The notes below the pieces were generated by a model. That model made no database searches and was not told where the DNA came from. It saw only the letters and a list, made by a program, of their open reading frames with translations. This document shows, one piece after another, positions 1-42,818 of a DNA stretch of 42,818 nucleotides (position 1 is the first letter of the stretch; every line of letters begins with the position of its first letter). Origin of the DNA: a virus; IMG/VR virus record IMGVR_UViG_3300023176_001474, positions 1-42,818 of that record, one strand, 5' to 3'. Made by a program: the position numbers and the translations under genes.

Positions 1-43
1 GGATATCCATGCTAAATACTTTCCAAACACTATCGGTTTGCAT
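1..43 (-). CDS. Unknown gene, 3' part cut off by window edge
   Basis: Only the first 14 codons are visible (MQTDSVWKVFSMDI). The ATG overlaps the stop of the gene to its right as TAATG, the coupling used repeatedly in this genome, which supports it being a real downstream cistron. Function cannot be judged. Confidence 0.5.
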   Translation of the reverse strand, partial: MQTDSVWKVFSMDI

Positions 44-405
44 TAGTATAACTCCATAACTGGTTTACCTTCATGAGTTCTTAACTTAACTAAAGTTCCC
101 TCTTCAATTGGTTCTTTAGTGTCAGCCATTACAAAGCTATTGTATTTATAAGGATTATAGGTCACAAGTCTTCCTGGACCTAAGTTAAAGAACATATCAG
201 GCTCTATGTTACCAACAACAAAAGCGTGTACATTCTTAGACTTATCTTTTAATACTTTCTTTCGTCCAGCTTGTCGTACAACAAACTTTGGTAGACCTAC
301 TACTACAGAGTTTTTATGAGCTACTACTTTGCCGTAGTTCTCTTTCTCTCGGGACTGAATTGAGAAAATATTTTTGTGTAGATTCCAATACACAGCTGCT
401 TTCAT
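43..405 (-). CDS. Conserved phage hypothetical protein
   Basis: About 120 aa. I place the start at 405 (MKAAVYWNLHKNIFSIQ) rather than at an upstream in-frame codon, because GGAGG lies 6 nt before this ATG and the upstream codons overlap the end of the neighbouring gene. The opening VYWNLHK...FSIQ and the internal KNVHAFVVG segment resemble small proteins of unknown function that recur in marine phages; this is a memory-based resemblance, not a search. The protein is rich in basic and beta-prone residues and has no signal peptide or membrane segment. It lies in the small-gene, replication and nucleotide-metabolism end of the window. Confidence 0.75.
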   Translation of the reverse strand: MKAAVYWNLHKNIFSIQSREKENYGKVVAHKNSVVVGLPKFVVRQAGRKKVLKDKSKNVHAFVVGNIEPDMFFNLGPGRLVTYNPYKYNSFVMADTKEPIEEGTLVKLRTHEGKPVMELY

Positions 406-406
406 T

Positions 407-796
407 TTAGCCTCCTGCAACTTCATTCCAAATACGCTGATCAAGACTAGAAGTATAACCTTCAGGTCTTAATGCAGACTCTATCTGAAGCGCCTCATTA
501 CGCTTAAGATTACACCCAATAATTTTAAACCCGATTTTATTTTTAGGTTTAAACATATCAAGCATTTCAATTACCTTACGTCTTTTAGGACGCAACCCTA
601 AATCACATTCTTTTGATTCAATGCGATAACGTTCAGGGACTTGTTCGTAAGGCGCAATACCGATGTAACCCCAACGAAGTTCATCTGAATTCCATCCAAC
701 AGCCTTACCTGTGTAAAACCAATGATAGACATAATAAAGTGGACCTTTGTTTTCTTTGTGAAAGAGTTCCATTTCTTTTGAGTACCATTTAGCCAT
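407..796 (-). CDS. GIY-YIG-like endonuclease domain protein
   Basis: 129 aa from the ATG at 796, which has GGAG 6-7 nt upstream; an in-frame TTG four codons earlier is less likely. The order of motifs fits a GIY-YIG nuclease: a tyrosine-rich YYVYHW strand near residue 21, GYIGIA near 43-48, arginines near 56-58, and a helix with the expected acidic residue (NEALQIESALRP, E101/E106). GIY-YIG domains cut DNA in homing endonucleases and some phage restriction or recombination enzymes. Here it stands alone with no intron visible. It overlaps the upstream gene by 8 nt. The fold call is moderate; the role is unknown. Confidence 0.6.
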   Translation of the reverse strand: MAKWYSKEMELFHKENKGPLYYVYHWFYTGKAVGWNSDELRWGYIGIAPYEQVPERYRIESKECDLGLRPKRRKVIEMLDMFKPKNKIGFKIIGCNLKRNEALQIESALRPEGYTSSLDQRIWNEVAGG

Positions 797-983
797 TTGC
801 TTCTCCAAAGTATTTTTTTAGATATTTCATCAATCCTTTGACATTGCCAAAAAACTCTACAGTATCATGCATTACACCTTCAGGACCAAGAATAGCAATT
901 TCAGGTTTACCGTCTATTGATACTATTGATAGATCATGTGCATCATCGATTTTGACAATTACTTGTTGGTGGTCAATCTTCAT
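789..983 (-). CDS. Small hypothetical protein
   Basis: 64 aa, not recognised. It begins MKIDHQQVIVKIDD and ends with a lysine-rich helix (LMKYLKKYFGEANG). The ATG overlaps the end of the upstream gene by four bases and the stop overlaps the start of the downstream gene, so it sits inside a translationally coupled string. No membrane segment or signal peptide. Confidence 0.65.
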   Translation of the reverse strand: MKIDHQQVIVKIDDAHDLSIVSIDGKPEIAILGPEGVMHDTVEFFGNVKGLMKYLKKYFGEANG

Positions 984-1186
984 TTATACTCCTTTCCATC
1001 TTCCCAAGCCTTTAAGATTTTAGTTTCAACAATACGGGCGTCATACCCCCCTGCTTTGAAGTTCTCATACCACTTATGGGCTTTTTCATAAGTATCATAG
1101 GCACCGCCTTCAGGCTCCCACCACCAAAAACCTTCTTCGTCTTGCATCCAGAGATGCACTTCATACATTCTAGGGCTAAATCCCAT
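980..1186 (-). CDS. Small hypothetical protein
   Basis: 68 aa, acidic and aromatic-rich, with a WWWEPEGG segment near residue 20 and a helical YEKAHKWYENFKAGG region. The ATG at 1186 overlaps the upstream stop (TGATG) and has AAGGAG 9 nt before it, supporting this start over an internal Met at residue 7. Function not recognised. It follows the deoxyribosyltransferase-like gene directly. Confidence 0.65.
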   Translation of the reverse strand: MGFSPRMYEVHLWMQDEEGFWWWEPEGGAYDTYEKAHKWYENFKAGGYDARIVETKILKAWEDGKEYK

Positions 1187-1623
1187 CAGTAATACTCCTT
1201 TACAGCTTCTACAGCATCATTTAAAGTATAGTGTTTTTCTGTTGCCATAGCCTCATAAAACGGATGAATAAAGTCACCCTCGTTGGCCCACAAAATAATG
1301 ATTTTATTCTTAGTATGTGCGAACATTAATTCCATAGAAGTACCAGTACCACGACCAGAATTTCTACGTACATCAGCTAGTACAATCTTTGAATTAGCAA
1401 TATCTTGTAGGTCTTGTTTAAAGATACGTTTACAAGTGTTCATAGTTTTAGTAACATCTTGCAGATTTTCTGTAAGTTGATCGTGAAAGCTAACTCTACG
1501 AGTAGGGTCCAGAGTTTGAATATCAGAGAGATAAAGGTGGTGACTAGCGGTCTTTCTCCACCGTGTCATCGTTTCTTTTGAGCAGTCTTCCATTGGACCT
1601 GCTAGATAAACATAGTCTTTCAT
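1186..1623 (-). CDS. Nucleoside 2-deoxyribosyltransferase-like protein
   Basis: 145 aa. The N-terminal YLAGPM (residues 6-11), the central SKIVLADV strand with D84, and GRGTGTSMEL with the candidate nucleophile E98 match the nucleoside 2-deoxyribosyltransferase fold (PF05014 class). Enzymes of this family exchange or hydrolyse the base of deoxynucleosides, so a role in phage nucleotide salvage, base modification or nucleotide depletion is plausible. Which reaction occurs cannot be read from the sequence. It lies downstream of the ssDNA-binding protein and its terminator. Confidence 0.75.
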   Translation of the reverse strand: MKDYVYLAGPMEDCSKETMTRWRKTASHHLYLSDIQTLDPTRRVSFHDQLTENLQDVTKTMNTCKRIFKQDLQDIANSKIVLADVRRNSGRGTGTSMELMFAHTKNKIIILWANEGDFIHPFYEAMATEKHYTLNDAVEAVKEYY

Positions 1624-1659
1624 TTTTCTTTCCTCTTGGTTGACTAGTCTAATAAAAAA

Positions 1660-1680
1660 GGGAGACCATTACAGTCTCCC
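1660..1680 (-). terminator. Rho-independent terminator after the SSB-like gene
   Basis: On the minus strand GGGAGAC pairs with GTCTCCC around a 7-nt loop, followed at once by a run of T (1659-1654). It ends transcription 12 nt after the stop of the predicted ssDNA-binding protein gene. Confidence 0.85.
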
Positions 1681-1691
1681 CTAAGTGTTAA

Positions 1692-2225
1692 TTAAAACAT
1701 TAATTCGTCATCAAGCTCATCAGATGCTACGAACTGATCTTGATCAACTACTTGGTTGTCAGCTACTTTGACAACATTCATTTCAACCATCTCGAAGTCA
1801 TCTTCTCGTGGTTTAGGTGTATACTCTTTAAGAGTAGTTACCTGTACAGCCATTAGCATGGATGCAATACCCTTACGGCCACCTACATTGTACTCATACT
1901 GATAAACACGCACGTTGCCAACAGAACCATTGCCTAACGTGTTTGGATCGAGTGCAGAGAGATCGCCGCCGACTAGGCTAACTGGGTTCTGAGGTTCACC
2001 ATTAGCTTTCTTCGTCTTCTTCTTCAAATTGGCCTTGTAAAACATTCCTTCATCGTCTTCATCAGGTTTGACGTTGAGATTTAGTTCTTTCCACTCCTTT
2101 GCCTGTTTCTTGTCACGAGTGCGAATTTGAAGCTCCCATGTTGGATTATTAGCATCAAACGTAGCATTAGGCTTGTTTGGGTCTAGTTTAGCAAAAAATA
2201 GTTCTACATTTTTAAGAATAGCCAT
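1692..2225 (-). CDS. Predicted single-stranded DNA-binding protein
   Basis: 177 aa. The body looks like a beta-rich OB-type fold (WELQIRTRD, GSVGNVRVYQYEY, MLMAVQVTTL) and the protein ends in an acidic tail closing with DELDDELMF. That layout of acidic C-terminus plus terminal aromatic is typical of T7 gp2.5-type and other phage ssDNA-binding proteins, which coat ssDNA and recruit replication proteins. It is expressed as a unit of its own, between a candidate promoter (2272-2288) and a strong terminator (1660-1680). The assignment rests on composition, tail and context rather than a strict motif. Confidence 0.65.
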   Translation of the reverse strand: MAILKNVELFFAKLDPNKPNATFDANNPTWELQIRTRDKKQAKEWKELNLNVKPDEDDEGMFYKANLKKKTKKANGEPQNPVSLVGGDLSALDPNTLGNGSVGNVRVYQYEYNVGGRKGIASMLMAVQVTTLKEYTPKPREDDFEMVEMNVVKVADNQVVDQDQFVASDELDDELMF

Positions 2226-2262
2226 GTTATTTCCTCTTGGATATCTATTAGGTTAAGATTAT

Positions 2263-2288
2263 GAACATATGTTCTTTAACGTCAGGTA
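2263..2288 (-). promoter_or_regulatory. Candidate phage-RNAP promoter, copy 1 (17-bp motif)
   Basis: Minus-strand TACCTGACGTTAAAGAA occupies 2288-2272, 4 nt after the stop of the 71 aa gene and about 47 nt upstream of the SSB-like start. A 12-nt palindrome GAACATATGTTC (2263-2274) overlaps its end. The same 17-bp core occurs at 13277, 23474 and 30375. Its layout resembles T7/SP6-class promoters (SP6 TGACACTATAGAAG). The promoter role is inferred. Confidence 0.5.
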
Positions 2289-2292
2289 ATTT

Positions 2293-2508
2293 TTACCCAA
2301 ACGTTTCAATGATAAACCAGCTTTCAGGTTGATCATTCATATACAGTTCTGCATAGGTTTGTTGTTCGGTGCCTGGATTTATTTTCACCTTTAAACAATC
2401 GTTATCTTTGTCGTAGTCAGTAATAAGAACTACTTCTTCTACGTCATCAAAGTAAACAACTGCATACTTATGCAAAAGCGAAATCGGATTCGAGTACATC
2501 GCCGACAT
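2293..2508 (-). CDS. Small hypothetical protein overlapping the RNAP gene
   Basis: 71 aa, acidic, beta-rich (VVYFDDVEEVVLITDYDKD), not recognised. It overlaps the last 41 bases of the T7-like RNA polymerase gene in another frame. The start at 2508 has AGG about 10 nt upstream; an ATG three codons later is an alternative. Its stop lies 4 nt before the candidate promoter for the SSB-like gene, so it is the last cistron of the polymerase transcript. Confidence 0.65.
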   Translation of the reverse strand: MSAMYSNPISLLHKYAVVYFDDVEEVVLITDYDKDNDCLKVKINPGTEQQTYAELYMNDQPESWFIIETFG

Positions 2509-4636
2509 TTAGATTACCTTTCTCTGGTATTAGATCACTTGATTGAAGTTGCCCTAGTATATTTTCTAGAGGCTCGGCTTCGTAGAGTTCTACGAATTTC
2601 TTTCTAACATGATAAAACATTTTGTCCATATTACCTGCATGAGACCCGAAAGAGTCATGCACAACAGTAACAGGATAGTCTGCATCATGTATACACATTG
2701 TTAGATGAACAGCATCAAGACTATGAACTACATTAGGTGCAGCACCAGTCTTCTGCTTAGTCTCATTAACAGTAGTTTCTTCCCATACCTGTAGCTGTAC
2801 TTTAAGTATGTCATCGCCATATTTAAGCTCAGTACGTTTGGTAGTAGGCTTACGATAAGCCTGTACTACAGGAAAGCCTGTTATTGGTGAAATCCAGTTC
2901 ATATGCTCTTTTCTTTTGTTAGCTCTTTCGGCTACAGTTTGGAAGAGTCTTAGCATCTTAGCTGGACCTCTAAGTTCTTCATAACAGGTATTATATACCA
3001 GAGAGCCAAGGAGAGCACCCCAGAGGTGTTCTTTGTCTCTCAAGTAGGGTGATATATCACGAGTGTCTTCTATTACCTGTTGGCCCATACCGTAAGACGT
3101 ACCGCCGTAACCCAGTGTCATAACATTACGCTTGACAGTCTTACGTTGGATTTTCTTGTCTTGGATATTGTGCCAATAGACTGCAAAGAGTTTTTCTCGT
3201 AGATCACGGTTCTTGTTGCGCCATGATTGTGCTTCTTGAAAAGCTAAAGCTTTACGCTCAGACTTGTCAGGGGCATTTTCATAAGTGCGCTGCAGGTTAA
3301 CAGCTGTATCAAAAGTCTCTTGAAACTTGTTAATAGTTTCTTGATCTAGCTTTTCAACTTGTTTACCTAGTCGTTCCCAAACCTTTTCGGCAATAAACAT
3401 ATAGACATCACCTGGAAGTTTACTTGGTACTAAGTTAACAAGAGGTGCAACCTCGTCATCTTGAGACATAGCTACTAGATGTTGAACACCATTATTAGAA
3501 CCGTCAATATATATGGGTAAACAAGAAGGAAACTCAGAGACATCATTTCCTTTTCTTATCCAATCATGTATAAGATACAGTTCATAACAAGCTGCTAGAA
3601 AGCTAAAAGGCTTATCTGCGTTCATCCATATCGTATTAGATAAAGGATCTTCTACATAATCAAGGATATGATGTATGTTATCAGTTACCCATTGAACACG
3701 ATCATCGAGGCTAACTTTATCATTACCCCAAACGTTTGCAGTATGTACACATAACCAGTAATAGCCAACATCACCTAGTGGTACTGCCTCATCTAGCATT
3801 AAGATGCCCTTGGCATTGTCGCTAGACTGCTCGTGTAAGAACGCAGTATTAGGGTAAATACGACCTCGGAAGTCAAGGTTATACAGATGATAGAAAGGTT
3901 TATCACTGTGCTTCTCTGCAAGCCTCTGTATAGCTTCAGCTTCAATGATTAACGAAGCCCGTTTAATAGGATCAATCTCTTTAGTAAACTTAAAGGGATT
4001 TTTTTCGTTAGTCATACACTTTTTATACACATCAAATACAAAGTTGTTTATTCGCCAACCTGTATTATTAAGCTTGTTTAGTGTTTCTATAACATAAGAC
4101 ATGTCATGATTTTCATAGTACTTCAGAGCATCCTCATAACCTTTCTTAATTACGCTAATACCTGTATCTTCATGATAAGAGTCTTGAGACCAAGGTTTAG
4201 CAGGGGTGTTTACAGGAAACATATCACACTTTTCTGTATCTACTAAGTCCATAAGCTCTTTAATAGCTTGCCAGTCTTTAGCATGTAAGAAATAAGATCT
4301 ATGTTTATCTTTTTTACCATTACGATAAGTGTGCTTTTTACGATAGTCAAGAATACCTAGCTCGATATAACTAATTATAACAAACCAACCCCCTTGAACA
4401 TCAAGAACACTATTTTGTTTCTGTCTTAGCTTTTGTCTAAGACGTCTACCTATGCTGCTTGCTACTTCTACAAGTGTTGCTTTCCTTTCTAGGCCTTTTA
4501 ATACATGAGCATAAGAAAACTCAATAATATCTCTTGCACTCATTTTAGATAAGAAACTTGCAGCTTGTCTCTTGTCTAGTATTGATTGTCTGTACTCTAG
4601 ATCTTCTACTAATTTATCTAGAATATTTATTTTCAT
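2468..4636 (-). CDS. T7-like single-subunit DNA-directed RNA polymerase
   Basis: 722 aa, shorter than T7 RNAP (883 aa), mostly in the N-terminal region. The catalytic core is complete: LDFRGRIYP (255-261), motif A IDGSNNGVQH with D378, motif B RKTVKRNVMTLGYGG with R498, K502, Y510 and G511, PNVVHSLDAVHL near 634-645, and motif C VVHDSFG with H660/D661. It ends in DFAFA like T7 RNAP. It should transcribe later phage genes from its own promoters; the repeated 17-bp motif is a candidate target. AAAGGAAA precedes the ATG. A 15-nt inverted repeat (4661-4675) lies 25 nt upstream of the start. This is separate from the MuF-fused polymerase at 16995-21359. Confidence 0.97.
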   Translation of the reverse strand: MKINILDKLVEDLEYRQSILDKRQAASFLSKMSARDIIEFSYAHVLKGLERKATLVEVASSIGRRLRQKLRQKQNSVLDVQGGWFVIISYIELGILDYRKKHTYRNGKKDKHRSYFLHAKDWQAIKELMDLVDTEKCDMFPVNTPAKPWSQDSYHEDTGISVIKKGYEDALKYYENHDMSYVIETLNKLNNTGWRINNFVFDVYKKCMTNEKNPFKFTKEIDPIKRASLIIEAEAIQRLAEKHSDKPFYHLYNLDFRGRIYPNTAFLHEQSSDNAKGILMLDEAVPLGDVGYYWLCVHTANVWGNDKVSLDDRVQWVTDNIHHILDYVEDPLSNTIWMNADKPFSFLAACYELYLIHDWIRKGNDVSEFPSCLPIYIDGSNNGVQHLVAMSQDDEVAPLVNLVPSKLPGDVYMFIAEKVWERLGKQVEKLDQETINKFQETFDTAVNLQRTYENAPDKSERKALAFQEAQSWRNKNRDLREKLFAVYWHNIQDKKIQRKTVKRNVMTLGYGGTSYGMGQQVIEDTRDISPYLRDKEHLWGALLGSLVYNTCYEELRGPAKMLRLFQTVAERANKRKEHMNWISPITGFPVVQAYRKPTTKRTELKYGDDILKVQLQVWEETTVNETKQKTGAAPNVVHSLDAVHLTMCIHDADYPVTVVHDSFGSHAGNMDKMFYHVRKKFVELYEAEPLENILGQLQSSDLIPEKGNLNVGDVLESDFAFA

Positions 4637-4660
4637 TCACTATTTCCTTTCGTAGACATT

Positions 4661-4675
4661 GTACAATAATTGTAC
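4661..4675. repeat. 15-nt inverted repeat upstream of RNAP gene
   Basis: GTACAATAATTGTAC is a perfect inverted repeat (6-bp stem with 3-nt loop, or a 7-bp dyad around one base). It lies 25 nt upstream of the RNA polymerase ATG, so it could be an operator or a hairpin promoter. Role inferred from position. Confidence 0.45.
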
Positions 4676-4697
4676 TCTACTTTTCAGACATTAATAG

Positions 4698-4775
4698 TTA
4701 TTGGTTATCTTCATCGTATTTGTTATATGTTTTAACTAATACATAAAGTAAGAATACGCCAATAACTTCTACCAA
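4698..4775 (-). CDS. Possible 25-aa membrane peptide
   Basis: A 25-codon frame starting at a TTG with AAAGGAAA upstream encodes a hydrophobic stretch (VIGVFLLYVLV) followed by a charged tail. It sits in the 220-bp gap between the HTH gene's terminator and the RNA polymerase gene. The non-ATG start and tiny size make it doubtful; otherwise this gap holds only the inverted repeat at 4661. Confidence 0.25.
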   Translation of the reverse strand: MVEVIGVFLLYVLVKTYNKYDEDNQ

Positions 4776-4824
4776 TATAAATTTCCTTTAATAATTTGAA
4801 AAAAAAAAAGAGAGAGAGAAATAA

Positions 4825-4849
4825 CCCCCGCCCCTAAAAGGGACGAGGG
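4825..4849 (-). terminator. Terminator after the HTH gene
   Basis: On the minus strand CCCTCGTCCCT pairs with AGGGGCGGGGG (11 bp with G-U pairs, U3 loop). A pyrimidine tract follows, including 11-12 T at 4810-4799. It closes the HTH-gene unit. Confidence 0.75.
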
Positions 4850-4857
4850 CAAAAGTT

Positions 4858-5094
4858 TTATTTTTGATCTTCTAATCGTGGGTTGTTTTCGTTTAATGTA
4901 CGAATCCAGTTTTTAACTGACTGTACACAACAACCTACATCTTCGGCAACTTGAGAAAAGCTTTCACCTTTCATTACTCGTCCTGCAGCTACAATACGGT
5001 CATAGTTATTCCAACTACGATTATCCTGTTTAAACGGAATACCTTTAGTTAAAGAATAGTTAGAACCTTTTGATAGACTTTTAATATGTGCCAT
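4858..5094 (-). CDS. Small helix-turn-helix protein
   Basis: 78 aa. Residues about 50-70 (SFSQVAEDVGCCVQSVKNWI) fit a helix-turn-helix of the transposase/Hin-like type, where AEDVGCCVQSV is helix-turn-helix and VKNWI follows. The N-terminus is basic. It probably binds DNA as a small regulator, perhaps of this early region. AAGGAG precedes the ATG. A perfect 15-nt inverted repeat (5129-5143) lies 35 nt upstream, a good place for an operator used in autoregulation. It has its own terminator, so it is a single-gene unit. Confidence 0.7.
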   Translation of the reverse strand: MAHIKSLSKGSNYSLTKGIPFKQDNRSWNNYDRIVAAGRVMKGESFSQVAEDVGCCVQSVKNWIRTLNENNPRLEDQK

Positions 5095-5128
5095 AAGAGA
5101 TCTCCTTATTTATTTTGGCTAGCTCGAT

Positions 5129-5143
5129 GGATCACTGTGATCC
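5129..5143. promoter_or_regulatory. 15-nt inverted repeat, candidate operator of the HTH gene
   Basis: GGATCACTGTGATCC is a perfect dyad (6-bp stem and 3-nt loop, or 7 bp around one base) 35 nt upstream of the HTH protein start. Candidate binding site or hairpin promoter; not proven by sequence. Confidence 0.45.
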
Positions 5144-5194
5144 AGAAGACGCATTGTGGGAGGCCAACACGCCTACTGAATAACAGTAAAAAGA

Positions 5195-5212
5195 GCCGCC
5201 CCGAAGGGCGAC
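5195..5212 (-). terminator. UUCG-loop terminator
   Basis: Minus-strand GTCGCCC-TTCG-GGGCGGC followed by TCTTTTTA. It lies 5 nt after the stop of the 57-aa gene and ends the string of small genes from 6037 to 5217. Confidence 0.85.
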
Positions 5213-5216
5213 TGAG

Positions 5217-5390
5217 TTACAGGGAGGAATTGAATTCTCCTTGATCCAAGAAGAACTCTAGATCTTCTTCTTTTGGCGGATCAATGTAAGTATAAGACCA
5301 CTTTTCATCTATAGCCTTAACAAGATTGCTAAAGCTAATTGCTTCCAAATGTTCTTTCTTTTCTTCAGCTGTAAGTTTTCTTTTTGGCAT
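5217..5390 (-). CDS. Small hypothetical protein (57 aa)
   Basis: 57 aa beginning MPKRKLTAEEKKEHLEAI and ending LDQGEFNSSL: basic N-terminus, acidic C-terminal half, soluble. AGGAAAG lies 7 nt before the ATG. It overlaps the upstream 58-aa gene by 26 nt and is followed by a UUCG terminator, which together support it as the last gene of the small-gene string. Function unknown. Confidence 0.7.
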   Translation of the reverse strand: MPKRKLTAEEKKEHLEAISFSNLVKAIDEKWSYTYIDPPKEEDLEFFLDQGEFNSSL

Positions 5391-5541
5391 AGACTTTCCT
5401 TTCTATTGTTGCAACACCACCTAATTTTTTTAGTTTTGGTGCTACTTTTAAGAAATGTTCGTCTGCTTCTTTTTCTGTTTTACAGAGTTTATGCGCAAAC
5501 ATAAAGCGTCTGTTGTCATAGTATTTTACTTCCCAGTACAT
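5365..5541 (-). CDS. Small hypothetical protein (58 aa)
   Basis: 58 aa beginning MYWEVKYYDNRRFMFAHKL, with a basic tail ending KKKTYS. GGAGG lies 8 nt before the ATG. Pattern of short beta strand, helix (KTEKEADEHFLKVAPKLKKLG) and strand suggests a tiny alpha/beta fold. Not recognised. It overlaps the downstream 57-aa gene. Confidence 0.7.
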   Translation of the reverse strand: MYWEVKYYDNRRFMFAHKLCKTEKEADEHFLKVAPKLKKLGGVATIERKVYAKKKTYS

Positions 5542-5550
5542 AATAGCCTC

Positions 5551-5718
5551 CTAGCTATAATCTATTGTAAGGATGTTTTCCATAGTTATGCCATGCTTTC
5601 TGAAAGCCACACCATAAGCTACTTTATAAGCATCCTCCTTTGACCAGTTAGATCTTTCTACTACACTTACTTTCCGTGTAGTTTCTGGAACATGGTAAGT
5701 TATCGTGCATACGAACAT
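5551..5718 (-). CDS. Small hypothetical protein (55 aa)
   Basis: 55 aa beginning MFVCTITYHVPETTRKVSVV. GGAGG lies 8 nt before the ATG, which overlaps the upstream stop as TAATG. The layout (strand, basic loop, helix SKEDAYKVAYGVAFRKHG, strand) is like that of the neighbouring 58-aa protein. Function unknown. Confidence 0.7.
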   Translation of the reverse strand: MFVCTITYHVPETTRKVSVVERSNWSKEDAYKVAYGVAFRKHGITMENILTIDYS

Positions 5719-5909
5719 TAATTATCCTCCACATATACTGATACTGTTCTTACGATAGGCGTCCAAGTAAAGTGTTTAACTTTATCTGGATTGCACTTCC
5801 AGTACCCATCAGCAACGGATACTAGCATTTTGTCTGCAAACTCTAAAGCAGAGTCTACATCTGGTTTGTCTACTGACATTGTTGTTTCTCTGTGTTTAAA
5901 GACAAACAT
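5718..5909 (-). CDS. Small hypothetical protein (63 aa)
   Basis: 63 aa, not recognised; contains SALEFADKMLVSVADGYWKCN and ends TVSVYVEDN. The start at 5909 has GAGGAG upstream and overlaps the stop of the membrane-peptide gene as TAATG; its own stop overlaps the next ATG the same way. Soluble by composition. Confidence 0.7.
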   Translation of the reverse strand: MFVFKHRETTMSVDKPDVDSALEFADKMLVSVADGYWKCNPDKVKHFTWTPIVRTVSVYVEDN

Positions 5910-6037
5910 TACTCTTTCTCCTCATAATGAAGAGCAATAATAGTATCTACATACGCCCATATAAAGAGTACAGTAAGTACTACTAAACCAGTTGCAATTC
6001 CTTTTGCAATCATTATTAGTGTTGCTGGATCTTCCAT
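5909..6037 (-). CDS. Small single-pass membrane protein (42 aa)
   Basis: 42 aa beginning MEDPATLIMIAKG with one hydrophobic helix (ATGLVVLTVLFIWAYVDTIIAL) and a charged tail LHYEEKE. CGGAG lies 9 nt upstream. The frame stays open upstream to the ATG inside the repeated TATAATG element (6084), so a 15-codon longer product is possible, but the internal start has the better ribosome site. First gene of the coupled string 6037-5217. Confidence 0.65.
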   Translation of the reverse strand: MEDPATLIMIAKGIATGLVVLTVLFIWAYVDTIIALHYEEKE

Positions 6038-6059
6038 TTGATTTACTCCGTTTGGTTTC

Positions 6060-6109
6060 CACTTGGTGATACATAGTATCATTATAGATGCAATAATTTT
6101 CTCACTTTA
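6060..6109 (-). promoter_or_regulatory. Repeated TATAATG element, copy A
   Basis: Minus-strand order: AAGTGAGAAAATT, a 4-nt spacer, GCATCTATAATG, then hairpin GATAC-TAT-GTATC (6080-6068), then CCAAGTGG. It shares this layout with copies at 7296-7353 and 7548-7602 and, without the hairpin, 7955-7986. It contains a perfect -10-like TATAAT and lies just upstream of the 42-aa gene. Candidate promoter; the polymerase is not known. Confidence 0.5.
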
Positions 6110-6574
6110 TTTGTAAAATAAATGTGATCCAACTTTGCCAAGATACTTCATTTCTGAAGCCCAGTAGGGTTTTACATAATCAGCATGATAGTGTGTAGCC
6201 CCTGTTTTTGGTAAGTAGCCTTCTGGGTTGTTTATAATCAACTCAGCAGCTTTATAGATTTCTTTCCAAGCCTCACGATCAAGAAAACTCATACGAGTAG
6301 GGTCATCATGCTTACCGTCATGAGTCCAAGAAAATTGTTTGCTTTGCCATACTACTTCACAAATAGTATTTGGAAAATTCTTAGACAAAGCCCGATTAAA
6401 TGTTACCTCGGCTATCATAGCCTGACTGGCAAGAGATTCACTTCGAGCTTCGAAGAAAATATTTTGTGCCAGACAATAGGTTTCTCGCTTAGAGATTTCT
6501 GCTTGGGCAATCGAAACGAACGCCCAAGTAGTTAGTATAGATACGAGTAATGCGCTTGCTACTCTTTTCATCAT
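6107..6574 (-). CDS. SleB-like cell-wall hydrolase with signal peptide
   Basis: 155 aa. Residues 1-25 form a signal peptide (basic MMKR, hydrophobic core, AQA-E cleavage site). The mature part matches the Hydrolase_2/SleB family (PF07486): CLAQNIFFEARSES with the likely catalytic E42, then TFNRAL, VVWQSKQFSW, TGATHYHADYVKPYWA and the closing GSHLFY. Such enzymes are lytic transglycosylases that cut peptidoglycan. Its gene overlaps the upstream two-TM protein gene (ATGATGA, AAGGAG upstream). With its own signal peptide it could reach the periplasm through the host Sec system. It is the second peptidoglycan enzyme in the window, besides the M15 peptidase at 24103. Confidence 0.88.
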   Translation of the reverse strand: MMKRVASALLVSILTTWAFVSIAQAEISKRETYCLAQNIFFEARSESLASQAMIAEVTFNRALSKNFPNTICEVVWQSKQFSWTHDGKHDDPTRMSFLDREAWKEIYKAAELIINNPEGYLPKTGATHYHADYVKPYWASEMKYLGKVGSHLFYK

Positions 6575-7014
6575 TTTATGCTCCTTAACATATTATTTAG
6601 ATGATAGGCATTTTTTTCATTTATGCCATTTTGTTTTTGCAGTAATTTCTCCTGCTTCTTTTTTTCTTCTTCCTTCTTTTTAGCTTCAGCTATTTTATTA
6701 GCTTCAACTTTTTTATGAATTTTCTGAAACATCATAATTATTTCAGGAAGAAACATGCCTAGCCATACTAGACTGTTAAAGTCATCTAAATATCCCTTGT
6801 AGATATCAGCAGACAACATGTATAGGAATGATAACACACCTACACCACCAATAAATACTTTTGTATTTTGGTCTTTTATTTCTAGTTTTATTTTACTTCT
6901 TTTCTTTTTGTCCTTAACACCAGATCTTACTAGCATGATGCTCATAGAGATAATGATATATCTGACAAAAAAGCCAAGAATGATATTTCCAACGATTAGA
7001 TAGATTGTTTCCAT
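6571..7014 (-). CDS. Membrane protein with coiled-coil tail; possible holin
   Basis: 147 aa with hydrophobic segments near residues 5-28 (IVGNIILGFFVRYIIISMSIML), 53-68 (VFIGGVGVLSFLYML) and a weaker one near 81-95, then a strongly charged helix rich in K and E (KIAEAKKKEEEKKKQEKL), likely a coiled coil. It is directly upstream of, and overlaps, the SleB-like gene, so a holin or lysis-accessory role is reasonable but unproven. The ATG at 7014 has no good Shine-Dalgarno sequence, which is odd for this genome. Confidence 0.6.
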   Translation of the reverse strand: METIYLIVGNIILGFFVRYIIISMSIMLVRSGVKDKKKRSKIKLEIKDQNTKVFIGGVGVLSFLYMLSADIYKGYLDDFNSLVWLGMFLPEIIMMFQKIHKKVEANKIAEAKKKEEEKKKQEKLLQKQNGINEKNAYHLNNMLRSIK

Positions 7015-7041
7015 AGTACTAAGCCCGTTTAATTGGTTGGA

Positions 7042-7059
7042 GGGCGACCGAAGCCGCCC
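7042..7059 (+). terminator. Hairpin with plus-strand T tract
   Basis: Plus-strand GGGCGAC-CGAA-GCCGCCC is followed by AATTTTTATTT, i.e. terminator polarity opposite to every gene here. On the minus strand the same stem has a TTCG loop but no T run. It sits between the 68-aa and 147-aa membrane protein genes. It may block antisense transcription, or act as an RNA structure on the minus transcript. Confidence 0.5.
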
Positions 7060-7068
7060 AATTTTTAT

Positions 7069-7275
7069 TTATGGGAATACGACTATTGCCGTACCCATTG
7101 CACCAGTAATCATCCAGCAGACAGCTATTATTGGGATAGTGCTGTTGCGTAGAAATTTTGGATTTAATAGAAATCGCATTCCTACTTTTTGTCCATCAGT
7201 GCAGTTCTGTGTATAGGCTACTATTGAACCCCATACTATAGAAATACCTAGTGTGATTAGAATCATATTGATCAT
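7069..7275 (-). CDS. Small two-TM membrane protein (68 aa)
   Basis: 68 aa from the ATG at 7275 (GAGG about 8 nt upstream). Hydrophobic segments at about 4-21 (MILITLGISIVWGSIVAY) and 48-66 (IPIIAVCWMITGAMGTAIVVF) flank a polar loop. The frame is open back to the ATG in repeat element B (7326), which would add 17 polar residues; the internal start is better supported. Function unknown; it is one of several small membrane proteins upstream of the SleB-like lysis gene. Confidence 0.65.
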   Translation of the reverse strand: MINMILITLGISIVWGSIVAYTQNCTDGQKVGMRFLLNPKFLRNSTIPIIAVCWMITGAMGTAIVVFP

Positions 7276-7295
7276 TTTATTTTCCTCTCTGGATT

Positions 7296-7353
7296 CCACT
7301 TGGTTGATTGTGATACTATGTATCATTATAGATGCCCCAAAAATCTCACTTTT
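7296..7353 (-). promoter_or_regulatory. Repeated TATAATG element, copy B
   Basis: Same order as copy A: AAAAAGTGAGA, GCATCTATAATG, hairpin GATAC-ATA-GTATC (7324-7312), then CCAAGTGG. The loop is inverted relative to copy A while the stem is unchanged. Here CCCAAAAA and TTTTTGGG also form an outer inverted repeat over the GTGAGA box. Located upstream of the 68-aa gene. Confidence 0.5.
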
Positions 7354-7371
7354 TGGGACACTATTTTTGTA

Positions 7372-7524
7372 TTATTTTTGTGCTTTATTTGCACGATATA
7401 TGGCAATTAATAAATCACCAAATGCATATAATAATACCAATGCCCATATTATTAGCATAGGCCAAGTAGCCTCCCAGAATGATATGCCCATTACTTCTGC
7501 GAGTGTGAAAGTGTCTTTTTCCAT
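7372..7524 (-). CDS. Small single-pass membrane protein (50 aa)
   Basis: 50 aa beginning MEKDTFTLAEVMGISF, one membrane segment (TWPMLIIWALVLLYAFGDLLIAIY) and a short basic tail RANKAQK. AGGAG lies 9-10 nt before the ATG. Repeat element C lies 35-75 nt upstream. In that element the ATG of TATAATG is followed two codons later by a stop, so in this copy TATAATG cannot be the gene's start. Similar in size and layout to the 42-aa protein at 5909. Function unknown. Confidence 0.65.
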   Translation of the reverse strand: MEKDTFTLAEVMGISFWEATWPMLIIWALVLLYAFGDLLIAIYRANKAQK

Positions 7525-7547
7525 TGTATATACTCCTCTTGGATTTG

Positions 7548-7602
7548 CACTTGCGTTGATACTATTGTATCATTATAGATGCGTTAATTTTCTCACTTTT
7601 TT
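7548..7602 (-). promoter_or_regulatory. Repeated TATAATG element, copy C
   Basis: AAAAAGTGAGAAAATT, GCATCTATAATG, hairpin GATAC-AATA-GTATC (7571-7558; 4-nt loop), then GCAAGTGC. Upstream of the 50-aa membrane protein gene and just after the terminator of the HNH gene, so a promoter here would be needed to express the downstream genes. Confidence 0.55.
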
Positions 7603-7623
7603 ATTGACGATTTTGATAAAATT

Positions 7624-7645
7624 GGGAACCCCCGAAGGGATTCCC
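7624..7645 (-). terminator. UUCG-loop terminator after HNH gene
   Basis: Minus-strand GGGAATCCC-TTCG-GGGGTTCCC (9-bp stem with G-U pairs) followed by AATTTTATC. It lies 5 nt after the HNH endonuclease gene stop. Confidence 0.8.
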
Positions 7646-7650
7646 TGTAG

Positions 7651-7956
7651 TTATTTTTTACGAGTCCACGATTTACGATTTTTATTATTTTGTGACCGTG
7701 TTGTAGTACGTAAATTTTTTGGTTTGTTATTGGATCTATTACGATCACGATGATCAATAAATCCATTGGTTTTTTTACCAGTAGTCATTTCTTTGACAAT
7801 ACGATGTACATACACTGCTTTGCCATCAATACGAACTGTTTTGTAGCCGTCTCCATGATTAGTACCTGCAAGAGACCCCGCAGCTTGACGACCACGAGAC
7901 TCTTTCCAGTATAGCTGACCATTTTTGAGCTTGAAGAGATTTTTCCATTTCTTCAT
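7651..7956 (-). CDS. HNH homing endonuclease-like protein
   Basis: 101 aa. The C-terminal half has the HNH_3 layout: VHRIVKEM with H51, GFIDHRDRNRSNN with D68/H69, NLRTTTRSQNNKNR with N81 and N90. The N-terminal part (NLFKLKNGQLYWKES) is the short beta region common in free-standing phage HNH endonucleases, which nick or cut DNA and spread by homing. It is a one-gene unit between the tape measure gene and a strong terminator. Its ATG is part of a TATAATG element copy, with TTGGAG 9 nt before it. It may have been inserted here as a mobile element. Confidence 0.85.
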   Translation of the reverse strand: MKKWKNLFKLKNGQLYWKESRGRQAAGSLAGTNHGDGYKTVRIDGKAVYVHRIVKEMTTGKKTNGFIDHRDRNRSNNKPKNLRTTTRSQNNKNRKSWTRKK

Positions 7957-7986
7957 TATAGATGCTCCAATTTCCTCAGTTTTTTA
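7955..7986 (-). promoter_or_regulatory. Repeated TATAATG element, copy D (no hairpin)
   Basis: AAAAACTGAGGAAATTGGAGCATCTATAATGA matches the upstream half of copies A-C but lacks the GATAC/GTATC hairpin; its ATG is the HNH start codon. It overlaps the end of the tape measure gene's 3' flank. Candidate promoter or translation-start cassette. Confidence 0.4.
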
Positions 7987-7993
7987 TACGGGC

Positions 7994-10900
7994 TTAGCGA
8001 TATTTGTAGTTGCGTTCTTTGTTTTGTGCGTTAACACCACTAGCAATAGTTGGCAGCATTTTAACAATTTCTTGTCTTGTTTGCCGTGATACGTCACCTG
8101 TAATGGAAAGATTAACTACTGTATTAGATTTACCTTGATTATTCATAAATCTATCTACTTTATTAGCAGGTACAACTAGTTCTCCTGGAGTTAGCATTGC
8201 TGGAACGCTATCTACTCCTACACGAGAGTAAGGTGTATTAGGCACAATACCGCCTGAATTAAATGGTAAGAAAGGAATACTTCCTAGTACAGAACTAAGA
8301 TCAAAGTTTTTAAATAGAGTTCCGATAGATCCAATAATTTTACCAATAAATCCATCTTTACCAAAAATACCTTTAGTAAAGTCAATTATACCTTTAAACC
8401 CAACACCACCTTTAGATTCTGATTCTGCTGATTTTAAACCTTCTTCTAGCTTTTTACCTGTTTCCTCGGTAATTCCTTCACCTAGTTTAAACAAAGAATT
8501 AAAGAATTCTGTTAGACCACCGCCTTCGGCAGTTAGTCCTTTAAACAAAGCATCAGTAAACCCTGTAACAACAGCATCAATTACAGACATAGTAAACTTA
8601 TCTAATAGTAGTTTGCCAAAGTCTTTAAAATCACCTGTAGAAATTGCTTGTACAAGACCATCTTTAAAAGCTTGTGCAAAATCAGTAGCTGTCTTTTTAC
8701 CTAAAGATTCTCCGTCAGATTTCTTAGGAGGGGAAATTGTAGAACCATCAGCCGTTGTTATAGTGCCAGAACCAGTAATTGAGGCTATTCTTGCATAAAC
8801 AGAATCAAGCCCTTGTTGTGCGGCGTCTCTTTGTCTAACTGCTGCACTAATGCCTGTATTACTTCCTGTCTGTTTATTGTAATCAAACTTCCTTTTAGCA
8901 TCTGCAATAGCTTCTAAAAATAGCTGTTCATCTGCTCGTAAACCTTCTAACTGAACTTTTTGCCAATCACTAAGTTGAGCCGTACCCCCCATAAAACCAA
9001 GAGGTTTAATTCCTGAGTTTAGTGCAGCAAAGAATCCTGTTCCAAACTTAGATACAGCAGAGGCTTGAATAACAAATTCTCCATTAGAAAGCATAGCAGG
9101 AATTTGATCATCTTTAGGCCCACCTGGACCTCGTATATAGCCGCCTGAGGCATAACCACTCGATTCAAGGAAATTAATAAATCTTTTTAATAGACTATTT
9201 TCTGAGGCAGTTCCTCCTACTTTATTATTAGAAAAAGTTCCTCCGATCTCACCAGCAGCTGTTCCAGATTCTCCAAAGGGATTTAAATTTGAAAAGAAGC
9301 TAGTGATATTATCTTTAAATCTATCCCAGCCTGAGATTAAACCATCATAGATAGCATTGCCTATATCTACAACCCAAGCGTCAATATCTGCAACGCTGGC
9401 TGTTAAGGCAGCAACAATAGAACCAAGAATACCGCCAACAATAGCGCCACCGATAGCACCAAAAGGACCAAATAAAAGGCCTACAGCAGCACCAACACCG
9501 CCGCCTTCTATTGCACCGAGTAGTAATGCTTTATCTACCTTGCCGACACTTTCATCAAGAAGGCCTTCAACACCACTAGAAATACTATCTGCAATACCAA
9601 CCACTAGGAGTCCCGAAAAAAGACCTCTTATGAGTGCGCTACCGATTGCAATACCAGAGGCGGTTGCTTTGTCTAATATTTTCTTATCATCTTTAATATC
9701 TATTAAAGTTCCGCTTAACTTAGTACCAAGAGCACCAACGGTAAAGCGAGCACCAATAGCTGTTAAAATAGTTTTAACAATCCAAGCACCTGTGCCAATA
9801 ACTCCGTTTCTAAGTATACCTACAGCAGTAGCTCCAGCAACTGCAAGAGCAAAAGCGCCTCCAAGCTTTTCAGTCATTGGGCCAATGTCAATATCTAAGC
9901 CTTCTGCTAAACCTGCTCCAAATTCTCCTGCTGCATCAATAATAGCATTAATTAGTCTAGTACCAAAACCTTCTTGTCCTGCGTCATCTTTAAAGAAGTT
10001 AATAACTCCATCACCAATTGCACGACCAATATCTTTAGTTGTAACCCCAAATATACCCTTTTCATTTAAAAATGATAAAGCTTGTGGCAAAAAGGCAACT
10101 GCAGCAATACCAAGAGTTATCGGTGCAGTAATAATGCTAAGGAATCCTGCTGCAATCACATAACCTAAACCAAATAAAGCACCCTGAATTGCAGAATTTC
10201 TTAGTTCATTTGGCAAAGCTATTACAACTGCACCTGCAAAGGCGGCTCCTGCCGCTAACCACTTGTTTCTATCTGCAAAACCACCTTCTCTTAAAAATCC
10301 ACCTTCGCCTAACAGTCCACCTACTCTATCCTCTTTTCCATTTTCTTGAGCAAATTCAGGAATTGGAGTACCTTTAATAAATTTATCAATACTTCTACCT
10401 AAATCATTAGAAAACTTATTAGAAACTTCTGAGAGTCTTTGACTAAGTTTTGTTAAATAGCCTAGAATACCCCCATTAGCCGCAATATCATCGGTGAATA
10501 GCTTAAATGTTTCCTGGAAGGCAGATTTTTTTGTAATAAAGAAGTTCATACTCTCTTTAAAAGAATCTGACTCAGTTACTGCATTTTTAATTGCAGAAGA
10601 AAAATCATTAATGGCCTTTATTGCTGTATAAAAGAAACTTGCAATACCGCCGCTACGTCTGCTCTCTCTACCCTTTTCGTTAAAGGGATTTACTTCTTCA
10701 TACCCTAAAAAGATATTTTTAAATTCATCAACAAACTTACGACCCCAAACTTTAACTTCTCCTAATACACCTGTTAAAAGTTGTACGTAGTACCCGCTAC
10801 CAATAGCATATTCGCCTTCGTCAAATATTTTACGCCACCATGAATTACCAATGATTGCGTCATACATATTCTTAAATACTAAAATTACTGAATTTTTCCA

Positions 10901-11962
10901 AGCTTCTAAAGTATTTAATACGTACGATACATTCTTAATAGAGTTTTCAAGATTAATAACAGGTATAGATTTGAAGAAGTCTAAATTTTTTATTCCTTCA
11001 TAAGCTTTTGAAAATCTTTCTCTAAAGGCTTCAGGGTCAAAGTCAAATTGGAATAAACTTAATAAAGCTTTCTTTACATCTTCAACAACAAAAGCAACAT
11101 CATAGGCAAATTTGTAAAATACAATTTGAGCCTTAGATATTTGAATTACTGCATTGTCTGCAATGTAACTAAACGCTGTAGTTAATAATTCAATTTTACC
11201 TGCAGTACTGCCTGAGAAATCAAAGACTTTATCAATTTCAGACAAGGCACGAGTAAACTCGCCCTTCATAATCTCAGTTAGTTCATTTACTGTTGGTGTT
11301 AAAAGCTCAAACTCATCACGAATTTTAGGGAGTTGCTTTAATAAAGAGTCTGCAAGAATATCTGATGTAATTTGACCATCAAAGGCCATCTCTCGAAGTT
11401 CTGCACGACTAACACCTAATGCTTGTGTAAGAGCACTTAAAATTTCAGGTGCGCCTTCTGAAACAGAGTTAAATTCTTCACCACGAAGAACCCCAGAGGC
11501 AAACGCCTGACTAAGTTGAAACAAAGCTGCTTGTTGAGTTGCTAAAGGCTGTCCACCAATTTTAGTAGCCTTATTGATAGCTTCTGTAATTTTTAAAAAA
11601 TCACCACTAGTTCTATTTGTACCTTGAAAAGATCTTGCAAGTCTTTGATAGTTAGTAGCAGTAGTTGTAATACCAGTTCTAGACTCAATTGCAAGTCTAT
11701 TAAGTCTTAGCATTGTTGCAGAGACTGGCTCTCCTTCTTTGGCAACAAGTTTTAATCTGTTTTCTAGCAACTTAAAGCTGTCAGCTGCTTGAACAATACC
11801 TTTAACAGTTACAAACCCTGAATAAGTAGCAATTGCGCCTTTAATTGCAGTTGCTAAGCTTTGTGTTGCCTTTTCTATATTACCAACTGATTGTTCAACT
11901 TTTTTAAGTTCAGAACGAGCCTGTTGGGAGTTCGCACGAACTCTAATTGTTACACCACTCAT
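7994..11962 (-). CDS. Tail tape measure protein
   Basis: 1322 aa. The N-terminal region (SQQARSELKKVEQSV...; ASGVLRGEEFNSVSEGAPEI; LREMAFDGQITSDILADSL) matches the phage tape-measure domain. Long glycine/alanine-rich hydrophobic stretches in the middle (about 570-860) are typical of segments inserted in the host membrane during DNA entry. The C-terminal part has repeated FxSGGIVP...VPAMLTPGELVVPANKV-type motifs seen in tape measure proteins. It sets tail length and is ejected at infection. It follows the tail-assembly chaperone genes as in lambda. GGAGG precedes the ATG, and a strong hairpin (11984-12023) lies just upstream of the gene. Confidence 0.95.
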   Translation of the reverse strand: MSGVTIRVRANSQQARSELKKVEQSVGNIEKATQSLATAIKGAIATYSGFVTVKGIVQAADSFKLLENRLKLVAKEGEPVSATMLRLNRLAIESRTGITTTATNYQRLARSFQGTNRTSGDFLKITEAINKATKIGGQPLATQQAALFQLSQAFASGVLRGEEFNSVSEGAPEILSALTQALGVSRAELREMAFDGQITSDILADSLLKQLPKIRDEFELLTPTVNELTEIMKGEFTRALSEIDKVFDFSGSTAGKIELLTTAFSYIADNAVIQISKAQIVFYKFAYDVAFVVEDVKKALLSLFQFDFDPEAFRERFSKAYEGIKNLDFFKSIPVINLENSIKNVSYVLNTLEAWKNSVILVFKNMYDAIIGNSWWRKIFDEGEYAIGSGYYVQLLTGVLGEVKVWGRKFVDEFKNIFLGYEEVNPFNEKGRESRRSGGIASFFYTAIKAINDFSSAIKNAVTESDSFKESMNFFITKKSAFQETFKLFTDDIAANGGILGYLTKLSQRLSEVSNKFSNDLGRSIDKFIKGTPIPEFAQENGKEDRVGGLLGEGGFLREGGFADRNKWLAAGAAFAGAVVIALPNELRNSAIQGALFGLGYVIAAGFLSIITAPITLGIAAVAFLPQALSFLNEKGIFGVTTKDIGRAIGDGVINFFKDDAGQEGFGTRLINAIIDAAGEFGAGLAEGLDIDIGPMTEKLGGAFALAVAGATAVGILRNGVIGTGAWIVKTILTAIGARFTVGALGTKLSGTLIDIKDDKKILDKATASGIAIGSALIRGLFSGLLVVGIADSISSGVEGLLDESVGKVDKALLLGAIEGGGVGAAVGLLFGPFGAIGGAIVGGILGSIVAALTASVADIDAWVVDIGNAIYDGLISGWDRFKDNITSFFSNLNPFGESGTAAGEIGGTFSNNKVGGTASENSLLKRFINFLESSGYASGGYIRGPGGPKDDQIPAMLSNGEFVIQASAVSKFGTGFFAALNSGIKPLGFMGGTAQLSDWQKVQLEGLRADEQLFLEAIADAKRKFDYNKQTGSNTGISAAVRQRDAAQQGLDSVYARIASITGSGTITTADGSTISPPKKSDGESLGKKTATDFAQAFKDGLVQAISTGDFKDFGKLLLDKFTMSVIDAVVTGFTDALFKGLTAEGGGLTEFFNSLFKLGEGITEETGKKLEEGLKSAESESKGGVGFKGIIDFTKGIFGKDGFIGKIIGSIGTLFKNFDLSSVLGSIPFLPFNSGGIVPNTPYSRVGVDSVPAMLTPGELVVPANKVDRFMNNQGKSNTVVNLSITGDVSRQTRQEIVKMLPTIASGVNAQNKERNYKYR

Positions 11963-11983
11963 ATTTCCTCCATTAATAAAATA

Positions 11984-12023
11984 GCCCCCTAATGTTCTCG
12001 ATAATGAGAAGCCATCAGAGGGC
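11984..12023 (-). terminator. Long hairpin ahead of the tape measure gene
   Basis: GCCCTCTGATG pairs with CATTAGGGGGC on the minus strand (11 bp with G-U pairs); an inner TTCTC/GAGAA stem lies in the loop. T-rich tracts flank it on both strands (CTTTTTATT on plus, TATTTTATT on minus), so it could end transcription both ways or attenuate tape measure expression. Confidence 0.6.
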
Positions 12024-12028
12024 GCTTT

Positions 12029-12358
12029 TTATTCAGGGGTAAGAATACCTATTTTTGTCAATACTTGTTCGATAAAATATTTTGGGGCTTGTTTACTATG
12101 CCCTTGATTTAATCGATCAATGTATTCTACGTCATTTATAATTTCACCTTCAGTAAAGCCAAATTTATCATAACGCTTTTTATTACGCCACCCACTTCTA
12201 GCTCTGCCAGTATCTACTGGTGTTACTATTTTAAGTGTTTTAGTGGCATAATCTATTTGTTTATCTAGTTCTAGGCTTCCGACTCTAGCCATTTCTTCTT
12301 CAACTCGTTTCATTTCTTTTTTAAAGTCAACGATGTCTATAGAAATAAATTCACTCAT
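12029..12358 (-). CDS. HK97 gp10-like tail/neck completion protein
   Basis: 109 aa. The central VTPVDTGRARSGW, the later NDVEYIDRLNQGHSKQAP and the closing helix FIEQVLTKIG match the HK97 gp10-like family, which joins or finishes the tail and neck. In many siphophages this gene sits between head and tube genes; here it follows the tail chaperones and precedes the tape measure. AAAGGA precedes the ATG. Confidence 0.65.
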   Translation of the reverse strand: MSEFISIDIVDFKKEMKRVEEEMARVGSLELDKQIDYATKTLKIVTPVDTGRARSGWRNKKRYDKFGFTEGEIINDVEYIDRLNQGHSKQAPKYFIEQVLTKIGILTPE

Positions 12359-12361
12359 GAG

Positions 12362-12996
12362 CTATCCTTTAGTTGGTTTCCAGCCAGAAGAATCTCCATT
12401 CTTTGCTTTTAACATCATATCGAGGAATCTCCCTTTTGGGACTGCCTGATCAGGAACTTGTTTCTTCTCTGATCCTGCTTTTATAGCCTTTAAGCTAGAG
12501 AATAAACTTTCGGCAGAAGCTTTAACGCCCTGTGATCTAAGCAACAAGTATGTTCTTTGATCTTCTCGCCAACCTACTGGACGTCTTTCGAAGAAGTTAA
12601 TCCAATTAATAAACTCAGTATAGGGCATTTCTTGTTCTAATTTGTAAACAGGAATACCTAATGTATAAGCTATCTCATAGACTATTTCTTCTTTATCGGT
12701 TAGTTTCCCACTTCCCCTAGTCCAGCAATACTCATTATACCGCTAGAAAGATTAGTTAGTTCTCCAATAGGAAAGTCATTAAATTCCTCATCGGTAATTT
12801 CGTCTGCGCCGATGACCGCTAGACGTATAACGTCTCGAATTAAGGCTACATCATCATAAACTTCTTTTTTATTTTGAGCCTTTTTAATTAAATCTTGAAT
12901 ATGCAATACTTCTGAGACTGTTAACTTCTTAACGTCTACATTTTCTCCCATAAACTCAACTTGTTCTAAAATACGTTTTCCAACTAAATGTTTCAT
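12362..12996 (-). CDS. Tail assembly chaperone, -1 frameshift product (GT type)
   Basis: Predicted 211 aa protein made when ribosomes slip -1 at GGGAAAC (12703-12709). It has the first 98 residues of the short chaperone, then 113 residues from the -1 frame: 25 linking residues (LTDKEEIVYEIAYTLGI...) and MPYTEFINWINFFERRPVGWREDQRTYLLL, which resembles the T domain of phage G-GT chaperones (P.G.RED signature). The T part binds the tail tube subunit while the G part binds the tape measure. A separate start at 12628 is possible but has no clear ribosome site. Gene order (tube, chaperones, tape measure) is as expected. Confidence 0.85.
12700..12996 (-). CDS. Tail assembly chaperone, short form (G type)
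   Basis: 98 aa, helical and acidic (LTVSEVLHIQDLIKKAQ, DVALIRDVIRLAVIGADEITDEEFNDF). It overlaps the upstream gene by ATGA. It ends GLGEVGN with the slippery heptamer covering the last two codons before its TAA, so it is the main unshifted product. It binds the tape measure protein during tail assembly; this role is inferred from gene order and the frameshift. Confidence 0.8.
   Translation of the reverse strand: MKHLVGKRILEQVEFMGENVDVKKLTVSEVLHIQDLIKKAQNKKEVYDDVALIRDVIRLAVIGADEITDEEFNDFPIGELTNLSSGIMSIAGLGEVGN
12703..12709 (-). other. Programmed -1 ribosomal frameshift site
   Basis: Minus-strand G GGA AAC immediately before the TAA of the short chaperone fits the X XXY YYZ rule; lambda uses GGGAAAG in the same place. 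The -1 frame is open from here to 12362, and the frame after slippage continues as CTA ACC GAT. Confidence 0.85.
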
Positions 12997-13229
12997 CGAA
13001 TCTTATCTTTCTCTTCAAATAATTCTTTATTATGAGCCTGAAAATCATCAAGCATTTTACGAACTTTATGTAGGGTATCTAGAGTTTCCATAATCTCTTT
13101 ACCCATTTCTGAATCATTATCAAAATCTTGAAAACGTTCAAAACTCTTTCGAATGCTAATATCTACACTACGTCTCATATGACGAAATGTAGTACGCATA
13201 ACAAATGTTTTACTGAATGGTTTATCCAT
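12993..13229 (-). CDS. Small hypothetical tail-region protein
   Basis: 78 aa, charged and helical: basic N-terminus (MRTTFRHMRRSVDISIRKSFERF) and a likely coiled coil at the C-terminus (ETLDTLHKVRKMLDDFQAHNKELFEEKDK). It sits between the tail tube and the chaperone genes and overlaps the latter by ATGA, so it probably helps tail assembly. Not recognised. Confidence 0.65.
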   Translation of the reverse strand: MDKPFSKTFVMRTTFRHMRRSVDISIRKSFERFQDFDNDSEMGKEIMETLDTLHKVRKMLDDFQAHNKELFEEKDKIR

Positions 13230-13254
13230 AATACATATAACTCTCTAATAATAA

Positions 13255-13276
13255 GGAAGCCCCCAGAGGAGCCTCC
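13255..13276 (-). terminator. Hairpin after the tail tube gene
   Basis: Minus-strand GGAGGCTCC pairs with GGGGCTTCC (9 bp with G-U pairs, 4-nt loop), followed by TTATTATTAG. It lies directly downstream of candidate promoter copy 2, so it may be a leaky terminator that lowers expression of downstream genes relative to the abundant tube protein, or a processing hairpin. Confidence 0.6.
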
Positions 13277-13293
13277 TTCTTTAACGTCAGCTA
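13277..13293 (-). promoter_or_regulatory. Candidate phage-RNAP promoter, copy 2 (17-bp motif)
   Basis: Minus-strand TAGCTGACGTTAAAGAA differs from the consensus TACCTGACGTTWAAGAA at one position. It directly abuts the stop codon of the tail tube gene and is followed by GGAGGC, the start of the 13255-13276 hairpin. Confidence 0.5.
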
Positions 13294-13821
13294 TTAAGAA
13301 GCCGCTACTGTCGCAGGACCAAAGAAATCTGATTGCGCTGACAAAGTAACAGTTGCTGTTGTAGCATCTGTCAATGCAGGGTTAACCAAAATAGCTTCGA
13401 TTTTACCTTTGAAGTAGAATTCTGTGTTGTTTGCAGCAATTGTTGAGGCAATTGAATCTGCCAAAGACAATGATGATGCGCACATCAAGAAACGGAAATA
13501 CACTTCAGTACCGATTAGGTTGTGGAAGTCTTCCATATCTGAGGCAACATAGTTTACTGTTACTTCTAGAGTAGGAGCATCCGCTTGACCTTGGATCTGG
13601 GAGGATGTGTTTTGTCCATAAACTGGTACGTTTACAATGTTTGCAGGAGTACCAATTGAAGGGAATTCACGCACAGAAGGCATACGACTAATGTCTGCTG
13701 AATTAGCAGTATCAAAGAGTGCAGCATACCCTGAAGCAGTCTCTGACGCAGGATTCGTAGAGCCGCTATAAATGTCTAGGTAGGAAAAAATTCCTGCGCC
13801 TAGTGATGAAATATGAGCCAT
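13294..13821 (-). CDS. Major tail (tube) protein
   Basis: 175 aa, beta-rich with low charge. Features include LEVTVNYVASDMEDFHNLIGTEVYFRFLM, EFYFKGKIEAILVNP and a C-terminal ATVTLSAQSDFFGPATVAAS, a pattern shared with siphophage tube proteins. Position supports it: after the neck/terminator genes and before the chaperone pair and tape measure. GGAG lies 7-8 nt before the ATG. It polymerises into the tail tube around the tape measure protein. It has its own downstream hairpin, consistent with very high expression. Confidence 0.8.
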   Translation of the reverse strand: MAHISSLGAGIFSYLDIYSGSTNPASETASGYAALFDTANSADISRMPSVREFPSIGTPANIVNVPVYGQNTSSQIQGQADAPTLEVTVNYVASDMEDFHNLIGTEVYFRFLMCASSLSLADSIASTIAANNTEFYFKGKIEAILVNPALTDATTATVTLSAQSDFFGPATVAAS

Positions 13822-13824
13822 TTA

Positions 13825-14226
13825 TTATTCTCCATATATTTTAAATGGTATGATATAGCTAGCACTATAAAGTGCCTTATTAGATGGGTCTAACCCTTCC
13901 ACATTTAAATAAGATGTGTGTAGCTCTGTCCCATTAGTTAATTGTTTGTTTTGTAGTACAGTATCTAAGGTATCACTGATTTCCATAATTCTAGACTGGC
14001 CTTCACCCGCTGATACGAAAATTTTAACAGCAACAATTCCAGATAACTCTTTTATTCCACCAAAGTTAAAGTTTTCACTGCTACTTGGCATAACATTAAG
14101 TCTACAAAATTCTGTTTCATCAGAAATTGTACCTTGATAGTTATCAGGATAAACATCTATACTATGAGTAGTCCAAGAAGAAGAACCAAATACTCCTTCA
14201 ATATCGTCTAAAACGCTATCAAACAT
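13825..14226 (-). CDS. Probable tail terminator protein
   Basis: 133 aa with a mixed alpha/beta layout: N-terminal helix (MFDSVLDDIEGVF), central strands (CRLNVMPSSSENF, LSGIVAVKIFVSAGEG), helix RIMEISDTLDTVLQNK and a final strand ASYIIPFKIYGE. This order and size fit the tail-terminator fold (lambda gpU type) that caps the tube and joins it to the head. It is coupled by TAATG to the upstream neck gene and precedes the tube gene. Assigned mainly by size and position. Confidence 0.6.
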   Translation of the reverse strand: MFDSVLDDIEGVFGSSSWTTHSIDVYPDNYQGTISDETEFCRLNVMPSSSENFNFGGIKELSGIVAVKIFVSAGEGQSRIMEISDTLDTVLQNKQLTNGTELHTSYLNVEGLDPSNKALYSASYIIPFKIYGE

Positions 14227-14564
14227 TATTTGACCTCCCTACTTAGCTGTGCCTCAATTACAAAGTTATTATCACTATAATCAACAATATTATAAGACTT
14301 AGTCCCTACAGTTAATGTATCATAAACTGAAAGATCTATTCCTGACTTCATAAGAGCAGTGGTTATAAAACCTTCTCCTGAAGCTTTTTGTGCTGTTTGT
14401 ATAATGACTTCTACAGTTATAGTAGTTGATGTACTTACTGTAGATCTTGAAGCAAAGTCATAGCCAGAGACATTTTTACTAGAAAGTGTACCTTGTTGTA
14501 CTAAATCACCTGCAGCCGCAAATGCTTTATTAACAGCTGCACTTACTTTTGCAGATAATGACAT
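14226..14564 (-). CDS. Probable head-closure (neck) protein
   Basis: 112 aa. N-terminal helix (LSAKVSAAVNKAFAAAGDLV), then strands typical of head-closure/stopper proteins (TITVEVIIQTAQK, LTVGTKSYNIVDYSDN, FVIEAQLSREV). It lies between the connector gene and the probable tail terminator, with TAATG overlaps on both sides. Assigned by position and strand pattern. Confidence 0.55.
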   Translation of the reverse strand: MSLSAKVSAAVNKAFAAAGDLVQQGTLSSKNVSGYDFASRSTVSTSTTITVEVIIQTAQKASGEGFITTALMKSGIDLSVYDTLTVGTKSYNIVDYSDNNFVIEAQLSREVK

Positions 14565-15070
14565 TAATTAGCCCTCCACCAAGAACCACCCATACCAATT
14601 CCATCTCGACGAATTAAAGGTCTTAATGGTCTTATAATTATAGAGGGCGTAATAGAGGTTTTTGTTACATCATTATTGCTATCTGACAAGCTAATACTAC
14701 CAACAGAAATACTTTCAAAAGTTTGAATTTTCTGAGCTAGTAAGTCTTCGTTTTGTACAAGATGTAAAGCTTGTTCATATACTGCAATTTTAACTTGGGA
14801 CGGAACCTCGTTATTTGCAACCGTGATCTGTTGACCCATTCGGGGATCGTAGTAAATTGCATTTTTACGAGGCCACGCTAGAGCTTGAGAAGAGCTAACA
14901 GCAGCACCAATCCAATGACGTTCATCAATTAATTGAGTGGCTGTAACTAGAGCTTGCTCTTTAGTTTCGTCATTCGAACTATCCCATTCGGCGGCATCAA
15001 TTCGAGTTTCAAAATAAGTATCAGCATCGGCTATAGTTACATAGCTATTTGTATTTAGAACTAAAGCCAT
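14564..15070 (-). CDS. Head-tail connector/adaptor (DnaT-like family)
   Basis: 168 aa. It starts MALVLNTNSYVTIADADTYFETR, continues with KEQALVTATQLIDERHWIGAA and ALAWPRKNAIYYDP, then EVPSQVKIAVYEQALHL. This all-helical pattern with a tryptophan-proline WPR segment is the signature of the phage adaptor family often labelled DnaT-like ssDNA-binding. It forms the first ring below the portal. It follows the major capsid gene, the usual place. Confidence 0.7.
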   Translation of the reverse strand: MALVLNTNSYVTIADADTYFETRIDAAEWDSSNDETKEQALVTATQLIDERHWIGAAVSSSQALAWPRKNAIYYDPRMGQQITVANNEVPSQVKIAVYEQALHLVQNEDLLAQKIQTFESISVGSISLSDSNNDVTKTSITPSIIIRPLRPLIRRDGIGMGGSWWRAN

Positions 15071-15086
15071 TAGCTCCTCCTAATTC

Positions 15087-16202
15087 TTATGAGTGGAAGA
15101 TAGGCAAGATGCCTAGGTTTAGTGCATCCATCTTACGAGTCCATGAAGCAGCCGCACCAAGAGTTGTGTTAGTTGCAAATGCGTTTGTTGCACCTGCCCA
15201 ATCATAACCTTGTGGATGCATTACGAAACCATAACGATACCAAATGTTTGTAGAACCACCACCTGTGTAAGATGCTGCATCACGATCTACTTCTACAGGT
15301 GTAGGAGCTGAAATCGGAGCATAAGCTACAGACTGAGGCTTAATAACAAATGAACACTTAGTTGACTGTGCGTTTACGTCACCTGCAGAAGTTGTTGCAC
15401 GTTGACTTGCACGAGTCATTACTAGACGGAATTTACCACCAAACAGTGTGTTAAACTGTAGGTTGCCATCTGTGATGATTGTTTCATCAACAACGTTAGC
15501 AGCACGCATTTCAGCCATTGTTTCTGGTGAAGTTACTAGATACATGAAATCTGGTTCCATGTCTTTGTATGCCATGCCAATAGCCTTAAATAGACGCTCA
15601 CCACGAGCAGCACCTGTTGCTGTTGAGTCAAACAGTTTACGCTCATCTGAAGAAGAAGTAGCCGCAGTACCAAATACACCATCAGCATTAATGTCAACAA
15701 AGAAACCTGTTGCAGAAGCGTCTGCATCTGTATCAAAGTCAACAATACCGCCGTTACCAGCACCACCTGCATCGCCTAGCGCTGTTTCAGAAGCTGCAAC
15801 ACCTTTTAGAACTTCCATAAGTGCATTGCCTTCGTCATCACCACGTACTTGAGCAAAGTCACGAGCAATCTTTGAAAGACCGTCTTGGCGTGAAATTACT
15901 TCTTGTAGGTTAACTTGCTGTGCGCCGAATGTACGCATTGACTTAACATAGTTAGAGATCTCTGTTGAGATGTCTGTATATGTACCATCAGTTGCACTTG
16001 AAAGAGAAGGCACGTTGATGGTTGGGTTCAATGGTTTGTACCAACGCATCTGACCGATAAATGACTCACCGTCAGTACGAATATCAGCTGAGCCACCAAC
16101 AATATCTGTCGAGTTTAGCTTTTTAGCTGTTGTGTACGCTTCGTCAGCATACGCAGAAATAGCGAGTGCTACGTTCTGAAAATCTGTGTTTGTAATAGCC
16201 AT
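15087..16202 (-). CDS. Major capsid protein
   Basis: 371 aa, starting MAITNTDFQNVALAISAYADEAYTTA. It follows the scaffold gene and precedes the adaptor gene. The protein is neutral and balanced, with alanine/glycine-rich loops (GDAGGAGNGG, GGGSTNIWYRYGFVMHPQGYDW) like HK97-fold coat proteins of about this length. Hundreds of copies form the head shell. AAGGAA precedes the ATG. The family is not recognised by a specific motif, so the call depends on order, length and composition. Confidence 0.85.
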   Translation of the reverse strand: MAITNTDFQNVALAISAYADEAYTTAKKLNSTDIVGGSADIRTDGESFIGQMRWYKPLNPTINVPSLSSATDGTYTDISTEISNYVKSMRTFGAQQVNLQEVISRQDGLSKIARDFAQVRGDDEGNALMEVLKGVAASETALGDAGGAGNGGIVDFDTDADASATGFFVDINADGVFGTAATSSSDERKLFDSTATGAARGERLFKAIGMAYKDMEPDFMYLVTSPETMAEMRAANVVDETIITDGNLQFNTLFGGKFRLVMTRASQRATTSAGDVNAQSTKCSFVIKPQSVAYAPISAPTPVEVDRDAASYTGGGSTNIWYRYGFVMHPQGYDWAGATNAFATNTTLGAAASWTRKMDALNLGILPIFHS

Positions 16203-16234
16203 GATTGTAATTCCTTATATATAACTATTATAAT

Positions 16235-16909
16235 TTAATAATTGAATTGTCCTAGTTGGCCTTTAGCAGCCATTGCTAGTACTTCCTCTGAAGTCATCTC
16301 AGAAAGACTTTTAGTAACATCTGTTTGAGAAGGAGCAGAGGGAGTTGAAGTTCCAGCGCCACTATTGGCTTTAACACGGAACAAAAATGAATTATCTTCA
16401 CTTTTTGAGTAAGAGTCAATAAATTCTTGAATAGAAGAACCAGACTTGTGAACCCATGCACCATTTTCGTTTTGAACAAGTTGCTCAACGATATCACGCT
16501 GTGCCATTTGACGACTACGCTCATTGCGGAACTCTAGTGTAGCTAGTTGTGTGTTCACAACATTATCACGGTTCAGCTTAGTGTTTTCTTCTTCGAACAC
16601 CTTTAGTTTAGCGTTAGCTTCAGCTAGCTTCATTTCAAGAGCTTCTTTAAGTTTTCCTTCGGCTTCTAAACGTTCAATTTCAGCAGCCTTTTGTGCTTGT
16701 TCGACTTCAGCAGCTTTCTTAAGTGCCTCATCTCGCTCTCGAACCATGCGGTCCATGTTTTGCTTCATTTGTTGAAGACGGTCTTGCACCGCTGCCTCAA
16801 TCGGATCTACCTCGTCCGCTTTAGCTTCTGGTGCCTCTGGTTGTTGTTCAGTCTCTTCTTGGACTGTTTCTACTGTTTCTTCTTCAATTACTGTATTTTC
16901 TTCACTCAT
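16235..16909 (-). CDS. Capsid scaffolding protein
   Basis: 224 aa, very acidic N-terminus (EEETVETVQEETEQQPEAPE), then a long coiled coil (about 45-115, AAEVEQAQKAAEIERLEAEGKLKEALEMKL) and a C-terminal region with low-complexity STPSAPSQ before a short helix. This is the classic layout of phage scaffold proteins, which guide coat assembly and are then removed. It lies directly before the major capsid gene. Two small inverted repeats (16922-16959) lie in the leader. No protease gene is seen next to it. Confidence 0.85.
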   Translation of the reverse strand: MSEENTVIEEETVETVQEETEQQPEAPEAKADEVDPIEAAVQDRLQQMKQNMDRMVRERDEALKKAAEVEQAQKAAEIERLEAEGKLKEALEMKLAEANAKLKVFEEENTKLNRDNVVNTQLATLEFRNERSRQMAQRDIVEQLVQNENGAWVHKSGSSIQEFIDSYSKSEDNSFLFRVKANSGAGTSTPSAPSQTDVTKSLSEMTSEEVLAMAAKGQLGQFNY

Positions 16910-16921
16910 AATTTTTTCCTT

Positions 16922-16959
16922 TCAAGCACAGCTTGAGTTAATATTTGTGTCACAGACAC
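16922..16959. repeat. Pair of small hairpins upstream of scaffold gene
   Basis: Two inverted repeats with 3-nt loops lie 24 nt apart (centre to centre): TCAAGC-ACA-GCTTGA (16922-16936) and GTGTC-ACA-GACAC (16947-16959), both with loop TGT on the minus strand. They fall in the 85-bp gap between the MuF-polymerase gene and the scaffold gene. Possible hairpin promoters or RNA structures. Confidence 0.4.
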
Positions 16960-16994
16960 GTTTTAAATAAAGTCCTATAGGCTATTACAAATAA

Positions 16995-19900
16995 CTACGG
17001 ACCAATGCCATACCAGTCTTTATTACCCGTTAAGGGTTCTAGTATGTCTTTTCTTGTTATCTTATTTGGCGGGTCAATTAAACCTAACCGTTTAGCTTCA
17101 GCTAAAAGCTCATTATAAGATTTTCTTGAAAGACCTTGTCTACGCATCTCACGTAAGGTCTTTCTAATAGTATCACCTTCAAGAGCATCTGCATAGATGG
17201 TTCTTAAAGCATCTTTCGCACGTCTTGCTTCACTAATATTAGTAAAGAAAGCATCGTGGATAGTTGCAGTTTCAACGTTGTTTTTAAGCCCCCATTGATG
17301 GAACTTTCGTACGATAACAGCGTCATTACTGTGATTTCCGTTAACACCTAATCCAATTCTAGCATCATTTAACGAAGCTTTTCCTAAAAGTTTTCCGTCT
17401 GTTGATGCGTCTTCATAGATGTTTGCAACTCTACGTCCAGTAACAGGATCTTCAAATTCAATACGATCCTGTTCTTTAAAACGATAACGTTGCATCATTA
17501 CTTTACCGTCAAATGTAACCCAAGGAATATCTGTCTTTTGGGTTTCATTAACATAACGTGTTGCTACTTTTTTCCAATAATTGATAAAGTTATCAGTTAC
17601 AGGAGCACGAGCAGACATATTTTTACTCATAATACGAGATATCTCCGAAAAATCTTTTGGAGTAACAATACCTCGTCTTGCATTGCTTATTTCTCTAACA
17701 AAATCACCAACATCAGGGTGAATGTCTTGAGCATCTTTAAGAAGTTTTCTTCCTACAGGTTGTCCTTTATTTATTAAACTTACAAGTTCAGATCTAAAGC
17801 TTTCTAATTCGGCAACAACAGAAGTAGCACCTTCTCTCTTTGCTAGTTTTATTTTACCATCAATAATTCTTAAGTTAGCATTAAGATTATCTTTAGTAAT
17901 AGTTAAAAAGCCTTTATCATCTAAAACCTTAACAAGACCTCTAGAAACATTAGCTGTTTTAGTTGCAGCTCCTGCACCATAGAAACCAACCATGTTTTGA
18001 TACTTGGCAGCTTTTGCTAAATCTTCCCAAGTTAAATTAGAGTCTCTTAAAGCAGGAATTTTTCTAAAGTCTGGATCATTAATAGTGTCCATAGCCACAA
18101 GGTCATATAGTCTATTTTTTTGAGTTGTAGCCAAAACATTACTTGCTTCTGCAATACTTCTATCACCAGTAGATAAACCAATAATCTGAGCACCAGAAGA
18201 ACTAGCGTCATTTTCGATCATTAATTTAGTCTTATAACTTCTTAAAGGTTTACCTGATTTAAGATGTCTTTCAATTCTTGCATACTCTAAGGCCATTCTA
18301 GAAAGTTTAGCAACTTCAGCACCTTCCAACCCTCTCAATAAAGGATGTTCTAAGAATTCTCTCATTCGTCTATCACGTTGAGTCTTAGCCATCATAGTTT
18401 CGCCTAAGTCAATAAGACTTTGCCTGTTTCTTTCAAAAATTGCACGGCGGCCTGCTTGAGTAAGAGCTTCAGTTCCAGGTCCAATTAGAGCACCAATTTG
18501 TACTTTTAACTCATCTAAGGCCTCATCCGTCATATTAACAGCACGACCAGAGTTAAGAAAAGGTCTTACTAGCTCACCACCAGTAGGTGTTAAGTACCCT
18601 CTATGATAAATACGGCCACGAGAGTCTATAAAGGCAGTAGTACGAAAATTCCTACCTCGTTGAGCGTGGTATTTAGCTGTTGCCATGAGGCCATAACCTT
18701 GCTCTCCACGATTAAGTATTTCGTGCCTAAATTCGTTGAGACTGTCATAATATTTTGTGTTGCCTCGGGGATCCCTAAATCTAGCGAGATCGTCCATGAA
18801 TCCAAAAAATTCATCGTCTACTCCGTATTCTACGTTCATAACGTGATTTAATGTTCTTGCCATGTCACGATCAATTTGTTTAGCATCGTAATCTGCAAAC
18901 TTATCTCTAGAAATTAAAGGAAGTCCTGTATCATTACCTCTAGCATCTATATAAGTTTTCTTATTAGCCTTAACATAAAGCCTATCTCTTGCAGAAGTTA
19001 TACCTAACCTTCTAGAAATTGTTACCTTACGTTCTGCTTCTTGAAGCTTAAGTAAGTTTTTATTAACAACAATTACTTCTCTAGAAATCGTATCTCCCCA
19101 ACCACCAGAGGCTCTTCCTGTTTCAACGTCAATAACTCCTCTACGAGTTTTGCCTCTGAATTGAACACGAATATAACCTTGTTGTCTGAAAAACTCTAGT
19201 ATTCTAGAACCTTCAGTATGATGATCTTTAAGCGTATGCTTAGTAAAGGGTATAATATTTTGGAAGTCTTTTGAAAATTGCTTACCAATATTAATAGCAA
19301 GTGTATCATAGTCAGTAGACTGCCCTGATGAAATTAACTTAGAAATTTTAGTTAAACTATCAATTGCCTTTTCATTAAAAATATTATCACTAGGTTTTTT
19401 AGATGCAACTAAGAATTCTCTATCAAGAATACGCCGAATAGCTTCTCGATTACCTGCTATTCTTTGAGTTAGCCAAGAATCTGTAGGTTCTCTGTTATAA
19501 GCTTTTTTGTATGCCTTATAGGCAGCATTAACTTTAGGATATCGTCTAAGAAGATTTTTCTTTAACTTCTCTTTAGTAGGATATTTTTCAGTAAACTTAT
19601 TAAAGTAAAGTCTTAAAGGCGCTCTTCCAGAGATAAATAGTTGTCTTGCAAGTTTTTTACCTTCTGTTCTTCGCCAACCGTCAATAAATCTTTGATCAGC
19701 TAGTTGATCTCTTTGTAAATCAGCAAAGTTATAATACTTACCCATAATTTGTACTTGGGGAGTATCTTTTGACAAATAACTAACAAACATCTCAGAACGT
19801 TTGCGAGAACGTGTATCTAGTAATCTAGAAACGTTTTGAACGGCAAATCTATTTTCTGCTCTAACAACCGCTGCAAAATCTCCCCATGGAATTTTATCTT

Positions 19901-21359
19901 TAGCATAACGCTCAAAAACAACTCTGAGATTTTCTACTACAACTGTTTGTTGATTTAAAGAAATTTTATCATTTAATCCTGCAGTAAAAGATTCAATAAA
20001 TTGTTTTTGATCAGCAGATAAAAGTTTAGAATTACGCATAAAGTCTAAACGCTCTTGATAGAGATTAAAATCAGGATCATAAATATTATTGTTTTTAATT
20101 TCACCTGTTAAAGGATCAGCACTAAAGTTACGCTCATCAAATTCATTTCCAACTCTTCTTCGAGAGGCTTGTTTGCCAACTAGACTAGTACCTTTATAGT
20201 CAGTTAAAGACATTGTTTTACTAAAGTCATCAGAGTCTAATATAAATAATTGTCTTAGGTCATCTTTGTTTTTAGGGTTTCTAATTAAAGATGAAGGTCT
20301 AGTCGCTTGTAGACGAATATCTTGTTCTCTAATCTTTTGTTTAGGGCGATAAACAGCAGTAGCATTTGCAGCCTTAGCCCGTAAAGCTTGTATGCTTAAC
20401 GCTTTACCTTTAGGCGTAATAAATTGTTCTGCTTTTAATTTACCTTGTCTAAACAAGTTTGCAGCATCTTCAGAGCCTAACATTTTACTCTGAATATCCA
20501 TAGACTGTCTTTTTAACCAGTTACCGAAGCTTTCTTTTTTTGGAGGAAGTCCGTTAAGCTCTTGATCACTTTTTACATTTAATTTTGTCTTTTTTAGTCT
20601 AGGGGTTTGCTCACGAAATAATTCCTGTTTGTTTTTAAGTACAGGAGTCATTGAGCTACGACAATTCCAATGTAAAGGTGGTATAAACCTTTTGTCATTT
20701 AGGTCATAAACTTTACCGTTATGATGTGTACAAATAGGGCTTGTACGAGAGTCAAGTATAGCAGTAAACATAAAACCTTTAATTATATCTTCATTGTCTT
20801 CTGCTACTTTTCTTAGTGCTGCTGTTTGAGTAGAAGTTATGGCAGTTCTTGTCAAAGTTTTTGCTTGATATTCTGTTATTTTAGTAGTTTTTAAGACATC
20901 TGCAATAATTTCGTTTGGTGACTTATTGTTTGCTAGTCCAGCTTTAACTTTAGACTGGATTCTAACAAGTTCACCTGCAGAAATATTTTTAACATTATCA
21001 CTAAGACCTTTTGCCCCACGCATAGTAGGGCCAGTTACTTCAGCTAATAACTCTCTTGTCTTAGGTTTATTAACTTTGTAAAAGTCTTTAACTTCTTTGT
21101 AAAGGTTATCGCTATGAAAGTCTAATTGAGAAGTAGAAAATTCTTTAACAGAATTCTTTTTGTGAGAAAGAAGTTCTGTACCAAAGCGACTTACTTCTTT
21201 AGAAACATCATTTCTAATATTTTTTCTAAGCAAGTCTCTTAAATTTTTTCTATGACGTCTTATAATACGTCTATTCTGGATTTGAATTCCTTCTTCATAT
21301 AACCTTACATCTGCCATATGATCTACAATTCGATCATAAATTTTATCGTTGATATTCAT
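16995..21359 (-). CDS. MuF head protein fused to a single-subunit RNA polymerase (predicted virion RNAP)
   Basis: 1454 aa. Residues about 130-240 carry the MuF head-morphogenesis signature: D203-SRTSPIC-THHNGKVY, then PPLHWNCRSS (227-236). Residues about 340-900 are not recognised. The C-terminal part has all core motifs of T7/N4-class RNA polymerases in order: FIDSRGRIYHRGYLTP (910-925, DxRGR), motif A ENDASSSGAQIIGL with D1051, motif B AKYQNMVGFYGAG with K1119, Y1127 and G1128 at T7-like K-to-Y spacing, NGNHSNDAVIVRK (1341-1352), and motif C TIHDAFF with H1368/D1369. Both catalytic aspartates are present, so it should be active. MuF proteins are head components next to the portal, so packaging in the virion and injection with DNA is inferred. 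GGAG lies 7 nt before the ATG; scaffold and capsid genes follow. Confidence 0.9.
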   Translation of the reverse strand: MNINDKIYDRIVDHMADVRLYEEGIQIQNRRIIRRHRKNLRDLLRKNIRNDVSKEVSRFGTELLSHKKNSVKEFSTSQLDFHSDNLYKEVKDFYKVNKPKTRELLAEVTGPTMRGAKGLSDNVKNISAGELVRIQSKVKAGLANNKSPNEIIADVLKTTKITEYQAKTLTRTAITSTQTAALRKVAEDNEDIIKGFMFTAILDSRTSPICTHHNGKVYDLNDKRFIPPLHWNCRSSMTPVLKNKQELFREQTPRLKKTKLNVKSDQELNGLPPKKESFGNWLKRQSMDIQSKMLGSEDAANLFRQGKLKAEQFITPKGKALSIQALRAKAANATAVYRPKQKIREQDIRLQATRPSSLIRNPKNKDDLRQLFILDSDDFSKTMSLTDYKGTSLVGKQASRRRVGNEFDERNFSADPLTGEIKNNNIYDPDFNLYQERLDFMRNSKLLSADQKQFIESFTAGLNDKISLNQQTVVVENLRVVFERYAKDKIPWGDFAAVVRAENRFAVQNVSRLLDTRSRKRSEMFVSYLSKDTPQVQIMGKYYNFADLQRDQLADQRFIDGWRRTEGKKLARQLFISGRAPLRLYFNKFTEKYPTKEKLKKNLLRRYPKVNAAYKAYKKAYNREPTDSWLTQRIAGNREAIRRILDREFLVASKKPSDNIFNEKAIDSLTKISKLISSGQSTDYDTLAINIGKQFSKDFQNIIPFTKHTLKDHHTEGSRILEFFRQQGYIRVQFRGKTRRGVIDVETGRASGGWGDTISREVIVVNKNLLKLQEAERKVTISRRLGITSARDRLYVKANKKTYIDARGNDTGLPLISRDKFADYDAKQIDRDMARTLNHVMNVEYGVDDEFFGFMDDLARFRDPRGNTKYYDSLNEFRHEILNRGEQGYGLMATAKYHAQRGRNFRTTAFIDSRGRIYHRGYLTPTGGELVRPFLNSGRAVNMTDEALDELKVQIGALIGPGTEALTQAGRRAIFERNRQSLIDLGETMMAKTQRDRRMREFLEHPLLRGLEGAEVAKLSRMALEYARIERHLKSGKPLRSYKTKLMIENDASSSGAQIIGLSTGDRSIAEASNVLATTQKNRLYDLVAMDTINDPDFRKIPALRDSNLTWEDLAKAAKYQNMVGFYGAGAATKTANVSRGLVKVLDDKGFLTITKDNLNANLRIIDGKIKLAKREGATSVVAELESFRSELVSLINKGQPVGRKLLKDAQDIHPDVGDFVREISNARRGIVTPKDFSEISRIMSKNMSARAPVTDNFINYWKKVATRYVNETQKTDIPWVTFDGKVMMQRYRFKEQDRIEFEDPVTGRRVANIYEDASTDGKLLGKASLNDARIGLGVNGNHSNDAVIVRKFHQWGLKNNVETATIHDAFFTNISEARRAKDALRTIYADALEGDTIRKTLREMRRQGLSRKSYNELLAEAKRLGLIDPPNKITRKDILEPLTGNKDWYGIGP

Positions 21360-21363
21360 CTAG

Positions 21364-21377
21364 TACTCCATCGAGTA
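21364..21377. repeat. Small inverted repeat upstream of MuF-RNAP gene
   Basis: TACTC-CATC-GAGTA, a 5-bp stem with 4-nt loop, lies 5 nt upstream of the MuF-polymerase ATG and covers its ribosome-binding GGAG. It could modulate translation. Short enough to be chance. Confidence 0.3.
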
Positions 21378-21384
21378 GTTAGAG

Positions 21385-22953
21385 TTATTCCTCTATTTGC
21401 ACCTCATCATCTTGAGGTTGATTTGTAAGAGGGTCAGTTTGTATTTCTTCAATGGCATCTTCATCGCTGTAATCAGCAGGTAAGAAATCATTATATTTAG
21501 CAATATTAATAAATGTAGAACGGCTAATAATACCCATTTGATACCATTCCGAAACAAGTCGCATAGCGCCTTCACCACCAACCATGGGAGCAAAGTCATT
21601 AGACATTTGAAATTCTACATTTTCAGCAGTATACATAGAACCATACTTCCAGTTAAGCATAAAAGCAATAACTTCACGAATAGTTGCAGATACTTTTGCA
21701 TTTAAGGTTCCTAGTTGTGCTGTTTGAGAGGCATTACGTATTTCTAAAGCTACACCTGAAGCTGCTTGCTCTGGTGATAGCATACGAATACCCATCTTAG
21801 CCATTTCATTTACAGTAGAGTCAATTGCTTTTTCCATATCTGAAAGTGCAGCAGTAGGTGTTTCAAGTACACTAATAGATTCATCTTTACGTACACGAAG
21901 CCAAGTACCTAAACCTGCATTTACAATTTCTTCAAATTCTTCATCTGTCATATCTGATTGTACAACAGGAGTGTAGGTTGCAGCACCATAAAGTAAATGA
22001 TTACGGCGAGATACCTTATTATAAAGTGCGACTTCTCTGTCAATAAGAGGCATAAGCACTGGCTCTACAGGTTCAAAATGACCATTAAGAGGCCAGGCTG
22101 GAATACGAGAAATTCGCTCACCAAACATAGTTGGATAAACAGTATTAACTTTAGTAAAGCCAATTTCTGTTAAACGATCTTCGTATTCTTGTTTTATATC
22201 ACCGTTAAGAACTTTAATTTCTGTATTTGTGTCTGGATGTTCATAGTAGTCTAGAACAAGTTTACCTGACTCATCAAGATAGTGATCACATACAGTATCA
22301 ATATAGTTAGGGTGCCAAGGATTATCTTCAGGATAGCGCTTGGTTAAATAACGAGTTACCCAACGAGAAAGTGTCTTTTGGCGAGTTACTGGATGTGTAT
22401 CAGTTTGTATATTAATTACGTTTTCAGCTTCAATAAGCACTGGATAAGGTTTGATATTCATACGCTCTTCAGGAGCCATCATATCAAACTGCTGTTCAGT
22501 AAGTTGAGGATAATCTACATAAACCCAAGCTCTTGAGGTTTGAAGCTCTTCCCACAAAGCTGCATCAAGGAAGTTAAATAGAGAACGCCCATCAAGGGTA
22601 AAGTTATTACGAATCCAATCGATAGCATCTTCTGGTAGTTCTTCTGGAAGCTTAATGTGAGAGTCTTTACGAAGCAAAGAACTAATAAGAACTTTACAGT
22701 ATTGTGCTGTAAGTCCAGGAAGTTCTGCCTCTGATCTGTAAAAGTCATATTGACGTTGTGTCATACTAGGAGAAAAAGGAATTAACAAGTTTGAATAGTC
22801 ATGTTCAATAAACTCGTCATGCGCCTTTACATTCTCTTGTCCTTGTAAAACTGCTCTGGATTTTTTCCACAGAGGCTTTAAGGACTGATAACTATCACTA
22901 GGATCGGCTACCGACTTTTTAATAGCCTTTGTTGGTTTAGTTAGCTGTACCAT
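21385..22953 (-). CDS. Portal protein (DUF4055 family)
   Basis: 522 aa. Recognisable stretches are QRQYDFYRSEAELPGLTAQYCKVLISSLLRKD near 66-97, RSLFNFLDAALWEELQTSRAWVYVDYP near 123-149 and the long C-terminal helical part (AIDSTVNEMAKMGIRMLSPEQAASGVALEIRNASQTAQL), as in DUF4055 phage portal-like proteins. The dodecameric portal is the DNA entry and exit channel. Its gene precedes the MuF gene, the standard head-gene pair, and its ATG overlaps the stop of the 47-aa gene (TAATG). AGGAG lies 9 nt upstream. Confidence 0.88.
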   Translation of the reverse strand: MVQLTKPTKAIKKSVADPSDSYQSLKPLWKKSRAVLQGQENVKAHDEFIEHDYSNLLIPFSPSMTQRQYDFYRSEAELPGLTAQYCKVLISSLLRKDSHIKLPEELPEDAIDWIRNNFTLDGRSLFNFLDAALWEELQTSRAWVYVDYPQLTEQQFDMMAPEERMNIKPYPVLIEAENVINIQTDTHPVTRQKTLSRWVTRYLTKRYPEDNPWHPNYIDTVCDHYLDESGKLVLDYYEHPDTNTEIKVLNGDIKQEYEDRLTEIGFTKVNTVYPTMFGERISRIPAWPLNGHFEPVEPVLMPLIDREVALYNKVSRRNHLLYGAATYTPVVQSDMTDEEFEEIVNAGLGTWLRVRKDESISVLETPTAALSDMEKAIDSTVNEMAKMGIRMLSPEQAASGVALEIRNASQTAQLGTLNAKVSATIREVIAFMLNWKYGSMYTAENVEFQMSNDFAPMVGGEGAMRLVSEWYQMGIISRSTFINIAKYNDFLPADYSDEDAIEEIQTDPLTNQPQDDEVQIEE

Positions 22954-23096
22954 TATTTTGTTCTCCTAGCTGGCTTTTTCTTTTTATAACCACTGGCATA
23001 AATAGCTCTGGCTTGCTTTTCGGCTTCTTTTTTAGTTTTATAAACTTTTCCAGAGGTACCCCAACGGTAGCCACCTTTTACTTTAGTTACTGGCAT
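22953..23096 (-). CDS. Small basic conserved phage protein (47 aa)
   Basis: 47 aa beginning MPVTKVKGGYRWGTSGKVY, then KTKKEAEKQARAIYASGYKKKK and a basic end. The pattern (KGGYRWG.SGKVY.TK..AE.QARAIYASGYK) recurs in many phages near the portal or terminase genes; its function is not known to me. Both ends overlap neighbours as TAATG, which supports the short frame. Confidence 0.85.
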   Translation of the reverse strand: MPVTKVKGGYRWGTSGKVYKTKKEAEKQARAIYASGYKKKKPARRTK

Positions 23097-23383
23097 TACC
23101 ATTTCACCTTATTTGCCCAATATGCGGCACTCATTTTACCTTTGGCGATATTCTTGGCGTGTCTTGCTTTCCAACCTAATCTACGGGCTTTGTAAGCAGC
23201 AGACTCACCTTCTTTTTTAGGGGATCCACTAACACCTTGAGAACCAAAACGAATTGTCTTAATTTTGTCGCCATCTTTAGCAACAACAATATGAGACTTA
23301 GTAGGATGATTAGGAGTTCTTTTGGGTTTATTGAAACCAGATACTCCAGCCCTCTCTAGCCGAGGATCTTTCTTTTTAGCCAT
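23096..23383 (-). CDS. Small basic conserved phage protein (95 aa)
   Basis: 95 aa, strongly basic: MAKKKDPRLERAGVSGFNKP, PNHPTKSHIVVAKDGDKIKT, then KARRLGWKARHAKNIAKGKM and a closing AAYWANKVKW. Proteins with this layout are common beside the portal and terminase genes of marine phages (DUF6321-like, from memory). Charge suggests nucleic-acid binding. AAGGAG precedes the ATG. It starts the head-gene operon downstream of the lysis cassette. Confidence 0.8.
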   Translation of the reverse strand: MAKKKDPRLERAGVSGFNKPKRTPNHPTKSHIVVAKDGDKIKTIRFGSQGVSGSPKKEGESAAYKARRLGWKARHAKNIAKGKMSAAYWANKVKW

Positions 23384-23405
23384 GCTAAACTCCTTAAATT
23401 AATTT

Positions 23406-23429
23406 GGTGGGGTATTTTAACTCCCCACC
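23406..23429 (-). terminator. Hairpin between lysis cassette and head genes
   Basis: Minus-strand GGTGGGG pairs with CCCCACC (7 bp, 10-nt A/T-rich loop), followed by AAATTAATTT. Weak T tract, so it may be a leaky terminator or a 5' stabilising hairpin downstream of promoter copy 3. Confidence 0.5.
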
Positions 23430-23440
23430 TAAAGAGACTA

Positions 23441-23455
23441 ACAGATATAATCTGT
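23441..23455. repeat. 15-nt inverted repeat ahead of head genes
   Basis: ACAGAT-ATA-ATCTGT, 6-bp stem and 3-nt loop (TAT on the minus strand, as in element copy A). It lies between the 17-bp motif (23474) and the hairpin at 23406, 58 nt upstream of the 95-aa gene. Confidence 0.4.
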
Positions 23456-23473
23456 CCCTTTAATTAACCTTTA

Positions 23474-23490
23474 TTCTTAAACGTCAGGTA
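23474..23490 (-). promoter_or_regulatory. Candidate phage-RNAP promoter, copy 3 (17-bp motif)
   Basis: Minus-strand TACCTGACGTTTAAGAA, 1 nt after the stop codon of the spanin gene and about 90 nt upstream of the first head gene. Well placed to drive the head and neck operon. Confidence 0.55.
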
Positions 23491-23491
23491 T

Positions 23492-23869
23492 TTATTCCTT
23501 ACCACGAATTACTCGAATCATTTGTAAGAAACCTCTCCAGATTTCATTAGGGGAGGGTAGTAACCAACCTAAGATTAATAACAACAGTACCCAAGGGGGT
23601 ATTTCATTAATGTTAATGTTTTCAACACTTTCGGTGTTTACTTTGTTTTTATCGTTAGATTGTTCTACAGTACCCTCTAGCGTTTCTACTCTTATTGTTT
23701 GATCAGTAGATTCACTAGCGCCTATTGTTTGATTATTTGTCTTTCCTAACTGAGTATTAGCAGCTACGTTAGTACCACTGCCACCACCACTAAAAAATGG
23801 TAGTCCAGAAAGTCCGCAGCTGCTTAATAAAAAACTACTTGCTAGGAGAGCCACTATAGCTTTCTTCAT
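23492..23869 (-). CDS. Unimolecular spanin candidate (lipoprotein with C-terminal TM)
   Basis: 125 aa. The N-terminus is a lipoprotein signal with lipobox LLSSC (Cys18), a polar glycine/serine/asparagine-rich periplasmic stretch follows, and near the C-terminus PPWVLLLLILGWLL (about 91-104) is a membrane segment with a basic tail (RGFLQMIRVIRGKE). A lipid anchor for the outer membrane plus an inner-membrane helix in one chain is the T1 gp11-type u-spanin design, which fuses the membranes in the last lysis step of Gram-negative hosts. Its start lies inside the end of the holin-like gene. AAGG lies 6 nt before the ATG. Confidence 0.75.
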   Translation of the reverse strand: MKKAIVALLASSFLLSSCGLSGLPFFSGGGSGTNVAANTQLGKTNNQTIGASESTDQTIRVETLEGTVEQSNDKNKVNTESVENININEIPPWVLLLLILGWLLPSPNEIWRGFLQMIRVIRGKE

Positions 23870-24092
23870 GTGTCACCTTCATTGGCGTTACTGTAGTCTT
23901 TGACTCTTTACCCATCCAGATTCCAAAACAACCTGTTAATGCTCCCATACAGACCGAAACTAGTCCACTTTGTTGAATAGTAGGGTCAGGGAGTGCCATA
24001 TACCAATGGACTGCTTGATACGTTAATACTGTAACTGCTAACATCATTAATCTTGGAATTACTTTCCAGTCATCGACTATAGTATGCGCCAT
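23835..24092 (-). CDS. Holin candidate (85 aa, two TM)
   Basis: 85 aa from MAHTIVDDWKVIPRLMM; the ATG at 24092 has GAGG 7-8 nt upstream, while the longer upstream frame runs through the end of the M15 peptidase gene. Two hydrophobic segments (about 14-33, LMMLAVTVLTYQAVHWYMAL, and 43-60, GLVSVCMGALTGCFGIWM) and a polar C-terminus fit a class II-like holin. It lies between a peptidoglycan peptidase and a spanin candidate, the usual lysis order. Confidence 0.75.
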   Translation of the reverse strand: MAHTIVDDWKVIPRLMMLAVTVLTYQAVHWYMALPDPTIQQSGLVSVCMGALTGCFGIWMGKESKTTVTPMKVTHEESYSGSPSK

Positions 24093-24102
24093 TTTGTTTA
24101 CC

Positions 24103-24555
24103 TCATAGAAGTTCAAAGTGAGGTCCGTCAATAAAAGGTCTACGTCCTTGTGAGCGTCTGAGGTCAATGTAGGCCATCATAGCATCTTCAGAAGATCCTG
24201 GATAGGAACGAATGTCTCCTTCAGACCACGCTGCGCCCCACTTGATTGCTACACCTAGTTCAGTTGCAGCAGCTTTCATAGCGTCACAAAGATCATCGTA
24301 AACATTGAGTTCCCAACAACCTTTTCCATTTACATAGGCCATGAGATCTACTGCACGACCTTCTAGATGTTTTGATTTCATTGTTTGAGACTTACCTGCA
24401 GCAACAAGTTTTTCTTGTTCTTCCACAGTACGAAGTCCGTAAACAACTCCGAAGTCTACCTTAGTTAGTTCAATAGCACGTTTTACAACTGCTACTAAAC
24501 TGGGATCAACGCCCTCTAGTTTTGCTAGAGAGCGCTGGCTTAAACTATATCCCAT
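24103..24555 (-). CDS. M15-family peptidoglycan peptidase (endolysin)
   Basis: 150 aa from the ATG at 24555 (AAGGAG 6-7 nt upstream); a longer in-frame start at 24597 would overlap the previous gene and lacks a site. It has the metal-binding pattern of M15 (VanY/L-alanyl-D-glutamate) peptidases: GLRTVEEQEKL, SKHLEGRAVDL with H63 and D70, and DGPHFEL with H146. Zinc enzymes of this type cut peptide cross-links in the cell wall, as in the T5 endolysin. No signal peptide, so it needs the holin to reach the wall. First gene of the lysis cassette. Confidence 0.9.
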   Translation of the reverse strand: MGYSLSQRSLAKLEGVDPSLVAVVKRAIELTKVDFGVVYGLRTVEEQEKLVAAGKSQTMKSKHLEGRAVDLMAYVNGKGCWELNVYDDLCDAMKAAATELGVAIKWGAAWSEGDIRSYPGSSEDAMMAYIDLRRSQGRRPFIDGPHFELL

Positions 24556-24565
24556 AATATTCTCC

Positions 24566-24766
24566 TTACTCTGGGGCTTCTGGCCAGTTTGGTTCAAGAG
24601 GATTTGTAGTGTTAGCTGGTAAATCTCTTAAAGCCTGTCTGTAGTTAGCCCATTCTTGTTTCTTTTCATCTGTTAAATTGCTGTCCCATAGCATCCGTCT
24701 ATCAGAACTTTGCAACATGTTGTTACGCAGCTTTCTAAACATATTCCAATCAAACTCTGTATACAT
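24566..24766 (-). CDS. Short tail-assembly-chaperone-like protein
   Basis: 66 aa. The RRMLWDSNLTDEKKQEWANYRQALRDLP...PNWPEAP pattern is the conserved core of the phage tail assembly chaperone domain (Phage_tail_APC type), found again at the ends of the proteins at 31115 and 39711. AAGGA precedes the ATG. It lies just after the large tail-tip gene. Likely role: assembly of tip or fibre proteins. Confidence 0.6.
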   Translation of the reverse strand: MYTEFDWNMFRKLRNNMLQSSDRRMLWDSNLTDEKKQEWANYRQALRDLPANTTNPLEPNWPEAPE

Positions 24767-24775
24767 TTTTAATCC

Positions 24776-27700
24776 TTATGTTTGAGTAAAGATTGCAGTT
24801 AAGGCACCTTGACTGCAACTAATTGCCTTTGCCCTACCGTAGCTTTCAGTAAATCCTATGCTAATTGTATAAGAAGTATTAGCACTTGCAGTAAAACCAT
24901 GGGCAAATACAAGTATATATGTATAAGCGCCGCCATCGTTCTGACCAAAACCATATTCTGTGCCTTGTTGTACATTGTTAACATATAGTCTAAAAGTATA
25001 ACTATACGAACTATCAGTAGCCGCACTTGGAAAAACTAACGCTGAATTTACTAATACAACACAATTCGAAGTTGCTGTTGGTGTAAAAGTTAGTGTGGCA
25101 CAAGTACCAGTAACTGTTGAAGTGTCTCGGCCTTTATTGCTACCATAACTATCTCCTGTCATGATGTCATACTTAGCTGTTGATAGCGTAGGAATACGGG
25201 CTGCGTTAATAGTACCTGCGTTAATTTGACTAGCAGTAATATTACCGCCATAAATATAGGTAGATACAATACTATCAGCTTCTAAACTTACTTGGGTCCA
25301 AGAAGATCCATTCCAATAGTAGTTTTTATTATTAGAAGTATTATACCAAATATCTCCTACTGCAGAAGCACTTGGTGTACTAGACTGATAGTAGCTTTTA
25401 ATTTTACCAATAGCAGTTGAATAAGCTGTATTAGCGGTACTGTTTGCAGTATTTGCAGTGCTTAATGCTGTTGAGGCATTACTTGCAGCAGTATTAGCTG
25501 TACTTTGAGCTGTAGCTGCATCACTAACAGCAGTATTAGCTGTAGATTGTGCAGTTGAAGCATCACTAACAGCAGTATTAGCTGTACTTTGAGCTGTACT
25601 TACATCAGAGTTAATATTACTTAGATCTGTTGTTAAGCCACTAACTTTACTCTGATCTAGCGTAGGAATAACCCCTGTATTAATAGTACCAGTACCTACA
25701 GAAATACTATCTGCCCTAATGTTGGTAACACTTACTTGAGTTGCATCAATAGTACCTGTAGTGATTCTATCACCATCAATTACAGTAGAAGCATCTGCCA
25801 AACGAGTATTAAGGTTAGTAAAACTAACAATACCATCGAAGTTAACACTACGTGTAGGAGTAGTACCTGTTGCATTAGTGGTTGTAGCACTTGCTGTAGC
25901 ATCAGTAAAACTAATGTCACTAAAATAATAAGTAGTTGTACTTGAAGCATCAATAGTAGGTGCTGTTAAAGACCACCCTGAAGTTAATCCACTAATTGCT
26001 AAAGTAGACCAAGTAATAGTAGCGCTTGGAGCAGAAGGTTGAGAAGTTGCACCTATATAGACCCTTACAGTTGCTAGTCTTGGAGCATCATCTCCTGTAA
26101 CACCGTCATCTCCAATAAATTTAACAAAAGTCTGTCCACTTACTGGTAAAGTAGGTTGAGAAATACTTTCATAAAAAGTTACATATTCTCGAGATCCTAC
26201 TGTAAAAGATTGGCTGCTACCCGAGGCGTCTGTTGCATAAATAGGCCAAATACCTTGCCCTGAAGTTCCGTCATCCCCAACAAATTTAATCCAAGTACCT
26301 GTAATAGTACTTACAGCAGGTGCTGTTCCTGTGTACTCATAATAAAGAACATACTCTTGATTACTATAAGTAGTGGTTTTATTCGTACCGCTTGCGTCAT
26401 CTGCGTAAACAATTAATACTCCTGCATCTTCGCCATCTTGTCCTAAAATAGCAGGAGTTGACCAATTAGCTGGTGTAGCGTTAGTAGTAGCTTGATAACC
26501 TTCTGCCTGAGAATTTGAAATCCAAACAGGCCCAACCCCTATAGGAACAGAGGTATACCAACCACTAGGTGGTGTTAAAGTGTTTGTTGAAAAATTATAA
26601 CTACCCCCGCTTGGTGCGGAAGGTGTTGATAAAGATCTCTGATAAACACTTAGTTCCCTTACTAACGTTGCAGTTCTTGGTATAAAATTTAAAGTAATAC
26701 CACTAGAACTTCTTACAGGGAGTGTAGGTTGTTCATCAGGCTTATAATCAATTACTGCAAAGTATGGATACGTAGTTTCACTTAGAGTATCATCATAAGA
26801 CTGAGTATTAGTATCTTGATTTGAAGTTGTACCGTAAATATAGTCTTGTGTCTTTGGCCCTGTGTAAGTTACATTATAAGGGCCAATTACTACTCTATCA
26901 GAAACTTGTCCGTTAGGGGCGACTGTTCGTACTCCCCAATGATAAGTGTCTTGTTCTAAGGCAATAACATCGAAACTTGTACCTGTAGTAGTCCCTAAAT
27001 CAAACCAAGTACTCTGGTTATCGTTTGAGGCTTGTACAATATAATAAAGCACATCACTATCAGCTGCAGTCCAGGAAAGATTACCTGATGCTACGCCATT
27101 ATAAAGTGCTGTTGTTGACCATGTTAAGTTAGTAACTAAATCAGGGTCAAAACTAGTTGGATTAGTTACAGTAACTCCAGGATTGTCATTGTCTGCAACG
27201 TTCCAAGCATAGCTGTTAATATCAATATAAAACGCATCAATTCTAATACTAAGATCTTCAGCAATCTCTGTCGAGTTAACTCTATAAACAGCATTAATGT
27301 CTGATAGAGGTAGTTCCACCTTAATAAAATCTCCAGGCTCTAAACCAATAGCGTCTTTAGTAGCTATTAGACTTATATTATGAGCAGTTCTAGATTGTCT
27401 TCCAATCTGTTCTGCATGAGCCAGAGCATGATAAGGGTCTGTAACGCCTTCTAAACGAATGTCAGTAGACATTGGTTGATTGTTGTCTTCACTTAACAAG
27501 GAAGCATAAAGGCTACGTCCAGCTGCTGTTTCTTGGTTAGGCCAAGTTTTACTGTCTTCTTTAAAGTTTTCGTGCTCATTAAGAAAAGTAACAGTCACAG
27601 AGTTGAAACGCTCTGAGGCCGAACTCCATTGAAGATCAACACTGTCTCTAATAACATTATCGTTATTTAAGGTCTTAACTGTAAGAGCTTCTAAGGCAGT

Positions 27701-28840
27701 TTGATTAGAAGGATACTCTAGTTGTAATTTATATTTTCCATCAGAAGTCCAAGTTAAAACAGCCAAGGGCATAGTATTAAGGATAGATTCGATATTGTCA
27801 CGAACAGTAGCTTCAGAATCTAAAGAAATATTACATTCATATAGAGGGATATTACGAGTACCTAAAGTTGCACTAGAATAACTTCCGTTAGGGTTTTCTT
27901 CTGTGCCTGTTTGTGTAAAGGTATAGAAGTTTCCAGTATCTAACGCTTTATAATAAGTATCTTCGTTAGTATCATCGCTAGTTACATCAGGGAAATCACT
28001 AAAAGTATTATAAGCTTCAATAGGATATTCCCCATTAACGGTTCCTGCAACTGTAACACCTGTCATCTTTGTAGTATTACAGATAGTACCTGCATTATAA
28101 AAAGATTCTAAGTCTACTTCAGAAACATCAATATTACGACCATGATCTCCTAATAAATAATCAAGTAAGCACCATGCAGGGTTATTTGAATAAATATAAC
28201 CTCCAAGGCTATAAGTTCCACTGCTTTCTATAACTGGGCGTACCTTACGACCCTTTACAAAAAATGTAAGATTAGGAATACCATTATAGTTGTAGTCGTC
28301 ACGATTTAAATGAAAAGCACAAGTTGCGTGAGCTAGTCCTGTAAACTTATGATTATCACCAATACTGTTTGCATTACCTAAGGGGGAAGTTGCTGTTAAC
28401 TGATCGTTATAAGTATGTACGACATGTCTATGCTTTTTATCTCTATTGTAAACACTATCATCAACAGTAAACCCTTGAACACCTTCAATACCGCCTTGAC
28501 AAATTGCTCCATCCATAAAGAGAGTACTATTTTTTCCAGTACTTCTATTTTGGTTTAAAAAAGTATTTTTTGAAAACCATTCAGTTCCACTTGATCCAGG
28601 TGCTGCGTAGGTAAAAGAGTTACTTGTTTTATGATTAGCCTCTATAAGTCCTAAAGCTTGTTTACCATAAACAATAGGTATATGAGTAGCTTCGCCCCGT
28701 TTATTAATAGCAAAGCCTTTACGTTTATCTGCTTCTCTCTTAAGTTTATTATATTGTTGAATTTGATAAGCAGTAGATACTGCAAAGGTAAACCATTGAA
28801 GGGCAGTTTTGCCTAAATAAGTAATTGGTTCTACTGGCAT
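24776..28840 (-). CDS. Central tail-tip/host-specificity protein (J-like)
   Basis: 1354 aa from the ATG at 28840 (GGGGGAAAG upstream, TAATG overlap with the previous stop); a GTG five codons earlier is less likely. The N-terminal third (HIPIVYGKQALG, GGIEGVQGFTVDD, NPAWCLLDYLLGDHGRNID) follows the tail-tip hub pattern of lambda gpJ-like proteins. About 565-660 is a fibronectin III domain (LTWSTTALYNG...YHWGVRTVAPNG). Later come DGED/GDDG-type loops (three copies) and a tandem helical repeat rich in STANTAxSDA (about 1135-1200), then a globular end. It closes the tail and contacts the host receptor. Confidence 0.88.
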   Translation of the reverse strand: MPVEPITYLGKTALQWFTFAVSTAYQIQQYNKLKREADKRKGFAINKRGEATHIPIVYGKQALGLIEANHKTSNSFTYAAPGSSGTEWFSKNTFLNQNRSTGKNSTLFMDGAICQGGIEGVQGFTVDDSVYNRDKKHRHVVHTYNDQLTATSPLGNANSIGDNHKFTGLAHATCAFHLNRDDYNYNGIPNLTFFVKGRKVRPVIESSGTYSLGGYIYSNNPAWCLLDYLLGDHGRNIDVSEVDLESFYNAGTICNTTKMTGVTVAGTVNGEYPIEAYNTFSDFPDVTSDDTNEDTYYKALDTGNFYTFTQTGTEENPNGSYSSATLGTRNIPLYECNISLDSEATVRDNIESILNTMPLAVLTWTSDGKYKLQLEYPSNQTALEALTVKTLNNDNVIRDSVDLQWSSASERFNSVTVTFLNEHENFKEDSKTWPNQETAAGRSLYASLLSEDNNQPMSTDIRLEGVTDPYHALAHAEQIGRQSRTAHNISLIATKDAIGLEPGDFIKVELPLSDINAVYRVNSTEIAEDLSIRIDAFYIDINSYAWNVADNDNPGVTVTNPTSFDPDLVTNLTWSTTALYNGVASGNLSWTAADSDVLYYIVQASNDNQSTWFDLGTTTGTSFDVIALEQDTYHWGVRTVAPNGQVSDRVVIGPYNVTYTGPKTQDYIYGTTSNQDTNTQSYDDTLSETTYPYFAVIDYKPDEQPTLPVRSSSGITLNFIPRTATLVRELSVYQRSLSTPSAPSGGSYNFSTNTLTPPSGWYTSVPIGVGPVWISNSQAEGYQATTNATPANWSTPAILGQDGEDAGVLIVYADDASGTNKTTTYSNQEYVLYYEYTGTAPAVSTITGTWIKFVGDDGTSGQGIWPIYATDASGSSQSFTVGSREYVTFYESISQPTLPVSGQTFVKFIGDDGVTGDDAPRLATVRVYIGATSQPSAPSATITWSTLAISGLTSGWSLTAPTIDASSTTTYYFSDISFTDATASATTTNATGTTPTRSVNFDGIVSFTNLNTRLADASTVIDGDRITTGTIDATQVSVTNIRADSISVGTGTINTGVIPTLDQSKVSGLTTDLSNINSDVSTAQSTANTAVSDASTAQSTANTAVSDAATAQSTANTAASNASTALSTANTANSTANTAYSTAIGKIKSYYQSSTPSASAVGDIWYNTSNNKNYYWNGSSWTQVSLEADSIVSTYIYGGNITASQINAGTINAARIPTLSTAKYDIMTGDSYGSNKGRDTSTVTGTCATLTFTPTATSNCVVLVNSALVFPSAATDSSYSYTFRLYVNNVQQGTEYGFGQNDGGAYTYILVFAHGFTASANTSYTISIGFTESYGRAKAISCSQGALTAIFTQT

Positions 28841-29403
28841 TAGACTTTCCCCCACTTAAGTTTGATTACAGATTCACCGTAAATGTTCGAGAAGCTTTCA
28901 TCATCTTCATCTTTTTGTTTAATACCATTTTTAGAACCAATAAAAGGAATAACCATATCAAGGTCAGACATAGGAGAAGTTCCTTCAAACGTAACTAACT
29001 TATTATCAAAGTTATTACTAATGGCAGGACTATCAACATAACCTTTATAAACTAAAAGAACATCGTTAGTTGTAAGAACAGGATCACCATTAGAGTCAAA
29101 AAATCCAACTCTAACTGTCATATCTTTTCCAACAACATTCTGATCAATTTCACTTTTAAAAGTATCATTGTCATCTTCAACAACAACTACTCGATAAGAT
29201 TCACGGTCTACTACCGAAGAGAACTTTGGTGAGTCTACTTCAAGAATAGCACCATTAGCTGTATAGTTGTTTCCATCAAAAGTTACATCATAAGGTAAAG
29301 AAGATAAACGGTAAGTAGTAGAAAATTCTAAATCAATTAAAAAGAAAAAGTCAACAGTATCTTGACTAATTAAGTTTTGTACTGTACTGCTAAAAGTTCT
29401 CAT
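28840..29403 (-). CDS. Minor tail / distal hub protein
   Basis: 187 aa. Opening MRTFSSTVQNLISQDTVDFF, then FLIDLEFSTTYRLSSLPYDVTFDGNNYTANG and LEVDSPKFSSVVDRESYRV. This pattern (a short N-terminal helix, then beta-rich hub domain) resembles DUF2163/DUF1833-type proteins at the tail tip. TAATG overlaps on both sides tie it to the J-like gene and its upstream neighbour. Exact family uncertain. Confidence 0.6.
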   Translation of the reverse strand: MRTFSSTVQNLISQDTVDFFFLIDLEFSTTYRLSSLPYDVTFDGNNYTANGAILEVDSPKFSSVVDRESYRVVVVEDDNDTFKSEIDQNVVGKDMTVRVGFFDSNGDPVLTTNDVLLVYKGYVDSPAISNNFDNKLVTFEGTSPMSDLDMVIPFIGSKNGIKQKDEDDESFSNIYGESVIKLKWGKV

Positions 29404-29894
29404 TACAACGCCTCTATAATATTAATAGTTCCAGGATCGGCTAAAATGCCATCACTGAAAGTTATACCTCTTAAATCACTAATATCTCGATAATATCTAA
29501 TTGTTGCATTGGCAACTGTTGAATAAGTTAGACCACTAGGTGGTGTTGGGTAAAGGTTAGAGTCAACTACACTAGAAGCGTCTGACTTAATCATATAGAC
29601 TTTGTTATTGCTGCCTGTTACAAAAGCACCTTTTGGATAGTTTACAGTACTTAAACGATCGTTAACCTCTTTTAACTGAGGCATAGTCATAGTTTGTACT
29701 GTATCAAAGTCTACAATGGTTAAAAGAGCATCTGCAGGAGTAGTTGTTACAATATTAAAAGATAGTTCCCAACGTTGAGCACCTTGTGATGATCTTTGCT
29801 TTTTAAGTGAAATTGTATCTGCATCAAACATAGGTTCATTTGACGCAATAGAAAGTGGGGCTACAATTTCATAACCCTCAAAATAATATTTCAT
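29403..29894 (-). CDS. Minor tail protein
   Basis: 163 aa starting MKYYFEGYEIVAPLSIASNEPMF. Contains QRSSQGAQRWELSFNIVTT, TMPQLKEVNDRLSTVNYPKG and a Pro/Tyr-rich stretch. The first part looks like a beta-sandwich seen in small tail-tip proteins. AAGGAG precedes the ATG. It sits between the NlpC-like gene and the hub gene. Function inferred from position only. Confidence 0.55.
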   Translation of the reverse strand: MKYYFEGYEIVAPLSIASNEPMFDADTISLKKQRSSQGAQRWELSFNIVTTTPADALLTIVDFDTVQTMTMPQLKEVNDRLSTVNYPKGAFVTGSNNKVYMIKSDASSVVDSNLYPTPPSGLTYSTVANATIRYYRDISDLRGITFSDGILADPGTINIIEAL

Positions 29895-29896
29895 AA

Positions 29897-30340
29897 TTAA
29901 CTCCTTAATGGTCTGGCTAAAAGACTCAATCGTCTATCTAAAAACATATAACGAGAGCCTTGTTTTATTCCTGAATTATCTTCATCAGTTGTGACCCAGT
30001 GACCATTCTCTGCTATAACTGCAGAGCCATCCATGTAACCAATATCACCATATTGGGGTCTTAAGTCAGGACGTATTTCATAATTACAATACTCAGCAAA
30101 AGTTTTAAGAGTAAATCCTTTATTACGTAAGGCTAGTAAATATTCCCTCGGATTATTATATTCTACTTTAATATCTTCTGCTTTTGATTTGTTACCTTTT
30201 AGTGCTTTATCATATTCGATAAGAAAACAAAAACAGTCATTGTATCCCCATGTAAACTTATCTATACTACTTGTTCTTTCATTAATAATTCTTTTTGCTC
30301 TTTCTAAAGCATTACTTATTTCTTCTTTACTATAATACAT
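29897..30340 (-). CDS. NlpC/P60-like tail tip protein (DUF6950-like)
   Basis: 147 aa from the ATG at 30340 (AAAGGTAG upstream); a GTG seven codons earlier is weaker. FTWGYNDCFCFLIEYDKALKG has the WG.NDC layout with a possible catalytic Cys, followed by PQYGDIGYMDG and ENGHWVTT with a His. That order (Cys, then His in a D..GYM..GH region) fits NlpC/P60-like folds of tail proteins such as lambda gpK, which can cut peptidoglycan during entry. Active-site completeness is not certain. Confidence 0.6.
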   Translation of the reverse strand: MYYSKEEISNALERAKRIINERTSSIDKFTWGYNDCFCFLIEYDKALKGNKSKAEDIKVEYNNPREYLLALRNKGFTLKTFAEYCNYEIRPDLRPQYGDIGYMDGSAVIAENGHWVTTDEDNSGIKQGSRYMFLDRRLSLLARPLRS

Positions 30341-30360
30341 AAATACTACCTTTAATAACA

Positions 30361-30404
30361 CTAGGGGACAGCCCTTCTTAAACGTCAGGTATTCTATCCC
30401 CTAG
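30361..30404 (-). other. Hairpin enclosing promoter-like motif copy 4
   Basis: On the minus strand CTAGGGGATAG (30404-30394) pairs with CTGTCCCCTAG (30371-30361): 11 bp with a single U-G pair that is only possible in minus-strand RNA. The 22-nt loop holds the 17-bp motif (30375-30391). It fills the 70-bp gap after the PhoH gene. No T run follows directly, so a simple terminator is unlikely. Confidence 0.6.
30375..30391 (-). promoter_or_regulatory. Candidate phage-RNAP promoter, copy 4 (17-bp motif)
   Basis: Minus-strand TACCTGACGTTTAAGAA followed by GGG, the preferred start for T7-class polymerases. It is 20 nt after the PhoH stop and about 35 nt upstream of the NlpC-like start, and would drive the tail-tip genes. 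Confidence 0.55.
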
Positions 30405-30410
30405 AAAGTA

Positions 30411-31094
30411 TTAAACTTTTTCTGCTATAAACATTCTTACTAGATCTGCCACAATGTCGCTTCGTACAATGTCATCAACACTGAACTCTACAACAGGTAG
30501 TGACATACCTGCTTTCTTGACTAACTTACAAAACTTAGTTAAGTCTTCTCCGTTTTTTACATCAGATTGAGCAGGATCCCCCATTAAGATTAGTTTAGAG
30601 TTCTCACCTAAACGTGTACTAATAGCCTTTAATTCATCCATACAGAGGTTTTGAGCCTCATCTACTAGTACGAGAGCGTCCTCGTAAGAACGCCCTCTAA
30701 TAGTCTCAATAGGTTGTATCTCAATCTCGCCTTTATTTAACATATACTGGTATTTGCTTTTGCCTAAGGCCTGTTCTAAAACCTCAAGCATAGGCATTAA
30801 CCACGGTGTCATTTTATCCTGTATAGTTCCTGGGAAATGCCCAAGAGTTTTACCTGTAGGTACGTTTGCTCGAGTAAGTACAATTTTATCATACTTACCT
30901 TGTTTGTATAACTGAGCAACTGTTCCCGCACTACAATAAGTCTTACCTGTACCAGCACATCCAATTGTTACTACAATAGGGTACATCTTGATACTTCGAA
31001 TAAGTTTATCTTGTTTATCGTTTTTAGGTATCACATGGAAACCTAACTGATGAACATTATTTTTAGTAGCGTAGCGAGATTTTCTTTTTGACAT
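30411..31094 (-). CDS. phoH: PhoH-like ATPase
   Basis: 227 aa. PhoH domain (PF02562 type): GCAGTGKT Walker A (45-52), LTRANVPTGKTLGHFPGTIQDKM, ETIRGRSYEDALVLVDEAQN with the Walker B, and KLILMGDPAQSD. PhoH proteins are ATPases, linked in host bacteria to phosphate stress and RNA metabolism, and are carried by many marine phages; the phage role is not settled. It lies in the tail operon between adhesion genes and the tail-tip genes, not with replication genes. AAAGGA precedes the ATG. Confidence 0.93.
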   Translation of the reverse strand: MSKRKSRYATKNNVHQLGFHVIPKNDKQDKLIRSIKMYPIVVTIGCAGTGKTYCSAGTVAQLYKQGKYDKIVLTRANVPTGKTLGHFPGTIQDKMTPWLMPMLEVLEQALGKSKYQYMLNKGEIEIQPIETIRGRSYEDALVLVDEAQNLCMDELKAISTRLGENSKLILMGDPAQSDVKNGEDLTKFCKLVKKAGMSLPVVEFSVDDIVRSDIVADLVRMFIAEKV

Positions 31095-31114
31095 GTAAGT
31101 CCTTTATGTTTACA

Positions 31115-31714
31115 TTAAGGTTTTGTTGGCCAATCTTCTTCTAATAATTCTGGCCAATTCTCATGATTTGTTAAATTACGCAAAGAAGTTCTATACGTTG
31201 CCCATGTAGCCTTATCGTCATCGGACAATGGGCTGTCTGCCGCCTGTGTCCAATCGCTTTCCATAAGCAATGTATTACGCTGATTACGGACGATATCTGA
31301 TTTTACAGATACCGATTCAGGGTATTTTGCTTCAAGAGGAACTCCCTCTTCATCTATTGAAAAGTAATCATTAGATAATTGTTTTAAGATAGATAAATTT
31401 CCTATTACAAAGGCTTCTACCATATCATTATCAATAAATCTAATAACTGGTTCCGTTCCACTTAAAAAATTGTAATTAGGGAGTTTAATTTGTTTAGTCG
31501 GAACAAAGCTAGCCAGACCTACTGTTGGACCGTCTGTTGGTTCTAATACTATATCAAGGACATCTGGGATTGTAGGTTCTTCCTCAGGCTCTAAGTTCTG
31601 ATCAGGATTATCTCCGAGTGCTCCTGAGATCCCGTCAAAGTTATCTGGGGCTGTAGAACCAAAGACCAAAACTGATGAGAGATCATCATTAATAGTCAAT
31701 TGATAAGTAATCAT
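31115..31714 (-). CDS. Tail protein with C-terminal assembly-chaperone domain
   Basis: 199 aa from the ATG at 31714 (AGGAG 9 nt upstream, TAATG overlap); the longer frame starting at 31744 lies inside the neighbour. The first half is acidic and proline-rich (EPEEEPTIPDVLDIVLEPTDGP). The C-terminus MESDWTQAADSPLSDDDKAT...WPELLEEDWPTKP is the tail assembly chaperone domain also present at 24566 and 39711, nearly identical at its end to the latter. Likely escorts fibre or tip proteins. Confidence 0.65.
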   Translation of the reverse strand: MITYQLTINDDLSSVLVFGSTAPDNFDGISGALGDNPDQNLEPEEEPTIPDVLDIVLEPTDGPTVGLASFVPTKQIKLPNYNFLSGTEPVIRFIDNDMVEAFVIGNLSILKQLSNDYFSIDEEGVPLEAKYPESVSVKSDIVRNQRNTLLMESDWTQAADSPLSDDDKATWATYRTSLRNLTNHENWPELLEEDWPTKP

Positions 31715-31986
31715 TACTGTTCTACTCCTAATAGCATTGTCCAACCACTAGGATCCCCCTCAACTTTTGTACCTCCAGACAAAGTAACTTCTATTGGGCG
31801 ATGTGCAAAATAACTACTATAGTAGGGCCATCTTAACTGAACACCATCAATATAACCTGGACCAGTGCTACTGGTGTTCCAAAGGTGGCCTTTAAAGGTC
31901 TTACCTTCTGGAACTGTATACATTTCATTTCTACCACTTGTTGTCTTTACAATGGTGGTACCTCCACCGCTTGCTGATAATGCCAT
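31714..31986 (-). CDS. Small structural/adhesion-region protein (90 aa)
   Basis: 90 aa, glycine and serine rich, starting MALSASGGGTTIVKTTSGRN. The YTVPEGKTFKGHLWNTSSTGPGYIDG stretch resembles single beta-sandwich baseplate or fibre modules. AAGGAG lies 6 nt before the ATG. Coupled to the downstream chaperone-domain gene by TAATG. Not recognised in detail. Confidence 0.6.
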   Translation of the reverse strand: MALSASGGGTTIVKTTSGRNEMYTVPEGKTFKGHLWNTSSTGPGYIDGVQLRWPYYSSYFAHRPIEVTLSGGTKVEGDPSGWTMLLGVEQ

Positions 31987-31996
31987 AATATTCTCC

Positions 31997-33439
31997 TTAT
32001 GTTTGTTCTATACCTGTGACTGTGACTTTTAAGTCAGCATCATTTACTCCTGCGGAACCCGCTTCACTTGAAATTATAGGAACGCCAAAATGTCGCCATG
32101 CGTAAGATGTACTACCAGAAGTTCTCCCAAACATCGGATCTGAAGAATACCTATATAACTCGTTCCCAGTATTGTCAAAAGTAATCATTTCATTACTGTT
32201 TGTTTTAGTTCTAAAACCACCCTTAGGGGTAAACCCAAACTGAGAACCTCGGAAATTTCCAGGCATCTGTGGAACAGTTATGTCGGTACGAGAATTATAC
32301 CAAGTATGTCCTAAGTCTTTTCTTGTTAATGCTGTTACTGCTGCGCTTCCTGCGGCTGTTCTTAAATCTGTCCAAGAAATATTAGATTTATATTGACCTA
32401 CAAGAGTATTGCTTCTGTAAATATACAAATACCATTCATCAGCAGAATGATCAACAGAAATAATAAAATCACCATCTGCATAACTAATTGATGCATCAAA
32501 GTTAAATTTGTAAAATGCACCATTCATCATATTTTTCATATATAATTCTTGAGGATTACTATTACTAGGAATATACCAATACATACCATGATAAGCATGT
32601 CCTCTAGGATAAGAAGAAGTAGGATAAGGAGAGGGGTGTCCAGTACTTTGATTCCAATAAGTGGGGTAGCTTAATCCATATATAGTAAACGAAGAAGGAT
32701 CATAAAATGGTCTATGGCCAATAAATTGTCCATTACTTCGCATCTCTACCATACGTTGATCTGTAACACTTCCGTTTGTATTTGATAACCAATTTCTTCG
32801 CCAATCAAGCAATCCAAAAGCTCTGTAATTATTATAGGTAAGTTGCTGGTTATTTATGCTTGAGGAAGTAGTGCCTCCAACAGATCTTGCCGCACTAACA
32901 TAATAGGTTTGTACAGAGTTATTGTCGTGTCCATGCCAATATATATTCTCACCGCCTGAAGTAGTATACATAAAATATAAATCAATCATATCGCTAGCAT
33001 ATGACAAACTTGTATGTTCTGTTTCAAATTCAGATTGTAAAGCTGTTTGTAAAGAACCACTTAGATGGCTAATATCATGAGCTGTGCCATCATCCTTTTC
33101 TATATAATAGTAGTAACGTAATCGACTTCCATCATAACAAATTCCAACAACTTTTTGAGCTACTATGGGCCAATCACTTGTTTTAAGTTTTAATGTAGAA
33201 GAACTAGGTACAATAAGATGCCCTTCAAGGTTGTAAGTTCCGCCTTTTCCTAAAGAAATATTTGCAATATTTTTTCCGTCTAATTCAAGATACGTATTAG
33301 ATAGTTTTTGATCAGGCGAAGTTATTGAAATTTGTTTAATAACCTTATTATTTCCACCTGATATTAGCGTTTCCTCACCGTCATTTAGATTTGTTTTAGT
33401 AAGTGTTGTATCATAAAATTTTTTAAATGCTTCTGCCAT
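31997..33439 (-). CDS. Large structural protein, paralogue 1 (480 aa)
   Basis: 480 aa, rich in Ser, Tyr, Asn and Trp, few cysteines, no membrane segment: typical of secreted or virion beta-rich proteins. The first 90 residues (FYDTTLTKTNLNDGEETLISGGNNKVIKQISI..) align by eye with those of the gene at 33449 (IYNATLGDSQFQSDGEHTLFTTNSSTTQIIKEVTF..), and both share later features (FI/MGHRPFY-like, SWPRAH/SYPRGHAYHGMYWYIPS, GGF). It lies in the adhesion cluster, so a fibre or receptor-binding role is likely. Family unknown. Confidence 0.7.
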   Translation of the reverse strand: MAEAFKKFYDTTLTKTNLNDGEETLISGGNNKVIKQISITSPDQKLSNTYLELDGKNIANISLGKGGTYNLEGHLIVPSSSTLKLKTSDWPIVAQKVVGICYDGSRLRYYYYIEKDDGTAHDISHLSGSLQTALQSEFETEHTSLSYASDMIDLYFMYTTSGGENIYWHGHDNNSVQTYYVSAARSVGGTTSSSINNQQLTYNNYRAFGLLDWRRNWLSNTNGSVTDQRMVEMRSNGQFIGHRPFYDPSSFTIYGLSYPTYWNQSTGHPSPYPTSSYPRGHAYHGMYWYIPSNSNPQELYMKNMMNGAFYKFNFDASISYADGDFIISVDHSADEWYLYIYRSNTLVGQYKSNISWTDLRTAAGSAAVTALTRKDLGHTWYNSRTDITVPQMPGNFRGSQFGFTPKGGFRTKTNSNEMITFDNTGNELYRYSSDPMFGRTSGSTSYAWRHFGVPIISSEAGSAGVNDADLKVTVTGIEQT

Positions 33440-33448
33440 ATCAACTCC

Positions 33449-34933
33449 TTAAGATGCAGTGTAGCCAAACATCTGAATACCAAATGTTGGTTGGGATATT
33501 CCAGCAGCGCTTATTTCAGAGGCACTCATTTTGCCCATAGTTCTTTTCCATAAATAATTACTTGTAGGTGTTACAGTATCAACCCCTACGAATTGACTAT
33601 GGCTATAAAGTTCATTTCCATCTATATCACACATTACTAAAACATTACTGTTGTTTTGGTAGCCAAAACCACCATCCATTCGATCTGAGAGCTGACAAGC
33701 AGCAAAAGTACCAGTATTGATACTTCCATTAGGAATTGATACGTTAGTACTTGTGCAATTTACTGAGCTAGTCCCACCTGATGTAATAGATTCATATTCT
33801 GTTATAGTTCCTGGAGTAATAGCTCTTCTCATAGTAGTGCTTCCATCAGGTCTCCAAAATACAAATTTGTCATTATCTTTATCAATTGATACAGTAAAGT
33901 CATAATTACCACTGCTTGACCAATTAACGCTAAGATTAAATGAAAAGAACTGACCTGTTTTTAAAGAAATACCATAAATTTGGCTGCTATAACTACTACT
34001 TGGTATATAAAAATACCAATCTCCAATGCAATGTGCTCTTGGCCAAGAAGAAGTCATAGAGGGACTGAAGCTACCTTGGTTAGTTGCAGGGGTTGAACTA
34101 GCAACACCATTCCATTTATTAAATGTTGTCTGAGTGTTACGAATACTATTACTATAACTTAAAGAACCATAAGTATAAAGATAAGCACCTGTCTGATCTA
34201 ACATATTAGGTACATACCCCATTGATACACCTGTAAAGTTAATAACTTCAAACATAGATCTACTTATATCTCTATCATAAGCAAAACCTCTATAATTTCC
34301 GCTAGGTATTGCACCATACTGTTGAACTTCGGTACTACCACCTCCATAGTTCCAATCTTTAGCAGGAATGGTGTATTGTCCTTGGACAGAGTTGCTATCA
34401 TGATAAATATAACTCATAAGATAATGAGGATTGTGCTGACTATTAATCCCTGTAGCGGCATAACTTCTAGCGTCTACTACATCAATTATATTACTATAAT
34501 GGCTACTAGGAATGCCATTATCATGATAGTTTTTATTTTCTGAAATAGTATGAGTTACGGTACCTGTTGATTGATCCCTAACTTTAACATTTACATATAG
34601 CCTTTGAGTAGTATTACTGCCCATAAATTGCTCATACTCTTTATAAAATGCAACTGGATAAGTATTTGGCAATTTAAGTTTTACAGTAGAGTTTGGAGGT
34701 ACAATATATTCTCCAGTAAGACTAGCTCCTGAACTAGTAAGGCTAGCTACATTGTGACCATTTACTTCTAAAAAGCCGCCATCAAAAGTAACTCCTGACT
34801 GCGGATCAAAAGTTACTTCTTTAATAATTTGAGTGGTACTACTGTTTGTAGTAAAAAGTGTATGCTCACCATCAGACTGAAACTGTGAGTCACCTAATGT
34901 AGCGTTGTATATACGACCTACTGAATTAGCCAT
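33449..34933 (-). CDS. Large structural protein, paralogue 2 (494 aa)
   Basis: 494 aa, paralogous to the neighbour at 31997 with the same N-terminal beta domain (DGEHTLFTTNSS...; GGFLEVNGHNVASL...; GEYIVPPNSTVKLKL) and a shared PRAHCIGDWYFYIPSSS segment. AAAGGAG precedes the ATG. Tandem duplication followed by divergence is evident. Likely a second host-contact or decoration protein. Confidence 0.7.
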   Translation of the reverse strand: MANSVGRIYNATLGDSQFQSDGEHTLFTTNSSTTQIIKEVTFDPQSGVTFDGGFLEVNGHNVASLTSSGASLTGEYIVPPNSTVKLKLPNTYPVAFYKEYEQFMGSNTTQRLYVNVKVRDQSTGTVTHTISENKNYHDNGIPSSHYSNIIDVVDARSYAATGINSQHNPHYLMSYIYHDSNSVQGQYTIPAKDWNYGGGSTEVQQYGAIPSGNYRGFAYDRDISRSMFEVINFTGVSMGYVPNMLDQTGAYLYTYGSLSYSNSIRNTQTTFNKWNGVASSTPATNQGSFSPSMTSSWPRAHCIGDWYFYIPSSSYSSQIYGISLKTGQFFSFNLSVNWSSSGNYDFTVSIDKDNDKFVFWRPDGSTTMRRAITPGTITEYESITSGGTSSVNCTSTNVSIPNGSINTGTFAACQLSDRMDGGFGYQNNSNVLVMCDIDGNELYSHSQFVGVDTVTPTSNYLWKRTMGKMSASEISAAGISQPTFGIQMFGYTAS

Positions 34934-34945
34934 AATATTTCTCCT

Positions 34946-36952
34946 TTATATATAAGTATACAGGCTAGCCATAGAGGCACCTGAACTAGCTACTTGAGTG
35001 TCTACATAATTTTTGTTTGCGGCGTCTGTTCCAGAGCTAACTGTATCAATACCTTCTATTCTACCTGTACCTTCAAGTTTAATCCTTCCGCTATAAATCC
35101 GAGTATATGACGGACCTATGTGCGCAATATTTGAATAACTGCTTGTATGACTTGATTTAAACCAGAAGCCTGAATCCTCGGTATTAAGATACTCAACAAG
35201 CGTACAGTGATGCCCACCAGAAATAGTAGGGCTAGATCTACTTCCTGAAACTTGCATGCGAGAACCGATGAAGTGGTTCCAGTTAGAGGTGTAACCTTTT
35301 AAATAACCATAACCTGAACCGCCGCCAATAGCTACGTCACCTTGGCCCTGTATTAATCCGTTTACAGAAAGAGTACCAACATCACCAATATTGTAGTTGT
35401 TCATATCAATAGGCGAGTCAATTATAGTGTTTGTGCCACGAATATAGTTTACGCTACTATTACTGTAATTTATATGTGTGGCAGTGCCATTTCCGTTATC
35501 AATGCGTAATTCGTTGTCAACCGTCAGCTTACCTGTCATGGTATCATTAGTATCACTACGCAAGAAGCTGCTTGCCTGAATACCGTCAACCGTGTCAGCA
35601 TCTAGGCCATTGCCAGAACCTTCGTCACCTGTGTGGAGCAGTCTGCTATACGCACCGCCATTATAATAACGAGGATTGTGTTCAAACGCCCAGTAACCGT
35701 TGTTGAACACTTTAGAGTTACTACCCGTGTCCGATCTATATAAACCCATAGCCCACGGGCCACCGCTTGACGTTTGTAAAACTAGCGGCTGACTTGTGCC
35801 AGTGCTTATGGTGATGGTTCCTGTAGCGGTATCAGCCGCATCACTACGCAAGAAGCTGCTTGCTTGAATACCATCTAACAAGTCAGCGTCTAACCCTGAC
35901 CCTGCACCATCGTTTCCGCTATTCCAGAAAGTAGTCCAAGACCGCCATGTGCCGTTGTCACGACGACGAATATGAATGTCTGCTGTACCTGACCCAGTGC
36001 CACCCCACACCATTTGCGTAGGCTGTCCTCCGTCATTGAGAACCATCATATTATGGTATGTGCCAGAAGGTGCGTTTGTTGGCACAGAGCTAGTCCAACG
36101 GTAATGTCCGTTTGTTGTGATTGTGTTTAAGTCATTAGTTGAGTTTAGGGCTGTAGCTTCTATACCTTGCTTCACATCAACAAGGCTTGTACCATCCAGC
36201 AAATCTGCATCCAAGCCTGACCCTGCGCCATCTACTGTTTTGATCTTAGCTAATACGTCTGCAGCAGTGTAGCTAGAAGAATTTAACTTAGTACCTATCT
36301 GATTACTTATGGTAGTAGCAAAGTTAGGATCATCGCCTAAAGCAGCCGCCAACTCATTAAGTGTATCTAACGTAGCAGGAGCAGAGTCCACAATATTTGC
36401 AACCTCAGTATCAACATAAGAAGTTGTTGCATAAGAGCCTAGGTGCTGAGTAACAGCACTAGAACTAATATCGGAATCTTGGATAGTAGAGTCTACCCAA
36501 GCTGTTCCGTTATATCTTAGAAAATCACCTGTAGCTGCAGAAGTAATGGTTACATTTGAGATATCCCCTACTGAGTTAATTTGAGGAATATCATCATTAA
36601 CCCAAGCAGAACCATTCCATTTTAAGAATTGATCTGTACTAGCTGATGTTATTGTTACATCTGAAATATCATCAAGAGAATTAATCTGAGGAATATCGTC
36701 ATTAACCCAAGCAGAACCATTCCATTTTAAGAATTGAGAAGCACTTGCAGAAGTAATAGTTACGTTTGAGTGAGAGTCTAAAGTGTGGTCATGGGGAGGA
36801 AATGTTGCAGGAACATTTACCAAATCCCCATAATCACCTGTAGTTGCTATGTCATGTAGCCCAGTGACTTCACTTGCAGAAATTTCGCTATCACTAAGCG
36901 TGTTATTTGCTGAGAGTAACTGAGCCAGTTTTCTCGCCTTTGATCTAGCCAT
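34946..36952 (-). CDS. Tail fibre protein with tandem repeats
   Basis: 668 aa. The N-terminal part holds three tandem units of about 35 residues (ITSAS..QFLKWNGSAWVNDDIPQ). Then comes a module also found in the gene at 40664 (VDSAPATLDTLNELAAALGD), repeated GLDADLLDG / IQASSFLRSD segments of trimeric phage fibres, and the end GTGRIEGIDTVSSGTDAANK shared with the fibre at 38019. These features describe a long, trimeric, modular fibre for host attachment. AAAGG lies upstream of the start. Confidence 0.85.
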   Translation of the reverse strand: MARSKARKLAQLLSANNTLSDSEISASEVTGLHDIATTGDYGDLVNVPATFPPHDHTLDSHSNVTITSASASQFLKWNGSAWVNDDIPQINSLDDISDVTITSASTDQFLKWNGSAWVNDDIPQINSVGDISNVTITSAATGDFLRYNGTAWVDSTIQDSDISSSAVTQHLGSYATTSYVDTEVANIVDSAPATLDTLNELAAALGDDPNFATTISNQIGTKLNSSSYTAADVLAKIKTVDGAGSGLDADLLDGTSLVDVKQGIEATALNSTNDLNTITTNGHYRWTSSVPTNAPSGTYHNMMVLNDGGQPTQMVWGGTGSGTADIHIRRRDNGTWRSWTTFWNSGNDGAGSGLDADLLDGIQASSFLRSDAADTATGTITISTGTSQPLVLQTSSGGPWAMGLYRSDTGSNSKVFNNGYWAFEHNPRYYNGGAYSRLLHTGDEGSGNGLDADTVDGIQASSFLRSDTNDTMTGKLTVDNELRIDNGNGTATHINYSNSSVNYIRGTNTIIDSPIDMNNYNIGDVGTLSVNGLIQGQGDVAIGGGSGYGYLKGYTSNWNHFIGSRMQVSGSRSSPTISGGHHCTLVEYLNTEDSGFWFKSSHTSSYSNIAHIGPSYTRIYSGRIKLEGTGRIEGIDTVSSGTDAANKNYVDTQVASSGASMASLYTYI
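36491..36770 (-). repeat. Three 105-bp tandem repeats in fibre gene
   Basis: Copies begin near 36491, 36596 and 36701 (105-bp period, 35 codons). Two copies are nearly identical over the segment coding FLKWNGSAWVND; the leftmost has diverged. Typical of a shaft that grows or shrinks by recombination. Confidence 0.75.
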
Positions 36953-36976
36953 TGAGCTACCTTTCTTTTTATTGTT

Positions 36977-37285
36977 TTATTCGGGTGCGGGTTCTGAAGT
37001 CGGAATAGTTTCAACAGACCAAGTAGCCTGATAACCACCACCAGATTTAGCTTCGTAACCAGATATTTGTGCATACTGTGTTTCTGTTACTGTTGGCTTG
37101 TTGGACAAATCTAAAACATATCTGTCGCCATCAACAAGAATCTCCATATTACTTTCATCACTTTCAACGGCTGTGCTGTTGCTGCCTTGGTGTTGAGTAA
37201 TGTCAAAGGTATCTCTGTCTTGTATTGCTACAATAAAATCACCACGCTCAAGATGAGAAGTGTTATCAAATATTTTAATTCGCAT
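36977..37285 (-). CDS. Small structural-region protein (102 aa)
   Basis: 102 aa, acidic, starting MRIKIFDNTSHLERGDFIVA. Middle part is beta-rich (NMEILVDGDRYVLDLSNKP) and the end is proline-rich (PTSEPAPE). TAGGAG lies 8 nt before the ATG. Located between two fibre-cluster genes. Not recognised; may be a fibre-assembly helper. Confidence 0.6.
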   Translation of the reverse strand: MRIKIFDNTSHLERGDFIVAIQDRDTFDITQHQGSNSTAVESDESNMEILVDGDRYVLDLSNKPTVTETQYAQISGYEAKSGGGYQATWSVETIPTSEPAPE

Positions 37286-37295
37286 TGCTTAACTC

Positions 37296-38009
37296 CTATG
37301 CATCTTCTTCAATAACTAACATTGACCATTGAATATGACCGGCTGCCCGATTGCTCCAATTGTTATAGTTCGTACTACCCGCCCAATCATATAGATATAC
37401 TGTCTCACCAGCAGTAGCGTGAGGTGTTGGCAAAATACTGTGAATACTTCTATCGTAGCCATTTGTTAGCCTTGAACCATCATAGCCAGGTGGTGCTATA
37501 TACTTTTGTGCGCTTGCACTAGTGTTGTATCTACGACCAATTGCTAAGGTGCCATAATAACCTGTGCTAAATGCATAACCAAAGTTAAAATCTGCCCAAT
37601 CATTACCACTGTTTCTTGTTGTATATCGTTCCCTTACACTATCGCCAATATAAAGCTGAGGGGTATGATTAATGTTATCAACTCTTGTCCATCTGTGACC
37701 GTGGTCAGGATTGAAATGCACAGATGCATATACTTCGCTGGTTGTACCTCCACCAAAATCACCTTGTGGCATATAAACCATTAACATTCTGTTTGTATTA
37801 TGTCCTGTAGATGTACTGCCAGTACCATTAGTGCCAGCGTAAAAACCACAAACATTAGCGTAGTTTTGATAGCCGCTTTTTATACTGCAATCAAATCCAA
37901 GTCTTGCAATCTTACCTGCTGGAACAGTGTATCCTGTTGATGTTGCATCCCATTGGTTAGTTGTTTGAGCAGTATAGTGACCATTGTAAAATTTTATATT
38001 TCTTCCCAT
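37296..38009 (-). CDS. Structural/adhesion protein (237 aa)
   Basis: 237 aa, rich in Tyr, Gly, Asn and His, starting MGRNIKFYNGHYTAQTTNQWD. YTVPAGKIARLGFDCSIKSG and YIGDSVRERYT suggest a single beta-sandwich domain; the YTVP.GK opening is also in the 90-aa protein at 31714. AGGAGG lies 5-6 nt before the ATG. A virion surface or receptor-contact protein is likely from context. Confidence 0.6.
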   Translation of the reverse strand: MGRNIKFYNGHYTAQTTNQWDATSTGYTVPAGKIARLGFDCSIKSGYQNYANVCGFYAGTNGTGSTSTGHNTNRMLMVYMPQGDFGGGTTSEVYASVHFNPDHGHRWTRVDNINHTPQLYIGDSVRERYTTRNSGNDWADFNFGYAFSTGYYGTLAIGRRYNTSASAQKYIAPPGYDGSRLTNGYDRSIHSILPTPHATAGETVYLYDWAGSTNYNNWSNRAAGHIQWSMLVIEEDA

Positions 38010-38018
38010 AGTTACCTC

Positions 38019-39677
38019 CTAGAAAGCCGAGAATGCTGTACCACCACCACCAGCACTGGCTACTGCGGTATCTACGTAGTTTTTGTTTGCTGCATCAGTT
38101 CCAGATGAAACTGTGTCAACGCCTTGAATGCGGCCTGTGCCGTTTAATACGATGCTGCCGTGTTGAACTGTCAGATTAGAGCCATCAATCTGCATATATT
38201 CTGTGCCATTGATGTAGAACTCTGTGCGGTTGTCATGAACATGCTTAATAGCCCAAGAGTTGTCAGCATCTAACAAACCAAATTCATTTGAACTGGTAGC
38301 GTATACAGAACCTCTGCGGCTTGTCCCGTTTGTCTGAAATTCAATCTGATTATAACTTTGTGAAGTTCTTGCGGTCCAGTTTGTGGAGCTATTAGAGGCC
38401 CAATGGTTTCCAGTGGCCTCGTTATAAAGACCCTCGCCAGTGTTGTAGTTGCGATACCAATCGTGGGCATAGAAATTTGTAGCGGTTACACTTCCACCAG
38501 TTGAATTAACATTTGCAAATGTTGGAGATGATGTTGTTGTAACAGCTTGGTTTAGGTAACTGCTGAACTGGTTGCCATCCCATAGGTCAGCATCCAATCC
38601 AGAGCCAGAGCCATCGTTGCCAGAGTGCCAAAGTGTATGAGTAGCTGAACCATTATAGATATAACCGCCAGAATATAAATATCTGGTTGAATTACCTCCA
38701 CCGCCACCTATGTATGAACCATAAGTGGGATTATAACCCAAAAAGTCAGCATACCCTGTTCTTGATGCTAGTTGACCTGTTGCGCCAGCAGCAAAAGTAG
38801 GGTTAGCAGTAAAACTATCAGCCGTATCAGAACGCATAAACTGTGTGCTGTCTAAGCTATCAAGTGTTGCTGCATCAATGTTAAGCGCATCAATGTCAGC
38901 CTTGGTTTGATCCGCAGTAGCACCGCTTTCAATGCCATCTAACTTAGAGCCATCAGATGCTATATCACGTCCATCAACAGTTCCAGAAACTGAAATATTC
39001 CCAGTAATGTCTACGCCTGTGCTAGTGGTTTCTAGCTTTTTGCTGTTGTTATAATTTAATTCAACTCCACCAGTTGCAACAATACCTTTTAAATAATCAC
39101 CACCTGAATTTTTTATTATTAAGTTACCAGTGTTATTTTGAATATAACTATTAGATCCGTCATGGAATAGTTGAAGATCATCAGAAGTACCGAATACAGC
39201 TTTGTTATTATCATTAAAGGCTAAGGTGCCGTTAATACTTACGCCGTAGTTTTGTGTTGATAGTTTTAAAGAGTTGTCATAATAAAGTTCTACTGCTGAA
39301 TTAGCATAAACAACAACCCCCTGTTCTCCAGAAACAGCTTGTAATTTAATTTGACCGCCCGAGCTATTACGAATATGAAAAGATCCAGTGGTATTTTCAA
39401 TATTTGTATTAGTACCATCGTGGTAAATCTCGAAATCTTGAGAGTCACCAAAACGTAATCTAGTGCTGTCTCCAAGATTAAGTGCGCCTGTTAAAGTGCC
39501 TCCCGAAAGAGGCAACTTTGAGTCTACTTGTGTTTGAATATTAGATGTCACACCATCTGTATAGTTTAGCTCTGTTGCACTAGCAGTGACTCCTGTGATA
39601 TCTACTACTTCAATAGTACCATCAACTAGAGGGCTACCCGCCGCAACGATATCAGCTAAGTCTCTTGCTTTTGTCAT
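38019..39677 (-). CDS. Tail fibre protein
   Basis: 552 aa. N-terminal MTKARDLADIVAAGSPLVDG is a common anchor of phage fibres. Repeated LRFGDSQDFEIYHDGTNTNIEN-type units (three) follow, then GIESGATADQTKADIDAL, GSGSGLDADLWDGNQFSSY, and the end GTGRIQGVDTVSSGTDAANK shared with the fibre at 34946. A trimeric beta-helical shaft is expected. AAAGGAA precedes the ATG. Confidence 0.85.
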   Translation of the reverse strand: MTKARDLADIVAAGSPLVDGTIEVVDITGVTASATELNYTDGVTSNIQTQVDSKLPLSGGTLTGALNLGDSTRLRFGDSQDFEIYHDGTNTNIENTTGSFHIRNSSGGQIKLQAVSGEQGVVVYANSAVELYYDNSLKLSTQNYGVSINGTLAFNDNNKAVFGTSDDLQLFHDGSNSYIQNNTGNLIIKNSGGDYLKGIVATGGVELNYNNSKKLETTSTGVDITGNISVSGTVDGRDIASDGSKLDGIESGATADQTKADIDALNIDAATLDSLDSTQFMRSDTADSFTANPTFAAGATGQLASRTGYADFLGYNPTYGSYIGGGGGNSTRYLYSGGYIYNGSATHTLWHSGNDGSGSGLDADLWDGNQFSSYLNQAVTTTSSPTFANVNSTGGSVTATNFYAHDWYRNYNTGEGLYNEATGNHWASNSSTNWTARTSQSYNQIEFQTNGTSRRGSVYATSSNEFGLLDADNSWAIKHVHDNRTEFYINGTEYMQIDGSNLTVQHGSIVLNGTGRIQGVDTVSSGTDAANKNYVDTAVASAGGGGTAFSAF

Positions 39678-39710
39678 AGTGTTTTATTCCTTTATGCTGC
39701 CTCTTTGTTG

Positions 39711-40007
39711 TTATGGTTTCGTAGGCCAATCCTCTTCGTTAAGATTAGGCCAATTCGCATGTGTGGTTAAATCTCTCAAAGCTGTTCTGTATGTCGCCCA
39801 AGCAATTTTATCTTCATTGTTTAAAGGGCTGTCGTTCATTTGCGTCCAATCGCTATCATCAAGCAATTTGTTTCTATCTTCACGTAAAACAGCGGCGAAC
39901 CGTTCATCAGCCCCATCTACCCAAGCCTGTTGCATAGCGTTGTATTCTGCCAATTCATCTTCAGTCAGAGGAACAATTTCACCACCAAAATTCTTTGTTA
40001 TCGTCAT
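39711..40007 (-). CDS. Tail assembly chaperone-like protein (98 aa)
   Basis: 98 aa. The second half (LLDDSDWTQMNDSPLNNEDK...WATYRTALRDLTTHANWP...EEDWPTKP) is the phage tail assembly chaperone domain. It is very close to the C-terminus of the protein at 31115, and more distant from that at 24566. Position between two fibre genes suggests a dedicated fibre chaperone. GAGGA lies 9-10 nt before the ATG. Confidence 0.7.
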   Translation of the reverse strand: MTITKNFGGEIVPLTEDELAEYNAMQQAWVDGADERFAAVLREDRNKLLDDSDWTQMNDSPLNNEDKIAWATYRTALRDLTTHANWPNLNEEDWPTKP

Positions 40008-40024
40008 TTGACCATATCCTCACC

Positions 40025-40648
40025 TTATCTGTCTACGCCATAAACCCAGAGTTCACCAGTCATCGTTCCTGTGCTGGGGAAATATTGAAAACCAGTTATG
40101 TTTCCTGATCCCGCAGAAGTAAAATCACCACCACTAATGCTAACTCCGCCTTGGCTACTGCCGTTAATATGCGACATCCAAGAGTACATCATAACTTGGT
40201 ACGAACCTGCTTTTGTATAAACTATTCTAAATGGAAACAGAGTTGTCGCATCTGAATAGCACTGATTGCTATTATGGCTGTGTATAAAAAAAGATGAGCT
40301 AGTTGATATATAACCGTAGTTTCTATGGTTACCTGTGGTATCATAAGTGCTGTTGGTGTGAAGTGTTGTGCCAGTATAAACTCTTGATTGTAAATGAAAA
40401 TAGTTTGCTGCATTAAGTCTCATATAACCATGCACTTCATATTCTTCATATGTGGTGGAACCGATATTTGTTGGTGTTACTGTCACACTGGCAACATTAC
40501 TAAAAGTTGTGGTATACAGCTCCTTTAGTAAACCACCACCCACACCAGATGTACCTAGTGCCGCCACAGTTGTTGCATCTACAGACGCAATGTTAGTTAG
40601 CTGTCTGCTATCATCAATTACTGTTGTACCTGATACTTTAATAGCCAT
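40025..40648 (-). CDS. Short fibre/adhesion protein (207 aa)
   Basis: 207 aa starting MAIKVSGTTVIDDSRQLTNI, a short N-terminal module often found at the head of fibre proteins. The rest is a single beta-rich domain (YEEYEVHGYMRLNAANYFHL, TGFQYFPSTGTMTGELWVYG) such as is found in receptor-binding knobs. AGGAG precedes the ATG. Confidence 0.65.
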   Translation of the reverse strand: MAIKVSGTTVIDDSRQLTNIASVDATTVAALGTSGVGGGLLKELYTTTFSNVASVTVTPTNIGSTTYEEYEVHGYMRLNAANYFHLQSRVYTGTTLHTNSTYDTTGNHRNYGYISTSSSFFIHSHNSNQCYSDATTLFPFRIVYTKAGSYQVMMYSWMSHINGSSQGGVSISGGDFTSAGSGNITGFQYFPSTGTMTGELWVYGVDR

Positions 40649-40663
40649 CTTCGGATTCTCCTA

Positions 40664-42818
40664 TTAGCTGTTAAGTTGAGCTTTAAGCTCGTCTATCTGT
40701 TCTTGCTGTTCTTTGATTGCTTCAATTAACACAGAGACAATGTTACCGTATTTAACTGATTTGATACCTTGGTCGTCTGTACTAACCAGTTCGGGAATAA
40801 CCGCCTCTACCTCTTGAGCAATCACACCAACTTCTGATTTTCCGTTTTCAATCCAATCGAATGAGACACCACGTAACTGTTGCACTTTGTCCAAAGCATC
40901 AGGAATAGTCTCTACGTTAGTTTTAAGTGTAGCATCTGACGTACTGTCAAAGTTGGCTGCGTATATAGTACCTGTAAACAAGCCATCCTTAAATCGCTGA
41001 GTAGAATAGCCTATGTCATACGCATTGGTAGTTTCAGGGTAGAAACGATAACTGTCAAAGCGAACTGTCCGTGAGCCTTGAATAAAGACATTCAAGTTAT
41101 TTCCATTGGATTTTACTTCTAGTTGTCCTGACGCAGAACCAATAGAGCCTACTAAAGAATCATCTTTTTTGATGGTAACAATGTCTCCATCAGAAGACGT
41201 TCTGTTGAAAAGTGCTGCCTCAGAATTTGCTCTTACTGACCTCAAAAGACCAGAAGCTTCAATTTGATGTCCCGCTGTATTATTGCCAAACCCACTCTTA
41301 CCCACAAACAGATTGCCATTGCTGTCGATGCGCATACGTTCTGCGCCTGCGGAACCAAATCGCAAATAGTCACTACCGTGGTTGTATTCTATTGTACCTC
41401 TTTGCGCACCACCAGCATCGCCAAAATTAATTCCAGAAGAACCAGTAGACAGCAAGTCCATAAATGCATAAGTGCCTGTGTCTATTGCAAACCTTGACAA
41501 TGAATAGGGTGTAACAGTCCCTGAAGTTCCAATCTTTAGCAAGCCGCTGCTGTCGATGTGCATCTTTTCTGCGGCGTCTATTTCAAAAATGATAGTGCTA
41601 CTAGGTGATGTGCCATTTGCATCATAATCTGCGCCTAAATGTAAGGCTCCTTGCGATGCAAGTCTCCAAGCTGACCCACTTCTTTCAATTTTACAACCAG
41701 AAGCATCAGTTGAAGAGCTAAATCTAGCAGCAACTTCAGTCCCAGATGATGAAGGCGTTGAAACATGCAGTCTTTCAGAAGGCGAACTCGTCCCAATCCC
41801 AACATTACCGCCATCTAAAATAGTAAATACTTCTGCTGTATTATCAAACACATTTAACAAATCGGCAGTACCAGTTCCTTTAATAAGTGCCACTGGATTT
41901 GTGTTGTTATCAGAGACGATCTCTAAATCTGCTGCTGCGCCTGTAAGTGACTGAAACCTATTTGCAGATATGTAGGCTTGTAATTTACCACTAGGCGAAC
42001 TCGTCCCAATCCCCAGACTCTCAGCACTCGCATCCCAGAAGAACTTTGCCGTGGTGCCTGTGTCCTCGTAGAAGCTGATGTCGCCGTTTTCTTGAAACAA
42101 AGCTAAACGCTCTGATGTAGTATTGTTTCGGCTAAACCCAATATATGTGCCTGTCTGATTATTATCGGCATCCACCTGTAGTTCTATTTGCCCTAGGGAA
42201 TATATTTTACCCGCATTATCAACGAGAAGATTATCAACACTAGCAGTACCCGTGATGTCTACGCCTGTGCTGGTGGTGGCGAGTTTGAGATTGTTGTTGT
42301 AATAAAGGTCAACAGAGCCGTTAGGTGTAGCGACCAACATTTCTTCGTCAGCACCACCACTTTGTTTTAACTTAATTTCTGTTCCATTTGTAGAAATCCA
42401 AAGTCCACCTAATCCACCTTCTTCTATATAACTTCTTGTGCCATCATGGTAAATCTGTAGGTCAGACCCTGCGCCGAAGATGGCTTTGTCGTTGTCGCCG
42501 AAGGATAAGTCGCCTGTCATTGTATCGCCAGACTTAGAAACTTTAGTAGCAATACTATTGGTTACTGTAGTAGCAAAATTAGGATCATCACCTAAGGCCG
42601 CTGCAAGTTCATTAAGAGTATCTAAAGTTCCTGGAGCAGAGTCTACTAACCCTGCAACTTCAGTATCAACATAAGCTTTAACAGATTGTTGAGTAGGCAC
42701 TTTGGTAGCTGAATCAGAAGCCATTGTATCTTCGTCAATAACAAAGCTCATTGCTGCAACACTAGTATCACTGTTCATTACAGCCCCTGCTGCGTCAACG
42801 TTTGTTGAGTCTGTTACA
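40664..42818 (-). CDS. Tail fibre with S74 chaperone domain, 5' end outside window
   Basis: At least 717 codons; the frame is open beyond the right edge and the sequence there (AGAVMNSDTSVAAMSF) continues a fibre-like repeat, so the first visible ATG (42778) is probably not the start. The body has FGAGSDLQIYHDGTRSYIE-type repeats and the module shared with 34946. The end (SDATLKTNVETIPDALDKVQ...GVIAQEVEAVIPEL...KYGNIVSVLIEAIKEQQEQ) is a peptidase S74 intramolecular chaperone, which folds the trimer and then cuts itself off; cleavage would be near TSDATLK. Confidence 0.88.
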   Translation of the reverse strand, partial: VTDSTNVDAAGAVMNSDTSVAAMSFVIDEDTMASDSATKVPTQQSVKAYVDTEVAGLVDSAPGTLDTLNELAAALGDDPNFATTVTNSIATKVSKSGDTMTGDLSFGDNDKAIFGAGSDLQIYHDGTRSYIEEGGLGGLWISTNGTEIKLKQSGGADEEMLVATPNGSVDLYYNNNLKLATTSTGVDITGTASVDNLLVDNAGKIYSLGQIELQVDADNNQTGTYIGFSRNNTTSERLALFQENGDISFYEDTGTTAKFFWDASAESLGIGTSSPSGKLQAYISANRFQSLTGAAADLEIVSDNNTNPVALIKGTGTADLLNVFDNTAEVFTILDGGNVGIGTSSPSERLHVSTPSSSGTEVAARFSSSTDASGCKIERSGSAWRLASQGALHLGADYDANGTSPSSTIIFEIDAAEKMHIDSSGLLKIGTSGTVTPYSLSRFAIDTGTYAFMDLLSTGSSGINFGDAGGAQRGTIEYNHGSDYLRFGSAGAERMRIDSNGNLFVGKSGFGNNTAGHQIEASGLLRSVRANSEAALFNRTSSDGDIVTIKKDDSLVGSIGSASGQLEVKSNGNNLNVFIQGSRTVRFDSYRFYPETTNAYDIGYSTQRFKDGLFTGTIYAANFDSTSDATLKTNVETIPDALDKVQQLRGVSFDWIENGKSEVGVIAQEVEAVIPELVSTDDQGIKSVKYGNIVSVLIEAIKEQQEQIDELKAQLNS

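Follow-up and report, generated by a model that had tools for sequence, protein, structure and literature searches.

A MuF head protein joined to a T7-type RNA polymerase in siphophages: a probable virion RNA polymerase

The window analysed here, a whole stretch of viral DNA of 42,818 nucleotides (IMG/VR virus record IMGVR_UViG_3300023176_001474), harbours a gene in which a MuF head protein is joined to a single-subunit RNA polymerase (MuF-RNAP). The initial annotation described this frame of 1454 amino acids without its strand; the frame is real at 16995-21359 and lies on the minus strand. The residues named for both parts (D203, HWNCRSS at 230-236, DSRGR at 912-916, D1051, K1119/Y1127/G1128, HSND at 1343-1346 and H1368/D1369) were all found where they had been placed, and the K-to-Y spacing in motif B is 8, the same as in T7 RNAP, as had been claimed.

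16995-21359, minus strand: MuF-RNAP fusion gene, 1454 aa (open reading frame with Pfam and PHROG matches)
20649-20960, minus strand: MuF domain, residues 134-237 (Pfam PF04233, E 1.3e-11; D203, H230, C233, R234 and S235 invariant)
16998-20342, minus strand: folded polymerase region, residues 340-1454 (AlphaFold model and match to T7 RNAP in the PDB)
18612-18626, minus strand: DSRGR motif, residues 912-916 (D912, R914 and R916 invariant in 53 sequences; collinear with T7)
18207-18209, minus strand: motif A aspartate D1051 (invariant in 53 sequences)
17976-18005, minus strand: motif B, K1119 to Y1127/G1128 (invariant in 53 sequences)
17322-17333, minus strand: HSND, residues 1343-1346 (H, N and D invariant; S in 51 of 53 sequences)
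17253-17258, minus strand: motif C, H1368/D1369 (invariant in 53 sequences)

The window protein matches Phage_Mu_F (PF04233) with 45.7 bits against a curated cut-off of 29.6 and, with its conserved D and HxxCRS motif, meets the criteria for a MuF protein. RNA_pol (PF00940) was matched with an E-value of 4.4e-6 (26.2 bits, Pfam cut-off 22), and PHROG matches were obtained with 'head morphogenesis' (1.2e-50) as well as 'RNA polymerase' (phrog_414, 1.3e-23). In an alignment of about 53 MuF-RNAP homologues, with identities down to ~30 %, zero variation was observed across 51-53 sequences at D203, H230, C233, R234, S235, D912, R914, R916, D1051, K1119, Y1127, G1128, H1343, D1346, H1368 and D1369. 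The core motif set of single-subunit (T7-type) RNAPs is complete in MuF-RNAP; DNA-dependent RNA synthesis by the protein is inferred.

An AlphaFold model of residues 340-1454, a check proposed in the initial annotation, was obtained with a pLDDT of 81.4 and a pTM of 0.73 and did match the RNAP palm and fingers, in keeping with the right-hand fold of single-subunit RNAPs. Foldseek comparison with the PDB returned T7 RNAP as top matches (E 3e-18, probability 1.00, about 1000 columns). The TM-scores of the T7 alignment are low, 0.4-0.6 (by target 0.50-0.60), and the rmsd is large, indicating that domain placement in MuF-RNAP differs from that in T7. T7 RNAP also came first, with motifs collinear, when PDB sequences were searched with the family profile (E 7e-5), the only search of these sequences to reach it, since phmmer of the single window protein against the same sequences gave no match. 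Comparison of the MuF-RNAP family with T7 by hhalign gave 7e-10. A relation to the N4 virion RNAP (vRNAP) was rejected at the sequence level (hhalign E 0.27 with one sequence, 0.54 with an 8-sequence alignment). The structural matches of the model in BFVD do include N4-type vRNAPs, ranked below T7-type enzymes, and Pfam and PHROG scans of MuF-RNAP revealed no MPTase domain, the partner of N4-type vRNAPs. Of the 'T7/N4-class' core proposed earlier, the T7 part is upheld and the N4 part is not: judged by sequence comparison, MuF-RNAP groups with T7/mitochondrial RNAPs and not with N4 vRNAP. Foldseek of a model of the N-terminal 560 residues yielded helical-bundle noise only, without a convincing PDB match.

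At least 543 IMG/VR stretches contain the fusion. Two isolate genomes, DSS3_VP1 and DSS3_PM1, encode it at full length, with 60.8 % identity over 100 %. EBPR siphovirus 1 also has the fusion, at 30 % identity. Because it is present at full length in both isolates and in many independent metagenome contigs, it is not an assembly artefact. Two remote homologues each exceed both Pfam cut-offs independently (L135, 2.4e-15 for MuF and 7.7e-12 for RNA_pol; L156, 3e-16 and 8.4e-12). In the records of the roseophages DSS3_VP1 and DSS3_PM1 (Naomviridae) and of EBPR siphovirus 1 the protein is labelled minor head protein, head morphogenesis or head protein, and the polymerase part is not mentioned. The fusion group is one of widespread, overlooked marine and freshwater siphophages. 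A prophage or host origin was considered and is unsupported, as searches with alignment-derived patterns confirmed no relative in prokaryote genomes.

In the window the MuF-RNAP gene is located between the genes for the portal and the scaffold/major head protein, in a late gene block that ends with the tape measure gene. In DSS3_VP1 and DSS3_PM1 the order is portal, tRNA, MuF-RNAP gene, with the coat on the other side. A second polymerase, RNAP2, is encoded further along.

21385-22953, minus strand: portal protein, just upstream of MuF-RNAP (phrog_145, E 4.3e-52)
16235-16909, minus strand: head scaffolding protein (phrog_206, E 6e-10)
15087-16202, minus strand: major head protein (phrog_247, E 2.6e-25)
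7994-11962, minus strand: tape measure protein; the late gene block ends here (Pfam TMP_3, E 4e-50)
2468-4636, minus strand: RNAP2, T7-like RNA polymerase, 722 aa (phrog_414, E 2.6e-139; phmmer to T7 RNAP, E 3.8e-63)

A second T7-like RNAP was observed in all 12 related records of at least 56 kb that were searched. RNAP2 and both families of promoter-like repeats had gone unnoticed in the initial annotation.

The two repeat families are distinctly placed. Motif 1, the predicted RNAP2 promoter, precedes late genes, including the block with the MuF-RNAP gene. In DSS3_VP1 it precedes PhoH, the portal gene and tail genes, and three EBPR-like genomes (G004, G007 and G010) contain an analogue, AACCCGTTAAATTAACCC. 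Motif 2, the predicted early promoter, consists of AAAAAGTGAGAAAAnnnnnGCATCTATAATG and a hairpin and occurs in the apparently early region that leads up to RNAP2.

30375-30392, minus strand: motif 1 copy (predicted RNAP2 promoter), in the interval from PhoH (30411-31094) to the gene that follows it downstream
23474-23491, minus strand: motif 1 copy, ahead of the gene block with portal and MuF-RNAP
13277-13294, minus strand: motif 1 copy, in the tail gene block
2272-2289, minus strand: motif 1 copy with one mismatch, downstream of RNAP2
7953-7979, minus strand: motif 2 copy (predicted early promoter; repeat search, 0 expected by chance)
7624-7645, minus strand: hairpin resembling an intrinsic terminator, immediately before the motif 2 copy at 7570-7596
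7570-7596, minus strand: motif 2 copy, followed by the inverted repeat TGATAC-GTATCA
7323-7349, minus strand: motif 2 copy, followed by an inverted repeat
6079-6105, minus strand: motif 2 copy, followed by an inverted repeat

All four motif 2 copies of the window, where none are expected, lie between tape measure and RNAP2 and are oriented toward RNAP2. This layout is repeated with two copies each in DSS3_VP1 and in the related genome G001; a third DSS3_VP1 copy is located at 67.8 kb. Sigma-70-like sites were also considered as promoters of the early region and occur at shuffle level (35 vs 38.2).

We consider it likely that MuF-RNAP is a virion RNA polymerase, made late, that reads early genes including RNAP2; its packaging and catalysis are inferred. 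RNAP2 would read the motif 1 promoters, so that MuF-RNAP would be made late, from the block that also encodes portal, scaffold and major head protein. Within the head, the MuF domain would attach the enzyme to the portal, and the enzyme would enter the next host together with the DNA. There it would transcribe early genes from the motif 2 promoters that follow closely after the tape measure gene, and RNAP2, among the early gene products, would take over transcription of middle and late genes. Delivery, expression timing and the pairing of enzymes with motifs are likewise inferences. Because a head protein bears a complete T7-type RNAP, the particle probably carries its own polymerase and probably brings it for the first viral genes; no virion proteomics or transcription data are available. 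Indirect support comes from the gene's position, flanked by portal and scaffold/major head protein and preceded by late-type repeats, and from RNAP2, always present in the longer records, together with a separate motif 2 family in the early-looking region.

In one alternative, MuF-RNAP is active and packaged, but host RNAP, aided by an activator of phage or host origin, reads the early motif 2 promoters; MuF-RNAP would then serve another purpose on entry, for example to pull in DNA or to prime replication. Alignment of 75 sites showed that motif 2 contains a perfect TATAAT, which could be a host -10 element and counts against the virion polymerase model, with GTGAG at a fixed distance upstream. 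However, no TTGACA-like -35 hexamer is present across the 75 sites, and conserved positions follow one another almost without a break for some 30 bp. Moreover, no copy of the motif was found in 257 Gb of prokaryotic genomes, and it is limited to phages of the MuF-RNAP group: 35 IMG/VR contigs carry it in the same layout, and 35/35 encode relatives of the window phage. Reading by host RNAP is therefore regarded as unlikely, though it is the best of the alternatives. It was also suggested by its gene's place in the late block that the RNAP domain is active only in the producing cell, for example as an additional late polymerase that proteolysis has freed from MuF, and residues 581-640 are indeed hypervariable. 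This is quite improbable: RNAP2 already supplies a T7-like enzyme, the MuF fusion is retained in every full-length homologue seen (30-100 % identity), Pfam and PHROG scans of MuF-RNAP revealed no protease domain, and the variable region lies within the folded polymerase, not at the junction with MuF. A catalytically dead RNAP domain kept as a structural head element can hardly be maintained, since, despite DAS in motif A (DGS in T7) and the lack of activity data, every catalytic residue is invariant in 53 sequences and the gene is repeatedly split in homologues by group I introns near motifs B and C, typical of elements targeting constrained catalytic sites.

Other observations count against MuF-RNAP as a virion polymerase. 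Searches of the EBPR-like genomes G004, G007, G008 and G010 did not reveal motif 2, although the EBPR-like clade has MuF-RNAP. A protein of 1454 amino acids would have to traverse a siphovirus tail. The low TM-scores to T7 and the lack of a convincing PDB match for the modelled N-terminal 560 residues count here as well.

The initial annotation presented N4 as the known example of a virion RNAP. N4 is one, but not the only one, as P23-45 is also known, whose gp96 is a virion RNAP fused to the siphovirus tape measure protein (PMC10770324). This vRNAP transcribes pre-early genes, including a second RNAP gene, from its own promoter motif (PMC10770324), and is the closest precedent for MuF-RNAP. 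Both phages have an RNAP fused to a siphovirus structural protein, a separate non-virion RNAP and two promoter families, which in the window phage are predicted ones. However, gp96 is a two-barrel RNAP akin to cellular enzymes whereas MuF-RNAP is of the single-subunit T7 type, and the partner in the window phage is MuF, with the tape measure encoded by a separate gene. N4, with gp50 and RNAPII, shares the single-subunit superfamily, the pairing of two RNAPs and the association of early promoters, predicted ones in the window phage, with a hairpin (PMC4496689). Unlike N4 vRNAP, to which no sequence relation is detectable, MuF-RNAP lacks an MPTase domain and has the MuF fusion; the window phage has siphovirus-type head and tail genes, and the motif 2 hairpin, which not every site has, follows on the 3' side of a long stretch of conserved bases. 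As to recognition of early promoters as hairpins, an N4-type trait, a stem of at least 5 bp is formed at 58 of the 75 motif 2 sites (3.3 in shuffles) and is absent at 17. N4-like RNAPs are described as restricted to N4-like phages and as joined to MPTase in nearly all cases (PMC5512222). T7 RNAP, the best PDB match by sequence and structure, shares the fold and all core motifs; MuF-RNAP differs from it in its fusion to a head protein, its location in the head gene block, a polymerase region about 230 residues longer, and the sequences DAS and YGAG in motifs A and B.

The initial annotation knew of no described MuF-polymerase, and none was encountered in the open-access literature searched; a mention in the Naomviridae description paper is not excluded. 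Deoxyuridine DNA is reported for the roseophage members of the group. We lean, by a small measure, towards a distinct virion RNAP architecture, in which a MuF-tethered T7/mitochondrial-type enzyme is combined with a second T7-type enzyme and two promoter families, and in which the particle-borne enzyme may start transcription on deoxyuridine DNA that is poorly read by the host. If true, an abundant, overlooked phage group starts infection independently of host RNAP, and two unrelated RNAP lineages have come to serve the same purpose through fusion to two different structural proteins of siphoviruses. If the enzyme works, it is also a further, remote T7-type polymerase and brings a new promoter with it. 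The idea is testable now because a cultured pair exists, DSS3_VP1 on Ruegeria pomeroyi DSS-3, and the predicted promoters of both enzymes are specified base by base.

MuF domains are known to carry C-terminal effectors predicted to be delivered with the particle, among them RNases, RelA/SpoT, PRTase and kinases (Iyer et al. 2017, PMC5512222). MuF acts there as an enzyme carrier, as in MuF-RNAP; the accessible portion of that paper does not mention an RNAP on MuF. Kolga EXVC016S, in which motif 2 is absent, has a related MuF protein without polymerase but with a peptidase-like C-terminus, and a T7-like RNAP is present.

The initial annotation had described a single 1454-residue frame in which a MuF head domain is joined to a complete single-subunit RNA polymerase core. 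The frame was borne out and lies on the minus strand.

16995-21359, minus strand: MuF-RNAP, MuF head domain fused to a single-subunit RNA polymerase, 1454 residues.

The presence of both domains in one protein was supported by Pfam matches exceeding the curated cut-offs (Phage_Mu_F, E 1.3e-11; RNA_pol PF00940, E 4.4e-6) and by PHROGs matches to head morphogenesis (1.2e-50) and RNA polymerase (1.3e-23). All residues named in that annotation were found at the numbers given. When 52 homologues (identity ~30-100%) were aligned with the window protein, D912, R914, R916, D1051, K1119, Y1127, G1128, H1343, N1345, D1346, H1368 and D1369 proved invariant. The MuF residues D203, H230, C233, R234 and S235 are invariant in the alignment rows covering those positions.

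The core had been assigned to a T7/N4 class. The T7 part of this assignment stood: sequence-profile comparison related MuF-RNAP clearly to T7 (7e-10), while kinship with N4 virion RNA polymerase (vRNAP) was absent at this level (0.54). The five top matches of the family profile among PDB sequences were all T7 RNA polymerase (E about 7e-5), with a common motif order. Residues 340-1454 were modelled with AlphaFold2 from 48 window and locus sequences (pLDDT 81.4, pTM 0.73). In a Foldseek search of the PDB with this model, T7 RNAP ranked first (E 3e-18, probability 1.00), followed by the yeast and human mitochondrial RNAPs. Among predicted viral structures the best match was a 1463-residue protein, 62% identical and of the same length as the DSS3_VP1 protein; T7-type RNAPs came next, then several N4-type virion RNAPs with weaker E-values. 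TM-scores of the model's matches were 0.4-0.6, indicating a common core with different domain placement.

Among 50,697 phage records, the whole fusion was found only in the cultured roseophages DSS3_VP1 (one phage represented by two records) and DSS3_PM1 and in EBPR siphovirus 1, where its annotation is minor head protein, head morphogenesis or head protein. A family-alignment scan of IMG/VR confirmed at least 543 stretches with MuF-RNAP. The search of prokaryote genomes confirmed no relatives, which is consistent with lytic phages.

Several relatives carry insertions. Group I introns interrupt the gene in loci L113, L121, L126, L130, L132, L152, L155, L158 and L084; 15 matches in eight loci were above the Rfam cut-off, and a weaker one was found in EBPR siphovirus 1. 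The introns lie close to motif B, to HSND/motif C and to residue 749, with up to four per locus. A probable intein splits the MuF HxxCRSS motif in L160 (6339-9536); it starts with Cys and ends with Ser-Asn preceding Cys, and its HINT and LAGLIDADG matches are weak. An in-frame insert of ~145 aa directly before motif A, longer in L175, occurs in L135, L148, L149, L156 and L175, without Pfam matches above cut-off. One close relative (L109, 6448-11199) has an in-frame insert of ~119 aa between the MuF and polymerase regions, at residues about 264-383. In Pelagibacter phage Kolga (L254, 45152-47053), a C-terminal HEFAH metallopeptidase-like motif replaces the polymerase of a related MuF protein.

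The window encodes a second polymerase, which the initial annotation did not mention.

2468-4636, minus strand: RNAP2, T7-like RNA polymerase, 722 aa (phrog_414, E 2.6e-139; T7 RNAP, E 3.8e-63).

Both polymerases occur in 12/12 related records searched of at least 56 kb; those lacking RNAP2 are shorter or, like EBPR siphovirus 1, partial. On the coding strand, tail fibre genes are followed by PhoH, tail tip J, endolysin, portal, MuF-RNAP, scaffold, major head protein, connector/tail genes, tape measure, small genes and RNAP2. The core order is common to the window, DSS3_VP1 and DSS3_PM1.

Two promoter-like repeat families were found. Motif 1 (ATAsCTGACGTTwAAGAA in the window) has three exact coding-strand copies there and one with a mismatch; allowing up to 3 mismatches gave 6 matches versus 0.47 expected. 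One site follows PhoH, one precedes the portal block, one is within the tail block and one lies downstream of RNAP2. The DSS3_VP1 version (ATAGGkkrCGTTAAAG) has 15 copies, on the coding strand only, with none in 20 shuffles. Related versions lie upstream of the portal in genome G001 and are also found in the EBPR-like clade. Within this clade, genome G004 has an intergenic 23-bp repeat, ATGATATTATAATGACACTTTGA, in four head-to-tail copies (C1:43501-43577, L204).

Motif 2, AAAAAGTGAGAAAAnnnnnGCATCTATAATG, has four copies in the window and none in 100 shuffles. All four are located between tape measure and RNAP2, oriented toward RNAP2. Its core is identical in DSS3_VP1, DSS3_PM1 and G001 despite 30-40% protein divergence. 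Among 2.9 million viral contigs scanned, 35 stretches contained motif 2, all encoding relatives of the window's phage; where tape measure and RNAP2 are on the stretch, the motif follows the former and precedes the latter. GTGAGAAAAnnnnnGCATCTATAATG had zero copies in 257 Gb of prokaryotic genomes. In the EBPR-like clade the fusion is present and recognisable motif 2 was not found. Spacing is fixed among 75 aligned sites. Their collection allowed little or no variation in GTGAG and the core, and part of the conservation is therefore a selection artefact; unselected positions, such as those of the A-run (-19 to -15), show at least 89% conservation. On the 3' side of the motif, 58/75 sites have a stem of at least 5 bp, versus 3.3 in shuffles. 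The stems (TGATAC, TGATAT, TGATAG, TGAAGA) and loops (3 to 12) vary, which favours a nucleic acid hairpin over a protein operator.

With its gene in a late block behind motif 1, MuF-RNAP is probably a late product. A different promoter-like family marks the early-looking region, to which RNAP2 belongs, and we know of no host factor that accounts for it. Late synthesis of a polymerase required early agrees with its being carried in the particle, although packaging, injection, activity and promoter use are without experimental evidence. The MuF domain, with its gene next to the portal, would be the means of carriage. From placement alone, it is inferred that MuF-RNAP uses motif 2 and RNAP2 uses motif 1.

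DSS3_VP1 and DSS3_PM1 reportedly contain deoxyuridine instead of thymidine. That unusual DNA and a virion polymerase are linked is only a hypothesis, and the DNA type of the window's phage is undetermined. Jumbo phage AR9, whose DNA contains uracil, likewise depends on polymerases of its own, one of which, a non-virion RNAP, recognises deoxyuridine in the template strand of the promoter (PMC9209446). Phage P23-45, with a tape-measure-fused vRNAP, realises with unrelated parts the logic proposed here for MuF-RNAP; in the study describing it, the promoter motif of the fused vRNAP is likewise missing from relatives that do not have this enzyme (PMC10770324). Kolga parallels this pattern: the MuF N-terminus is related, the C-terminus is peptidase-like, a T7-like RNAP is present and motif 2 is absent. 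At 30% identity the parallel is only suggestive.

Two different endolysin-like genes occur in the window (6107-6574 and 24103-24597, both minus strand). A weak nucleoside 2-deoxyribosyltransferase match at 1186-1623 (minus strand) is possibly relevant to base modification.
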